Below, in pieces: positions 1 to 64,000 of a stretch of DNA of 64,000 bases. The translations under genes and the position numbers were made by a program. Below the pieces are notes generated by a model that made no database searches, was not told the DNA's origin, and saw nothing but the letters and a program-made list of their open reading frames with translations. The first letter of the stretch is position 1; the number at the start of each line of letters is the position of its first letter. This stretch comes from Macrocystis pyrifera (Eukaryota > Sar > Phaeophyceae > Laminariales > Laminariaceae): contig JASSKH010000019.1 of assembly GCA_031763025.1 (NCBI GenBank), positions 7,460,336 through 7,524,335 of the forward strand. The letters are read 5' to 3'.

Positions 1-640
1 ATACGGTAAAGGGTATCGTTTGGGTAGATTTGTCAGATCTTCAAGTAACAAAACTGCACGTTGGTTAATGGTCTTTGGATTTCTGGCCTTTTACTTGCGC
101 CAATTGATCCGGAATAGGAATGGTTGTTATTCTGCTCAAGCTGATATGATATATCTACAGTGTTGAGCAATGCGAAGAAATACTCGCTCCTGTGGCGTAA
201 AGGCGGTGGAGAAATTGAGTGTACACCCTCTACCGTTTGACTACTCTGCTTACTGCACACCAGCGTAGTAATTCTGTGTCGTAGGTTTGTGACCACAGAG
301 CTTGTATCTCTGTACGATTGAGTAATATTCGACATGAACAATAGTTGTGCTTGATGTCGACGGCTAGAACGAACGGTCCAATGTGAAGATGACACACCTT
401 AGCACCAGCCGTCTTGTGGAAAGATACCGACGCTTACGTTACAGGCCTATTTCCGAGCCCTTCGTGCTATAGTCGGCGACATGAGTTCCCATGCCTTTCA
501 AACGTTGGGGTATATAAGCTGTTCACCAATAGCACAAGGAAGCAGCTGGGCGAATAGATGCAAATACCGAAGTTCACCGACCTACCAACCTGTCAGGCCA
601 CATAGAGGCACCTACCGACACTTCTCCGCATAATAAGCGG
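1..640. other. No gene seen; diverged dispersed repeat at about 240-400
   Basis: I see no supportable gene here. About 240-400 is similar to 47,135-47,250: both run from a TTTGTGACCACA-type segment through a (G)ATGTCGA(C/G)GG(C/G)TAGAA core to an AATGTGAAGA end. The core alone recurs near 37,731-37,750. This is a dispersed repeat of unknown type. Confidence 0.4.
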
Positions 641-655
641 GGATCGTTCTAGCCG

Positions 656-1735
656 AAGAAACAAACTAGGTCGAGGGGGGAGAAGCAGCAAGCTACGTAA
701 GGGATAATGCCGTCCCAGCGACAGATCTTGTACCTTGTACATCGCCCGAAGACCGCCAACAAACCTATTATGTTGACGCAGCGTAAAAAAATCACGTGCA
801 TGTCACTGTCCACATTGCGTATAAAAAACAAATGAATTTAGGAATGTCGAGGAATAGTGTCAGCGCCAAGGTGGCTCTAAAGAGCTTTCAAATAATGACC
901 TGTAGGTACCACACCGCTGTCCGCATTTGTTACGGTTGCTCACCAAGTTGTTTGTAACGAATATTCCAAAATTAATGCAGACCGGCGAACCCTTGGCTGG
1001 GTCCGTGGAAGGCATAACGCGATGTCCGTTGCTGTCGAACATCCGACCTCAATATCCAACTCGCTGAGGAAGCACTGCTTCATGTTTTGGCGTTTGAACG
1101 TATGGACAAAACGAGGGTGAAACGTTGATATCTAAGATACCTGGTACAAATTACTTCGAGCTGTACAGGCGACAAGGCGAAGTAAGCCGGGCGGAACCCC
1201 AGTCCGCACATCAAAGAAGTTCGACGGTAAATATCGGTGTACGCAATTTGTCCGAAAATCCCGTCGAAGCCCGACCGCTAGCACGAAGGTTGCATAGCAC
1301 GCTTACAGGTGGCTGGATGTCGTCCATCCTGCATGTGGTCACTTGCCTCTGGGCGGTGTGATCAGCGTGAAGAATCAACAGAAATGCCCAAGCAGTCCGA
1401 CGGATGGCCATGATGGGCAGCACTGCTATGTTGTCGTTTACTCCAGATCTCACTCCAGACACAAGCCCTATCGTAAGCATAGGGGAGAAGCATTGGTCAA
1501 CCAAGCCCGTGTTAGCTGTTGTTTTCTATCGAGACAAGCGCTGGCGATGCAAACACCGATACAAACCACCTGATGCTCAACAACTTTACAGTGATGAAAA
1601 AGGATCTTTTGAGAGCTAGCTTCATATCTCCTTCGGGGCTCCTAGGTAACAACCGAATCAATAAAACCGTTGGCGGTATGAACTGTCCGCGAACAGTGTG
1701 AGTGCCCCACGATACGGGTGTAAGGTCATGTCGCG
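656..1735 (-). pseudogene. Decayed secreted Cys-containing protein gene fragment (copy 1)
   Basis: Read on the minus strand this block aligns over about 1.1 kb with 37,898-38,990 on the plus strand. An ATG at 1,411-1,409 opens a peptide beginning MAIRRTAWAFLLIL, which has a basic n-region and a hydrophobic core like a secretory signal peptide, followed by a QVTTC segment. The counterpart begins MAVRRTPWAVLLVL and continues to QLTTC. Further downstream a second conserved stretch reads MKQCFLSELDIEVGC here and MMQCFLSQQNVALGC in the other copy, but in a different frame, with stops between. I do not recognise the family. The absence of one open frame in either copy points to pseudogenes or to a gene with several small exons. 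Confidence 0.5.
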
Positions 1736-1799
1736 CCTGTGCTGAACGACCCCTTGCACTGAAACACCGATACCGACATGGAATATCCCTCAAATACGC

Positions 1800-2398
1800 G
1801 GTGGACGGTGCTGTATGTTGTATTCGTCACTCATAAAGTAAGTTTCCCTTTTCTGATGTCGCTACGAAGACTGAAGCAATTTGTCTTACGCGTCCACATC
1901 CAGAAACGTAAGCGCCACGCATCCCTCATATGGATCGCGTCCCAGGAAATGACGGGGAGCCGGGGGAGCGTTGAACGATTGTAAAAAACGCAAGGTTGAT
2001 GCACACAGGTAGAATACGATAAACAAGATATAACGATACAGACACACTATATATAATCTAAGTAGAATTGTCGGGTAGATCCAACGAGATTGTGGGGTCA
2101 AGGAAACAAGACAATTTACAAAAGGAACAATAATGCCAGAACATATGGCTACATCGGGCGCGAAATATAAAACAAGTGTATATTCTCGCGAGACAAACAA
2201 ACTGGGAACGAAATGATAGTGCTGCAGTGGATCCGTTAAAACATGAGTCATGCACTGTGATTGCCACGCAACCGGGACAGCACAGAGGAAATAATACATC
2301 ACCTACAGGCTCCGATCGATTTCATCGTGAGTTCTGTGTTTTTTTTCCCACATGATTATCTCCGATGCTCACAATTCTTTTTCCTTCTGTGTAATAGA
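1800..2398. other. No recognisable feature
   Basis: Open frames here are short and none resembles a known family. I see no repeat shared with the rest of the window. Confidence 0.4.
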
Positions 2399-2915
2399 CT
2401 AACATTCTGATAGCGCTCCCCGTAACGCACAACGCTTTTCGCAGGAAACTCCGATCCAGGGGGCGTTCTCAGTTCTTGGGGATTGATCTTTCCACAACAA
2501 TTCATAGAACCCCGGCGCGAGGCGTCTCAGGGCTGTTGGTCGCTGTTTTTCAGTGCGGGGCACATCGACAGGACCCACAAAAGCACAAGTGTTACCGTGA
2601 ACCTTTCTTGCTGGAGCTTGCGATGTCGGGCCTAAACCAAGCCTTCGACAATGCATACCAAGTGCAGATGACGGGGGTTTGGGGAGGCTTGCGCCGTGTA
2701 TCGCGGGCGCGTAAACGTTTCGAGCCTGCGAAAATATCAACACCAACAACAACGACTTTGCCGGAATGGAATCACTGTGATTTTGCTGTGAAGGCCTTGT
2801 GTGATCATTAAAAGTTGGCCGATAATGAAAACCCCAGGGCGAACTGAGATGTTCCGTGCCAGAAGGAAAACTGGAGAATATTTCAACCCAGGCGTTCTGA
2901 AAGGCTGTAGGTAGA
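2399..2915 (-). repeat. 500-bp dispersed repeat, inverted counterpart at 36.4-36.9 kb
   Basis: The reverse complement of this block aligns with 36,395-36,900. The best-conserved core shares GCGC(A/G)AGC(C/T)TCCCCAAACC, then GCATGCATT/GTATGCATT, then CAGGCCCGA. A minus-strand frame of about 186 codons (2,399-2,959) covers it. Similarity is also visible at the amino-acid level around TCAFVGPVDVPRTE, so a decayed coding sequence is possible. No family is recognised. Confidence 0.5.
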
Positions 2916-2919
2916 TCAG

Positions 2920-5900
2920 ATGGTGAGTACAGTCCTCGCCGTCGTGCGGGGCGGTACACACAATTTACGACGACGAAACGGAATGGTGGGACATACCAGT
3001 TTGTTTTCTCACGGTGAGATGGGACGATACACGTATGTCCCGCGGGTGAAATCTTCTAAGACTGTTCAGACTCCGTACTCAAGAACGATGGCCGTGCTGC
3101 CGGAGACTGTTCTGTCGGCAGTGCTTCCATTGTGGTGCTGGGCTTGGTTGGTCGGCCACGCCAGTTAGGCACACGTCAACTGCGCCGTGATCGAGCACTG
3201 CGGCGGTGTTGGTGGTGTCGATCTTGGTCGTCCTTCATACTCGGCTTGGGGCTTTGTGTGTATGACATGTGCGAGGTTTGTGCCGTGTTCGCTGGATGTT
3301 GGGGTGAGACGAAAGCTTGGAGGTTTTCAGGGCCTTCCTATGAAGAGGGCATAGTACGGGCGACTAAACAAATATGGGTTACCTCAACAGCAGCAGAGGA
3401 TTAACATTGTAAATAGCAGAGCTCCAAACGCATCAGCAACTATACTGTTATATCTTCACCGAAAAGGGGAGACGAGTGCACAGTTAAAGCGTTTATATAG
3501 GCGTGGACGGAAACTAAACTGTAAAATTTTACGTCTGCGAACGAACTCGTGATTTTTTTTTATCTTGCTGAAAGGGCGCCCCAAACACACATACACAAAT
3601 TCATACGGAACCCTACAAGCACCGAAATCCGAAGAGTATTTCGGATGACGACATTTGGCATCTTGCCCTTTTCTGACGGCGGGCAGCAAAAAGCTGTGGT
3701 CGACGAACTTAGCCTACGTGATGCTGGGGGTCCATTTGTACAGTAGACGGTCGACCGATATAATTTTCCAAAAAAACTGAAAGACGACAATCAGGTTTTG
3801 TGGAGGTGTTTGTTGTAGTATCTTCAACCCCGGGAATCGAAATTACGACGAGAGAAAAAGTAGAATATGCAGACAAAAACTGAAGATTTTGTAAGAGAAT
3901 AAAAGGGGCGTGACCAAAATAAGGCATACCTGATCCATTTGAGCTAAAATCAGGTACATACTCAAACCTAGTAAAAAATACGCGCCACGAGCGGTGTTTC
4001 GCCCACGAAAACCCATGAATACCAAAATGAGCCTAAAGCCTTAAGCGTGCCACATGGCCTTCGAAATCGGAATTGCTTAGTACTCTTTATGGTATAGGTA
4101 CCACGGACTTGGACTTGAAAAGAGTTGCGAGAGCGCCAAGAGTATTTGGTCTGGCGCCTCCTCCCTCGTTGACCTAGCTTTAGACCTCCTAGACCGTCCT
4201 CGCGGGACCGCCTGCCCGACACGAAACTTTCTTTCCGTACCAAACATGAGACCACCTCGACGCGGGGTGGTGCAGACTAAATTCCGTGTGTCCATGGTGC
4301 GGTACAGACTGCCGTGACCATAGAAAACAACCGAGTAGACATCACAACAACTAACTGAAGCACATCGCACACCCCCAACAAGAAAACGTGAAACCAGCGT
4401 ACTCATGTGTGTATGTCAAAATACGTACTTGCGTACGAAATACGAGTACGGAGTTGATACGTTAGTACAGGAAAATTTAAACTGAGGGAGCAACGCAGAG
4501 AAAACAACGGTGTACATACGACCTCTCTGATTGGCTCAAAGTTGGCCAAAATCAGTTCAAAGCTAGACAGAGTAGAGAAAGTCAGGTATAGCTTGGCTTT
4601 TTTAAGTTTCGATATCTGCCTGGATTATAGCAGGACTCCTGGGTTGTGTTGTTTACTTGTTTATACTATGTGACTGATTTTGACCGAAACGTGGCCAGGT
4701 GTGCCTGGTTTTTGGTAAACCGACAAAATAATTACACGGAGCGGTAGCAGCGTATTGCGCGCAACACCTTGCATTTGACGCACGGCACGAATGGCAACAT
4801 AATCACCAGAGCCACAGACTACCTCAACGTTCGCTACATACAGTGGTACATCGTTTGTCTTACGGGATCCAGAAAGAATCCGCCGGTACCTAATCACTCG
4901 CGTGTTGAACGTTTGTTTGTGGTAACGTGGAGGCGAGATTTCGTGCAGACACAAAACATGTATTACCTGGTATAATTCACTAGAACGAAATTGTGTAGGA
5001 CTTGATGGACTGCCTCGTCGAACAGACATGACGTCGGCCCTGTTCCGTAGCGCTGGCGGTGTGAAGGCCGCAAGGCTTGCAAATCAGCTGGTCGAGCTAG
5101 GTTTTTGCTTTTCGTGACGTTCTTTGCAACTGCCGATGAGTCCGAGTGGGTTGATGGTTAGGGTGTTGTTGGGGGGTGTATGGGCTGTGGATGTTTCTTG
5201 TTTGGCGACGATGTTGTGTGTTATTTCCATCCGTTGACATGCCGCACAACCAGTGTCAGTGCAGATGCGTCTGTCCTAGATAGTACAGAGACACAGGTTT
5301 TGTTGTACCAAAACTATGCCACAGAGATACTGCGTTGTTATGCAGTCAGCAGGGTAGACAATGCGTGAAAGAATAATGCACGTGTCGAGGCCCTGTCTCT
5401 GTGAAGAGAGCTGGCAGAGGTGGCACCGACGTGTCTGTAAAGATCACTTGCAAAAAGAAGCAAGGAAATGGTCTGAAATTGGCGCTTAAGTGGGCACTAT
5501 GGAAGGAATCTTGATCTCAGAGACCACAAGGAGCAGAAGGAAGGAAAGAAGGAGATAAAAGATAAAGGAGGAGTGGAGGAGGTTGCGATCAAGGTTAGGC
5601 TGACCTTTGCCTGATCACCCGGTACAACACCCATGCTACGGGCAGATAAGGGAATCTAAGGACTATTCTATTGCCTGACACCCAATGGTGGGCTAGTCAA
5701 TCCTATAGCAACGTTCGTAATGGTGAGGGTCCTACCGCGACGTTCCTAATGGTAAGCTAGCTGCCCTGCTATACGTACGGTCAACGTCTCGACGGAGGTA
5801 AGTTGAACTTACAATATACCGTGCCACGAGTAAGACAGACTCGTAATTTATCCGCATATTGCATTTACCTTAATATCCAAACGAAGATACTCGTACACTC

Positions 5901-7520
5901 GACATACGCAAATCCGTGTCAGAACGGTGGCCGCATGGGTGTACTCATATTACAAAGCTAATCGTGGTTGTGCATGACCACTACGGCATGACCTACGAAA
6001 GAAGGGGTTAGAAAAGTATGTGTAGTACTTGCAACGCGCCCCCTCAATCGAATGCTACGATCTATAGACACGAAAACAGTACGTTATACTTGCGGGAAAA
6101 AGTCGGTCGGTGGGTGTATTCCCCGACAAAAGTGACGTTGCACTGCTATATACCAGTACGTTGTAACACACATTGTCCAACAATCAACAGCGGGTAGTCG
6201 AAGAGACATTTGAGAAAACTTGGACGTATGTCCAGTGTCCAGTATATACGTGTGTACGCGCTAAGTCTACTACAGAGTAATACCTATAGTAAACAGAATC
6301 AAAGAAGGAAATAAATCGTGGTGTGATTACCAACAATGTATGCTCTCATAGATAAATCGACAACCCGTCAGCTGTGTGTCCAACGCGCCCCCTGCGTTAA
6401 AAAACCTACTGTAGTAGAGCAAATATATATAAAATGTAGACCCTACCTAGCCCAGTTCATTCAGCAAAAAGAGGGCAGGCGTATAATTTTGTTTCGTACA
6501 TGTACATACACCTACGTACGGCACTAGACTACGGTGGGAATAATCCTGTCACAAAATATACTCCTGGTGCTGTTTTGTTGACACCCGAGTTATAATCTAT
6601 AGAAGAAAGAGTAAGAAAGCATCTACTGCTGTTGTGCCCTTCAATGGACCCTAGGACAAATCTATACGTAGTCGTATGAAAAAGAAACAAAATCGAAGAG
6701 AAACTGTGGATGTAAATTGTGCGTGTAGTGCATTCAGCATGTTTTGAGCGTGTACGTGTGACGCGTACTCGAAAGAACGCTATGCAAATGTAAACCTTAC
6801 CCACAAAAGCAAATTATGAAAGACAGTAACAAATATGCTGGCGCGTATTGCTGGAGGCTCTTCTGTTTCCTGACGCAGTGCTGCGTCGTTGTTGGTGTTG
6901 CTGCTCGTGATGATATTCACGCATGTTCAGGAAGAAGTGGAAGAGAGTAGAACGAAGTCGCCTGGAGAAATGGTGGTGAAGGTGTGCTGCTGCTGGTGAG
7001 GATGATAGTCCATGTTGAACCGATGATAATGATGAGTTGGTTCAGGTCGACGTGTTGTCTTGATGCCGTGATGCCCCTTGAGCGTGCTGCAAGTTTAAGT
7101 CTGATATTTGGTTTTCTGCATAAACTATTCCGACAAAATTTAGGTGGAACTCCCTTGAACTCCGACTTGGAGCTTGGCTTGAGAAAGTGGTGTGCACGTA
7201 TTGCCCGAAAGCTCGCGATGCGTGATATAGAGAAACTTAGTTTTTAGTCAATAGACCAACCAGCGGTTGGGGCCGTTACGATAGGTATTTATATTCCAGT
7301 TGGATCTTACTGCTTTTATCGTCTGGAATAAGATATTTCGTGTTTCTAGTATCTTGTACGCAGGCTAGTATTCCTGCGTACATGTACGTACCCAGTTTAC
7401 CTCTTCGCAATATTCTTTTTTGTATTTGCTTGGAAGGATATGCAGGCTAGTATCTAAATGGCCGAGGAGACGGAGATGTACGCGTGTGGTATGTCCGTGT
7501 GTCAGGTTTAACGGGGTGTT
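2920..7520. other. No supported gene over 4.6 kb
   Basis: Only short uncharacteristic frames occur. A small direct repeat with core GCGACGTTCCTAATGGT lies near 5,707-5,755 and an A/G-rich stretch near 5,520-5,580. I see no RNA gene, RT, transposase or host-gene similarity. Confidence 0.4.
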
Positions 7521-7948
7521 GTACTATTGAAGTTGAGGGTGACGCATGTACCCTTGCCAGTGGAATATAGGCGGTTGAAGCCAGATGATACTCCTGGCTT
7601 CAAACCCATCTGCTCCCCCCCCCCTTCCTTCTCACTTTTCTCACTTGCCCCTTCGAGGAAGCCTCGCATCATTGAAAAAAAAGAACACCAATACGAACTA
7701 GGCCTGAGTTTGGGCAAGCACAAACACCTGTGTCACACCTCTTTTGTAGATCATTACCTCTCGGAACCTTTACCGTCTCTCCCACATCACAATTGGCGGC
7801 GTCGAAAGGACTACATCTCCGCTCGTGGCCATCGCCTCGACCGGTTCTTCGAGCCTTCTCCTCCCTTTAGGTGAGAGCATTCCTCCTTTTTTTTTGTTTT
7901 GGCATGAGTCGAGTCACTGCATTTTAGAGTACTTGTCTTTTTTTTTTC

Positions 7949-8316
7949 TTGTCTTTGTCTTTCTGTCCATCAGCGTTCGCGTTAACAACGCAGCGTAACG
8001 CAACGCGCGGGCGATGCGACCACCTGTGGAGACGACCGCCGAAGCGCGTGCTCCTGCTAAATAAATTTCGCCTTCGCGTCCGTGCGTGTCCAATGGTCGA
8101 TCCGTCTCACGAGCTTCCTGTAGTGATTTCACCACGAATCATCCTTTTTCATGAACCTATTTATAGTTTGGATTTCGATGACGAACCAGAAGTCGCTGAA
8201 ATGCACATTTCGGTTGCTTACGCAAAGAAGCTTATGTCGACACCAACAGCGACTATCGCTGCGTTCACCGCTTACTCGCTCCAACTATCACGGCTGAAAA
8301 CCAATACTACTAAGCC
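7949..8316 (+). pseudogene. Unrecognised ORF truncated by the gag-only LTR element
   Basis: A frame open from 7,949, with an internal Met at 8,093, runs into the element inserted at 8,317. The segment after that Met contains LPVVISPRIILFHEP and DFDDEPEVAEM and has no recognised domain. Removing the element and one copy of its 4-bp target duplication keeps the frame open for about 17 more codons past 10,279, to an in-frame TAG, after which about 45 further codons are open. The minus strand of 10,280-10,452 is also open and protein-like (contains HTRPHREDMFYEIPMGYK), so the coding strand is uncertain. Confidence 0.3.
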
Positions 8317-8548
8317 TATGGCCTCTGCCAGATGATATCAGCAAGAGGGCTTCCAGCGAGGGACTCCACCAGTCTCGCTGGCCTCGCACTCAGTAAGTCT
8401 TGTTCTTAGAGCTTGTATTATCACGGAGTGATCCTCATCGGACCACGAGCCAGGTGGCTAGGGGACATCACACAGGATCCCCGGCCACTGCTCCACTCAC
8501 ACATGCGATTACACTGAAACCTCCACGGCTTGGTATCTTTTGGCTACA
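8317..8548 (-). repeat. 3' LTR of gag-only element copy 1
   Basis: A 232-bp direct repeat, reading as identical to 10,044-10,275 and to 54,323-54,554. Being downstream of gag on the minus strand makes it the 3' LTR. Confidence 0.85.
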
Positions 8549-8629
8549 GCACCCCCAAAGCGAGTTCACTCGACACGAACGAGCTTGACAAAACCAAAAA
8601 ACCAAGACGAAATCGCATGCGGCAAATCA

Positions 8630-8930
8630 CAAATCAATGCTGAACTCTGAAGCAATTTTAATCTTGAGCGCACGGGTCATCCGTAATTTGCGCAATTCCT
8701 TCACGACGAATTCAGGCGCAGCAGAATAAATCGACCGCAAAGACTCCCACGTGCGCTCCTCTGCTTCGAAACCATCCCAATCGACCAAGACAATCACCTC
8801 GTTGGCATCATCTTCGGCCACATGCACCAAAGCATTCATGCGGCATTCACCCTGCGCAAAGGAATGTTGGAAAACATCCTTCAGATCAGCGGTGACGTTC
8901 AACGTCGCATCCGCATAAAATCGTAAACGG
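8630..8930 (-). pseudogene. Chromodomain-containing integrase C-terminal fragment
   Basis: The frame open at 8,627-9,175 becomes protein-like from about 8,929 on, starting RLRFYADATLNVTADL. That segment precedes the chromodomain in many oomycete and algal Ty3/gypsy polyproteins. The chromodomain-like part (about 8,848-8,681) has the VLVDWDGFEAEERTWESL pattern with both conserved Trp residues and a C-terminal helix. It is out of frame with the Gag ORF, which runs to 8,886. The simplest reading is that a deletion joined the end of gag to the end of pol. As it stands it would be translated only through frameshifting or reinitiation. Confidence 0.65.
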
Positions 8931-9836
8931 GCGTCCATGGTTGAATCTGCCCCGGCCGCCATTGCGGCCCCCGCGATACCCTGACGACCCGCGCCCACCA
9001 CTGCTGGGAGCTGTGCCGCCACCGCGAGCTTTTGGGCAATCAGAAACATAATGGTTGGGATCACCACACTCGAAACAGACGCGAACAAACGACTTTTTCG
9101 CGGACTGCTGCTGTTTCGGTTTCTGCTGCTGTTGGCGTCGCGGTTCAGCTGCCCCTGCAGCATCTTTCCGACCATACGCCTCGATGAATTTCCACTGTTC
9201 TGCAGCAGAAAAAATTTGGTCCATGACCAATGCCGGGTCCTTCTTCCACCCTGCAGCGTACGTTAGCTGACCTTTTACGTACTTTTTGAACTCGGACGGC
9301 CATAAGCCATCCACCAACGCCATGCTCACAAATTCCGCCGGTCCGGGCAACCACGAACGGTCCTGCGCGCGGTACATGGCATGCACCGCGTGATTCTCCG
9401 CAAAATACTTTTCCATAGCGGAGTTTACCATCATCGCGCGGTCTTTGACGGATGTTTCACCGCCCTGCTTTTCATCGCGCCTCATTGAGAGAACGCGACG
9501 CAAGTCCGCTGCCGCCCGCGAGGTGTCAAATCTGTTGCTGGTGGTTGTGTAACCAGCGTGCTGCCTAACAGCGTCCAACAACTCCGAGGCGGTCATCGTA
9601 GTCTGATGCTTGTAAAATCCCTCAAAACACCGATGAATGTAATTGGGGATAAGCTGGCCCATGCTCACTTTGGAGTGCTGAACCACCCCCTGAGCGTTGG
9701 CGAGCTGCAGCCGTTCCTCATAATCGAGGTACGCTGCGTAAAAAACACGAGAGGCCTGCTCGGTCCACACCTCTCCGTATTTCGGTGGAGTCAGAGACTC
9801 CCCTACCACCAGCGGCGTGCTTGCCGTGTGCGCCAT
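8886..9836 (-). CDS. gag: Gag protein of gag-only element, CCHC zinc knuckle
   Basis: 316 codons starting MAHTASTP. Residues about 20-220 are a helical capsid-like Gag region with conserved-looking IHRCFEGFYKHQ and FVSMALVDGLWPSEFKKYVKG segments. Residues 230-250 are Gln/Lys rich, and residues 254-267 form CFECGDPNHYVSDC, an exact CX2CX4HX4C zinc knuckle for RNA binding. A Gly/Arg-rich tail follows. The last about 17 residues probably derive from out-of-frame pol sequence after the deletion. The first 284 residues match the second copy at 53.3-54.1 kb. Gag would package element RNA; all enzymatic steps need helper proteins. Confidence 0.85.
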   Translation of the reverse strand: MAHTASTPLVVGESLTPPKYGEVWTEQASRVFYAAYLDYEERLQLANAQGVVQHSKVSMGQLIPNYIHRCFEGFYKHQTTMTASELLDAVRQHAGYTTTSNRFDTSRAAADLRRVLSMRRDEKQGGETSVKDRAMMVNSAMEKYFAENHAVHAMYRAQDRSWLPGPAEFVSMALVDGLWPSEFKKYVKGQLTYAAGWKKDPALVMDQIFSAAEQWKFIEAYGRKDAAGAAEPRRQQQQKPKQQQSAKKSFVRVCFECGDPNHYVSDCPKARGGGTAPSSGGRGSSGYRGGRNGGRGRFNHGRPFTILCGCDVERHR

Positions 9837-10043
9837 AATCCACAGCAGTCCACCTGGACTCTACTGTAATAACGGAGAAACTGCCGCCTGACCTGTGCGT
9901 CCTCCAGCTCCCGGAGCGTCCTCCCCTGCTGTGCGCTTCAAGCCGTTTCGATCCGTCCAACGGGCCAACTGCCTTCCCAGCTGTGACCCAATACTCCGCA
10001 GCCGAAAACTCCTCCAACAGAAGTTCCGCGAATATCTAGATAT

Positions 10044-10275
10044 TATGGCCTCTGCCAGATGATATCAGCAAGAGGGCTTCCAGCGAGGGACTCCACCAGT
10101 CTCGCTGGCCTCGCACTCAGTAAGTCTTGTTCTTAGAGCTTGTATTATCACGGAGTGATCCTCATCGGACCACGAGCCAGGTGGCTAGGGGACATCACAC
10201 AGGATCCCCGGCCACTGCTCCACTCACACATGCGATTACACTGAAACCTCCACGGCTTGGTATCTTTTGGCTACA
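10044..10275 (-). repeat. 5' LTR of gag-only element copy 1
   Basis: 232 bp, the upstream LTR relative to gag. The 207 bases between it and the gag start form the 5' leader. Confidence 0.85.
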
Positions 10276-10786
10276 AGCCCTACACGCCCACAGAGTCGAC
10301 TGACGCTTGTAGCCCATAGGAATTTCATAAAACATATCCTCGCGATGAGGCCTTGTATGAAAATGCTTACGAACACCCGGCATTTCATCCATCACACCAA
10401 AGTCATTTTGCGCGTATAATGGACAGGTTGCAGTTACCTCACCCGCTTGCACCCACGTAGGTAATCGCTCCGTTCACGAACGATTAGTTGAATAACGCAC
10501 AGTTTGATTATGCTGATTTTCAGTCATATTTATCTCAGACAGAGGACGCAGTTCATTGGTCTTCGCTAAGCCCTGATGAGCTTCAAAATTTCCTGGGGCC
10601 TCGTACGTACCGCTTCACAGAGAAACTCTGAACGCAGTGCCCCCGCCTCCCTCACCAATCTAGTTGAACCACAGGAGCGTGACGTTTTAGGGAGCATGTG
10701 TTACACCGATGACTCATCTGACGCCTTCGCCAATACTATTCTCCCTCTGCTTTTCACTTCGCAAGGAGAGTATATTTTTGGACGCA
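10276..10786. other. Flank of the insertion; possible coding remnant
   Basis: Unrecognised sequence continuing the interrupted region before 8,317. Both strands have open stretches of 50-85 codons and none matches a family I know. Confidence 0.3.
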
Positions 10787-11540
10787 GGTTCCCTGAGTGA
10801 TGAATTTTGTTAGGAAACATTCGTAAATTGTAGTCGTTCCAATCGCACTTTTTTGCAGGTTTGCCAAAATACGAAGGTCTCCTGAGTGAGGAATTTGTTT
10901 ACGTAAGATACGTAAATTCAAGTGGTCCTAATCTGCCTTGAATTCGGATTTGCCAAAATACACAGGGCCCCTGAGTGATGCACCTTTCGACCAATCATAC
11001 GTAAATTGTAGTAGTCTAAATCGATTTTTCTTCATATATGCCAACATACGCAGGTCCCCTGCGTGATGCACTTTTCGACGAAACATACGTAAATTGTACT
11101 CGCCCAAATCGATTTTTCTTCAGATTTGCCAAAACACGCGAGTCCCCCGAACGATGTACTTTTCGACGAAACATGCCTAAATTCTAGTCGTCCTTATTGC
11201 CCTTTTTTCGGAGTTGCCAAAACACGCAGGTCCCCTGAATGATGAACTTTTCGATGAAACATACGAAAGCTCCCGTCGTCCTAATTGCATTTTTTTTTCC
11301 AGATGTGTACACGTTCTCAGCTTTGGAGAACCATACCGAGTTTTTCAACGATACAAGAGTAGATTTGGACAGGAATAAACGCATTTGGTTTCCATCATTG
11401 TACACTTGTACGGCTTTGGATAAATATAGTGAAATGTTCGGCGATACAAGAGTAATTATGTGTCGTCCTAATAGCATTTGCTTTGTCGATGTGCACGTTT
11501 TTGCAGCCTTGAATATATGCGACGGAATTTTTAAACGGTA
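10787..11540 (+). repeat. 88-93 bp tandem satellite, about 8-9 units
   Basis: Units begin near 10,787, 10,876, 10,965, 11,053, 11,141 and 11,229 (period 88-89). Each reads roughly GG(T)CCCCTGAGTGATG, then CATACGTAAATTGTAGT, then a T-rich run and TTTGCCAAAATACGCA. More diverged units of 92-93 bp start near 11,308, 11,401 and 11,493, sharing CGATACAAGAGTA. Divergence increases rightward. Confidence 0.8.
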
Positions 11541-12459
11541 CGACTGGGAGTTAGGGTCGTGTTGATGGTATTTTTTTTCTGGGTGAGATTTTCGCGTAAC
11601 CTTTGACAAGTAGCAACACATTTCGCGACGCAAAAGACGCGAACGACAGCACAATTAATCGGTATCTGTGTTAGACAGCAACCGACATCGGTATTCAGAT
11701 ACAGAGTGAACAATGGAAGGATATTTTTACTTAGGGCTTAGTTTTTGAATCACAGATCGGGTCGAGTACATGGTTGGCAGGGTACCCTCTTCGACCCGTT
11801 CAACGAACACCACCTTCCCGTGCCCCCCCCCCCTCCGGACATTTTCCCTTTGTTTGTATAATTGTCGCCTTTTCCACCCTCGTCCTCTCCCGGGCATGTG
11901 ACTCCCGCCCTTCCAAACCAGCCCGGGCACGGGTTCATTTTTAACCCGCTCCATTACGAAACCCCCGGGCCAGTCCGCGTCGTTCGAACAACCCAAGATA
12001 ATGTTGGGAGCATACGGAGTGTCTCTACACTCCGTGACTCCAGCCAATTCCACCGATGTGTCTCTACATTTTACATTTATGCGAGTCTACAAGGTCGTAT
12101 CTCTATACTTCCTTGCATCACCGGGCACGAGCGGGACCCCCTTAGTCAAAATAAATCCAGGTTTACACCAAAGCACCAACTCAGGCAACAATGCACCGAC
12201 ACGAACGGAGGGCACACAGGGTCACACTCAGACGCCACTCCAACCTTTGCTACTACTTGGATGACAGCTCCTCCAAGCTCCCCCCCTCCTATACTTCTCT
12301 CGCTACGCCACATGGCACGATCTGTTAGGGCTCATACCTGTTCCCCTTCCCTCCCCCCACCCCTCCCTTCGCTCCATTGTCGTCGGCTGCTACCAACAGA
12401 ACCGATGGTAAACATCTAAGACGAGGTGGAGGGCATGGACTACTGATCCGAGTTCTGCA

Positions 12460-12765
12460 ATGACGGTGAAAACAGCCACCACTCCGACGGCGACGACCTT
12501 ACGGCAGTCAACCCTGCAGTCCTCTCACATTGCCTCGGCCGACGCCACAACAGCTCACCACCCTGTTGCTGCACCTCAAACTTCGGAGGACTCCCACGAC
12601 CACGCAGAAGCCCCTTCCAACACCTACGACCGCCCCGATGTCCTGGAAGACACCACGACAGCCCATCTCCCCGTCGCTGCAACACCAACCGCGGAGGACG
12701 AGCTAGTCGTACCAGAGCCAAAGGAGTGGCTCACCACAAACACCATACGACGCTCCGAGCGTTAA
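12460..12765 (+). pseudogene. Ala/Thr-rich ORF with internal duplication, element C
   Basis: About 101 codons. Two in-frame copies of a (A/T)TTAH(H/L)PVAA-type block lie about 110 bp apart, followed by EDELVVPEPKEWL and a stop. Low complexity and an overlapping minus-strand frame make coding status uncertain. Confidence 0.25.
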
Positions 12766-13856
12766 GCGCGACTTTCGAAGCTTCTACAGTAGCGACAGGC
12801 GCAGGAACGCTCGTAAATCGACCAATCAGAAAAATTAGTAGCTTCCCGACGGGCTAAACATGCCATGACCCTCGCCTCCCAAGGCATCGAACCTACTCCC
12901 GTCCGCACAGTTACGGCCGCTCCTCGACCGCCCCTACTGACCTCGACGTTTCTTCTGTCCGCTCGGTTACGGCCGCTGCCTCGACTGGCCCTACTGATAC
13001 TTCAGCACCCGCCCTCACCACACCGACCCCTTCCACTCCACTCCCGCGAAAGCGTCCCCCTCTGAGTTTCGTCTTGGAATTCACCGACATCACGTTCCTA
13101 CTTGCCTCGATCCGTCAACTCATATCGTCGCAAGACGTCCCGGAGGCCAGCCGGGCAGCTATCTCCTCGGCCGCATCGGCCGTCAAAGGCTTCTACCGCT
13201 TGGATATCATCACCCCTCGAGGCCCTCCCGAACGTGACCAACTCCAGTGTACGGATCAAGCTTCTCAGGTTGGTCGAATTTTTTAGGGCTTTTGACTCCT
13301 AGACTCACCACACATGGCCTCCCGTCGCTGAGTACAACGCCTCTCGAGGTCAACGACAACAGCGGACGACGGGTTGTTCGAACGGCCGTCTGCCGGTCAC
13401 CCGTTGGCGCCCAGACGACGGCCGTGATCACGACAGCAACAACAACAACAACCACAACAACATCAACTCCGACATCCTTACCTGTTGTACGTCATCGTCC
13501 AGATCGACGACACACTCCCGGCCCGGCAACAGCGGAACATCCCCCGGGCCTGAACAACGCCCACGGAAGCACAGTGATGGCGACTACTTCTCGTCGTCAA
13601 CCCACGAGAACTCCATCTCAGAGGACAACAGGCAAGTGACCGACCATTATATTGCCTCGCTATCTGTTTCGTTAGCGGCACCAACCTTTCGGACACGCCG
13701 CCACGTCCTCAGTACCAGCTTGCCACGCAAACCGGCGCCACAATCTCTGTTGCCCCTCCGCCTGCTTGTCAGTATCAGCCCAATGCGCCGCTACCGGCCG
13801 GCACCCCCCTCTATAATACCGCACCCCCCACTATACGGCTACCGCCTCAGAATTCA

Positions 13857-15260
13857 GTGGCTCCCTCCTCACTGCCTCCCAATACAACCTCCATCGCACC
13901 GCTACCACCTCAGTATCAAGTGGCTCTCCCCTCACTGCCTCCCAATGCAGCTTCCGTTAAGGCCCTGACGTCTCCGTATTCCGCGGCGCCCTGCCGAACA
14001 ATCGCTTTGCACCGCTGCCGGCTCCCGTCCCCCCCCGAACCAACGCAATCTGCTACCTCCACCGTGTCTAACGGCCCCCACCCCCCTGCTCAACCATGCA
14101 ACCTCCGTTGCAGCCCAGGCCAATCGCGCCCGGCCTCGCAATCTCATGCACCAGTGCAGGCTCCGACGCTTCTCCCAAACCGTACGATCCCTACAACATC
14201 GGTACTCCTTCAACACCCAGTCGCTCCCACTTCCACACCGGTCACCCCCAGTCCCACGCCGGTCCACCCTGTCGCAACTTCCACTATGCCCCAAACCACT
14301 GCAGTTAGTATCTACGACTTTGATATCAACCGCGAGTACATCAACTTGAACTATCGAAAATTGGAGCTCATCCACCCACTCCCTTTTCCAGCGGGAATCG
14401 ACGACTGTGTGGGAGTTCAACAACTCATAGCTAGCGCCAAACATGTATTGGCGGATATTCTCTCACGCTATGATGACTTCGCGAACGGCACTGTACACTC
14501 CCTGCGCTGGTCACCAGGATGGACCACCCGGCTTCACCGGTGCTTCCGGCAAGCGATCAAGACAGGCACCAATCTCCCGATGTCCCGCCTCTTCAACAAA
14601 TTTTTAAAACAGGGGCGCGATCACCTTCGAGAGAAAGACAATGCTGGCACATCTGCCTGTCGCTTATTCTTGAGCCTGCTGAGCACGCACTCTGACCACG
14701 GCGACCACGGCCGCGCATTAGAGAAGCTTCAGCCGTTCGGAGTACCAACGGGCACGGTGTAATCAATTTATTTACGGGCCTTGAGAGAGTTGACGTCGGT
14801 GGTGCAAGGTTCTGAAAATGTCTTCATGCCTAGCGATGCCATGGTGTTAGGGGTAGTGCGTCTCAGTGTTAGACAGTTTCGTGCTTTAGCTCCGGTATTG
14901 TATCCGGGTGAATTGATTACTGCGGTGGAGCCTTTCCCTTCGGTCTCGGCCATGTGGCAGGCCCATGAAGTATACGCCACGAATAATGCACCTTTCATAA
15001 ATGGAGAAAAAAAAAATCTTATACCTCCCCCGGAGGCCACACGACGTTTTCGTTGTCCCCGCCGTCATCGGCTCCTGCTCAGCAGACACGTTCGCGCAGT
15101 CATCCCAACAAAAACCGACAAGGCTCCCAACGCAACCCCTATGTCACAACCCTTCACCTGCAACAAATATACCGGCTCTGACAGATTATCCGGAAAGTGT
15201 GGGGTAATCGAACGTGAAAAACTGTTTGGCCATAGGATATTATCTCGAACAGATACTTGA
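13857..15260 (+). pseudogene. Gag-like ORF with one in-frame stop, element C
   Basis: One reading frame runs from a Pro-rich N-terminus, with a repeat of about 21 codons (SSLPPNTTSIAPLPPQYQ, then SLPPNAASV), to a structured segment starting VSIYDFDINREYINLNYRK. It is interrupted by TAA at 14,760-14,762 and continues in the same frame through LRELTSVVQGSENVFMPS to 15,260. The structured part, about 150 codons on each side of the stop, has no hallmark motif I can name. Position and composition suggest Gag. No zinc knuckle is visible. Confidence 0.4.
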
Positions 15261-15539
15261 AGACAACTTTTATAATTGAAAACAAAATCTTGCCCGCTAC
15301 CAGAACACAGGTAAAGGAGGCCACAGTAAGAGTAAAAGCCAGGAAAATACGAAAATTGATAGCGACTATACTGAAGTCAGAATAAAACGTACCTTTCGTG
15401 AATAAGAAATTCGGACTGGACCAGCGTTCCCGTTTCTTATTTATCCCCACTATTATTAACTGTTTTGAACTGTAGCTCGCCCGAGAAAACGCCAAAAAAA
15501 AACTTTATATATTTCTTGACCGCTACCTATGGTCCCTGA

Positions 15540-15800
15540 GCCTTTTTCGTAGTACGTGTTCATATAAAAAGCCGAGCGTAGCTCATAGTTTTGAACGATT
15601 AGCTCACGAATTAGAAAAATACCAAAAAATGACGAAACTGAGGAAAAACGTTAAGGATTGGTAAAACAATCACTAACAAAAAAGCAGCATCTTAACACGT
15701 AAAATTGTACCTAAAATATCTATGTCCTGGGTCGCGAGGGAGTTTTCATACCTTCGTCCAACCGTTTACTTAATGGTAACACGTAGGGAACAGCAGGGCA
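15540..15800 (+). repeat. Dispersed copy of the A-rich unit and of a 25.3-kb repeat
   Basis: 15,545-15,700 resembles the A-rich 300-bp units at 23.3-24.2 kb (shared GCGTAGCTCATA, GAGGAAAAACGT). 15,740-15,790 resembles 25,325-25,390 (shared CC(T/G)TCCAACC, GCAACCCTTG). Confidence 0.55.
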
Positions 15801-16341
15801 ACCCTTGCCGTGCTCTACAATATTATAACACTTGTGAAATTCAGCAAAAATGGGATATAGACGAGACGTATTACGCAGTTGCAAAGTTGAGCATCAACTA
15901 CCTATTCAGTCGAACACACAGCTGATGTTTTGTTTTATATATATTCTGAGGTAGGGGATGCAGGGACCTGAGCGGACCTGAGCGTGTCACCTTGGCCTTA
16001 ATAGTCATTTTAGGTTTTGCCTGGAATATAATGTTGTGATCGGCGAATCAAATCGATGATGGGATCTCTGTGTATGGGTAAACAATGGTAATCAACTAAA
16101 ATAATCACGATTAATCGCCTTTTAAAGTAGAGTATTCTCGGAAGGATGAGAGAATGAGTTTTGTACGTACGTAAGAATTTTAGCCAATCAGATGACTGCG
16201 GTGATTCACGGTAGCATGAATCGTAGTCCTTGGTAGACACACCTTTTTCTGGTACGTAACCGCAACCTACACGCAACAGCGCAGTGAAGCAGAAGCAGAG
16301 CTACAGGTCCGAGTTGTGATACAGACTAATTTGAGTTCAGG

Positions 16342-16529
16342 ATGTCCGACGAGAGCAAGTCGCCGGAAGCCACGGCCAACGCAGCTACTGCTGCGCGCGA
16401 GGCGCGGCTGCGTTGTTTGCTGCGCAAACACAAGTTGAGGCGAAAGCTCATGCTCTTGCAGCTGCTGTGCAAGCCGAGGTCGACGCACGCCGTGCTAGGA
16501 TAGCCGAGGCCGAGGCTCGCCAGGCTTAA
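16342..16529 (+). pseudogene. Small Ala-rich coiled-coil-like ORF with a frameshift
   Basis: The reading starts MSDESKSPEATANAATAARE. After one apparent base insertion near 16,400 it continues QTQVEAKAHALAAAVQAEV and ends EARQA-stop at 16,527-16,529. The Ala/Glu/Arg heptad-like pattern suggests a coiled coil. About 60 residues, function unknown. Confidence 0.35.
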
Positions 16530-16649
16530 TCATAATCATGATTATATTCCCGTGATTACTTGATTGTCTAAAACATATTCATAAGTAATATATAAACTTA
16601 AAGTTGGTGATTCTTGATGATTATTTTTTTCCTACTAATAATTATTTTG

Positions 16650-18010
16650 CTCCGTAAATCACAGCCTGGGCAATAGCCTATAGAATATGCTTATTGGTCT
16701 GTCGATTGTTTGGGGTCTTGAGTATCGATACCTATTGTGCCTCCTGCAATAGGAAGGTGAAAGTGTGTTTCGATAACCGTATATTTGATCAATAAGTTCA
16801 GAACAATATATAAATGGGCTATTGTTCAAAGGGTAGATATCTAATATATGAATTTGTCTATCAACATACCGATAAACATTTAGCTGACCAACAGGTTCAG
16901 AGCAATAGGTACAACAGACTATTGCTCTTAAGATAGGTATGACACTATACTCACGCAAACCTACCTGAAAAGTTACAACAAGCAATATAGAAGGATGGAC
17001 ACCTTGCAGACCTATCTAATTGAGCAACAGGTATCGACATCACTGCAAACCTACTGAATAGACCAATAGTAGGCATCGATCGCTAGCGCTGCAAACCTAT
17101 CGTTTTTATCATTACGTATCGATCGGTGGCGGTGCAAAGTTATTTTTGGTACGATAGCTTGTTGGAGATTACTTTCAAACTATAGTTGTGTCTAACATAA
17201 CGATCGATAGACACCGTCACGATCCTATCCGAATCACAGTAGGCTTTGTGGCCGCTGCTCCTGTCCTAGTGCTGCTTTCAATGCCTGTCGATATACCCCA
17301 ACACCAACCACATTTTTGGTGGCTTGCAATAGGTATCGATGCCCATCATCTCCGACCTTTTGTTTTGTCCGATAGCCTACTAAATAGGGTTTTATCCAGG
17401 GAAACTACACGGCACACTGGAACGGTACAGGCTCAGGTTTCACACCACCTTGTTGCAATGACCATCCATCTCAAGCTTTTCAGGTACGACAACAACAGAC
17501 AGCGCTGGATAAGGGGACGCTGCGCCAAGCACGCCGCGTGGATTCTAAAGCTCTACGCTAACTGGAGGTGTCCTAGCCACGAACATATCGAAGATACCAC
17601 ACCACAATGCCCGCACCATGGACAATATCGCCTATCAAACATGCCTATTGGTCCGTCGATAGGTTGGGGTATTGCAAAGCGATACCTACTGTCCCCTGCA
17701 GTGGGAGGGTGAAATAGTTTATTGACGCCTATTTATTTGACCAATAGGATCCGAACAACAATACGAGTATGTACGACATGTTTTTTTTCTTAGGATAGGT
17801 ATGTTTAATTTTATGTCGACAACCCATTGTTTCACCAGTATGTTCAAAGATGTAGCGACCGATACCTATTTGTTTTATCAATGTTGTTCAGAGAATTTTG
17901 TGCAACAGCCTACGTATTGTTCTCGAGATAAGTTTATGGGTTTGTCGATCGATACCTATTTCGGTGACCAATGTGTTAAGATGGATAGGTACAAAAGGCT
18001 ATAGGCCGAA
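16650..18010. repeat. AT-rich degenerate repeat region built on an ATCGATACCTATT-type module
   Basis: The block at about 16,685-16,820 recurs at about 17,638-17,775 (shared ATTGGTC(T/C)GTCGAT, GCGATACCTA/TCGATACCTATT, GAAGGTGAAA-type end). Between and after, GATCGATACCTATT, CAATAGGTA and GACCAATA elements recur on both strands. A 174-codon frame at 17,188-17,712 overlaps this repeat and is not believed to be a gene. Confidence 0.55.
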
Positions 18011-18129
18011 CAATAGATGAGTGAAGATGCCAATCGATGACCATTGTCGGCCACAAGATAGGCTTCTAAAACTGCCAATCGATACATGTCGCAAGCATCA
18101 ATAGCCCTCCTATTGGAATAGGAACCTAT

Positions 18130-20820
18130 CGATTGCGTGTTGACCTGAGCACTATTTTGTCCAGGGTGTGTAGGTTTAGCGCAGTGGCACTGCTGCAAGC
18201 TTCCGTCGGCATGGCAGGAACAATGGAGGCCATCGTGCTCGTTGTCGTGGACAGCATAGATGGGAACTAGTGGTACACAGCCACTAAAGCAGCTTCAAGA
18301 AACGTCCGTTCAGCTGTGTGTAGCCGTGCGAAGGTTGCGGCGCGAGAAAGGGGCCATGCTCTACAACACCCCCCACCTACTGCCGATGGTGCCTGTTCGC
18401 GAAGCCCACCCTGAACATGATGGCCCGGCTCATGGGACGCGGGTGCCACGGATTCGAGTGTGGAACATAGGGTGGGACATCCTGTCAACCGCGGTTTAAC
18501 CTTGCTATATGTGCTCCGTTTGTGACGTTAAGGGTATGGTATTCGGCGACAGGTTCAACAACAGTGTGCCGGACGTGGCGTGGCCTGATACGGTGGTGAG
18601 TCTCGAGATAGTGTGTGACCGTCGAACAGGATATTAACGGTTTCCAGTGGCCGTCAATTCTGCAGCGACTCACCTTTGGCGGTCGTTTGAACACTCTGAA
18701 CGGGAGAGTAGTCTCCGACGATTTTGAGCAATCACCCGCGGCGTAGGAATCAATTCTTTTTTCTCCAGGGTCAGCAATCGAGGTATTAATGCCTTGTATA
18801 TTTCGAGCATTTTCGAACTGCTACTGCTTTTCGAGGGAGCGGGGGGGGGGGGGGGTCACTATACTCTACCAGGTAGTACAATAGGTATACGTATAATATG
18901 TCTTAGTAGTTTCAAAAATATTCTGGTTTGCAAGTTTTAAGGCGATGCGTGAAGGTATTTCTTTTTCCGCCTCATTGTTTTTTTTTCGGAGGGGGAGTGG
19001 TGTGGGTGATGCATTTAGGTCCTAGGCGCCCTTGGTTAAAGTTAGTTGTTTCTTTTTTGTGTGCATTTTTTGCGTTTTTTGGAGGAGGCAAGTAGTGCAG
19101 AAATGGATTTGTGTTTGGTCGCCCTCTATTCGAATGACGTTAGGCGGATTGGGCCGGGATTAGCTCACTGACTACCGACATAACTGCTCCAGCCGATATA
19201 CCAGAGATAGTGTGTGGAAAAGTGTGTGGAACACGCGCTGAAAATGATACCAGTACTAGTTTGAGAAAACTGCGTAGCCTGGGCCAGTACACCGTTATTG
19301 GGTAGGTTTACCGTGGTGATGGGGTTGGTGGATGACGGATGCGCAGAAGCAGTGCGTAACGTTTATCCCAAGCGCAAAAAACACAACAGAGAGGTTGTTT
19401 CTGCAACCAACGATAAGTGGCTCTCGTCGACGCTACTGCTGCCCTCGGCGCCGCTGCTTTGCGTTTGCCGGCGATCCTCATGACTCCAGCTGACCAAGCC
19501 CGATTGCAGAAGGCACGACTACCGTGGCTTAGTTGCTCCAATAACTGCATGTTGGGCGTACTGTTGTGCCCTCGGGTCGGGTGTCGTGGCGTCGTAGCAG
19601 CCTATAATATTATTCCGGCGTGATAACGCCTTCCATTTATCTAAAAATAAGAAAATAGTTATGATTAATCAAGCAAATTTTATTTTCCTGATTTAATTAC
19701 GACCACCAGATGATTATAGTCAAACAATTATGATTAATCAAGCCAAAAACCCTCTAAATAATCAATAATCAAGACAAGGCCGTATTTTAGTTGATTACCA
19801 ACCCTAGTAAACACCACATATTAGTCGTTTTGGTTATTTGTTTGGTGCTCATTCCACCAAGGGATCTACCTGATTCGTTTTGTTTATTTTTTTGGTGCTC
19901 ATTCCACCAATGGATCTACCTGATATGTTATACGTACGCACTATCTCTGGATCTGGATGGATTGCGCGTAGATTTATGCAGTGGAAACTCCGTACAACGA
20001 ACCTGGTATATATTTTATGATCTTATATACTGGTTTTGGAGTTAGAATAAACTGTGAGCAAGAGCTGCACGCTGAGTAGGGAGGAAGGACAGCAGCAGTA
20101 CATACTGCTCGTACGCATAGGATAGTAAAATTTTACATACTACTGCTGTGGTATACTCAGAAGTCAACAGATGTCTTGCTATTTTTAGAATGGATCAGCA
20201 AAAAATAGTGTATGGTTCTCTCACGTGTCCCTACGGTATCTGTCTGCCTCATGATTTCGAGGACTTCAATCTTTAGGGAGCGACAGTGCTATGACCCGGG
20301 CGAACACGACGACCAGAGCCGCGGCCGGAGATCAGAGTGGAAACAAAGGTCGCGGCAAAGGCACCCGTCTCAGCAAGGGGGGGAGATGATGCACGCGCTC
20401 GTACGTACGTGCTTGGAGTCGAGACCCATGCATTTGCTTTTTATTTTGCTACGTATAACCCCCCCCTCCCCGATCATGCAGTGTTTGGTTAATTCTGTTG
20501 TTGTTGTGTGGGTCGATAGTGTACGGTAACGTACGTAGGGAGGAGCTATATACAAGACTATGGTACTACGTTTCGTGTGCGTACCTATATATTGTTAATT
20601 ACAGTTTTAACTTTTTTTGGTATGCAACGGAATGGGTATTTTTTAGTGGTTTGTTAATAAGGAAGACATAGCTTTGGACCGTCGAGAGATTCGGGTGGTA
20701 TTGTACTGACTTGGAGGAGTAAAGTATTTGGAAACTTTATTGAATATACTGATTTCGGGGAGTAACATATTTTGGATTTTATTGAGTTTTTGGAATTCGA
20801 AGGGCCATGTGTACACGGCC
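18130..20820. other. No supported gene; short duplications and a G15 tract
   Basis: A G15 tract lies at 18,841-18,855. A direct duplication of about 47 bp, sharing TTTGGTGCTCATTCCACCAA and GGATCTACCTGAT, sits at 19,846-19,925. No recognisable protein. Confidence 0.4.
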
Positions 20821-20824
20821 GGGA

Positions 20825-21005
20825 GGCGGTTGTGCGTGTGTAGTAGATTTTCAACTGATGATGACCCTTGGAATATCGTGGACAGACGTTCGTAGTTACG
20901 GCAGTAGAGTGTTTGGTTGTGCGTGTGTATTACTGGTATTCAACTGATGGCCGTTTGAATATCGCGGGAAGCGGTCCATAGTTACAGCCGTTGAGTGTTT
21001 GGGAG
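20825..21005 (+). repeat. Two-unit tandem repeat of about 88 bp
   Basis: Both units run from GGTTGTGCGTGTGTA through TTCAACTGATG and GAATATCG to GAGTGTTTGG, at about 20,828-20,915 and 20,914-21,001. Confidence 0.65.
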
Positions 21006-21201
21006 GCTGTTGAGGCTTACGCCAGCACAGTACGGTTCGAAAATCGGCATTGATGAGTTTTTGGATTCTGGATGAGTTTGGGGATGTCATAGCAGGGCGG
21101 CAGCGGTTTTATGGATTTTGAGATTTCTGTGTTTCAGTTAGGGGCACTATACTACTTGTAGTGCCACGACGACAGCAGCTATTGTTTATTTTGTATTTTT
21201 T

Positions 21202-21515
21202 AATCATCACTTTTACTTTCCAGCCCACTCGTAGGAGGTTTTACCCTCGACGATCTTCTGGACAAGCCGTGGTCACAGGTGTCGTCCCCTCTCCCCCCCG
21301 CTACGTACCTTTATTTTTTGTCGCGCGTAGGGTTCAGCATTCCCACTACTCGTCGATTTTCATCGAATGTAGCTAACTCACGCTCTCGCGCTTTCCGCTT
21401 ATCAATTTTTTATGCAAGAAAAAGTTCCTACGAGCACGCACTCGGTGAGATTTGAACCCACGAAATTGATCTTGATAGGCACGCGTACCACCTACCAAGC
21501 CACCGGGGATGCCGA
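21202..21515 (-). mobile_element. tRNA-derived SINE, copy 1
   Basis: On the minus strand the head (about 21,515-21,430) has an A-box-like GTGGCTTGGTAGGTGG and a B-box-like GGGTTCAAATCTC at tRNA-like spacing, then a body ending GGCTGGAAAGTAAAAGTGAT-like sequence. It aligns end to end with 37,148-37,475 on the plus strand. It could be transcribed by RNA polymerase III and mobilised by a LINE. Confidence 0.7.
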
Positions 21516-21789
21516 TGCGTTGGATAATTGTAGATCTACGGTAGCACGGCATTGTCACTATGATCATGACAGTGTGCCGCGAATGGGACGCTGTACATAA
21601 GACATCATAGTTGTTCACAGTCTCGCAAATGTCAGGTGTATTCTGATTGGTTGATTGGAATGATTTAAGTAGCTGCAAATTGTTCAAGGAGGGCACATGC
21701 GGTGGGTTTTGTGCTTTCCCGAATGGGTTGCATAACAATATATTTAGATGATTTTCCAGGGTCGCAGGAACAGGGATGAGAACCCCCTT

Positions 21790-22970
21790 GTCGCGTCCCC
21801 CTAGATAGGGTATCCCTTTTTCCGTAGGGGATCCTCTCTTAGCTTAGGAGATCCCCCCTCCCTTTAGGGGATCCCCACTACTCTTATGGGATTCCCGCTC
21901 ATCGTAGGGGATCCCTACTCACCTTAGGGGAACCCCACCTACCGTAGGGGACCCCATCAGGTCTTAGGGGACCCCCAACGGCCTTAGGGGTTCCCCATCA
22001 TGTGTGTATTGTATGTGCACCCAACATTTACGAATCGTACGTGATACAGCGTCTCTATTCAGCTTCTCCTTTTGAAATTATCTTGAGAATTGGGGGATCC
22101 CCCCCTAACACCATGTAGGTGACATTGCAATATCACAGATGATATTGGAGACACACCCAACCGTAATGTGAACAATTCATATCCTTAACGGCCTTAGGAG
22201 ATCCCTAACAGGCCTGGAGGATCCCCAACGACCTTAGGGGACTCCCACCATGTGTATCTTGTATGTGCACCCAACATATACGAATCGTAGGTGATATAGC
22301 GTCTCTATTCAGTTCTCCTTTTGAATTTATCGTGAGATTCGGGGGATCCCCTAACACCATATGGGTGATATTCCAATAGCACAGATGACATTGTAGTTAC
22401 TCCCAAATGTAATATGGAAAAATCATGTTGTGAAACTTGGCTGTTGAAGTGCCGTAAACTCAAGGCGTGAGGGGGGATCCCCTCAGCTTGTTGGTGATCC
22501 AGCAAGCCAATCAATCGGACCCCCTCATCACTACATTGAGGACCGGGACCCAATTCCAAGATGAACACCACGTAGTTATTATGGGGAATCCCCTAAGGCA
22601 AATGGGGATCCCGTAAGACAAAACCCCCTCACTATATCAAAGACTGAGGCCAAAGGGATTCCTTAACTAGGGCAATCTCCTAACTCGCAACAGGGGGATC
22701 CCCTAAGCTTGTTGGGATCCCGCAAGGCAAACATGATCTCCTCATAAAAATAGGGACTGGGACCCTAATTTCATGCTGAATACCATGTTAATGTAATATA
22801 ATGTACCTTGTTAGGGTTAGGATCACCTCATTGAGGGGATCCCCTAACTCGCAACAAGATCTCCTAAGCCTGTTGGATCCCTTCAAGGCAAATAAGATCC
22901 CCTCATTATACTAAGGACTGTTACCCTAAATTCTTGCTAGTTTTGCGGAATACTGCAATGAGAACCTCGC
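21790..22970. repeat. GGGGATCCCC palindromic minisatellite region
   Basis: 21,800-21,995 has about eight units of 25-27 bp centred on (T)TAGGGGATCCCC variants. A larger unit of about 240 bp follows in tandem (about 21,998-22,200 and 22,243-22,430, shared GTATGTGCACCCAACAT and GCGTCTCTATTCAG). From 22,440 to 22,970 further degenerate units share AGGGGATCCCCTAA, CTTGTTGG(G)ATCC and CAAGGCAAA. No coding potential seen. Confidence 0.75.
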
Positions 22971-23059
22971 AGAACATTTAGGTTGGATAATAACTCAGCT
23001 TCGCCTGATCCCTACGAGCTGTCCATGTCTAGTACCTCCGCCACTCACAGGTCCCTTTC

Positions 23060-23300
23060 TCGTCTTCCCGACGACACGAAGAACCAACCCAACCGCTCCC
23101 CTTCCGGGTCTCAATATGGCAGAGAGGGAAGAAAGCAATAAACGGATCGAATCGGTGGTGAGTGTGGTCGCGAGACGGGTGGGCTGCGTACAAGGTTGAG
23201 AGAGCTCTGCTATTCCATATCTTTCTCTTTGACCAGTGCAAGGTGTTCCAATCAGGCAGAAAAGTATTACATGAGAGGGGACGGGGATTTTTTTTTATTT
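23060..23300 (+). repeat. Dispersed repeat shared with 51.5-51.7 kb
   Basis: The segment CGGATCGAATCGGTGG to ACATGAGAGGGGACGGGGAT matches the order of elements at about 51,560-51,712. The purine tract GAGAGGGGACGGGGA resembles an LTR-retrotransposon polypurine tract. Confidence 0.5.
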
Positions 23301-23328
23301 CCGCGTTTTTTTGTATTCATATGAATAC

Positions 23329-24180
23329 TCAAGCGTAGCTTTCATTGCTGAACAAATACCTCACGTGTAGGTAAAATAGAAAAAAAAGACAAAACCGAGG
23401 AAAAACGTCGAGAATCGGCCAAAACCCGACAACAAAAAAAACGATTTACCGAAGCTCGAACAAAATGGAAAAAAAAAACAAAACTGAGTGAGATCGTCGC
23501 GACAAACGGAAAAAACGACGAACTATAGCAAAAATGGGCAAAATGGGTGTAAACATCGTAAATTCTCCGAAAACGAACATGCAAGCGGTGCCTTACGTGC
23601 ATCCCCTTATACAACTCATAGGAAGAGTCAATCGTAGCTCATATTTCTGAACAAATACCTCACGGGTATCAAAAATACCTAAAACGGACAAAACCGAGAA
23701 AAAACGCGAAGAATCGGCAAAAAAAAACGACAACGAAAAAATGATGAAAAATTAAACAGATGGTCAACCAATACTCCGAAAAACAAATGGTAAAATATTT
23801 AAAACAGAACAACATAATAGCGAAAAACGGATACAAACGATGAAACATTCGCAAGAATGTGGTAAACGTCGAGAACTCTTCAAAACCGAACGTGCAAGCG
23901 ATGCTTTAAGTGCGTGCCCTTCTATATTCCCGGGGCACATGCATGCGTACTGCGCGAGCGCATGCGAACAATCACTAAGGCATAGCGAGACTCTACGAAC
24001 ATACGTTACGAATCGGCAGAAATTAAAGAAAACATACGTGAGCGAAAAAATACAGGCGAAAAAATCGAAAAAAATTATCGACCGAAACTCCACCAAAAAT
24101 GGAAAATAATTTAAACTGAGCGAGAAAATATCAAAAACCAAATAAAAACGATGAAACAGTCGAAAAAATGGGGGTAAATA
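23329..24180 (+). repeat. A-rich tandem units of about 300 bp
   Basis: Units start near 23,329 and 23,628 with TCAA(G/T)CGTAGCT and CTGAACAAATACCTCACG, continue with GACAAAACCGAG(G/A)AAAAACG and AGAATCGGC, and end near GCAAGCG(G/A)TGC. A third diverged unit runs to about 24,180. Minus-strand Phe/Ser/Cys-rich frames are by-products of the A-richness. Confidence 0.65.
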
Positions 24181-24363
24181 TGGTGACTGCTACTACTACT
24201 ACTACCAATGACCAAGAAAGACTAGCGCAGTGTTGTACGTAGTGCTGTACTACTGTAGACTACTGCATTTTAATACGGTACGAGTACGTATTTTCTACGT
24301 TCTTTCTCGATATCTTCAGCTCGTTTCGACGATCTTTTTCATCAAACCTGCAACCTACTAGTA

Positions 24364-24462
24364 CGGGGGTACATAGTTAATAGGACCTATGGTGTAAATA
24401 AAAACCTATATAGTTACCTATTTTTACCAACAAAATTTGGTCCCGTTAACTATGGACCCCCG
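24364..24462. mobile_element. 99-bp MITE-like element with TA target duplication
   Basis: Terminal inverted repeats of about 22 bp: left end CGGGGGTACATAGTTAATAG, right end CGGGGGTCCATAGTTAACGG when reverse complemented. TA dinucleotides flank both ends (24,362-24,363 and 24,463-24,464), as expected for Tc1/mariner-type transposition. A second member starts at 63,925. Confidence 0.7.
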
Positions 24463-24479
24463 TAATACTACTTGCTGCT

Positions 24480-26690
24480 GTACTGGAGTACGAACTGTAG
24501 CTGACTTATAGCACGAGTACCTACTTTCGACGTTCGTATTTTCACGATACATATACGCATTATCACGATGGCAACGGCCCACGAAAGAAAACAGTTCACC
24601 TACCTTGCTATCCGTCACCGTTAAGGTCGTGCCTGCGTTGGATTCTTTGGTTCAGGCTGTTGCACGGCGCGTCGAGGCCTTCGAATTCTGCGCAGCTCCA
24701 TTTATAATACGATTATATGTTCTGTCCACAGTTTAATTTACTACTGGTTGCGTGTACGTAACGATCATCGGCGAAAGATATCCTTGTATGCCTTTCATCA
24801 TCTTGGACGTTATACTGCGGCATCTTGTTTGGTATGGATGTGTTCACGGTACGTCGAAGCCATCGAAATCTGCGTGATTCCACTGCAATAGAAGTATTAA
24901 TTTCGAATCTAAAGTACCCATGAGACTTGCGAGGACTCAGTCATTTCAACCCCTTGTACCCTTGAGACTCACGAAGACTCCGTCTTTTCGTCTTGTCAGT
25001 ACTTTGACGCACTTGGGGACTCGGTACTTACAAACTACTGGTATTCGTAATTCAACGACTGAGTTCCCGATGACCGGTCAATAATGGTATCCTGCCGGCA
25101 CATTTTTTGCCGTATGTATGTAGTTCTTGTGTCGCTACCGTATTTTCACTCTTGCCCAAAATGCAGCTGACCTCTGTAGTATAACGTTATCATATCGCTG
25201 CTACATTTTTTCGCTCCAACGTCTAATGCACGTGAAACAGGTTGTTATCGTTTCTGGCCGACGTCTTGGGCGAACGTATAGTCCTGCTTTTTGGCCGCTT
25301 TTCTAAGCCCGGCCAATCGTTGAAATTTTAATACCTCCGTCCAACCTTTCACTAAATGGCAACACCTCGGAAACAGCGGGGCAACCCTTGAAAGAGGCCC
25401 TTTTTTCGGCTGAACCGTCGATACATATCTGAAAATGCCTTGTTGATTTTTTTGTCTGAAAATGACAACGTCGTAAAAACTTGGAACGACTCCCCTGGAG
25501 AAAAGAACAACGGGTCTAGATATCTCTCCCCAAAAGACTGCAAGTATTCCGAGAAGAGCGAGCCTGATTCGGTCGGACTCCGGGTGTAAAATATGTGAAA
25601 GCATGTATAAAACACAGTTTCGGGTAAGTTTTTTCGGTTTTCAAAACCCTCCCATAAGAGATGGCCTAAAGGGCTAAAAAGCTCAGGATTCTCCTAGAAT
25701 GGTATCAACCATTCATTAACCACGGAATACGGATCTTGATAGCAAACCTCTCAGTCTATAACTCCAAGTGGTATATATGTCCGAAACGACTACGCGGGGG
25801 TACTTGACGACGCATTCCTGAGCGTGCTATTAATGGCGTTCTCTTTAGCAACGCCTGTCCACATAGTAGAAGCATGTTCTAAGGTCTTACTAACACTATA
25901 TATAACTGTGGGACAAGTTTTTTATGTTCACGAAAATAATTTGTTCACCGTGCGTCATGGAATCTCAACCTGGAAGAGGACATTCGGTAGGGCAGGGGTG
26001 TGCTGCATGACAACACGAACAACAAAACCTCACAATCATTATCCCCCCCCCGCCCTTTTTTCTTACGTAAGTTTCGGTCGAGTAGCAGGAAGGTCTACAT
26101 AATAATTGTTAGAATGGTCGTGCTTGACGAGAAAAACACTTCTTGAATAAAGGCCGAGGTGTCGTCTACGTCATATATTCCTGTTGTCATGAGGTATCGA
26201 CAGTGCTCAAGCTCGTGTGATGCGGAGACCGTTCTAGGGTAGTGGTAAGGGACGCAGGTTGTTCTGGCAGCTGGAAAGCAGTGCTTCGCTTCTTCTGATT
26301 TAGATCTTCTTATGGATGGCGAGAGCTGAGGAGGTGCTCTGGTAGAGAAGTGAGAGGTAGGGGGGTGGGACTCGACGCCCAGATATACTCGTCCCACCCC
26401 ACGCCACAAGCTCTCCTAAATTCCTCTTATCTGATGTACTCCAACAGAACTTTCCTATGGCTACCGATCGTTCTTCTGCTAATATAAGAACTTCTCACTT
26501 CGTAGTCCTATCTGCGTCAAGGAACATTACTCTCGTCTAACGGGCTATCCGCCCTAGCGAACATTCCTAAACTAACGATACTCTCGACTAACGGAATATC
26601 CGCCGGGTTAATCCATTCTTTGGACTATTCTCGTATTCGTGAAACTACAAGACTGCAACGTATTACGAGTATCTATATCTATAGCCCATG
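24480..26690. other. No supported gene
   Basis: Contains one diverged repeat (25,325-25,390, related to 15,740-15,790). The overlapping minus-strand frames at 25.2-25.6 kb do not resemble known proteins. Confidence 0.4.
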
Positions 26691-26699
26691 AATACTCTA

Positions 26700-27000
26700 C
26701 TCATATCACATTAGCCGACCCTGAATAGTCGTATATGCAGACCACAAGATGGTCGGAGGGTGATGACAAAGTTCATCCCGAACGGCCAGGGAAAGGTGGT
26801 CGAAGATGCGGCTATTCGAAACAAAAGAAATGAGGCTATAGATCCCCCCACACCTCGTAATAAACCCCAAACACTACGAAGAGGGGGTGTTCGCTGCGAA
26901 CAACCACGGAAAGGGAGACTATAGGAGAGAGAGACACCGAACTCATAGCAGAGGCGAAAGGAAAAATCACCCAAAATGAAAACAAAGAAAGACGAACGCA
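26700..27000 (-). repeat. Repeat downstream of element A, shared with 52.65-52.96 kb
   Basis: Starts CCCTGAATAGTCGTA and contains TCGAAGATGCGGCT, GAAATGAGG and CACACCTCGTA, in the same order as 52,645-52,960. In both places it lies 3' of a copy of the same Ty3/gypsy family, so it may be distal 3' UTR or LTR of that family. Confidence 0.5.
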
Positions 27001-28287
27001 AAATGAGGCAGAAACCGAAGCGAAGGCCGAAGAAGAAAACGAAGACCCAAATGAAGGCAAAAGAAGGACGTACAAGCGTTTCACTGGAGCCATTGTCTGG
27101 GGCCCAAGGAAGTACGAAAGGGTTGTTCACTGAACCGGGTTGGCGAACGAGGAAACTCTAAAAAGGAGACAGCGATCACAATTCAAAAACATATATATAT
27201 ATCCGCTAGGCCCCATGCCTTGTCTTGTGGCGAAGGTCCTAACATTGTGGTCATCATGCGAGACAGAAGGGACACAGCTAGAGTGCTATGAGGGCTGCGT
27301 GTACTAGGAACTACTAAAACCGAGAGACGCAACAAACAACGCGGCGGCGTCTCGGAGACCTGTCCGTGGTGTGAACAAAACCAGCAAACGTAGCAAGGTA
27401 GCCAACTCAACAAAAACAAACTCAAAGACGGTGGCGGCAAGAAAATCGCAAGAAAATCCGCAAGAAAATCGGCCTAATGCGTGCAGTTCGAAGTTGTAGA
27501 TAGCGCGGGGCCCAAAAACTAGCGTGTGCAACTCGGTCAACCGGGGCGACATTAAACGTGGTGTCGTTTGCCAGAGGACAGAGGGGGTGTGCGGGATACC
27601 GGACAAGAAAGAAAGAAGAAGAAAAGGGAAAGAGAAAACGAAATACCATCGGGACCAGAAAACAGACAAAAAGCTGGACACAGGTCAGGAGAGATCGATC
27701 GTGTCCGAACCGCATATGTATGGCCGATAACTCGGCGGCCTTCCGGGGCGGCAATGCTATCGGGACCCTACTTGTCAAACATGGAAGAAACACGGGTGAG
27801 CTGGAAGCTCGATATAGTCTTAGCTCGAGGACCGTCTGAAACACGGGTTGGCGGAAGTCGACTAAGGTCAGAGCACAGCTCAGGCTACAACACGATTTTA
27901 CCTCGGCGTGATATCGCCGATAATTGGCTGTAGACTAGTGGAGTACAAACACAAATGCAAATGAAGGTATCGCTACGAGTCAGTGGCCTGAACGTAAGGA
28001 GGTTACACGGAGCCGTAGACGATAAGAAGAAAAACGAACGGGGGGGGGGGGGGGGGGGGGGACGATGATACTTCCAAACACACCCAAAAAAAAGAAACAT
28101 ACACGGCCTCGGATCGGTAGCCAACACGGGGTCGGTCAAGCGATACCGGTGGCGGTAGATGGAAATAAACACTCCCAAGAAGATGGCTGCTGACGACTAT
28201 TGAAGACTAGCCCTGAAGAACTATTCGTAAGATATTGCAGACTAACCAGAACCAAATACCCAGAACTAACAAAAGACTAAACTAAGG
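27000..28287 (-). other. 3' non-coding region of element A
   Basis: No conserved ORF. One unit-like segment, CTCGGCGGCCTTC near 27,731-27,743, resembles the tandem units of relic B. A G22 tract spans 28,040-28,061 and a G16 tract 28,295-28,310. I did not find matching LTRs on the two sides of element A. Confidence 0.4.
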
Positions 28288-30588
28288 CTAACCAGGGGGG
28301 GGGGGGGGGGAAACGGTGGGGGTTCCGCGGGACACATCAGAGTTCCGCAGCACCCGACGTGCTAGGCTCCCATTCCCATGGCGTTGAAGACACCACGATC
28401 CGTATACGGCGTTCCGTGCTGTAGTGTAGCGGGCGGGTTGGAGGTCGATCTTGATCGGGCCGGGGTCGTCCAGGAACCGGACGATGTAGGAGCTTCCCGG
28501 TGAAGACTCCGGCGGAGTTCCCGAAGAGGCGTCAGGGGGTGAGCTGTGAGCGACCTTGCCCAGCCACCAAAGGCCGTCGCGCGCCTTGTACCATATGTGT
28601 GCTCCGGAGGGTAGGATGGTGGTGCTGAAGTTGTGGAGCCAAAGGCTGCGGGAGACCAAGGCGTAGCCTGGGGCGAGGAAGATTTGTCCTTGGGATCGGG
28701 CCAGTTCGCGGTGAGCGGCGCCGATGCGCATCTGGCGGTAGAGGCGGTTCGTCTGGCGGTGCTGGGTTGGTGAACGTGACCAGTAAAGTAGGATGTGGCG
28801 CCGGAAGTGTTGAAGGTCCAGCTCGCGTTCCCACGAGGGGCTGAGAAGTCCAGTCCAGTGAGTCTCGTACAGAACGGCGATGACCCCGCCGCGGCCGCGT
28901 ACGAGTTGATGGCCAGTGATCTGCTCGACCTCGAGGCGTTCCGGTGGAGGAGTGACGTCGTCGACGGTGACGTGGTAAGGGGGGGACTTGGCGGCAGAAG
29001 CTGTGAGCACGTATGTAGTAAGGTCCGCGGGCAGATGCTTGGGGATGTCGCTGGTGTCGTCGGGGTTCCGGCAAGGTTTGCATCGTTGGACGGATACGCG
29101 TGGCTTGGAGTCCCGTCCCGGAAGGTCCGATGGAAGGTCGAGGAAAAGTAGCTTGTCGTGAAGGGGGCGATTGTCAGGGGTGTTTGAGGCGGGCGTCGGC
29201 CCTACGGCGAGGACCTTGAAGGGGCCATTCCAGCTCAGGGAAAGCTTCGTCTTGAGGACGGTTGCGTCGGTGCCCTTTTTGACGCCTTGGCGGATGGTTG
29301 AGGCGGAGTTGTAGACCCAAACCCAGCCGCCTACGGTGAAGGGGGGGGATGCTAGGAGGGCGGCCATGATGGGCGCATTGCGGCGCTGAAGACGCGAGAC
29401 GGTGAGTCGGTGTAGTTCGCGGACGAGGGAATAGGCGCGTCGTTGTCGGTCGGTGGCGAGATTGATGTAAACCAGGTGATCGCGGTCCAGGCTTTGGTGA
29501 CCGCCGATATTATCGGGTTCGAAGACCGAGAGCGGGAGGCGAGGAAGGCGGCCCATGTGGATTTCGTTAGGTGCAAGCCCTGTGGCGGCGTTCACGGAAT
29601 TGTTGTAGGCCGACGACACGTGTGGGAGCAGCACGTCCCAGTCGGTCTGCTGTTCGTTGCCAACCGTAGAGAGCATTTGGGCCAGTACGTGGTTGACGCG
29701 CTCGACGCCGCCGTTGGTGCAGGGGTGGTAGGAGCTGGTGTTGACCTTGTGGAGGCCAAGGCGTTCGTAGACGATGTTCGCAAGCTTGGAGGTGAAGTGT
29801 AGTCCGTTGTCGGAGAGACGTGTAACCGGGCACCCCCAGAGAGGGATGTACTCGTTCAGGAAGATGTCGGCAGTGCCGGCGGCCGTAAACTGCGCCGCTG
29901 AAACGGCATACATATCGGCGCGGCGGCTGAAGCGGTCGGTGAAGAGGAGGATGTGGACGTTCCCGCGCGGCGTGAGCGGCAGGGGCCCGACGTAGTCGAC
30001 GCTGACGGTGATGCCAGGCCCGTTGGGCAAAGGAACAGAAAGGATGGGCCAACGAATGGTGTGCCGGGAGGTCTTCCGCGCCTGGCATTGAAGGCAACGG
30101 CGGATCCACCAGCGGACGGAAGCGTCGATGCCAATCCACCAAAAGAAACGTGCCAACATACGGACCGTTCGGGTGACTCCCAGGTGTAGAGAGGTGGTGG
30201 CGTGGCATGTGTTCAGCACCCAAGGGCGCATTAACATTGGCACGTAGACGCTTGGGGTAGAGGGGGCGGGTGGTGGTAGGCTGTTCCCGGATGAGGTTGT
30301 GGGTGGTCGTTGAACCAGGAGGGTGGTTTCGTCGTCGGTACGGTGTAGCTTTCTTTTGGAGGCAAGAGTGAGGACGTCCGAAAGTTGTGGGCGCCGGGCC
30401 GGGGGGATGAAGTCCAGGAGGTCGTGCGGCGTGGGGGTGGGAGAGTCCAACGACAGGAAGCGGATGGTGGCGCAGCACAGGGGCTCCGCGCGTTGTCCTC
30501 GCGCCCAGTCTTTGTAGGTGTAGTGCTCGACGCAGGCGAGGAGATAGGGGTCATCATCGGGTTCGACGACGGGCTCCGGAAGGGGCAC
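28288..30588 (-). CDS. Integrase with chromodomain and Tudor-like C-terminus (element A)
   Basis: 766 codons. The zinc-binding HHCC is H129, H135, C165, C168. The catalytic core has D198 (SVDYVGPLP), D260 (LSDNGLHF) and E296 (NGGVERVNH), with exactly 35 residues between the last two, so the active site looks intact. A GPF(K)VL integrase C-terminal motif lies near 455-460. Residues about 551-603 (LEVEQITGHQLVRGRG to DLQHFRRHILLYW) have a chromodomain-like layout. Residues about 661-735 (IWYKARDGLWWLGKV, then YIVRFLDDPGPIKIDL) have the strand pattern of Tudor-like readers. The enzyme would insert element cDNA, with the tail biasing it to marked chromatin. The frame is the same as RT upstream, so the Met is only the first after the TAG at 30,811. 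The C-terminus runs into the G16 tract. Confidence 0.85.
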   Translation of the reverse strand: MPLPEPVVEPDDDPYLLACVEHYTYKDWARGQRAEPLCCATIRFLSLDSPTPTPHDLLDFIPPARRPQLSDVLTLASKRKLHRTDDETTLLVQRPPTTSSGNSLPPPAPSTPSVYVPMLMRPWVLNTCHATTSLHLGVTRTVRMLARFFWWIGIDASVRWWIRRCLQCQARKTSRHTIRWPILSVPLPNGPGITVSVDYVGPLPLTPRGNVHILLFTDRFSRRADMYAVSAAQFTAAGTADIFLNEYIPLWGCPVTRLSDNGLHFTSKLANIVYERLGLHKVNTSSYHPCTNGGVERVNHVLAQMLSTVGNEQQTDWDVLLPHVSSAYNNSVNAATGLAPNEIHMGRLPRLPLSVFEPDNIGGHQSLDRDHLVYINLATDRQRRAYSLVRELHRLTVSRLQRRNAPIMAALLASPPFTVGGWVWVYNSASTIRQGVKKGTDATVLKTKLSLSWNGPFKVLAVGPTPASNTPDNRPLHDKLLFLDLPSDLPGRDSKPRVSVQRCKPCRNPDDTSDIPKHLPADLTTYVLTASAAKSPPYHVTVDDVTPPPERLEVEQITGHQLVRGRGGVIAVLYETHWTGLLSPSWERELDLQHFRRHILLYWSRSPTQHRQTNRLYRQMRIGAAHRELARSQGQIFLAPGYALVSRSLWLHNFSTTILPSGAHIWYKARDGLWWLGKVAHSSPPDASSGTPPESSPGSSYIVRFLDDPGPIKIDLQPARYTTARNAVYGSWCLQRHGNGSLARRVLRNSDVSRGTPTVSPPPPPG

Positions 30589-30810
30589 TGACGGTGGTGT
30601 TTGTGTCGGCGGCGAGGGCGTTGTTAAAGGGGTCGGTCTTTGCGTGGTGGGCGCCGATGGCTTGGGTGGCGGTCGGCGTCCAAACCGGTAGTCGGCTGTG
30701 GGCCGAGGGGTTCCCGCGGCAGCGGCGACGCGATGGCGGGTCCGAGAAGATATCAGACCTGAAAGGGCTGGTGTCGTGGCGCCAATGGTGGGCGTCGGAG
30801 AGACGGCGGA

Positions 30811-31488
30811 CTATATGGAAGCCGAGCCTGGAGGAGCTCCGGTGTTCACGGCGGCATTCTCGGTGCCGGCAAGCGGTCCGGTGGTGGAGTCGCTGGTCGC
30901 AATAGGCCCGATGAAGGTGTGGGTTGCGGGGGAAAGGGTGGGGTGCTCCATACGTGGTCCGAGTAGGCGAAAATCGCGGAAGTCGTCGTCAGTGAAGGGG
31001 AGCGGCTGGACGGTCGGGATGGGTCTGGAAGGGGGGGACACGAGCCCACCCAAGCCGATACCCGGGGTGGAAGGGTCGTTCATCGCGAAGCCGCAGGGGC
31101 GGATGAGGTAGATGCCGACGGTGTCGGGGCCAGTGAGGTGGTTGCGTCCGGTGCGGTCGGCGTCGGTGGCTGGTTGGGGAAGCCGGGAGAGGAAGTCGGC
31201 GTTGCCGTTGGTCGTGCCCTTTCGGTACTCCAGCGTATAGGTGTACGCTGAAAGGAACTCGAGCCATCGCCGGACACGAGCGTTATGTTCTCCGACCTTG
31301 GCGATGTTCTCGAGCGCCTTGTGGTCCGAGTAGATCTGGAAGCGGGTGGACCATAAGTGTCCGCGGAGGCGTTTAATCGCCCACACGACGCTCTCGGCCT
31401 CGAGGTCGAGGGGTGTCCATGAACGTTCGGAGTCCAGGGTGGCACGGCTGATGAAGAGGATGGGGCGGACGGAGCCGTCGGCTTGCTC
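30811..31488 (-). pseudogene. RNase H domain and linker to integrase (element A)
   Basis: This continues the RT frame after the TAA at 31,491-31,489. RNase H features follow in order: ISRATLDSERSW, LDLEAESVVWAI (conserved Glu), FQIYSDHKALENI (conserved Asp) and TNGNADFLSRLP (last conserved Asp). The first catalytic Asp (YCDASIDG) lies just before the stop, at codon 346 of the RT ORF. A poorly conserved Pro/Thr-rich linker follows, ending at TAG 30,813-30,811. After that the integrase continues in the same frame. Confidence 0.8.
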
Positions 31489-32652
31489 TTACTCAAGGGT
31501 CGCTCCGAAGCCGTCGATGCTAGCGTCGCAGTAGAGGCGGAAGGGGCGGGAGTTGTCGGCGACGGCGTCCCAGTCGGGGTAGACGAGGATAGGCGGTTCG
31601 GCAAGTTTTTGGAGAATGGCGTGTACGGTGGTTTCCATGGAGGGGGTGAAGTCGAACTTCGCGCCTTGCTTGAGTAGAGCGTTGATGGGGCGCAGACGTC
31701 GAGAAAGGTTTGGCAGGAACTTGCCGTAGTAGTTGATGCCTCCAAGGAGTGAGCGCACTTGCTTCTTGTCGGTCGGCATGGGCATTCTGATGAGGGCGGC
31801 GACCTTGTCGGAATTTGGGCTGTAGCCGCCAGCGGAAATGGTGTGTCCCAGGAAATCGGGGGTGGTGGCGCCAATTTTGGCCTTGGCGGGGGAGCGTTTG
31901 AGGTGGTGCTTCCGGAGGCGTGCGAAGAGGGCTCTCATGTTTGCGACGTGGTCGGTGGGGTCGGGGTCGAAGACGATGATGTCGTCGAGGTACGCGGCGA
32001 CGCGTTCCAGGCCCTTGATGACCTCGTTGATGACCTTCACGAACCAGCCCGGGGAGGCGCTGCTTCCTTGCGGCAAAACAAGCCATTCGAACAGCCGGTT
32101 GGAAGTGCAAAACGCCGTCAAAGGGATGGTGTCCTCGTCGATGGTGATTTGGTGGAACGAGGAGACCTGGTCGAAGAGAGAAAAGATGCGACCTTTGCCC
32201 AAGGAGTCGAGGACTTCGTCGACGCGGGGGATGGGGAGTTGCCCGAGGGAGCTGATGGCGTTGAGCTTCTTGTAGTTGATCGTAATCCGGACACCTCCAT
32301 CCTTTTTGGGGATGGCCACCATAGGGCTTGAGTATGGCGACGTAGAATGTTGGATCAGGCCGGCGGCCAGGTACTGGTCTAATACCGCGTCTGCCTTCTT
32401 TGCGAGGATGGGGTTGATCCTGTAGGGGCGGGAAGTGATCGGTGCGCTGCCCGGGGGTACGGTGATCTTGAACGGCATCAGCGAGCACGAGCCGAAGTCG
32501 GTTTTTGAGGTGGAGAAAACGTCCTGGAACTCGCAGAGAACGTCTCCCAGGTTGTTGATCACCGACGGGGTCCATCCAGAACCGTGCAGGTCGAAGTTGA
32601 CGTCGCGTAGGTGTGACGGCAGACGTTCCCAGAGGTCGAGGAAGCTGTCCCG
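31489..32652 (-). CDS. Reverse transcriptase (element A)
   Basis: The frame is open from about 32,652 (sequence FLDLWERLPSHLRDVNFDLH), so the GTG at 32,562 is not a real start; this is an internal part of a polyprotein. Counting from 32,562: the fingers motif SRPYRINP at 45-52, AIPKKDGGVRITINYKKLN at 83-101, first catalytic Asp in SLFDQVSSFHQI (D131), LPQGSSASPGWF at 163-174, YLDD box at 191-194 followed by IIVFDPDPTDH, and the thumb/connection FLGHTISAGG and LLGGINYYGKF. These are all Ty3/gypsy hallmarks and the catalytic residues are present. The ORF ends by nonsense inside RNase H. Confidence 0.88.
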   Translation of the reverse strand, partial: RDSFLDLWERLPSHLRDVNFDLHGSGWTPSVINNLGDVLCEFQDVFSTSKTDFGSCSLMPFKITVPPGSAPITSRPYRINPILAKKADAVLDQYLAAGLIQHSTSPYSSPMVAIPKKDGGVRITINYKKLNAISSLGQLPIPRVDEVLDSLGKGRIFSLFDQVSSFHQITIDEDTIPLTAFCTSNRLFEWLVLPQGSSASPGWFVKVINEVIKGLERVAAYLDDIIVFDPDPTDHVANMRALFARLRKHHLKRSPAKAKIGATTPDFLGHTISAGGYSPNSDKVAALIRMPMPTDKKQVRSLLGGINYYGKFLPNLSRRLRPINALLKQGAKFDFTPSMETTVHAILQKLAEPPILVYPDWDAVADNSRPFRLYCDASIDGFGATLE

Positions 32653-32659
32653 TTAGTCG

Positions 32660-33150
32660 GTGTTGAGGCGTGCAAGGAGTTGTGGGCACGGGCGGTAGGA
32701 GGGTCATCTGTCGATGGGCTCTGGTCGGCCACGGGAATGTTGTCGTGGAGGGCATGTACATCCGGAATTTGAGGGGGGTGGGGAGGGGCCAAGGAAGGGT
32801 GTCCAAGGGTGGAAAGTGGTACCTGTACCAGTGGGGAGTAGGAGGTTCCGAGGGGGTCGCCCGGCTCGAGATCGGTAGATCCAGATAGGGGGACCGTTTG
32901 GCATCCGTCGGAGACGAAAATGGCCGTGTCGGAAAGTGGGTTCTCGCGGGGGAGCATGTTCACCATGTAGTTCCCGGTAAATGCTGGAGCGCCTGACTGG
33001 CGCGCCAGGTTGACCTTAACGAGCTTGGGGGCGGAGGAAAGCGATATAGCTTTGTTGCCGGCGAATCGGAGGTGGTAGACGTCGTCAGTGGAACGGTCGT
33101 CGGGAATGAATGCTGAGGCTCCGTTGGGGTCATGGTGGTTCAAGGAGAGC
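32660..33150 (-). pseudogene. Protease-RT linker of element A, out of frame
   Basis: The coding-like sequence GELSLNHHDPNGASAFIPDD to PLSDTAIFVSDGCQTVPL lies in a different frame from protease and RT, which share a frame. Two compensating indels (near 33,152 and 32,660) are the simplest explanation. The segment corresponds to the beta-rich region usually found between protease and RT in gypsy polyproteins. Confidence 0.6.
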
Positions 33151-33954
33151 TCACCGCGGGTTCGCCGGGGAGGTTGGTGGGGGGGGGTGGGGCTGTTGCT
33201 GGAGCGTGGGATACGAGCGTTGCTCGAAGCGCATCCAGCTGTCTCGTCCCAGAAGGATGGGGTGCTGCATGGTTCCTGCAGGAACTACGCAGGCCCATAC
33301 TGCCAGGGCAGCAGTGGGGGACTGGAGGCGCATAAACTGGATGCTTAAGCGGATGGAGACGGAGGTGGAGAGGGGGGCTGAAGTGCCGAAACCTCCCCAT
33401 GAACGGGGGGAACTGTGCCATTCGCACGCATCGGTGGCTGCCTGGGAAGCCTTCAGTTGTTCCACCGCGGTTGCGGTGATAAACGACTGGGGCGAGCCGG
33501 TATCGAGCAGTGCCACGAGTTCGCGGCGCGTAGTGGCGGTGGGGGGGCCGCTGTGCACGAGTACTTTCGTCGTGAACGACGCGTCGTCGACGGTAATGAT
33601 GCCGCTTGTAAGGCATGGTCCGTGTTCCGGTATCGGCGGGCGGCGGGTAGGGAGGTGGCTGTGAGTGGCGGTGTTGATGGTGGACACTTGGGCAAAGTGG
33701 CTGCTGGGGTAGGCGTCGGGGGTAGACGGCGGTAGGAGTGGCCCAAGTGGAGAGGTAGGCGGTTGCCATGGAGGGGTCGAGCTTGTTTCGTGGATGCCGT
33801 CGGCTGTGGGGGAGACCCGAGTGGAGTCGGTGGGGGCGGTGTTGGCTCCGGGTCGTGAAGATGGGGAGGAAATGGAGGCTGGGCGGAGCGATTGGCGCCG
33901 AGGTTTGCTCGAACGTCCATCAGTATCCTGCCCAGCAGATTCCGACCACGCCAA
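33151..33954 (-). CDS. Aspartic protease domain (element A)
   Basis: The frame covers a Ser/Pro-rich linker (STRVSPTADGIHETS) then a retropepsin-like domain: GIITVDDASFTTKVLVHSG, LVALLDTGSPQSFI with the catalytic DTGS, and HPILLGRDSWMRF near the end, the usual second-half signature. Relic B preserves both the linker and VLDTGSPQTFI, so this frame is the correct one. It would cleave the polyprotein. It overlaps the 3' part of the NADAR-frame ORF in a -1 relationship. It ends at TGA 33,153-33,151, where the original frame was probably continuous. Confidence 0.8.
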   Translation of the reverse strand: MAWSESAGQDTDGRSSKPRRQSLRPASISSPSSRPGANTAPTDSTRVSPTADGIHETSSTPPWQPPTSPLGPLLPPSTPDAYPSSHFAQVSTINTATHSHLPTRRPPIPEHGPCLTSGIITVDDASFTTKVLVHSGPPTATTRRELVALLDTGSPQSFITATAVEQLKASQAATDACEWHSSPRSWGGFGTSAPLSTSVSIRLSIQFMRLQSPTAALAVWACVVPAGTMQHPILLGRDSWMRFEQRSYPTLQQQPHPPPPTSPANPR

Positions 33955-34640
33955 CGCGTCGGGTCACAGGCGTCCAGATGGTCGACCTTGAAGCCTATGC
34001 CCCAGATGAGGTCGTGTGGGCTGGCCTCGGCGATGTGCTTGTCGCCGGTTGCTATTAGCTCCTCCCGTAGCTCCGGGTGTTGGCGGAACTTGGAGAAGTT
34101 AATGTAGAGGGCGATGGTGTAGCGGTGTCGCTCCCAGACCATTTCGTCGAAGGCGGAAACGGTTCGCCCAAGTGCTTTTTGGCGGGCTAAGTCGCGGGTC
34201 GCTTTGATGCGGCGCTCAGTTGTGATGTCCCCGAAGAGCGCGGCCTTCTGCGCGATCATCATCTGCTCAGCGCAGTTGTATGTGACGCCATCGTGTTCGA
34301 TGTCGCACAGGTACCACTGCGAAAAGACAGAAGAGGAGTCCCAGAAGAAGTGGAAAGATGAGGCGGCCTCTGCGGTGACGTGTGCAGTTGATGGCGTCTT
34401 TTGTGTCGGGGGTGGGGGGCGACGATAATCTTTCCTATCGCCGCCTGGCGTCGACGGAGGTAGAGTCAGCAACGATCGAGCGGTGCTGGCCGTAAAACTC
34501 GTGTTCGCGGGGGAATTGCTCGGCAAAGCCGAGGTACCGGGGCGGTCCTCGCCGGGGCTTATCAGCCGGGCGGGACGACCCTCAAGCGCCCTATCGTCCA
34601 ACGTTTGGAGAACAGGGGCATACTCGCTAGGGGATGCCAC
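33453..34640 (-). CDS. NADAR-domain protein segment within the polyprotein of element A
   Basis: 395 codons, but only the first about 250 are meaningful. Residues 97-246 (34,352-33,903) match the NADAR (YbiA-like) fold motif by motif: FHFFWDSSSVFSQWY, TYNCAEQMMIAQKA, LGRTVSAFDEMVW, IALYINFSKF, LREELIATGDKHIAEASP, DLIWGIGF and RWRGRNLLGRILMDVR. Family members are N-glycosidases acting on ADP-ribose-type linkages, in riboflavin-intermediate breakdown or reversal of DNA/nucleotide ADP-ribosylation. All the motifs, including the conserved EQ pair, are present, suggesting function was kept until recently. After residue about 250 the real protein probably shifts frame into the protease. The first codon is GTG and the frame is open further upstream, so it is not an independent start. 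The role in the element is unknown. Confidence 0.85.
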   Translation of the reverse strand: MASPSEYAPVLQTLDDRALEGRPARLISPGEDRPGTSALPSNSPANTSFTASTARSLLTLPPSTPGGDRKDYRRPPPPTQKTPSTAHVTAEAASSFHFFWDSSSVFSQWYLCDIEHDGVTYNCAEQMMIAQKAALFGDITTERRIKATRDLARQKALGRTVSAFDEMVWERHRYTIALYINFSKFRQHPELREELIATGDKHIAEASPHDLIWGIGFKVDHLDACDPTRWRGRNLLGRILMDVRANLGANRSAQPPFPPHLHDPEPTPPPPTPLGSPPQPTASTKQARPLHGNRLPLHLGHSYRRLPPTPTPAATLPKCPPSTPPLTATSLPAARRYRNTDHALQAASLPSTTRRSRRKYSCTAAPPPPLRAANSWHCSIPARPSRLSPQPRWNN

Positions 34641-34698
34641 ACCTGGGGTCCGTGTCCACGCTTTGCGCGAAGCAGGCGAGGAGGACGGGCCAGAGGGC

Positions 34699-35775
34699 TC
34701 AGGGCAGACCCTGGTCGACGTTGGTCGCGAGTCTTCCGTATTTAAAACGGGACTGTCCCTCGAGGCTCAGGGACAGCGGTGGTGTCAACACCGTGGCAGC
34801 TGGAGGAAGCCCGTCGTTCGCGGGTTCAACGCTGTCACAAGAAATGCGCGCATGCTGGAACAAGCGCGCATGGAGCGGCCGATTTGTGGCAGGCTCAGGG
34901 GGCGATGGCCCGGTAGACGAAACAGTAGTTTCGTGTGAACCGGAACCGCTGGTAGCCGTAATCGTCGAGACGTTTCCCAGGGTAGCAATGTCTGGGGTCT
35001 CGGCAATAGTCGGCAAGCAGCGTTGCTCACCACCAGAAGACGTCGAGTGGAGCATCCCGGTGGGGCTCGGCGTCTTGACCTCCTCCCGCCCACACCTCAA
35101 GGCAATCACTTGGGCAAGATGATCAGTGCTTGAACAAGTGGCTGTGAAATGGGCTGGGGTAGGGGGGGGGCATTGGAGGGCAGGGGTCGGGGAGGCGTGA
35201 TGCACGTGATTTACTCGTGCGTCCTGGGAGCCTCGGGTGCTCGCAGTAGATGCTGTTAGTGGAGATGCGGCAGTTGCTCCACCAGCGGTTTGTCAGTTGG
35301 TGCGGAAGGTGCCCGGCAGCCGTTGGTTCGGATGGGTACCCGAGTGGTTGCTGCCCATCCGCATGTTCGCGGGGGCGGCAGGTGCGGAAGTGTTGGTCGC
35401 AGGGGTATGCACCGTCAATGCTGAAGACGAGGGGGCAGGCTTGATGCGTTGTCGATGTAACTGTTGCCCTGGCGACTGTCGGTTGCCGTTGTCGTATGAC
35501 CGGCCGTTGTTGTGGCGCCAGTTGTCGGAGTGCCCGTTGTTGCCGCGGTAGTTGCGGGAGTGGTTCTGGTTGGAGCGGTTGCTGTTGTAGTTTCCGCTGC
35601 GGTTGTTGTTGTTGTTGCCTCGACGGTTGTTGTTGTCGTAGCGGTTGGAGTTTCGCTCCAGGTTGTGCTCGTAGTGTCCACGGCGATATAAGAGCATCCT
35701 CTGCTGCCATTGGCGGTAGGCGTACCGGGCTGAGGATGCCGAACGTGTTGCGAAGTGCTCGGAGAAGGTCTTCAT
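34699..35775 (-). pseudogene. Gag/nucleocapsid-like region of element A
   Basis: One frame from 35,775 reads WHGHSMKTFSEHFATRS, then an Arg/Asn-rich stretch of about 60 residues (RYDNNNRRGNNNNNRSGN and similar), a basic low-complexity RNA-binding-like region that could replace zinc knuckles; no CCHC is present. A stop at 35,293 is followed in the same frame by a Ser/Thr/Pro-rich linker (35,205-34,699). The frame then changes to the NADAR frame near 34,700. The capsid part upstream seems missing or scrambled. Confidence 0.5.
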
Positions 35776-36300
35776 ACTATGTCCGTGCCATTGCAGTTGG
35801 GGAAGGGATCACTGTGAGCTCGTAGGGCGTGGGCGTGGGACACCACGACGTTCCGCCTCCGTCGTGGGCTCCGTGGTGGCTCTCGTCATCAGGCTGCGCG
35901 CTCGTGTGGAGAGGGGCGCTGTCGTCGTGGGAGGGCGCTGTCGAGGTGGGAAGGGGCGGTGTCACCGGCGATGGCGTGTCCGTCGTGGGGCGGGTGGTTG
36001 GGGGTGTCAGGGGAGCGGGTCGAGACGGTTGCGTTCCACACATAGCCGCGGCCGGCGTTCGAGTGACAATACCGTGGCTCAAGTAAACGGGTATGGGCGG
36101 CCCCGATGAACTCGGAAGAAACACCCTCGGTGGCGGCGCGGGCCAGAACGAAGGCGATCGACGGGTTACAGTCGGGTGTGAAGAGCCGCCATACACGGTG
36201 TGTCTCTAGCGAGACATCCGAGGCCGTCGGGTCGTGTGTACTCTGCATCCAGCGGAGCTTAGCGTCGAGGAAGACCCAGTCATTGGGCTCAAAGCCGAAC
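35776..36300 (-). pseudogene. N-terminal remnant of element A Gag
   Basis: Two overlapping minus-strand frames are open. One contains NDWVFLDAKLRWMQSTHDP and VWRLFTPDCNPSIAFVLA, which looks structured. The other is Pro/Thr-rich and ends YELTVIPSPTAM, similar to a segment of element C. Frames switch at least once, so the Gag start cannot be placed. Confidence 0.4.
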
Positions 36301-36394
36301 GTCTGCGGGTGCCGGTGCCCAGTGGTATGGAAAAGAGGGGAAAAGGGGAATAGAAGGGAAAGAGGAAAAAAAGAGCAAGGAAAAATCGGTGTGT

Positions 36395-36900
36395 GGGTTG
36401 GTGCAACCTTTTAGAACCCCCGGGGTATAATACTTCATTTCGAGGTTTCGATCCTGCACCTCTGACTTCTCCAAGGCGTTTTATGTTTTAGCCCAGTTTT
36501 GTTGACGACACACGGGGGATTCACATAAAATGCACAGTATTTCAACTCCGTCAAAGTTGTTCTTGTTAGAGTCGTTGTTTCGTTAGGGTGCGAATGTTCA
36601 CGCCGCCGCGGCCAAAGGCGCGAGCTTCCCCAAACCCCCGCGTCTTCTCTTGGCATGCATTCTCGTAGATGTTGTTCAGGCCCGAAATCGTAAGTTCCAG
36701 AGATCGACAAGTCCGCGGCGAAGGTCCTACTTGCGTTTTTTTTGTGGGCGCGCTCCGAACGGAAACAACAGGAACTAACAGCCTGGAAATGTTCCGCCCT
36801 GGGTTATGTCAATTGCTCTAGCTAGATCATCCTACTACGCATGAGCTCCCGGGCGTTTTTTTCACCCAAAAGCGCTTTGCGCCCCGGAAGCGTTTTCACC
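36395..36900 (+). repeat. 500-bp dispersed repeat abutting element A
   Basis: Inverted counterpart of 2,399-2,915. It starts about 95 bp beyond the last Gag-like sequence of element A, so the repeat may be the pre-existing insertion target or a terminal part of the element. Confidence 0.5.
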
Positions 36901-37147
36901 AAACATTTCGGTACTTTACACGACGAGAGAGTTTGAGATGGTCAAGGGACGTAATCTGATGGATTAAAAAAAAAACTAACCCCACGACGAAATCGACCTT
37001 AACCTTCAAGTGCGGCGTTCTTCTTGGTGTGCTGCATCGATTGCCTGGCGACCACAGCGCGCGATACATGTACGGAGGCATCGCCTCCAGTGCCGTCTTT
37101 TCGTGCCCTGTTTGGTTCTCGCTTTCAGAATCCACCCCTGCTATTGC

Positions 37148-37475
37148 CGGCGTCTCCGGTGGCTTCGTAGGTGGTCCGTGAGAATATGCAGATCAATTTC
37201 GTGGGTTCGTGTCTCACCGAGCTCATGCTCGTAGGGGTTATTTTCGCGTCATACATTTGATGAGCGGAAAGCGCGAGAGCGTGAGTTAGCTGTACATTCG
37301 ACGAAAATCGACGAGCAGTGGGAATGCTGAACCCTATGCGAGACGAAAAATAAACGCACGTATCAGGGGAGAGAAGGGACGACACCTGTGACCACGGCTT
37401 GTCCAGAAGATCGCTGAGGGTAAAACCTCCTACGAGTTAGGCTGGAAAGTAAAAGTGATGATTGAATAAAACAAA
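37148..37475 (+). mobile_element. tRNA-derived SINE, copy 2
   Basis: Head with A-box-like GTGGCTTCGTAGGTGG and B-box-like GGGTTCGTGTCTC, conserved body (GAGAGCGTGAGTTAGCT, ACACCTGTGACCACGGCTTG, AAACCTCCTACGAGTTAGGC) and 3' tail GGAAAGTAAAAGTGATGATT followed by an A-rich end. Full-length relative of 21,202-21,515. Confidence 0.7.
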
Positions 37476-37897
37476 AAACGTTTGTCGCGCGTTTTCGCCC
37501 GCTGCTTATCTTTTGTCTTGACTTGGAAATCGTATTTTTTAGAGACCTCTTTTTCCTACCCGTCTGTTTTACATATACCAAATATTGTGACTTCGTACCC
37601 TGCTACCCTGCCCGCCGTACCCTACCTACTTCCATCAACCGTGCATTGTTTACAATGGTTTATCGTTTACCACACACTGCCTATTTTCGTAGACGCCACT
37701 CATATAACAGATACGCGGAGCTTCCGGTGCTAGATGTCGACGGGTAGAACTAGTAGTTTAAGCTCCCCCGCGAAGTTCAGAGGGGGGGAAACAGACGTTT
37801 AAAAGTGACAATTACAGCAGAAAGCACCCGCCACTGCCTGAGTGGGAGATAATTTCACGTTTATGTCCTTTTTACGACGCAAGGGGAGGTATGACGT

Positions 37898-38990
37898 GGG
37901 CGCGGCATGCTCCTATTCCGGTACTGCGCGGGGCTCACACTTTTCAAGAACGGCTGATGACAACAAAGTTCTATTGGTTGGATTGCTCTCTAGGAGCCCA
38001 AAAGAAGGGTAAGCTAGCTTCGACAGTAAGCATCCTGATCACTGTCAACGTAATAAGTATCCAGCGGTGTGTACCGTCGTTTGCGTAGCCAATGCTCGTC
38101 TCGATAGGGAACAATAACTAACACGGCCTTGTTTCAACCATGTTTCTCACTCGCGTTTCACGCCAGGACTTGCCGGGGGTGAGATCTTACGTATACGAGG
38201 AGATGGCACCACTCCCTATCATGGCCGTCCGTCGCACTCCTTGGGCGGTCTTGTTGGTCCTCTACGCTGTCCACAATACTCAGGGGCAACTGACGACATG
38301 CACCTCAAACGACCAGGGCACTGCTGTGAGGGTGTCATCCAATCTTCGTTCTTGCGGTCGGGCTTTGAATTGCGTTTCCGACAAATTGCGTGAACCGAAA
38401 AATTCCATCGCACCTGCTGGATGATAAGGCTTGCACTCCACCCGTCCGAATTCACGCTCTCGTCTGCGAGGCCCGACTTATTGTTGTGCCTAGTGTCTAA
38501 CATATTTGAACCTTCGTTTCGTCCATGCTTTCAAACGCTAAACCATGATGCAGTGCTTCCTCAGTCAGCAAAATGTTGCGCTCGGATGTGTCACAGGATC
38601 GGACATAGGGACTTGTACACAAATTGCCGGCGTTGATGTTTGCACCCTTACGATCCCCACTACTACGAACGGTGAGGTGAGAAACCAGCAAAGACGGCGA
38701 TAGCGGGGTGTCACGATGAAGGCTTCGTGGTATACTCGCTTGGAGCCACCCTGGCCAGGAACCCTACCTTTTTTCAGAGTAGTCCATTCATTTTCTGTGT
38801 TCATTTGTTCCGCGACATGGACCGACATGTACGTGATCGTTCACACTACGTCAAAACTACACGTTCGGTGGCGGTCTTCGGACGAATATACAGATAATAT
38901 TGTTCGGGTGTCATTATCCTGCATGGAAAATGGTTACGTTCGCCGTTGGTCAATTTGTTTTCGACCGCTTGGATTGTTCCCGCTTGCTTT
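37898..38990 (+). pseudogene. Secreted Cys-containing protein gene fragment (copy 2)
   Basis: Inverted paralogue of 656-1,735. An ATG at 38,221 gives a signal-peptide-like start (MAVRRTPWAVLLVLYAV, likely cleavage near NTQG/QL) and runs 68 codons to TGA at 38,422-38,424. A second conserved frame (about 38,546-38,700) reads MMQCFLSQQNVALGC, then DIGTCTQIAGVDVCTLTIP, a Cys-spaced pattern, followed by a potential donor GGTGAG. Either this is a spliced gene with two short exons or a frameshifted pseudogene. I infer a possible link to the Root_cap-like gene at 43.2 kb but cannot show it. Confidence 0.45.
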
Positions 38991-39029
38991 ACGGAGAGAT
39001 GTCGGTAGGCGCCTCTCTGTTGCCCGATA

Positions 39030-41950
39030 ACTAGGCCGATCGTTCAACCCCGTCATCTGCATGATTCGCCAGCTTCCCCCCGTTGTGCGGTTGGAGAACA
39101 GCGTCTACATCCCATAGTTTTAAAGGCATGATTGGTGTCATCGATACTGGCATGAATTTCTCGGAAATATGTGTATAACGCTAACGTCGGCGATTTAGCC
39201 AAAAAAAGAGTGATGCTACGGTAGGGGAGGGCGCCCTCGAGTTTTCGGCCGCGTTTACGCCACAGGAACGCGTGATGTTTTTTTATCGCGTAAAACAGGA
39301 GATATAACGTATGTATTTGAGCAGAACAACAGACAATCCCGTTGCGGTGCATTTCGCGCAACCAAACGGCTTGGAATCTAAAGACTTCAAAATTATGAAG
39401 GTAGTCACTTGGCGGATTTGCTCTGATCGTCTTAGAAACACTCCTCCTACCGTAGCACCAGTCGTACACGTTTTAGTTTGAGGGCGGAACGAAAACGTTT
39501 GAGGTAAATTATTTTGCACCGCTAGGCGTCATCCACTAAGCTGGTATCATGCACCGACGTAGAACATCCTGTCTGAAGAAATTTCACGCGTTCGTGACCG
39601 CGACCGATCACTATGATTAACAGTCATAGCCACGTTCGACTACGTCAACGTACAGTATACAACCCTTAGTAAATGACCGAATATCAACGTATTTCTTCCT
39701 AGACTTGGAGTGACTATTCCGTGCAGTGTTTGGTTTATCTCTCCGCTATCACAACATCGGCTACGGGGCAGACTGGGTGCTGCTGTCGACCAGAATCGAA
39801 CACTATTTGCGCAGCCAGCTAGCAGTAACAGTAAAACAGGCCACAAGTACCATTTTTTCATAACGCCAATTTCGCCCGCCCTCCCGTCGTTCTTCAGCCT
39901 TGCTATGTGCCCGCAGACTGTGAGTGCCAAGGCGGCGTTTGTGCCAACAGTATGAAGAGCAACTTGTGCGGTGAGGCGGGCAATCATACCTGTTCATGAA
40001 AGTACGTCGCCGATTTTTTCTTCGATCATGTTTTCATGAAGGGCATACCTGCGCGTGCCTTCTTAACGTTTCGCTGTTCGGCACGTGCCACTCTTCGCGA
40101 AAATGATATACGAGGGCTCAGGACTCACGATCTTCAGCAGAAAAGAATATGTTACAGTCATCCAAACCAGGGCTCCGGACTCACGTTTTTCAGCAACAAA
40201 AATACAGTACGGCGTCAATCATCCATACGTTGGATTCCATCAGGGCACATGTCATTGTTGCAGGCGGGGGTGGTTACTCCTATCGACACAGAGTAACACA
40301 GATAACCAAACCGATAAACACGTAGTGCACATTCGGCGATCATGGGAAGATCTCCCAGTCAAATATTTTGGTTCATACAAAATGTCAACACGCAAAGAGT
40401 TGACATCACTCCGTTGCTTCTACCCTCAGGGCATAGAGTCGTAGGCTCTCATCAGAAATACTGCACAGTGCAGCTCTCCCCCTCTCGCATCTAAAAACTC
40501 AGGTTGATTTGTTTCCGTAAGGCAAAGTGCATGTTTCGGCGTTGTGGGAACGATACAATCAGCTGGCTGCATTTTCTGGCAGGTCCAATCAGTAGCTCGC
40601 GACTATCAGTAGATATATCGTACGGCCCCCGTGCCTAACTCAAGTACGGAGGTTTTACTTGTTTCACCATCTCGTTTCCCGGCGGAAATTGAACTGTTCC
40701 TTATGCTTATCGTTGTTGTAGTTTTTGAAAACAAAATCGCGTTGGGTTTCTGCTGACCAAGTACCTGAATGGACCGTCGGTGTCTTGCTAATATCCACGC
40801 TGTGATGCTGGGCTAACGAAACCGCGGCTTCACAGAAGTACACGCTGCGCGTTCGTTCACTGAGAGTGCAGACGTCACTTGGTTTGAGTCTCGTTCCTTT
40901 TGTCTTGCCTCGATGACCGTTGGAAACATCGTCGATGCAGCAATAGGGCTAAGTTGCGTCGAATGTGGTTGATAGGACGCCTACTACGTTAGAGGTGGCG
41001 CTTGTTCTGGTCTGAGTGCTGTCACTCCTTTGAGAAGCTACAGTGTGTAGTTGCATGAGAAGATATCTTTTTTTAAACGCAGACGTTTAACCCCGACATG
41101 TCCCAAGCATTGGAGCAATATTGCGCCAACAATAATGGGTTGCGTCATGTCGAAGAACCCCGTCAGCCCTGCAGCGTTTTAGCCCAAAAAGGCCAAGTGC
41201 AAACCTTTTTCGTACTACCACGGGTCATACGTTATGTTTTCAATATGTGCAACACATTCGTAGCACGAGCCACGCGTTTTATGCACACATTTAAGCTGAC
41301 CAACATGTTCTACCTTTCCCCTTGTTCTTCCCACTCGGCACAACGGGTCTTTGCCTCTACTTCGACAACCAGGTTTCACGCCAGGTACGAAGTGACCAGT
41401 GATGTCACATATTGACGAAGAGGGATTGGTCTTTTGTTGGAGACGACAGCTTGAGAGGATACCATACGGCAGGCTAATCGGCGACCTCTGCCAGTACCTA
41501 ATACGACACATACCTTATATGTCGGTTTGTAATCACTCGCGAAAAGATATGTGGAGTATGTGTGAATTTTGAGCCGCAGAAAGGTGTTGTCACTGTGCCC
41601 TAATTGCTTCACACAGGTTTGGTTAGTCACGAGCGGATGTTTGAGCAATGACAGTAGCACCAAGTACGTACATTCCAAAAAGTCAAAATAAACCACCTCC
41701 TCACGGGACGCTTGCAGTCAGTCGCCAGGTGCAATGGCCAGCACGGCGCACAGCTACCAGTGAAGTGTGTAGCACTTCGCAGACGGTGAGTTGGGGGACC
41801 TCGACCACATTCTTGGCTTTGTTTTGTTTTCTCTGATTGACGCTCATCACATGTACATATATTGCGTCTTCTTCATACCCCTGATTCCGCGACCTTTCGC
41901 CATAATGTTTTAATCCCTAGGGATGCCTCTTGACGAGGACGTTCACCACA
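39030..41950. other. No supported gene over 2.9 kb
   Basis: A 62-65 bp direct duplication lies at about 40,108-40,215 (shared GGGCTC(A/C)GGACTCACG and TTCAGCA). Otherwise nothing is recognised. Confidence 0.4.
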
Positions 41951-41956
41951 ATGTCA

Positions 41957-42450
41957 GATGACACTACGGTAGCGCGATAGTTTAGCACAATAGGGTACAC
42001 GTTGCGGTCACGCCTTTTTTTTTTTGGTGGACTGTGTGCTTGTTTCAGACTTCAGAACCTACGCAATTGATACCTGTTCAGTGCTGTCTTTTAGACCAAG
42101 AAATGCTGCTTGCTTGAGCAATAATCCACAGATACGTCGTACGTGAATGCGACCCAGTACAATACATCAACAGTGCGCAAACTTGAACTGATCTTGCACA
42201 AAAGCGACACTCCGGTGACGCGATATATTAGCACAATAGGGTACAAGTTGCGGTCACGCCTTTTCCTGGTGGACTGCGTGTTTGTTTCTTACATTAGAGC
42301 CTACGCAATTGAAACATGTTCAGTGCTGTCGTTTAGACCAAAAAATGCTGCTTGCTTAAGCAATATTCCATAGATACATCCTACTTGAATGCGACCCGGT
42401 ACAATCTATCAACAGTGCGCAAAATTGAACTGATCTTGCACAAAAGCGTC
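41957..42450 (+). repeat. Two tandem units of about 247 bp
   Basis: Shared landmarks GCACAATAGGGTACA at 41,984 and 42,231, then GTTGCGGTCACGCC, CCTACGCAATTGA, TGTTCAGTGCTGTC and CTTGCACAAAAGCG. About 85-90 percent similar by eye. Non-coding. Confidence 0.75.
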
Positions 42451-43190
42451 TAATGTAGAAATTGCACATACGTGAAATGCTATCTGGTTTGAGCGTATTT
42501 ACTTTGACGTTTAGCACCCAGTTCCCATTTTGTATTTAGACTCCGCTGTGGGCCCATCCCATTAGCCACCTTACTCTCACTTAGTGGTGAAGAAATACGA
42601 TCAGCCCGCCACAGCATCCGCCAGAGGCCAACCTGGCACCCTGGTAATAATTGCCAGCACGTCGGCCGTACGTGCTTACAACAACTCCCCTTGTACATAC
42701 AAAAGCATTGAGTTTACGTGAAAATCTGAATAGCTTTGCACGTACGACCAATTTCCTGGCATGCCTAACAAAACCGCTTCGAGTGCTACTCCACGGAGTG
42801 ATAATCGACACGGATTGCTCTTGACGGCAGATTGTATGGTCTACAGGTAGTCCACGCAGCCTTCATCAGCATGTAGTGATTGATCCTTGATGATGCCATG
42901 CTTTGTCGTGTTTTCCGACATCTCTCCGTAGATAAAGGATCATCTTGGCGGCTTTGTTTGCTTCCTGGTTCACGCGGGTGCCTTAAGCAACCAACCATTG
43001 GATCCTACAGTACGCTTCGCAAGCGTAGGGAGCGCATAGACCGGTGACGATCCGCCCCATCCACTATTGAACCATCTTCGCGTCAACGGCGTCGTTCGTT
43101 TGTTTTTGTTGGGGTTAGTGTCTGTCTACCTGCGTTCGTTGTTGCCTATTGACCTTTATGGATCGATTGCTAACTTTATTGAGGTCCCTT
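42450..43190. other. Upstream region of the Root_cap-like gene, first exon not found
   Basis: No ATG-led frame with a signal peptide joins convincingly to the acceptor at 43,197. Branch-point-like TGCTAAC lies at 43,168-43,174. Confidence 0.35.
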
Positions 43191-43197
43191 CTACCAG

Positions 43198-44130
43198 AAC
43201 TGGAACGTGAACAATGGAGTGTGCCCGGACGGGTCAGACGTATGCAATGACCCCCACATGAAAGGCCTCCGCGGCCAGAAAATTGATTGGTCTGGAGTCG
43301 ATGGCGCCTGGTACAACATGATCAAGGATGAGGATGTCAGTCTCCATGTGAAAGTCCGGTTGACGGCTCCTCTGCCCGAGGAGTTCCCTGATCGCCAGCT
43401 GATCACGGGCCTTAGCGTTTTGTCAGAGGAGAACTCTCTTGTGATCGAAGTAAATAACCCCTATGCTATCGACACAAACGGGTGTCCCGGCGTGACCTCC
43501 CCCTGCCTTTCGGACGGCGGACTTCGCGCTGTCGTTGACGGAGAGGAAGCCGAAGGCGTCCTTCACTTTTCCAGAGACGATTATGTGGCAGATGGCATCA
43601 CTGTGTCGGCGTCAAACTTACCCACCGAGTGCCGTCAGTTTGGCGGAGACAAGATTTGGGCCTGTTTGTACGACGAAATGGTGCAAGGCACCCGCGAGCT
43701 GGCTATAGAGCCGAACTTCGAAGACTGGATCCTGCGTTTCGAAGACATGGCGGCGCCTAACTGGTGCGCGCAGTACATCGATCAGCACGATCTTGCCGAT
43801 TTGCAGTCTGTCCATGCCGTCTTTAAAATCGTGACATCATCGGTAACTGTGCGTCTTAACGTCGGTTTGAACTCCCAAGGGGATGGCGAGCTTAACTGGG
43901 ATGGTCGGATATTGCCCGACCTGGAGTTCTGGCAGATGGACGTGGGGCTGGACGGCCTGTCCCTTGATCACGAGTCGTTGTCCGGAATTCTGGGTGAGAC
44001 GGCCCGCCCGGTGCTGGATGAGGACGGCCGCGAGGTGATGGAAGGGTTCAAGGCATTCCGTGGAATCGTGGACGACTACCGTGTGTCCGGTCCTCTAGGC
44101 ACGGACTTCGCCCTCCTCAACAAACCCTAA
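43198..44130 (+). CDS. Root_cap/LEA-like domain protein (host gene, 5' end incomplete)
   Basis: The reading frame runs from about 43,183 to TAA 44,128-44,130 with no in-frame ATG near its start. The first possible start codon is GTG at 43,207. TGCTAAC plus a pyrimidine-containing tract and CAG at 43,195-43,197 form a plausible 3' splice site, so an upstream exon (perhaps with a signal peptide) is likely. The protein contains CNDPHMKGLRGQKIDWSG near its start, ITGLSVL, IEVNNPYAIDTNGCPG, a Cys-containing LPTECRQFGGDKIW, and ends DDYRVSGPLGTDFALLN. This order resembles the Root_cap (PF06830-like) family and related von Willebrand-like DPH domains in algae. Codon usage is GC-rich and even, unlike the flanks, which supports a real gene. 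Function unknown; probably extracellular. Confidence 0.65.
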   Translation, partial: NWNVNNGVCPDGSDVCNDPHMKGLRGQKIDWSGVDGAWYNMIKDEDVSLHVKVRLTAPLPEEFPDRQLITGLSVLSEENSLVIEVNNPYAIDTNGCPGVTSPCLSDGGLRAVVDGEEAEGVLHFSRDDYVADGITVSASNLPTECRQFGGDKIWACLYDEMVQGTRELAIEPNFEDWILRFEDMAAPNWCAQYIDQHDLADLQSVHAVFKIVTSSVTVRLNVGLNSQGDGELNWDGRILPDLEFWQMDVGLDGLSLDHESLSGILGETARPVLDEDGREVMEGFKAFRGIVDDYRVSGPLGTDFALLNKP

Positions 44131-44477
44131 GGGACAGCTCTTCCAACAGAGTTCAATGGTACCCCCATGTTCAGACAACGTCTTTTTGCACGTCATGAAT
44201 GATACTAAAGTACCGTCGAGAGCACCGACAGTGAGGAGATAGGTTTGTAAGCGACGGGGTACAATACTGTTTTTTTTGTTTTTTTATTTAAATGCAACCG
44301 ACACCTATGCGCGTTGCGTAGGATGAGCGGAGGACGAGATGATACGCTCCAATCGGGTATACATATATTCACATCGCGAGAGGAAGTTCCATGTTACACA
44401 GATGCATTTTCTTATTATATTTTAGCGTGCATCGAGAATCTCCATACGACAGCAGATCAAAGCTGAAGGTGTCAACA

Positions 44478-44830
44478 CGGAGTAACGTGTTGATCACGGG
44501 GAGGTTGACATTTTATCCCGCACGGTTTGCAAACCATGTGTACACCAAACGCCACTCGGTTTCCACTGTACTCTTGTGGTCAACATGCGGCCATTTCGTT
44601 AGTGCCGTCGAGCACTACCGCGTGTCCCGTCCTCTGCGCACGGACTTCACCCTTCTCAAAATGCACATAGCTTTCGCAGTTAAAAACGGTTCATGGGTAC
44701 CTCCATCTTCAGACTGTTCGAACGCCTCTATGCATGTCATAAATGATGTACAAGCATCGTTGCGAGCACCAATCGAGATAAAGATAGGGTTGCAAGTGGC
44801 GAAGTAAAATACTGCATTATTTTTGTTTGG
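44478..44830 (+). pseudogene. Duplicated 3' end of the Root_cap-like gene
   Basis: 44,610-44,830 repeats the last codons and 3' flank of the gene ending at 44,130. EHYRVSRPLRTDFTLLK corresponds to DDYRVSGPLGTDFALLN, and the following non-coding landmarks (TACC(C/T)CCAT, GCA(C/T)GTCAT(A/G)AATGAT, GAGCACC) match in order, spaced about 530 bp from the original. Upstream, 44,478-44,600 is a separate repeat shared with 49,496-49,620. Confidence 0.65.
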
Positions 44831-44859
44831 GCAATACATACATTCTTGCAACCGCACTG

Positions 44860-46449
44860 AATACGACCAATACAGAGGGATTTGGCTTGTTGCCCACGCA
44901 GGCAAAGTTTTGTTGGAAATCGTCGCGTCTCGCCTCAGCAACCTCGAGACAGAGGGATTACTCCCCGAGAAACAGTGTCTCTTCGGATACGCCCAATCAA
45001 CGGTTGATATGTTGTTCGTCGTGCGCCGGTTACAAGAGCTCGGACGACAGAGAAAAATCTCTCTGTACGTGTGCTTTGTCAATCCGCAGAAAACGTACGA
45101 CTCTTTCGACCGAGAGCTGCTATGGGAGGTACTCACACGCTTTGACGTTCAAATCAAGGTGCTGACAGGTATCCGTAATTTCCACGAAGGCACGCGGACT
45201 TGCGTGGGTACGGATGACGGCGAGCACTTGTTGCGATTTGATGTTGCGCAGGGGCTGCTGGACGCTGCGTGCTATCATCCTTAGTGTTCAACCTGTCCCT
45301 CGCTGTTGCGTTACACGTCGTACTAGTACGCTTCAACCAACACCGAAGCCATCGTAAGAGATTTGATTGAACTCGGTGACGCTGGAGCAGTCAGATCAGA
45401 GAAGCAGAAGCCGTATGTCGAAGGGATTATTGCGGCATGTTGTACGCCGATGAAGTATGAATTACCTCAAAGTCGGCTGAAGAGTTCGCCCAGATGGCAG
45501 TCATCGTCAGTGTCTTCGAAGCAGCAGGCCTCACGGTATCGGAAACGAAGACAGAGACAATGTTTCTACAAACACCAGACCCGACAACCTTCGCGCCACC
45601 GCTCGTCCTCGAAGCAGCAGGCCGGAAGTATGCACAGACGGCCCAGTTGTTTACCTAGGGGGCATTAGCCACGGAAACGCTGACCTGTCGCTCGGCCGAA
45701 GGATCCGTCTCATGTACCGCAAACGGTGTGGCCCGGAGTTATATCATAGGGCGACCGCCCCCCTTAGCCTGAAAGATCGAATGCTGAAGGCCGAGGTGAT
45801 TGAGCCCCTGCTGTTCGGGTGTGACCCGGACCCTCAGAGCGGAACACTTTGCCAAGCTTCGAACGGCACACTACCAAGTCCGTTTGCGAGTCATTGGCAT
45901 CCAGCGCCGATTTCGTATTGCAACACCAGTCTCTCGTACGCGAAGGCCCTCAAGATGACACGTTACGAGAGTATCGAAACGACCATCCGTATACGGCGGC
46001 TATCATATACGAGGGCTGTGGCACGGAAAAGAAAGGAGCGATTACCGAATTAGGGTAATTGCCGGGACGATGGCTGGAGGGGAGAACCCGAGACCCGGAG
46101 GACAGTTTATGACTTGGCGTTGATGCATAGCCGAAGACCATAGAGAGTTCCGAGCCTCCGAAGGGTCAACGAACTTGGAGTTGATTCCGCACCGTTATCC
46201 ACTCAAGCAAAAAAGGCGGAGAAGTAGTCCCGGGGGGTCCTCGAAGCAGCCGAACGGTCCATGGTGACGTGGCACGAGGATGAGGCACAACTGAGTGGGC
46301 AGCGCAGCGCATCCGCCGTGGGTGGTGTCCAAGGAAATGGAGGGAGGGGGGGGAACAGGAGGAGTGGAAGGACACCCGACCAAGGGAATGCGGGGAAGGA
46401 GGGGGACAAGAGGAGTAGAAGACAAACCACGGTTGACGAAAGTAAATAG
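44860..46449 (+). mobile_element. 5'-truncated LINE fragment A (reverse transcriptase)
   Basis: Non-LTR RT sequence with several frame breaks: YRGIWLVAHAGKVLLEIVA, then LLPEKQCLFGYAQSTVDML, SLYVCFVNPQKTYDSFDREL, a degenerate LYADE at 45,440-45,454 where active copies have YADD, YLGGISHGNADLSL, APLSLKDRMLKAEVIEPLL, SYAKALKMTRYESIETTIR and the C-terminal WHEDEAQLSGQR ending at 46,449. Endonuclease and the start of RT are absent, as in abortive target-primed reverse transcription. It lies immediately after the duplicated gene end. Confidence 0.8.
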
Positions 46450-48120
46450 GAGATGGCAGACAGGGTAGCAAGGCACCAGGCCGACTAGGAAGTAGAACAA
46501 GCCTGTGCTATTCCTGCCTCCAACTGTGCAGATGGTTCAAACGTGGTCTTCCTGTGTCTTCTTTTAAGTTTTTGCGTTTGGTCCTCTGCGATTTATACTT
46601 TTATTTCGTTCTCTTACTTTCTTCCATTGATAAGCCTTAAAAAAATGGAGTTGTGTGGCTATCGCGTTAACGACGAGCCTACCTTGCTTGTTTTGTATTG
46701 TCTAACCCCGAGGGGCGGGGCATAGTTGACGAACGCACGACGGGAACAGCTGGTCCCAGGTGGACTGTAGGGGGAACCTGGCCATGCTACTCGTACCACA
46801 AACTGCTGCGGCTACCTGGAGGGTGCTTTGTACTTGGGTTCGCTAGTTTTTTTCCATTGGGTCTTGGTCTCACTCTATTTACAAGGAGAGTGGTGTTGCG
46901 TCTATTGTTCGTTCTTTTCAAGTGTCTGCCACATCCCCTGCGGGGAGGCACGTCAGTTTTGTGTGTTCGTTTTTCCTTTTTCTCTCTCTATTTATTTTCT
47001 TTGCTTTTCTTTGTTTCCTTTCGTTTTCTCTCTGCCATAGAATATGGATGTCGTACCTGTCATATCCAGTATTAATGACATAGGCTTGCATTGTGTACTG
47101 TGCTTATTTCATACGTTGCAATGTGGTATATCTCTGGCGTAGTTTTGTGACCACAAAACTTGTACCTCTCTAAGATTGAAGAGTCGGCACGGACACCGGT
47201 TGTGCTGGATGTCGAGGGGTAGAAAGAACGGTTTAATGTGAAGAACACACAAACAAGTTCTACCTATGTGGGTCGTTGGTAGTGAGTAGAGGATGATATC
47301 ATACGCTTCAATCCCGTAGATCTATGTTCACATCGCCGGAGGAAGTTAGATGGTGCTCAGATGAACGATTTGTTTGATCGCATTGTCTGAGGGTATCGAT
47401 GTGACAGCAGATTACTGCTGAACTTTGTTTGTTGTTGTTAATGTTTTTCCCACATTGAATCGTCGCCATACCACAATTCAGTCCGTGGTCGCAGGACAGA
47501 CGCCAATATTCTGGAGCGGAAGAATACCTCCCTCGGTAAAAATATAAATCGAGCAAAGAATAATACACATGATTACTGAAGCACATCCACACCTCAGACA
47601 AAAAAAATAAATGCAAGGTCTGCACACGTACGTATCAGGTGCATGCCGTACGCTGTACAAGTCGCCACGGAAGCCTAGAAGACCGCAAACTACCGGGGAA
47701 CAAATAGATGTGCTGAAAAAAAAACAACTCGACGTCGAACAACCGAAAACGAAGTCGAAAACATTGCAAATCAAAAAGGGAAGAAAAAGAAAAAGCATCA
47801 ATTGAATTTAAAAAGCAAGACAGCGAGAAAGTAAGGACACAAGAGAATGCGCCGGTTTTCGCAGAATGCAGGATCGTACGATACGTCAGGGGTGTACAAC
47901 AGAGACAAGAACAAAAAAAAACAAACTTTCGTACCGCCCTATTATGAACAGCAGCGCAGGAAAAACGAACGTAATAGACAAGAACAACGAAAAAAAGACC
48001 GACGAAGCAAGCCAAAAGGAAACAACAGATAGCGAAAATCAAAAAGGAAGATACAAACAGAGATTCAAAGCGGGGTAAACGGGAAAAAAAGAGAGAAACA
48101 AAAAAAAGGAAATGAAAAAA
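46450..48120. other. No supported gene; dispersed repeat at 47,135-47,430
   Basis: 47,135-47,250 matches 240-400. 47,290-47,430 matches 44,335-44,470 (shared GATGATA(C)ACGCT-type start, TTCACATCGC, GACAGCAGAT). T-rich 46.9-47.04 kb and A-rich 47.7-48.1 kb give long but meaningless frames. Confidence 0.4.
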
Positions 48121-48129
48121 GAGACAAAA

Positions 48130-49490
48130 TGGGGGCGGAGGGGATAAATAACACGAAATACAGGCACTGCTGCATACAGACACGCCGAGTTGGGCAGACC
48201 GCCTCCACCCCTCGCCCCCCCCCCCCCCCTCGCGCCTCCATCGTCCCTGTCATGTTGCCCACGTGCATTGACGTCAACGGTTGTAGCTGTGGTTGCAGCC
48301 ATCCTGTGCCGTTTTGCCGATGCCTCCTTCTGAACCGTGTGCCATTTCTACATGAAGACATCCGCCCTTTCCTCGACCCGTCGGAACCATCTGCCGGCAT
48401 TCTGTGTTGCCCCGCGCCGCCCGTCGAGCTTGATGTATATCTCATTGAGGTCCTATTCAAGGTACCTCATTCAGACCCAATTACGTCCTCCAGAGTAGCC
48501 CTTACCCCCGACTATCTCCCCGACCATCACCCCTTTCGGAAGGCGCTCCTCTCCCATGCGTGTCGCGAAGCCCGCAAACAAAAGCCTACGCCTGAAGTGC
48601 CGTCGTCTCAACGCTCTCCGAGCTTGTCCCGAGAAGCGAGCTGGCAAAATATAGAATGTGATCTCCGTGCTTTCGTTTTTGCCAGCCGAGGCATCGGAGT
48701 AGCCTCCGCTAATCTCTCTTGCTCCGGCTCCAGTTAAGGCATTTGTAGAGCGAGCTTTCGATCACCTCGGCTCTAAGCATCCGCACCTTCAGGTGTAAGC
48801 GCACACCCGGTCAGTTTTAAATTTCCATCCTATACCGCTCCAAGCACACCCATGCCCTTTTGGAGTCGACCCGTATCCTCGACCTTTCTGACCGTCCAAT
48901 CTGCGCTTATAACCCCGCCCAAGTACACAAACTCGAGCGTTTGTTTGCACCGTTCGGCGGCTGCGGTGACGGTGGACGGCACGCTCCCCATATATTTCGT
49001 TGCAGACACGTTATTTCGGTCTTGGCCTCCGAGGCGGTCAGGCCGAGCGCGACACCTGCAGTCACGATCACCGTCATCACACTCTCCACGCGGTTAGATG
49101 ACCGTGATCCAAATCCCTCATCGTCCGCGTACAGTATCGCCCACAATATCTGGGCTTCTTTACCTTTCTCTTGTCGGCGTGTCCGGCCCGTGCCTTTCCC
49201 CTTTTCGTTTTTCCCTTCTCCTTCTTTCATTGGAGGTTCACCATGGCGTCCGCGATGGCCGTTTCGGCGCCGAAGCGTTTCTCCCATACACGCAGAACCG
49301 CTGTGAAAACATATTGAATAACAATGGCGCGAACGCACCCCTTTCTCGAAGACCCTGCTCCACGTCGAACATATCTGAGCACTCGCCATTGTCTAGCTGC
49401 TCGCAGGCCATGCCGTCGTGAAATTGGCAGATAACGGCGAGCATTCTCGATGGCACGCAAACGATAGCGAAGACAGTCCACGGGAGGGTT
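48130..49490 (-). mobile_element. 5'-truncated LINE fragment B (reverse transcriptase)
   Basis: Same family as fragment A, opposite strand and broken by frameshifts. In order: FHDGMACEQLDNGECSDMFD, APLLFNMF, ILWAILYADDEGFGSRSSN with intact YADD at 49,131-49,120, VALGLTASEAKTEI, GVRLHLKVRMLRAEVIESSL, RRLLFAGFATRMGEERLPKG and AGRWFRRVEERADVFM. It ends in a Gly-rich tail encoded by a C18 tract near 48,210-48,230. RT motifs before the FHDGM segment are missing, so the copy is 5' truncated. Confidence 0.78.
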
Positions 49491-49495
49491 CGTTA

Positions 49496-49800
49496 TCATC
49501 ACGGAGTTACGTGTTGCCAACGGGGAGGTTGATAATAACTACGCCCAAGGTTTGCAACAACACCATTTCTCACATACCACGTGTACACTAAGCGGGGTCG
49601 GGTTTCACCTTTCCTTTATGGTATACATGCAGATATTGCCCGTTGAAGACAACCGCATGAACGGTCTTCTTTGCACCGAGTTTGTCTTTCTCGACAAACG
49701 AGTTTCAAGTATCGTCGCGAGCGCTGATTGTGACAAGATAGAGTTACCACCGGCGAGGCACAATAATACGTTTGTTGTATATATCTTTCGAATTGCGTTT
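49496..49800 (+). pseudogene. Second relic of the Root_cap-like gene 3' end
   Basis: 49,496-49,620 matches 44,478-44,600 (ACGGAGTTACGTGTTG, ACGGGGAGGTTGA, TGTGTACAC). 49,628-49,690 reads VEDNRMNGLLCTEFVFLDK, recalling VDDYRVSGPLGTDFALLNK. The following flank shares AAGTATCGTCGCGAGC, GTGACAAGATAG and ACAATAATAC with the gene's 3' flank. Confidence 0.55.
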
Positions 49801-49809
49801 GTTTAACAT

Positions 49810-51000
49810 CATTGTCTGTTGCTTGGGAGCGAGAGCAGGTGACTGACACGCCTACCGCATTATCCAACTCTGTGTCATGCCCTCGTGTCTTTGCTCATAA
49901 ACGCATCTCCCTCCCTTCAATTCCTGGGTTCTACTGTACGAATTATCGGATGACAGAGACACCCAATGGTCCAGCACCATTGTACTCCCCCAAAAGCCGA
50001 GTTTACTCCTAGACTTCTACTATTCACCCCATACAGTACCTTGGCCTGGCTTTCTTTTCAGACCCTTACCAGTCACTAGTTTACGACACAAATTTCCCGC
50101 ATCGTCCACATAATTTCCGGTGTACACCATGTATGCGTCGGAATTCCTCCTTCTTTCTTGCTTCATCACTCCTTTTGGCATGTCACCTCCAGCCGCGAGC
50201 GTCGAGGCACTTCCTATCCTCAGCGAGTGGAGGGCGTACTCGGTTTAACTACCTCTCGCAACGCTGCCAACGCCTGACGGTATGAGGAAAATGACGCGTG
50301 TTCAGGTAGCACTGCATGGCGTGACACTAGCGCTACCATTAGAGCAACAGCTCCGCCACGCTCACCAAGCTCGGAACACGGACCCCGAATCTCGCTCCGT
50401 GTGCGAACAAAAGTACTACCAACGTGTGCCTGTTCGCCCCTATGGCGGCGGAATCGCAGCTAAACACGATCGGCATCACTCCGTTGAAGACGCCTCAACT
50501 GACTGTTGCCAAATAAGAATTCAACATCACTTCGCGTGACACAATGTGCTGGGTGTACTACACCTGAACCATTACCTCATCTGCTCTAGCGACGAAAACA
50601 TAGCTCATCATGCCCAAGCATAGCCAGAGCACTCTACCCCCCGAACCCCCGGAAGGTATTAGTTCCCGCCCCTGCATCGACATAACGCACAAATTAGGGT
50701 GGAGTTGAATCCGTGGGCGTGTTCCCGCCAGTGTATGCGATCGCGCGAAATCTTGCAATACACTCTTGATCAACGACGATCGGGTCGACAACTCGACCCA
50801 AACATCAACCCGATGAATGTATTGAATCGCAGCGAGCTTGCTTGAAATGGTTCCTGTTTGATTACCTTCCGATTCACTAGCGGATCAATCAAAGCCCCGA
50901 GTTTGACCTCGTCCGACTCAAAACACGGTCGCAGATACCGTTCCTGCGCGGCGAACCCCCGAAAAGTGCACCAAGACCGGAAACCCGACGCATGCATACA
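49810..51000. other. No recognisable feature
   Basis: Short frames only. No repeat or family similarity noticed. Confidence 0.4.
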
Positions 51001-51009
51001 TACATACAT

Positions 51010-51480
51010 CTACTTACTTAGATCTCACTCACTGAGCGTGCTCGGTTGGTTCATCCCTGGCCTCTCATAGCTCTGACTTGGAAATCGCCTCCTTTTATTA
51101 CTTGCCGGGCCTTTCCAGCGGGTCTTTGTTTTCTCCATTTCACTTAGTACTTTCAGTCTTTCTTTCCTTTTTTCTTCCTTCGTTTCTTGTGCATGCGTGT
51201 ACTCCGAGCACGGTTCCGCGGGCGAACCCGGCATCGTCGCGGGTGTCAGCGGGGTGCTGGCGGGTAGAGGGGGAGTTGCAAGGAGCGCGGTCGCCGCTTT
51301 CGTGCCTAGGCATCGCGTGTGCCTCGCGACACGAAGGATGCATCAATAGGCGCTGTCTGGCCTCCATTCGTTGTTTTTGATACAGTACGTACGAGTTTTT
51401 AAGGGGTGTTCGGGATTGTAAGATAATATTCAAGCGGTGCTTATCTTCGCGACAGGGCGCCAACATTGTCGAGCTTGCGA
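51010..51480 (+). repeat. Long direct repeat, left copy (LTR-like)
   Basis: Aligns with 52,110-52,640 through CGTGCTCGGTTG, CATCCCTGGCCT, TACTTGCC, GTGTACTCCGAGCACGG, GTCAGCGGG(G)TGCTGGCGGG and CAACATTGTCGAGCT. Length and spacing (about 1.1 kb) suit a small LTR element or a tandem duplication. Termini are not resolved. Confidence 0.55.
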
Positions 51481-51499
51481 ACGAGGTCCACGGTGAACA

Positions 51500-51740
51500 C
51501 AGGGTTTCACGCGAGGCGGGCGACGGGGCTCACTGTGCCAGAGAGTAATGAAAGCATTGCCCGGACCGAATCGATGGCGAGGTGGTCACCGGAGGGGGGG
51601 GTGGCGTACGAGCGTCAGAGACAAGGTCTGCTGTTGTATCTTTTTTTTTTTTACCGATGCCAGGAGTTCCAATCAGGGAGAATATTATAACATGAGAGGG
51701 GAAGGGGATGTTTTGTTTCTATGCGAAATTACGTTTTTAT
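51500..51740 (+). repeat. Repeat shared with 23.06-23.30 kb
   Basis: Contains CCGAATCGATGGCGAGG, GTTCCAATCAGG and the purine tract GAGAGGGGAAGGGGA, in the same order as the 23-kb copy. It lies between the two long direct repeats. Confidence 0.5.
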
Positions 51741-52109
51741 TTTCAATGTTTTTGCGGTGCTGCAGCTGTGCCGGTCTGTACTTTCTCTTTCGTACATACA
51801 GCAGTTACATAAAAGTAAAATAAGTACCCGACGTACTACGTACCTGGGGTATGTACGTACGTATGTCATGTGCGCGAACCACCCGCGACGCGAAGCTTAA
51901 ATTGCGTCCGAGCTGTTTTCTCCTGAAGCATGGCGGCGGGACTCTTGGCATTATCAAGTCGCCAGTCTGCAACTACAAGCAATACTGAAAAAAAAAATTC
52001 AATCATGGACGTCTGTCCGCTTCGCATAATTTGATGTAATTTTCCTTCATGAGCGAGGGTAGCGGGCGGCGTAGGCTGCCCGCGGAGCGAAAAGCGCCTT
52101 GTACATACA

Positions 52110-52640
52110 TAGAACCACTTACTTATATATCACTCTCTGAACGTGCTCGGTTGATACATCCCTGGCCTATCAGAGATCGCACTTGGGAACCGCCTCATTA
52201 TATTACTTGCCCGACCTTTCCAGTTGTTTTTTGTTTTCTGTGTTTCTGTTAGCTTTTTCAGTCCTTCATTCCCTTTTGTTTTTTCGTTTCGTGTGCGTGC
52301 GTGTACTCCGAGCACGGCACCTCGGGTGACCACGGCACCGTCGCGGCTGTCAGCGGGTGCTGGCGGGTAGAGGGGGGATTGAATGGATCGCGGTCGCCGT
52401 TCTCGTGGCTAGGCGTCGCGTGTGCCTCGAGACACGCGGGAAGCATGGAGGGCCTCTGTCTGACCTGGTGTGGTTCCGGTTATACTGTATACGAGCATAT
52501 ATGGGTATTTTATATATGCAAAATCAAATTTAAGTGGTGCTTATTTTTGCGACGAAACTAAACATCAATGAGAGAGCGACGCATTCTCACTACCAACATT
52601 GTCGAGCTGGCGAATGAGGGCAAGGGTGAGCACCTATCGA
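52110..52640 (+). repeat. Long direct repeat, right copy (LTR-like)
   Basis: Counterpart of 51,010-51,480. At its end ACCAACATTGTCGAGCTGG is followed directly by the element-B-associated repeat at 52,645. Confidence 0.55.
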
Positions 52641-52644
52641 CGGG

Positions 52645-52960
52645 GAACTCCCTGAATAGTCGTAGATGAAGATCACACGGCGAGAAAAGAATGATGACCA
52701 TATCATCCCACAATCGGGAAGAGGGATCGAAGATGCGGCTCTTCAACACAGAAATGAGGTGATACATATAGCCCACACCTCGTAGTGAGGCGTCGAATCC
52801 TCTTCCACGAAATAACCGAATATCTGGAAGGGGGAAAAAAATAACACGGAAAAAACTAGACAAGGCGAGAGGGCTCGAAATAAAACGAAGGCGAAAGACA
52901 ATACGTTGGCGACAAGTACGCCGAAAAGCTTGGAAGAGGGGGAAAAAAACGAGGTCTACA
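52645..52960 (-). repeat. Repeat downstream of relic B, shared with 26.70-27.00 kb
   Basis: Same landmark order as 26,700-27,000. The gag-only element copy 2 is inserted about 85 bp to its right, separating it from the rest of relic B. Confidence 0.5.
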
Positions 52961-53029
52961 ATGTGGAGCATCGAGGCTGCCAAGAACGTGAAGCCAATAG
53001 ATTAAGGCGTGGAACCCTGGGCGATCAGC

Positions 53030-54115
53030 TTATGAACACTGTAGGGTATGGCCTCTGCCAGATGATATCAGCAAGAGGGCTTCCAGCGAGGGACTCCACC
53101 AGTCTCGCTGGCCTCGCCGTGCGCTGTGTGGTGATCCGCCAGCGCAAGTGGAGCCGATGCGAGTGCAGCTGAAGCAACAGGCGAAGCCTGTCAAGGCAAC
53201 GCCACGTCGGTACGAACCGACGAAAAGGGACTGGCTCTCGAAGTGCATTGCTGCTTTGGTGTTGCTCCCGCGCCCACCACTGCTGGGAGCTGTGCCGCCA
53301 CCGCGAGCTTTTGGGCAATCAGAAACATAATGGTTGGGATCACCACACTCGAAACAGACGCGAACAAACGACTTTTTCGCGGACTGCTGCTGTTTCGGTT
53401 TCTGCTGCTGTTGGCGTCGCGGTTCAGCTGCCCCTGCAGCATCTTTCCGACCATACGCCTCGATGAATTTCCACTGTTCTGCAGCAGAAAAAATTTGGTC
53501 CATGACCAATGCCGGGTCCTTCTTCCACCCTGCAGCGTACGTTAGCTGACCTTTTACGTACTTTTTGAACTCGGACGGCCATAAGCCATCCACCAACGCC
53601 ATGCTCACAAATTCCGCCGGTCCGGGCAACCACGAACGGTCCTGCGCGCGGTACATGGCATGCACCGCGTGATTCTCCGCAAAATACTTTTCCATAGCGG
53701 AGTTTACCATCATCGCGCGGTCTTTGACGGATGTTTCACCGCCCTGCTTTTCATCGCGCCTCATTGAGAGAACGCGACGCAAGTCCGCTGCCGCCCGCGA
53801 GGTGTCAAATCTGTTGCTGGTGGTTGTGTAACCAGCGTGCTGCCTAACAGCGTCCAACAACTCCGAGGCGGTCATCGTAGTCTGATGCTTGTAAAATCCC
53901 TCAAAACACCGATGAATGTAATTGGGGATAAGCTGGCCCATGCTCACTTTGGAGTGCTGAACCACCCCCTGAGCGTTGGCGAGCTGCAGCCGTTCCTCAT
54001 AATCGAGGTACGCTGCGTAAAAAACACGAGAGGCCTGCTCGGTCCACACCTCTCCGTATTTCGGTGGAGTCAGAGACTCCCCTACCACCAGCGGCGTGCT
54101 TGCCGTGTGCGCCAT
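53030..54115 (-). CDS. gag: Gag protein of gag-only element copy 2, chimeric C-terminus
   Basis: 361 codons. Residues 1-284 match copy 1 (8,886-9,836), including the CX2CX4HX4C zinc knuckle at 254-267. From about 53,263 down the frame enters the captured RT fragment in antisense and then the truncated LTR, giving an unrelated Cys/Ser-rich tail (NTKAAMHFESQS onward) that ends in the flanking DNA at 53,030. The capsid and RNA-binding parts look intact, so it may still make usable Gag. Confidence 0.8.
   Translation of the reverse strand: MAHTASTPLVVGESLTPPKYGEVWTEQASRVFYAAYLDYEERLQLANAQGVVQHSKVSMGQLIPNYIHRCFEGFYKHQTTMTASELLDAVRQHAGYTTTSNRFDTSRAAADLRRVLSMRRDEKQGGETSVKDRAMMVNSAMEKYFAENHAVHAMYRAQDRSWLPGPAEFVSMALVDGLWPSEFKKYVKGQLTYAAGWKKDPALVMDQIFSAAEQWKFIEAYGRKDAAGAAEPRRQQQQKPKQQQSAKKSFVRVCFECGDPNHYVSDCPKARGGGTAPSSGGRGSNTKAAMHFESQSLFVGSYRRGVALTGFACCFSCTRIGSTCAGGSPHSARRGQRDWWSPSLEALLLISSGRGHTLQCS
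53119..53267 (+). other. Captured antisense Ty3/gypsy RT fragment
   Basis: The plus-strand frame reads EPMRVQLKQQAKPVKATPRR then YEPTKRDWLSKCIAALVLL. This is the N-terminal RT signature (PVKA.PRRY.P...) of a gypsy element different from A, whose equivalent is ITSRPYRINPILAKK. Orientation is opposite to gag. Confidence 0.65.
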
Positions 54116-54322
54116 AATCCACAGCAGTCCACCTGGACTCTACTGTAATAACGGAGAAACTGCCGCCTGACCTGTGCGTCCTCCAGCTCCCGGAGCGTCC
54201 TCCCCTGCTGTGCGCTTCAAGCCGTTTCGATCCGTCCAACGGGCCAACTGCCTTCCCAGCTGTGACCCAATACTCCGCAGCCGAAAACTCCTCCAACAGA
54301 AGTTCCGCGAATATCTAGATAT

Positions 54323-54554
54323 TATGGCCTCTGCCAGATGATATCAGCAAGAGGGCTTCCAGCGAGGGACTCCACCAGTCTCGCTGGCCTCGCACTCAGT
54401 AAGTCTTGTTCTTAGAGCTTGTATTATCACGGAGTGATCCTCATCGGACCACGAGCCAGGTGGCTAGGGGACATCACACAGGATCCCCGGCCACTGCTCC
54501 ACTCACACATGCGATTACACTGAAACCTCCACGGCTTGGTATCTTTTGGCTACA
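54323..54554 (-). repeat. 5' LTR of gag-only element copy 2
   Basis: 232 bp, reading as identical to both LTRs of copy 1. Confidence 0.85.
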
Positions 54555-54879
54555 AGGGGAAGCGGGAAATTGACAATGTATTTTTCTCCGAAAACGCATA
54601 CGCTATGAAGGACGAGGGCATTAGGGAATGCCCCGAATACTGCAAGGCAAACCGAAAACCGTAGGTCGTATCAAGGCTAGTCGCGGCTAAGACAAGGATC
54701 ACAGGGGGCCCAAAGAAAGACCCGGAAAACGGCAACAGGAGCATGCAATCTAAATCGAGTCCCGTACGCTGAAATAAAGTAGGAAGTAGAAAGTATCTGT
54801 CCAGCATATACGCAGGCTACGAAAAGTTGAAAAATCTTAAAAATGTGTAGGCAACAGTCATGGCCGAAAATGCTGTAGG

Positions 54880-55690
54880 GCCACCGTTCGGCGGCCTTCA
54901 CGAAGAGAAGGCCGATGGAAACGGGTGGCGGAACGTTGACGAAGAATGCAAATGCTACTGAAAGTACAAACCCACGATTTTCGGTAGCAAAAGAAAGAAA
55001 AAACAATCAGTAATGGTACTACAACTTAGCGCTCAAGTTGAAGATGTAAACACAAAAAATCCGGAGGAACAACCCCACGACACTCCGGCGTTTTTCAATT
55101 GAGCAGGCAAGCGAGGCCGGCAGTGGTGGAGTGAACAAATCGAATCCCATATGCCGAACGTGTAAGCCCCGACAGTTCGGCGGCGTTCGCTTTGGAGACA
55201 AGCGCAACCGGCCGTGGTAGAGGGAATACCCGAACCCCACATCCCGAAGGTACAATACCTCGACGGTTCGGCTGCTGTCGCTGATAAAACGCGGACGGAG
55301 ACGGTAGAGGTAGATTGAAAACAGCAAAAACACACCCGAAAAGACAATACCACTACAGGTCGGCTGCCTTCCCGAGCGAAAGCGAACGGAACATGCAGCG
55401 GTAAATTGAAAACGTCGAACCGACACACCCCCGATAACCCAATACCACGACGGTTCGGTTGCCTTCGCTAGAGAAAGAAACGCAGGCGGCAGTGGTAGAG
55501 TTATAGCACTCGACCAACACACCCGAAAGCAGAACTCATTCTACGAAGAAACAACCCAAATGAACAAAAGGATAGACGAAAAGGAACAACCAATGCGTTT
55601 GAACGTACAATACCACGACGGTTCGGAGGCCATATTATGATGAGTCGAGCGGAACTTGCGGTGGGAAGATGGAAAAGGGCAAATTAATAC
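54880..55690. repeat. Tandem array of about 105-120 bp units 3' of relic B
   Basis: About six units centred on (C)GACGGTTCGGC(T/G)GCCTTCGC, each followed by a GAAA.CG.AGGCGG(C)AGTGGTAGAG-type segment and ending ACACCCGAAAG..CAATACCACGACGG. Cores lie near 54,893, 55,171, 55,261, 55,356, 55,450 and 55,615. Element A has one similar core near 27,731. Confidence 0.65.
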
Positions 55691-55762
55691 GCCTTGAGGT
55701 AGAAAGAACAACACAGAAAAACACTCACTTAATGCTGGACCCAAATCATCCGAAAACTAAAC

Positions 55763-57043
55763 CTAAGAAGGGGCAGCGTACTGGCGTCGCGAAACGACGG
55801 TAAACGAGCCCAAACGACCGGGAGAAGTACTCAACGCTAAAGGAGGCAACTGATGGGGGCCAAGCGGGGCAGTCACAGGCCCATCGGGCCCGTCAGAACT
55901 ACGTAATACCCCGCGAGCTAGCCTCCCAGTTTTATGGCGTTGCAAACATCACGATCCGTAGGTGGCGACGCTGGAGGTTGTGCAAATCACCGGCCGAAGG
56001 TTGATCTTGACCGATACAGGGTCGTCGAGGAACCGGATGATGTAAGGGTTGTCCGAAAGAGAGTCCGAGGGAACGCGATATGCGATCTTGCCCTGCAGCC
56101 ATAGGCCATCGCAAGCCTTGTACCAAAGGTGTGCTCCCAGTACGGTGGAGCTGAAGGAGAGAATCCAGAGATCGCGCATAAAGAGGGTGTAGCCGGCGAG
56201 GAAGATTTTGCCTTTAGAACGCGATAGCTCGCGCTGCACGGCACCGATGTGCATCGATCGGTAGAGGCGATTCGCTTGGCGGTGTTGTGTAGGGGTGTCG
56301 GATCATTAGAGGAGGATGTTGCTTTTGGAGGTTAGATGTCGAGTTCCCGCTCCCAGGAACGGCTAAGCAGTCCGACCCAATGGTTCTCGTGTTGGACCGC
56401 GATAGCCCCGCCACGGCCGCGAACGAGTTGGTGTCCCGTGATCTGTTCAACCTCGAGGTGTTCCGGGGGAGGTGTGACGTCGTCGAAGGTGACGTGGAAG
56501 GGAGGGGTTTTGCAGATAAAGGCGTTGAGCACCTACTTAAAAGGTCTGCTGGAAGGTACTTGGGCACGTCGTTGGTGTTGTCGGGGCTCCGGCAGGGCTT
56601 GCAGCGTTCAACGGAGACGCGGCGTTTTGAGTCCCGTCCAGGTTGGTCGGAGAGTATGTCGAGAAAGAGGACTTTGTCGAAAAGTGGTCGGCTGTCGGTG
56701 ACGTCGGGGCCCGGCGCTGGGTCCACACCGAGAATCTTGCACGGTCCAATCCAGTTCAGCGAAAGCTTGGTCTTGAGCACCGTGGTGTCCGTGTCTTTCT
56801 TGACACCCTGGCCGATAGTGACCGCGGAGATGTAGACCCATGCTTAGCCGCCCACGGTTTAGGGGTGAGAGGCGAAGCGCGTCCATGATGGGGTTGTTGA
56901 GGCGGGCCATACGTGAAGCAATGACGGCGTGGTGTTCGCAGACGAAGTGGTTGGCGCATTGTTTGCGCTCGGTGGCAAGGTTGCAGCAAGCCAGGTGGTC
57001 TCGGTCCAGGCTCTGGTGGCCGCCAATGTTGGGGGATTCGAAA
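55763..57043 (-). pseudogene. Integrase C-terminus, chromodomain and Tudor-like tail of relic B
   Basis: Frameshifted but clearly homologous to residues about 357-750 of the element A integrase: NIGGHQSLDRDHLACCNLA, LSLNWIGPCKILGVDP, LPGRDSK-like QPGRDSKRRVSVERCKPC, LEVEQITGHQLVRGRGGAIA with SWERELDI (chromodomain), and AHLWYKACDGLWLQGKI with PYIIRFLDDPVSVKINL (Tudor-like). Conservation of both tail modules in a second copy supports their functional value in the family. Confidence 0.8.
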
Positions 57044-57443
57044 TGTGATGGAGTAGCACACCTATTGTATTGGGACGCATATACCCGTGTACGGATCATT
57101 GTATGGTTGCACATAGCTCTTTGAAAATACGAGACATACCTGCAGATGAATATTATATTGTTGTATGTAGACACGTAGGGATATATCTGCAGGCCAATAA
57201 GATATAGTTATACATAGCTCTTAGGGAATATTCAGTGGAGCAGTTCAGACATCCCCTTGCCCACAGAATTCTATGTTATATGTCTGCGGACCTTCTGCAT
57301 GACAACGTCCCGGGAGAGAACATTCTGCTATTGTTGGGAATCGTTTGGATGACAACGTTCCGATAGCCTGTATCTGCATACAGGTTTGTTTATGTCGACG
57401 TCTGGGCTGAGCTGTGTTCTTGGCGAAGCCCACTATCGCTCAC
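57044..57443 (+). repeat. Truncated LTR, inverted relative to 58.4-58.9 kb
   Basis: Starts TGTGATGGAGTAGCACAC and matches the first 400 bp of the LTR at 58,428-58,963 in opposite orientation, stopping at TATCGCTCAC. It lies exactly at the junction between integrase and protease parts of relic B, so it marks a rearrangement breakpoint or a truncated insertion. Confidence 0.65.
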
Positions 57444-57444
57444 A

Positions 57445-58023
57445 CCACACGGCTAGGGCGGCTGTGGGAGAGGTGCCCCTCAGGAACTGTGCAGTAAGTC
57501 TGATGGAGTCGGAGGTGGTGAAGGTGGCGGGGGCGCCGAAGCCGTGCCATGAGCGGGGGGCTCTGCGTCGTTCGCACGCATCGGTGGCGGCGCCGCAGGT
57601 CTTCAGTTTGTCCATCACTTCAGCTGAAATAAAAGTTTGCGGAGAACCCGTATCCAGTACAGCTTCGGTGATGTAGCGTTTGACGGCCTTGAGGCCTCTG
57701 TGAACTCGCACCCTGGCTGTAAAGAATGAGTCGTCGACTGTTAAGACGCCGCTGGAGAGGCAGGGTCCATGTTCTGGTATCGTGGGCGCAGTAACGATGG
57801 GATAGGGTTTGGCTGAAGTGGCAGGTGGCCGGGTAAAGTGGCTCTTTGGCAATGCGTCCAGGGTGGAGGCAATCAGGAAATCGGTAAGCAGGCAACTCCG
57901 TGAATGTTGCGAGGGAGTATCAGCTGTCTCGTAGATACCGTCATCGGTGGGGGTCACTCGGGTGGAGGGTGTGACGGTGCTTGTCGGGTCATTGTCCCTG
58001 GAAGGGAAAGGAGGGGGGGACAT
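57445..58023 (-). pseudogene. Aspartic protease segment of relic B
   Basis: Reads STRVTPTDDGIYETADTP, IPEHGPCLSSGVLTVDDS, EAVLDTGSPQTFISAEV and ATDACERRRAPRSWHGFG, collinear with 33,300-33,850 of element A. Truncated at the right end of the LTR fragment. The DTGS motif is present. Confidence 0.75.
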
Positions 58024-58045
58024 CCTGTCGGACGGACATAAGCAC

Positions 58046-58258
58046 TCACCCTAGAAGGTTTGAACCCTTCCAGAGCGAAAGTTGGTAGGCCCGTGGATAT
58101 TCGGCCCTGAAACCTATGCCCCAGATAATGTGCAAAGGGCTGGCTTCGTCGGTAAAGGTAAAGTGCAGCCCGTTGTGTGACATGAGGGGAACGGGACACA
58201 CCCACAGAGGGATGTACTGGTCGATGAGGATGTCGACGGTGCCGACCATTTCACCCAC
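58046..58258 (-). pseudogene. Integrase fragment fused to NADAR C-terminal fragment (relic B)
   Basis: A single 70-codon frame. The first half, VDILIDQYIPLWVCPVPLMS then HNGLHFTFT, corresponds to the integrase core around D260. The second half, EASPLHIIWGIGFRAEYPRA then WKGSNLLG, corresponds to the last quarter of the NADAR domain, followed in order by the protease. The fusion reverses the normal order (NADAR precedes integrase), so it arose by recombination between copies. D260 of integrase is lost (SHNG for SDNG). Confidence 0.75.
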
Positions 58259-58407
58259 GAACGCTAGGAGCGCAGCCTGGGCGCTTGACCCGGTTTCCCT
58301 CCCGAGGACGCCATTTAGCAGGGGATCCCAGGGTATCTCCGGCCACGCCCGAGACCCTCCTACAGATATGGGTTAAAACCCGATTTCGAATTCACGCGAA
58401 GGGTCGT

Positions 58408-58425
58408 GTCCTGCCGACGACGCCA
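58408..58425 (-). other. Putative primer-binding site
   Basis: Two bases after the LTR end, the minus strand reads TGGCGTCGTCGGCAGGAC, complementary to a tRNA 3' end finishing in CCA. Position and TGG start are typical of LTR retrotransposon primer-binding sites. The tRNA is not identified. Confidence 0.55.
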
Positions 58426-58427
58426 AA

Positions 58428-58963
58428 TGTGAAATGGGGTATGCAGAGATGTAAGCTGGTAAGGGGCACAGGAATATCTGTGCTGAGTAGAGCACGTTTC
58501 TTGTAGTTCACGAACTTCTTATTAATGCTCCTCAAGTAGTTGAGAGGAAGGGAAAGAACTCGAGTGAGCGATAGTGGGCTTCGCCAGGAACACAGCTCAG
58601 CCCAGACGTCGACCAAAGCCAACATGTATGCAGATACAGTCTATAGGGACGTTGTAATGCACAAGATTCCCAACTATATCAGAATGTTCTCTACCGTGAC
58701 GATGTCATCCAGAAGGCCCCCAGACTTATGACATAATGTTCGGTGGGCAAAGGGGATGTCTGGCCTGCTCCACTGAATGTTCCCTAAGAGCTATGTATAA
58801 CTATTTATTATTCGCCTCCAGATATATTCTTACATGCCTACATACAACCATGTCATATTCATCTATAGTTATGTCTGGTATCTGCAAAGAGCTATGTGCA
58901 ACCATACAAGCATCCGCATACGGGTATATGCTTCCTATACATTAGATGTGCTACTCCATCACA
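58428..58963 (-). repeat. LTR (5') of about 536 bp, possibly belonging to relic B
   Basis: On the minus strand it starts TGTGATGGAGTAGCACA and ends CCCCATTTCACA, with TG...CA ends, followed by the primer-binding site and a leader of about 140 bp running into the integrase-NADAR fusion at 58,258. If it belongs to relic B, gag has been completely deleted. Confidence 0.6.
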
Positions 58964-61430
58964 GGTTGCACTCTTGTACAGCTCCTCGCACCCAGCCACA
59001 GCCCGCGATGTTGAGGCACGAGTCAAGTTGGGTGTGTCAAAACACGACGGTTTCGGGTGCTCTAAGAAGGTGTCGTAAAATACCAGAAACGACTCACGAG
59101 GTGATTTTGTTAACTTGCTGTTGAAAGCCAGCAGTGCAAAAACTCGCAAAATAGCTATATCAGTGTTTGTTGTATTTAAGCGCGGACGGCATGTATATGC
59201 TCGTCTCCTGGCGGGTATCTTGAAATATGGAGCGGACGTGATACGTAGTTGAAAGAATCGCGGACCGGCAAATGACGTTCTCGGTAGAGGGGATATATTT
59301 TCGGGCACAAAAATATGCGAAGAATGCTCCAATGTTTTCGATTATTGCCATCGTGCGGCCGTTCCTTCCTGAAATATCGACATACTCAGCAGGCATATTT
59401 TTAGCTAATATTTCCCTCTTGGACTACTTTCCCAAGCAACAGTATCTTCCTTTAATTTCAAAGCGTTTATATTAAGCCTACGCCCACGTAGTCAATGACA
59501 TATGTCGGAGACGTCCTCCGCGCCCTACCGAATCGTGACTCTTGCAATATGAAAGATCAACTCTAAACAAGGTTGTGAGATCAAGAATGTGCTATCAAGC
59601 CATCTCTGCAAGCTGCGTGTGATAACTTGACCGCGCGTTCTACGGAATGTATAGATTGTCAGATTGTCGAAATAAAATATGGGTTTGAAAGCAAAAAAAA
59701 AACGATTCACACAAAATACGTATGTCATAAAGGCGACGGCTGTAGTTACGTCATACGACGAGCAGGTATCCCAGTAGCGTCTGTACAGGTCCACAACCCT
59801 GGCCGAGTCCTACAGTTGGCGCCGCTCAAGTCTTGATGCACGTGCGGTGAGTGAAAATCGCACATGCTCCATTTCATGGAAAGTCCCATGTACATGTTAT
59901 GACAAAAAAGCCACCACCGGGTTCTCGCTTCTGTTGTTGGTATCATGATGGCCTATGGAACGAGTCAGTCTTGCCGCATCAGGGTGCTACGTTTTATAGC
60001 GATGCATGCGATCCTCAACCTCAGCCGCCGTATTTCTTATAAAAACACTAACATGGGGTTACAAACACACAGGCCGAACCCACGAAGCTGGCTTCTTGAA
60101 TGCTCAAGGAGATAAGAAGTGCCAACCGCAGAAATAATTTGTTGGTGACGTTTATGCACCCCCGTCCCACCTAGATCTGCTTGGAGAATGCTGTTTTATA
60201 TTGCCGTTTTTCAAACAGACCGATGGAATTTGCCGAACGCACCTGTAGGTCCTCACAACAGTATCAACAAATTTATCAAAAATTGACAAGTTGCTCACGA
60301 AACGTCGGAATATACTATTCATGGGCGCGGAGCCCAGAAAATTCTAAACAAAAGAACACGAATAATACGTTGTTTTTGTAAAGTCTGAACTCAAGGAGGT
60401 GCATTGTAACGCAAACAAGGTGACGGATCCCTAGCAATATCCATACAACCTGTAGAAATCAAAACTCGGGGGTGAAGCACACACAACATATCCCACCTGA
60501 GAATACACAGAACGAAAGAGGCGGACACATGACAAAAATCAACGTGCAAATGTTTGACAACAGCAACACGCCGCGGGTACTCACCACAGAGTAGATGTTC
60601 CCCCGTTTCCACAACTAACCAACTCGTGGCTACTTAGCGAAGCGATTGAGGCATGGAGTGCTGCCTGCGCCGTACGAAATGCGCGGTAGTGGTTGACACG
60701 GGAAGGAACACGCCGTTTTAACGGTAGCACAGCTTTTGTTTTTCATTCTTATGAATATATGTAAAGTCGTAACACTGACGACTTCGTGGCTCGATGTCAT
60801 CATCACACACATTTTCAATTAATATGAGTTGACGAGAGACCCTCGCTCTCACAGCTGATCAGGATTAATTGTCAATACTGGTATCTTGTACTCCTCCCGC
60901 CTCCCCGGTTTACTTTGTTTTTTTTTCCCGTCGAAAAACGTTGATGCCCCCTATTGTCAACAGACTGAAAATAATCCACCACCTGGAAGCGTTCTACGAT
61001 CTAATCGACGTTCTTGACTACCCTAAATGGTCTAAGGCTTATTTTTGTTCTCGTATGAAGTAGGTATGTATAGGTGTCGTTTTCTGCGGGGGTCCGAAAA
61101 AGATCACAATCAGCAGCCGTCTCAGCTTTTCCCAGGGTATTTTGACCGGGCGGGAAGAACTGCCACAGACCTCTGAGGTACATGGATTGTGTCTGGACTC
61201 TCTTCTGCATCAGCATTTACTCCATAGAGGGCGTTGGCGTGCCGTCGGTGAGCTGCTGCTGCTGTAAGAGGTTTAATTTTAATCTCAGGGCGTTAAGAAA
61301 CCAGCATTCGTTAAATATCACCACATCTATATGCAGTGCACGTTAGAAGGTTTTGACTACTGTTCGGCTAATTTTGGAAATTTGAAGGACGAAAATCGGT
61401 CTCTTGTTCTTTTCCAGTCGGCCGTTGGAA
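58964..61430. other. No supported gene
   Basis: A possible two-exon reading at 59,627-60,042 (YVCHKGDGCSYVIRRAGIP, then RFCCWYHDGLWNE) is Cys/His containing but unrecognised. Confidence 0.35.
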
Positions 61431-61431
61431 T

Positions 61432-61468
61432 CGACCCATAAGGTGGAAAGTAAAAGTTATGATCCAAA
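61432..61468 (+). repeat. SINE 3'-tail fragment
   Basis: AGGTGGAAAGTAAAAGTTAT matches the 3' end of the SINE at 37,475. The head is not found upstream. Confidence 0.35.
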
Positions 61469-61959
61469 ATTTAAAACAACTAAATATTAATACCGGGTAC
61501 ACTGCTGTGAAATACACGCCAGAAAAATTGGCCACTCTCGACAAGCTACGTGCAACCTCTCATTTATATTTTCTCTCGACTACAGACAATCCCAATCCTT
61601 GAATTATGCAGCTTCGGATTTGGTCTTCCTCATTTATACCAGGTATGATATACGGACTGTATATCCCGCATGAGGCCGTATTCAACCCGGTGTATGTTAG
61701 ATCCAATTATCTTGCTTAACTCACAAATAATATTTTCTACAAAAACGTCGATCTCACAGCTATTATAATTGATGTTTTTGAATTTTAAAAATAGATAGAT
61801 GCTACATTTTCGCATGTCCCAGTTTTGCACGCGACGTTAAAGACGTTCGCCCTTGCTTTGAATAGTTAAGTCGGGTTGAGAACACACATGTATGTTACTT
61901 AAACATGCAGTGAGATTTTCTCAGCTAAGATGGGCTATGACGGTATTGCTATTTGTTTT

Positions 61960-62340
61960 TAACATTACCCTGGGCTGGGTAATACATCGGTCTTCTCCCC
62001 CGATAGCTCATTAGGAAATACCTACATGTTTGACGTCATCGAAGACACGCGTGCAAATCTCTCATCTCGAACTTTTCTTTTAGAGATGCGCTTGCGCGTG
62101 CGTCCTTCAAACAGTTTCTCCCACGTTCTTCATGGAATTTGAAACGAAGTGGGGGTCAGCATGCGGCCGTGCACTCTCCCGACGGCATGTGATCCCGTGA
62201 TTCATAGGAGGGGGGAATATTATGAGGGAAATGACCCTAGACTGGGTAATCCATCGATATTTTACTCCTATAGCTCAGTAGGTAAACATATTCACACGTG
62301 ACGGTACGGAGACATCGTCAAAGCGTTGCCGGCAATTATA
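61960..62340 (+). repeat. Tandem pair with tRNA-like A-box
   Basis: Two segments about 260 bp apart share ACCCT(G/A)G(G/A)CTGGGTAAT, CATCG and ATAGCTCA(T/G)TAGG. The second contains TATAGCTCAGTAGGTAAAC, close to a tRNA A-box. B-box similarity is weak, so they may be decayed SINE heads. Confidence 0.4.
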
Positions 62341-62349
62341 ACCCACGGC

Positions 62350-63915
62350 GGGTCTATGAATGAATGTCAGGTGTTGGTCTACTCAAAAAGTGTTGGCCTC
62401 GTCCTGTCAATGGGAGGCACGATTAGATGAGGGAGAGGCAATAAGTTTCGCAGCCTAATTAACGTAAACAAGCACAAACGGGTCCTTATAGATGTGTCGT
62501 AGACATGGACATATATGTTGTAGGTAGATGCAGACAAACGGACGTTTTATTATATGCATGTTTGCCTTCTCTATTCGAGTTATTTGGGCTTGCTTCGTCC
62601 ACGGATTCGTCCACAAACGCAGAGAGAAAAACGTAAACATCTAACGAATTCCACGAGGAAGAGAAGCAAACACTGCTGCAACCTTGAATTGTAATTGCTG
62701 TGAAACAACGTTTTGAGCAGTATGACAAGAAGAAAATTCACAAGAAGATGCACGCCAATGAATTTCGCCCGATGGTCGACAAAAGCACAGCTTTACGAGT
62801 TGAGTGGTCCATTGGTCCCGCTGTTCTGCGATACGTTTCTCATACAAGACTATGCGCGCGGTAGAGCTTATTTGCAGTGCTTATTTCCGATGGAGACATG
62901 TTCAGTGCTCCTGCTTCATTCAGTGTGTGGGAGACAGCTTCCACAAAGCATACGATACTCTGAACGTGTTTCCAGCACCTACTTAGCCGCTGCCATAAGC
63001 TATGTCACTCAAACTCATGTCTAGGCGGGCCATATGGAGGCGACGGCCACCCAGAAAGTAATAACACAACAATCTCAGAAACGTTGCACACATGTTGCCG
63101 GCACTGCGGTCGGTCTCCCTGTCCGAACCTTTCTCTAGCTACAGCTCTTATGCATGCCATACCGGAATATCATCCACATGAGGCAGAGTATCCATCCCTT
63201 GCCCGACCTTTAAACCAGTCGGGCACGTAACACGCCTATTGCAAAACATTTTTTTGCGCCAACCGCCTAAACTGACATACTGACTATAATTGCGAAGGAT
63301 GTATGCGTGTAGGGCTGTAAGTTGGTCGGCCATATCGGCTAGATGCTAGTTGCTGCTGCTGGCTAGTCGGCGGCCGCAATTGTACGAGTGTCCACGAAAC
63401 AAAAAACTTAGAGACACCTACGGCCTTCGCTACTTCACCTACCCGAGCACATTTGACGGGGTTGAAGATTAATGCGCCATTGTTTGGGGTAGACATCTCA
63501 TTCATCTCCTCGCCATTCAGAGGGTGATTGCATGTTGAAACTTACGCCACGTGGCATAAAACACTTCCAATAACATGGACATTCGAACACTGCAATCCAA
63601 TAGTTGGCATCTCTGCAACGAAAACTGTTACCTAGATAACTAATAATAATATGTGTCATACAAACTACAGCTCTAATCTGTCATCAATTTCGCACACATA
63701 TGTAAGACTTCAAATGCCCAGTGGGTGTTTGGCGACTACCTCAACTGCCACGTATACCTGCAACTAACGGAAGTATACGAGAAGTCGACTGAACAACTCG
63801 TATATGTGCAAAACAACGACATCATAATATTGCCACTCAGCAGGAAACCATTGTAGACTACAATAATGTCCAATACCTGGTACATCATTATGTTCTTAAT
63901 TTTTTTAATTATTTT
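62350..63915. other. No supported gene
   Basis: Only short frames. A minus-strand frame at 63,284-63,505 has a weak helix-turn-helix look (VGEVAKAVGVSKFFVS) but no other support. Confidence 0.35.
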
Positions 63916-63924
63916 CCACTATTA

Positions 63925-64000
63925 AGGGGGACCTTAGTTAATAGGATCTATGGAATACATAAAAACCTATATATTTACCATTTTTTTCTAACGATGTTCG
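63925..64000. mobile_element. Second member of the MITE family, cut by the window end
   Basis: Starts after TA (63,923-63,924) with AGGGGGACCTTAGTTAATAG and continues AAAAACCTATAT, matching the left half of the element at 24,364. Confidence 0.6.

Follow-up and report, generated by a model that had tools for sequence, protein, structure and literature searches.

A NADAR domain in the Pol polyprotein of a high-copy Ty3/gypsy retrotransposon lineage of brown algae

The NADAR domain and the element that carries it

Across the copies compared, a NADAR domain is a standing part of Pol, located between Gag and the protease, in a high-copy Ty3/gypsy lineage of brown algae. One of these copies lies in the window, the whole 64,000-nucleotide stretch of Macrocystis pyrifera DNA that was analysed. 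The minus-strand ORF at 34766-33453 matched the Pfam NADAR family PF08719 with an E-value of 5.2e-45 and a score of 154.1 bits against a cut-off of 35.1. The match spans profile positions 1-162 of 163, and a chance match as the source of the assignment is ruled out by this E-value. The preliminary description had placed a NADAR domain at 33903-34352 and proposed a profile search and a comparison with YbiA as checks. All five motifs quoted there are present as written, the profile score was significant, and the structural comparison agreed as well. The domain sequence matched PDB entries 8bau (E 5.6e-17) and 2b3w, YbiA of E. coli (E 2.3e-5). An AlphaFold2 model based on the window domain and 31 relatives (mean pLDDT 90.4) matched 8bau, the NADAR of P. 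nicotianae with ADP-ribose, at E 1.3e-9 with TM scores of 0.70/0.74 and 31% identity in the structural alignment, and YbiA 2b3w at E 5.1e-7; no other structure was matched up to E 0.001. The domain is thus assigned to the YbiA family of the NADAR superfamily, with a predicted YbiA-like fold.

The following features were located in the window:

26216..26710, minus strand: 3' LTR, sharing about 91% identity with that of the copy on contig C223
28288..30810, minus strand: integrase, zinc-binding and core (PF17921, E 4.9e-15; rve, E 1.5e-4, under cut-off)
30811..31488, minus strand: RNase H (PF17917, E 9.3e-19)
31489..32652, minus strand: reverse transcriptase (RT) ORF (PF00078, E 4.6e-26)
32559..33284, minus strand: protease-RT linker, with homologues in the same order in all 20 long loci
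33151..33963, minus strand: putative aspartic protease frame with a DTGS motif, C-terminal to NADAR (weak Pfam matches, E 0.018 and 0.025; motif found by eye)
33903..34352, minus strand: NADAR domain (PF08719), by profile and structure matches, with 8 of 8 ADP-ribose-contact residues present
34353..35292, minus strand: N-terminal Pol arm from the Gag stop to NADAR, its frame broken in this copy
35258..35283, minus strand: 7-bp stem-loop starting 9 nt past the Gag stop
35293..35295, minus strand: Gag stop codon TGA, then CAA; proposed readthrough site
35293..36330, minus strand: Gag remnant, consisting of an Arg/Asn-rich C-terminus and an N-terminal part, with a central deletion of about 960 bp near 35830
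58049..58147, minus strand: C-terminal NADAR fragment belonging to another relic, rearranged and derived from a related element (PF08719, E 0.0015, under the family cut-off)

The minus-strand order of Gag remnant, NADAR, DTGS protease, RT, RNase H and integrase zinc domain, followed by the 3' LTR, identifies the window element as a decayed member of Ty3/gypsy, its protease being recognised by the motif and weak Pfam matches. The 3' LTR (26710-26216) was the only one found within the window, and on the 5' side similarity to other copies ends near 36330. A possible chromodomain near the integrase C-terminus gave a Pfam Chromo E-value of 0.048, under the cut-off. The position of NADAR between a Gag remnant and a DTGS protease, on the same strand and in this order, was as previously described. 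The term "Gag remnant" proved literally correct: about 960 bp with the Gag core and zinc knuckle, present in locus L025, are missing from the window and six further copies. The 656-aa ORF of L025 has a C-X2-C-X4-H-X4-C pattern, recognised by eye, and no Pfam match. On the other hand, the protease frame is not continuous with NADAR in the window copy. The two lie in different, overlapping frames because this copy is broken by decay. A programmed frameshift between them was ruled out, since a single frame runs through in other copies; in L021, NADAR, RT and RNase H share one open frame of 1696 aa.

Copies, subfamilies and the ADP-ribose pocket

The genome searched comprised 537,376,219 bases in 223 contigs. 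A six-frame search with PF08719 yielded 1264 first-look candidates; the best 150 were scored, and all 150 exceeded the family cut-off. An internal stop was absent from 126 of these 150, a figure to be read with the bias of the best-scored copies, including the loci selected by NADAR, towards intact domains. A second selection, based on RT, was set up against this bias. Of 4104 RT candidates, 107 were scored (108 rows, 71-100% identity); 102 of the 107 places were used, the five in L009-L028 being omitted, and 20 elements were taken at even spacing over the 101 places outside the window. NADAR was present within 751 bases upstream of RT in 18 of these 20 elements and was not detected in that interval in L043 and L048. 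All 20 long loci selected by NADAR (L009-L028) retained the order NADAR, protease, linker, RT (whole or its N-terminal part) and RNase H. At least about 37 RT places with identity of 87% or more, including C221:753779, were found among the matches listed. The search for copies with NADAR between gag and pol therefore revealed a multi-copy family, and insertion of a single host gene into one element is ruled out by the 150 Pfam-passing candidates and by the RT-selected copies. A missing profile match, loss of the catalytic positions and a lone insertion, named in the preliminary description as refuting outcomes, were not seen.

The NADAR copies split into four subfamilies, A (which includes the window), B, C and D, with mutual identity of about 45-58%; D is a single copy, L057, that carries a stop. 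Forty copies were aligned: the window, 26 loci selected by NADAR (L001-L028 without L001 and L004, as these coincide with L009 and L010) and, of the 18 NADAR-bearing copies selected by RT, 13. The other five were omitted, their NADAR being broken or truncated where the stretch ends. Eight residues of the P. nicotianae enzyme contact ADP-ribose: E43, K50, R79, W89, R93, E125, D130 and W133 (PMC11543638). They were kept in 317 of 320 cells (8 sites in 40 copies) and, among the 13 RT-selected copies, in 103 of 104; the exceptions were E43 to G twice and K50 to M once. The catalytic positions, whose loss in a family alignment would have counted against the preliminary description, are thus conserved. 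At position 125, where BC4488 has Asp and phage NADARs have His, Glu is typical of YbiA (PMC11543638), and this Glu was found in 40 of 40 copies. Subfamilies A to D share the majority residue in 51 of 149 columns, among them all eight contact columns, an outcome with a chance probability of about 1.3e-4.

Pooled NG86 dN/dS of NADAR was 0.63 within A, 0.50 within B and 0.28 within C (three copies), values of 0.5 to 0.6 being only moderately below 1 and based on few changes. Between subfamilies it was 0.18 (A-C) and 0.14 (B-D), with synonymous sites near or past saturation and four of the six subfamily pairs beyond use. In the set of loci used to compare domains, NADAR (0.55 in A, 0.50 in B) was near RT (0.66 and 0.58). 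Other domains of subfamily A gave 0.38 for RNase H, 0.87 for integrase (five copies) and 0.76 for protease (three copies). The RTs of A and B are about 72% identical, and between these subfamilies NADAR diverged faster than RT (pN 0.349 versus 0.139). Taken together, the alignments show that the ADP-ribose pocket has been kept over four subfamilies and that NADAR has been under purifying selection between them. The comparison of dN/dS over copies, also proposed earlier, gave values indicative of purifying selection in the two measurable subfamily pairs.

Relatives of the A-D alignment were numerous, 7826 of 8000 scored candidates matching with E-values of 1e-10 or lower. Among the 120 relatives listed, those with names came from bacteria (Nannocystis, Planctomycetota) and brown algae; identity to subfamily B did not exceed 64%, except for P0118 at 72%, which was taken for an element. 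Stand-alone NADAR proteins of Ectocarpus, Pylaiella and Scytosiphon were among the listed matches (P0007, P0008, P0041, P0044). In a weakly resolved tree of 52 rows and 147 columns, B and D adjoined the brown-algal stand-alone NADARs (98/83), and A and C formed a separate group (95/87); a single clade of all element NADARs was not rejected (p 0.29). The tree labels "element" for P0002, P0009 and P0118 and "stand-alone" for P0028 were assigned by the analyst. No stand-alone kelp NADAR gene nearer than the elements was seen among the best 150 of 1403 candidates of an intron-blind search, where the best identity was 59%. The Ectocarpus protein P0127, 1398 aa long, contains NADAR, RT, RNase H and integrase. 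Its RT is 70% identical to that of the window over 385 residues and its NADAR 47% identical, so that the NADAR-gypsy lineage is not confined to kelp.

The Gag-Pol junction and an RT-less derivative

The Gag C-terminus was searched, without requiring a stop, in 27 copies (L002-L028 minus L004, plus the window), and was recognised in 25 of them, the exceptions being L016 and L021. It ends with TGA in 21 of the 25: all 16 copies of subfamily B, three RT-bearing copies of A (L025, L027 and the window) and the RT-less L017 and L024. Four RT-less copies of A (L018, L022, L026 and L028) have GGA in place of the stop, as does an additional, second Gag end in L024. A Gag stop in every copy, as an assumption, is ruled out by these sites. 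UGA was therefore found in every RT-bearing copy with a recognised Gag end, and the GGA sites were seen in RT-less copies only.

The codon after TGA is CAG or CAA (CAR) in 20 of 21 copies and CCA in L024. The protein directly past the stop reads Q-A-D-G-G in most copies of A and Q-V-D-G-G in most of B, with differing third codon positions, the pattern that translation of this stretch would give. In both subfamilies a 7-bp stem begins 9 nt past the stop; all 7 pairs form in 20 of 21 copies, and one copy has 6 of the 7. Compensatory differences occur between A and B, which represent just two independent lineages. The folding energy of the 100 nt past the stop was better than that of shuffled sequences in A (z -2.2) and not in B (z 0.4). 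TGA was in frame with NADAR at 9 of the 20 sites measured, chance being one third, and the frame was open from UGA to NADAR in three copies (L020, L024, L027). Indels or stops in the other TGA-to-NADAR stretches are read as decay.

Because NADAR lies in the N-terminal part of Pol and is preceded by a Gag UGA with CAR and a hairpin, readthrough of the UGA into Pol is likely, and packaging of NADAR with Gag would likewise be likely from this Gag-Pol layout. In the Candida element Tca2, UGA also separates gag and pol, and work in S. cerevisiae did not show readthrough conferred by its flanking sequence (PMC2194720). Given this precedent, readthrough in kelp is considered no more than likely.

Six of the eight A-type long loci share a deletion equivalent to window positions 32446 to 31265, with the same junction and small variants, in which RT is largely lost together with the beginning of RNase H. 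With up to three mismatches allowed, a 32-nt pattern spanning the junction has 127 matches in the genome and none in the reversed control. At least 57 of the 100 junction places listed have a scored NADAR hit 1.1-1.5 kb upstream on the same strand, a lower bound because only the 150 best NADAR matches are known. NADAR is free of stops in 51 of these 57, a figure that shares the bias towards intact domains.

The RT-less copy L028 (C223:177849-190927; 13,079 bp) is flanked by 496-bp LTRs that are 100% identical and by an ACGG duplication, and thus has the Ty3/gypsy hallmark of two LTRs and a target-site duplication. Its identical LTRs show that it moved recently and, since its RT core is gone, it probably did so with help provided in trans. 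A second copy tried, L018 on contig C222, had no LTR pair in its 2.5-kb flanks. A search for LTRs inside the 9.9-kb stretches found none, because similarity between copies runs to the ends of these stretches. NADAR thus occurs in elements obliged to borrow RT; in such copies it may have been retained by selection, or the copies may simply be young.

Possible functions and comparison with known systems

Our main reading, to which we assign a probability of roughly 45%, is that NADAR acts as a glycosidase stripping ADP-ribose or related ribosyl adducts from the RNA or cDNA of the element. Readthrough of the Gag UGA would yield Pol including NADAR; Pol would be packaged with Gag, and NADAR, freed by the protease, would be enclosed alongside the RNA genome and single-stranded cDNA. 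By analogy with the P. nicotianae enzyme, its substrates would be N-glycosidic ADP-ribose or related ribosyl adducts on guanine amino groups, and their hydrolysis would remove what might otherwise block reverse transcription or integration. The purpose would be protection against modification of nucleic acids by the host or against chemical damage. The part of this scheme that leads up to the intact pocket and its place in Pol is documented by the comparison of copies.

The same conserved pocket would also fit soluble NAD or ADP-ribose products or RNA ends, such as ADP-ribose 1''-2'' cyclic phosphate, in which case NADAR could process the RNA intermediate or block an NAD-derived signal of the host. 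Processing of the RNA intermediate was suggested by the authors of the Ectocarpus report (PMC12477816), and destruction of host ADP-ribose signals was suggested for NADAR, shared with eukaryotic RNA viruses, in a study of jumbo phages (PMC7824862). We regard such substrates as rather less than probable: the best eukaryotic precedent is hydrolysis of guanine-linked ADP-ribose on DNA (PMC11543638), and an enzyme held in particles at the dose of Pol would be badly placed to act on a cytosolic signal.

General repair, with NADAR as a house-cleaning glycosidase for ribosylamine-type or other damage in nucleic acids or nucleotide pools and host defence playing no part, appears improbable. Bacterial and plant NADARs do clear reactive riboflavin intermediates (PMC11543638), and no DarT writer was found in the kelp genome by the intron-blind search. 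However, it is not evident why an element should carry an enzyme that the host supplies, and other brown algae have stand-alone NADARs (those listed above).

About as doubtful is the idea that NADAR reads ADP-ribose or serves as a structural spacer, steering, for example, the particle or integration complex to ADP-ribosylated chromatin, with hydrolysis being unimportant. Targeting of chromatin may matter to the lineage if it ends in a chromodomain, which is weakly indicated in the window and putative at the C-terminus of Gypsy-12_Ec32 (PMC12477816). Against this, the invariant E125 matches a residue that matters for catalysis (D171 in E. coli C7; PMC11543638), and, with the protease situated between the two, NADAR would presumably be cut away from integrase.

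LTR elements are known to capture host or foreign genes, and many copies in the kelp family are broken; nevertheless, a functionless captured fragment multiplied by the success of the element is largely refuted by the retention of all eight contacts in four subfamilies at about 50% identity, by dN/dS of 0.14 to 0.18 in the two measurable subfamily pairs and by NADAR in the Ectocarpus element P0127, and we consider it highly implausible.

An extension of the glycosidase reading would have particles of brown-algal retrotransposons hold an active eraser of nucleic-acid ADP-ribosylation. Hosts would then be expected to have a still undiscovered defence, one that attaches ADP-ribose to guanine in the RNA or cDNA of retroelements and thereby parallels, in eukaryotes, the action of DarTG against phages; RT-less parasites would keep the eraser so that their own genome is protected. 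We consider this unlikely.

An active domain would mean that the replication machinery of a mobile element has come to include an enzyme for removing ADP-ribose, and this would point to nucleic-acid ADP-ribosylation in algae, possibly a new layer of defence against retroelements.

DarG1 of the DarTG1 toxin-antitoxin system belongs to the same superfamily and has the same proposed chemistry. It differs in that the BC4488 subfamily has Asp where the kelp NADAR has the YbiA-type Glu (PMC11543638). The linked DarT transferase of DarTG1 was not encountered in kelp: DarT (PF14487) had no match in the whole genome in an intron-blind search that was positive in 1 of 14 control genomes. For PARP, one exon match (positions 8-58 of 199) was found in the kelp genome and none in 14 control genomes of prokaryotic type; we know of no PARP that makes guanine-N2 adducts.

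The NADAR of P. nicotianae (8bau), which removes ADP-ribose from guanine (PMC11543638), resembles the kelp domain in its predicted fold and in all eight ADP-ribose contacts, and both are eukaryotic. Unlike the kelp domain, it was not described in a retroelement, and "retro" is absent from the main text of that paper. In oysters, Tx1 LINEs have NADAR (PMC12477816). As in kelp, NADAR is joined to a retroelement protein there, ORF1, but the class of element and the place within it are different. In P0006, which resembles the oyster Tx1 and was taken for a LINE ORF1 by eye, two contacts differ (K50 to M and R79 to K).

The closest known counterpart is in Ectocarpus, where NADAR at the N-terminus of a Gypsy Pol was reported on 29 September 2025 in Genome Biology, with a suggested horizontal origin by capture from bacteria and a conjectured role in processing the RNA intermediate (PMC12477816). 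The statement in the preliminary description that no LTR-element system of this kind had been described is therefore superseded, and the kelp family joins an architecture already on record. Among the literature on NADAR, DUF1768 or YbiA in retroelements or brown algae, the other papers being judged mostly by title or passages, PMC12477816 was the only one in which NADAR in an LTR element was found. Gypsy-12_Ec32 and the kelp element both belong to brown algae and have a YbiA-family NADAR towards the N-terminus of a Ty3/gypsy Pol; the RT kinship of the kelp lineage to Ectocarpus was established via P0127 rather than the Gypsy-12 consensus. In contrast to the Ectocarpus report, the present family is from kelp and of high copy number, its contact residues were tallied, and the Gag-UGA-Pol layout and an RT-less derivative were described. 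The main text of PMC12477816 contains none of the terms "readthrough", "stop codon" and "catalytic", and its passages on "nonautonomous" elements do not treat Gypsy. As far as our searches and that main text show, conservation of the pocket over subfamilies, the Gag-UGA-Pol layout and the NADAR-bearing RT-less derivative are new here. With hundreds of copies, at least four subfamilies and at least one copy with identical LTRs, the kelp family provides a large natural data set for studying NADAR in retroelements.

Shared deletions among the NADAR-bearing copies

Two deletions recur among the NADAR-bearing loci of the kelp genome, one removing most of the reverse transcriptase (RT) and the start of RNase H, and the other, of about 960 bp, removing the Gag core. 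Locus L017 carries the RT deletion together with the Gag-core deletion, L022 has the RT deletion and retains the Gag core, L027 retains RT and lacks the Gag core, and L025 has neither deletion. Since the two deletions occur in all combinations, the sequences suggest that copies of the NADAR element have recombined with each other.

Gag end and open reading frames

Four RT-less copies (L018, L022, L026, and L028) contain GGA instead of the Gag stop codon TGA, and the second Gag end of locus L024 also has GGA in place of TGA. Judging from these sequences, Gag and the NADAR part may form one frame in the RT-less lineage, requiring no readthrough. Two NADAR matches in the kelp genome, on contigs C207 (3553518–3554054) and C220 (11674539–11675078), lie within open frames of 2,349 and 2,016 amino acids, respectively, which exceed all others among the matches listed. 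In these copies, perhaps no stop separates Gag from Pol in reading.

Related and repeated sequences in the window

28288–29130, minus strand: some 100 additional residues, WYKARDGLWWLGK ... RFLDDPGP, behind the putative chromodomain
55935–58372, minus strand: another relic, from a related element and rearranged, with pieces of integrase and protease and a C-terminal NADAR fragment
8317–10277 and 53047–54556: stretch present in two copies

The family search returned no confident match for the stretch behind the putative chromodomain; judged by eye, it is seemingly conserved in the Ectocarpus Pol protein P0127. In the relic, the NADAR fragment is fused behind an integrase piece. The repeated stretch comprises 1,290 bp in duplicate with 100% identity at a spacing of 44 kb, and a 232-bp part of it is itself duplicated with zero differences (8317–8548 and 10044–10275). 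The repeat resembles a non-autonomous LTR element of very recent origin.

Contact residues in other NADAR proteins

Protein P0005 (ENA) combines NADAR and protease in one frame, and two residues corresponding to ADP-ribose contacts of the P. nicotianae NADAR are gone (E125 to K and R93 to C). In P0006, where NADAR is located at the end of a protein resembling LINE ORF1, methionine and lysine take the place of contact residues K50 and R79, respectively.
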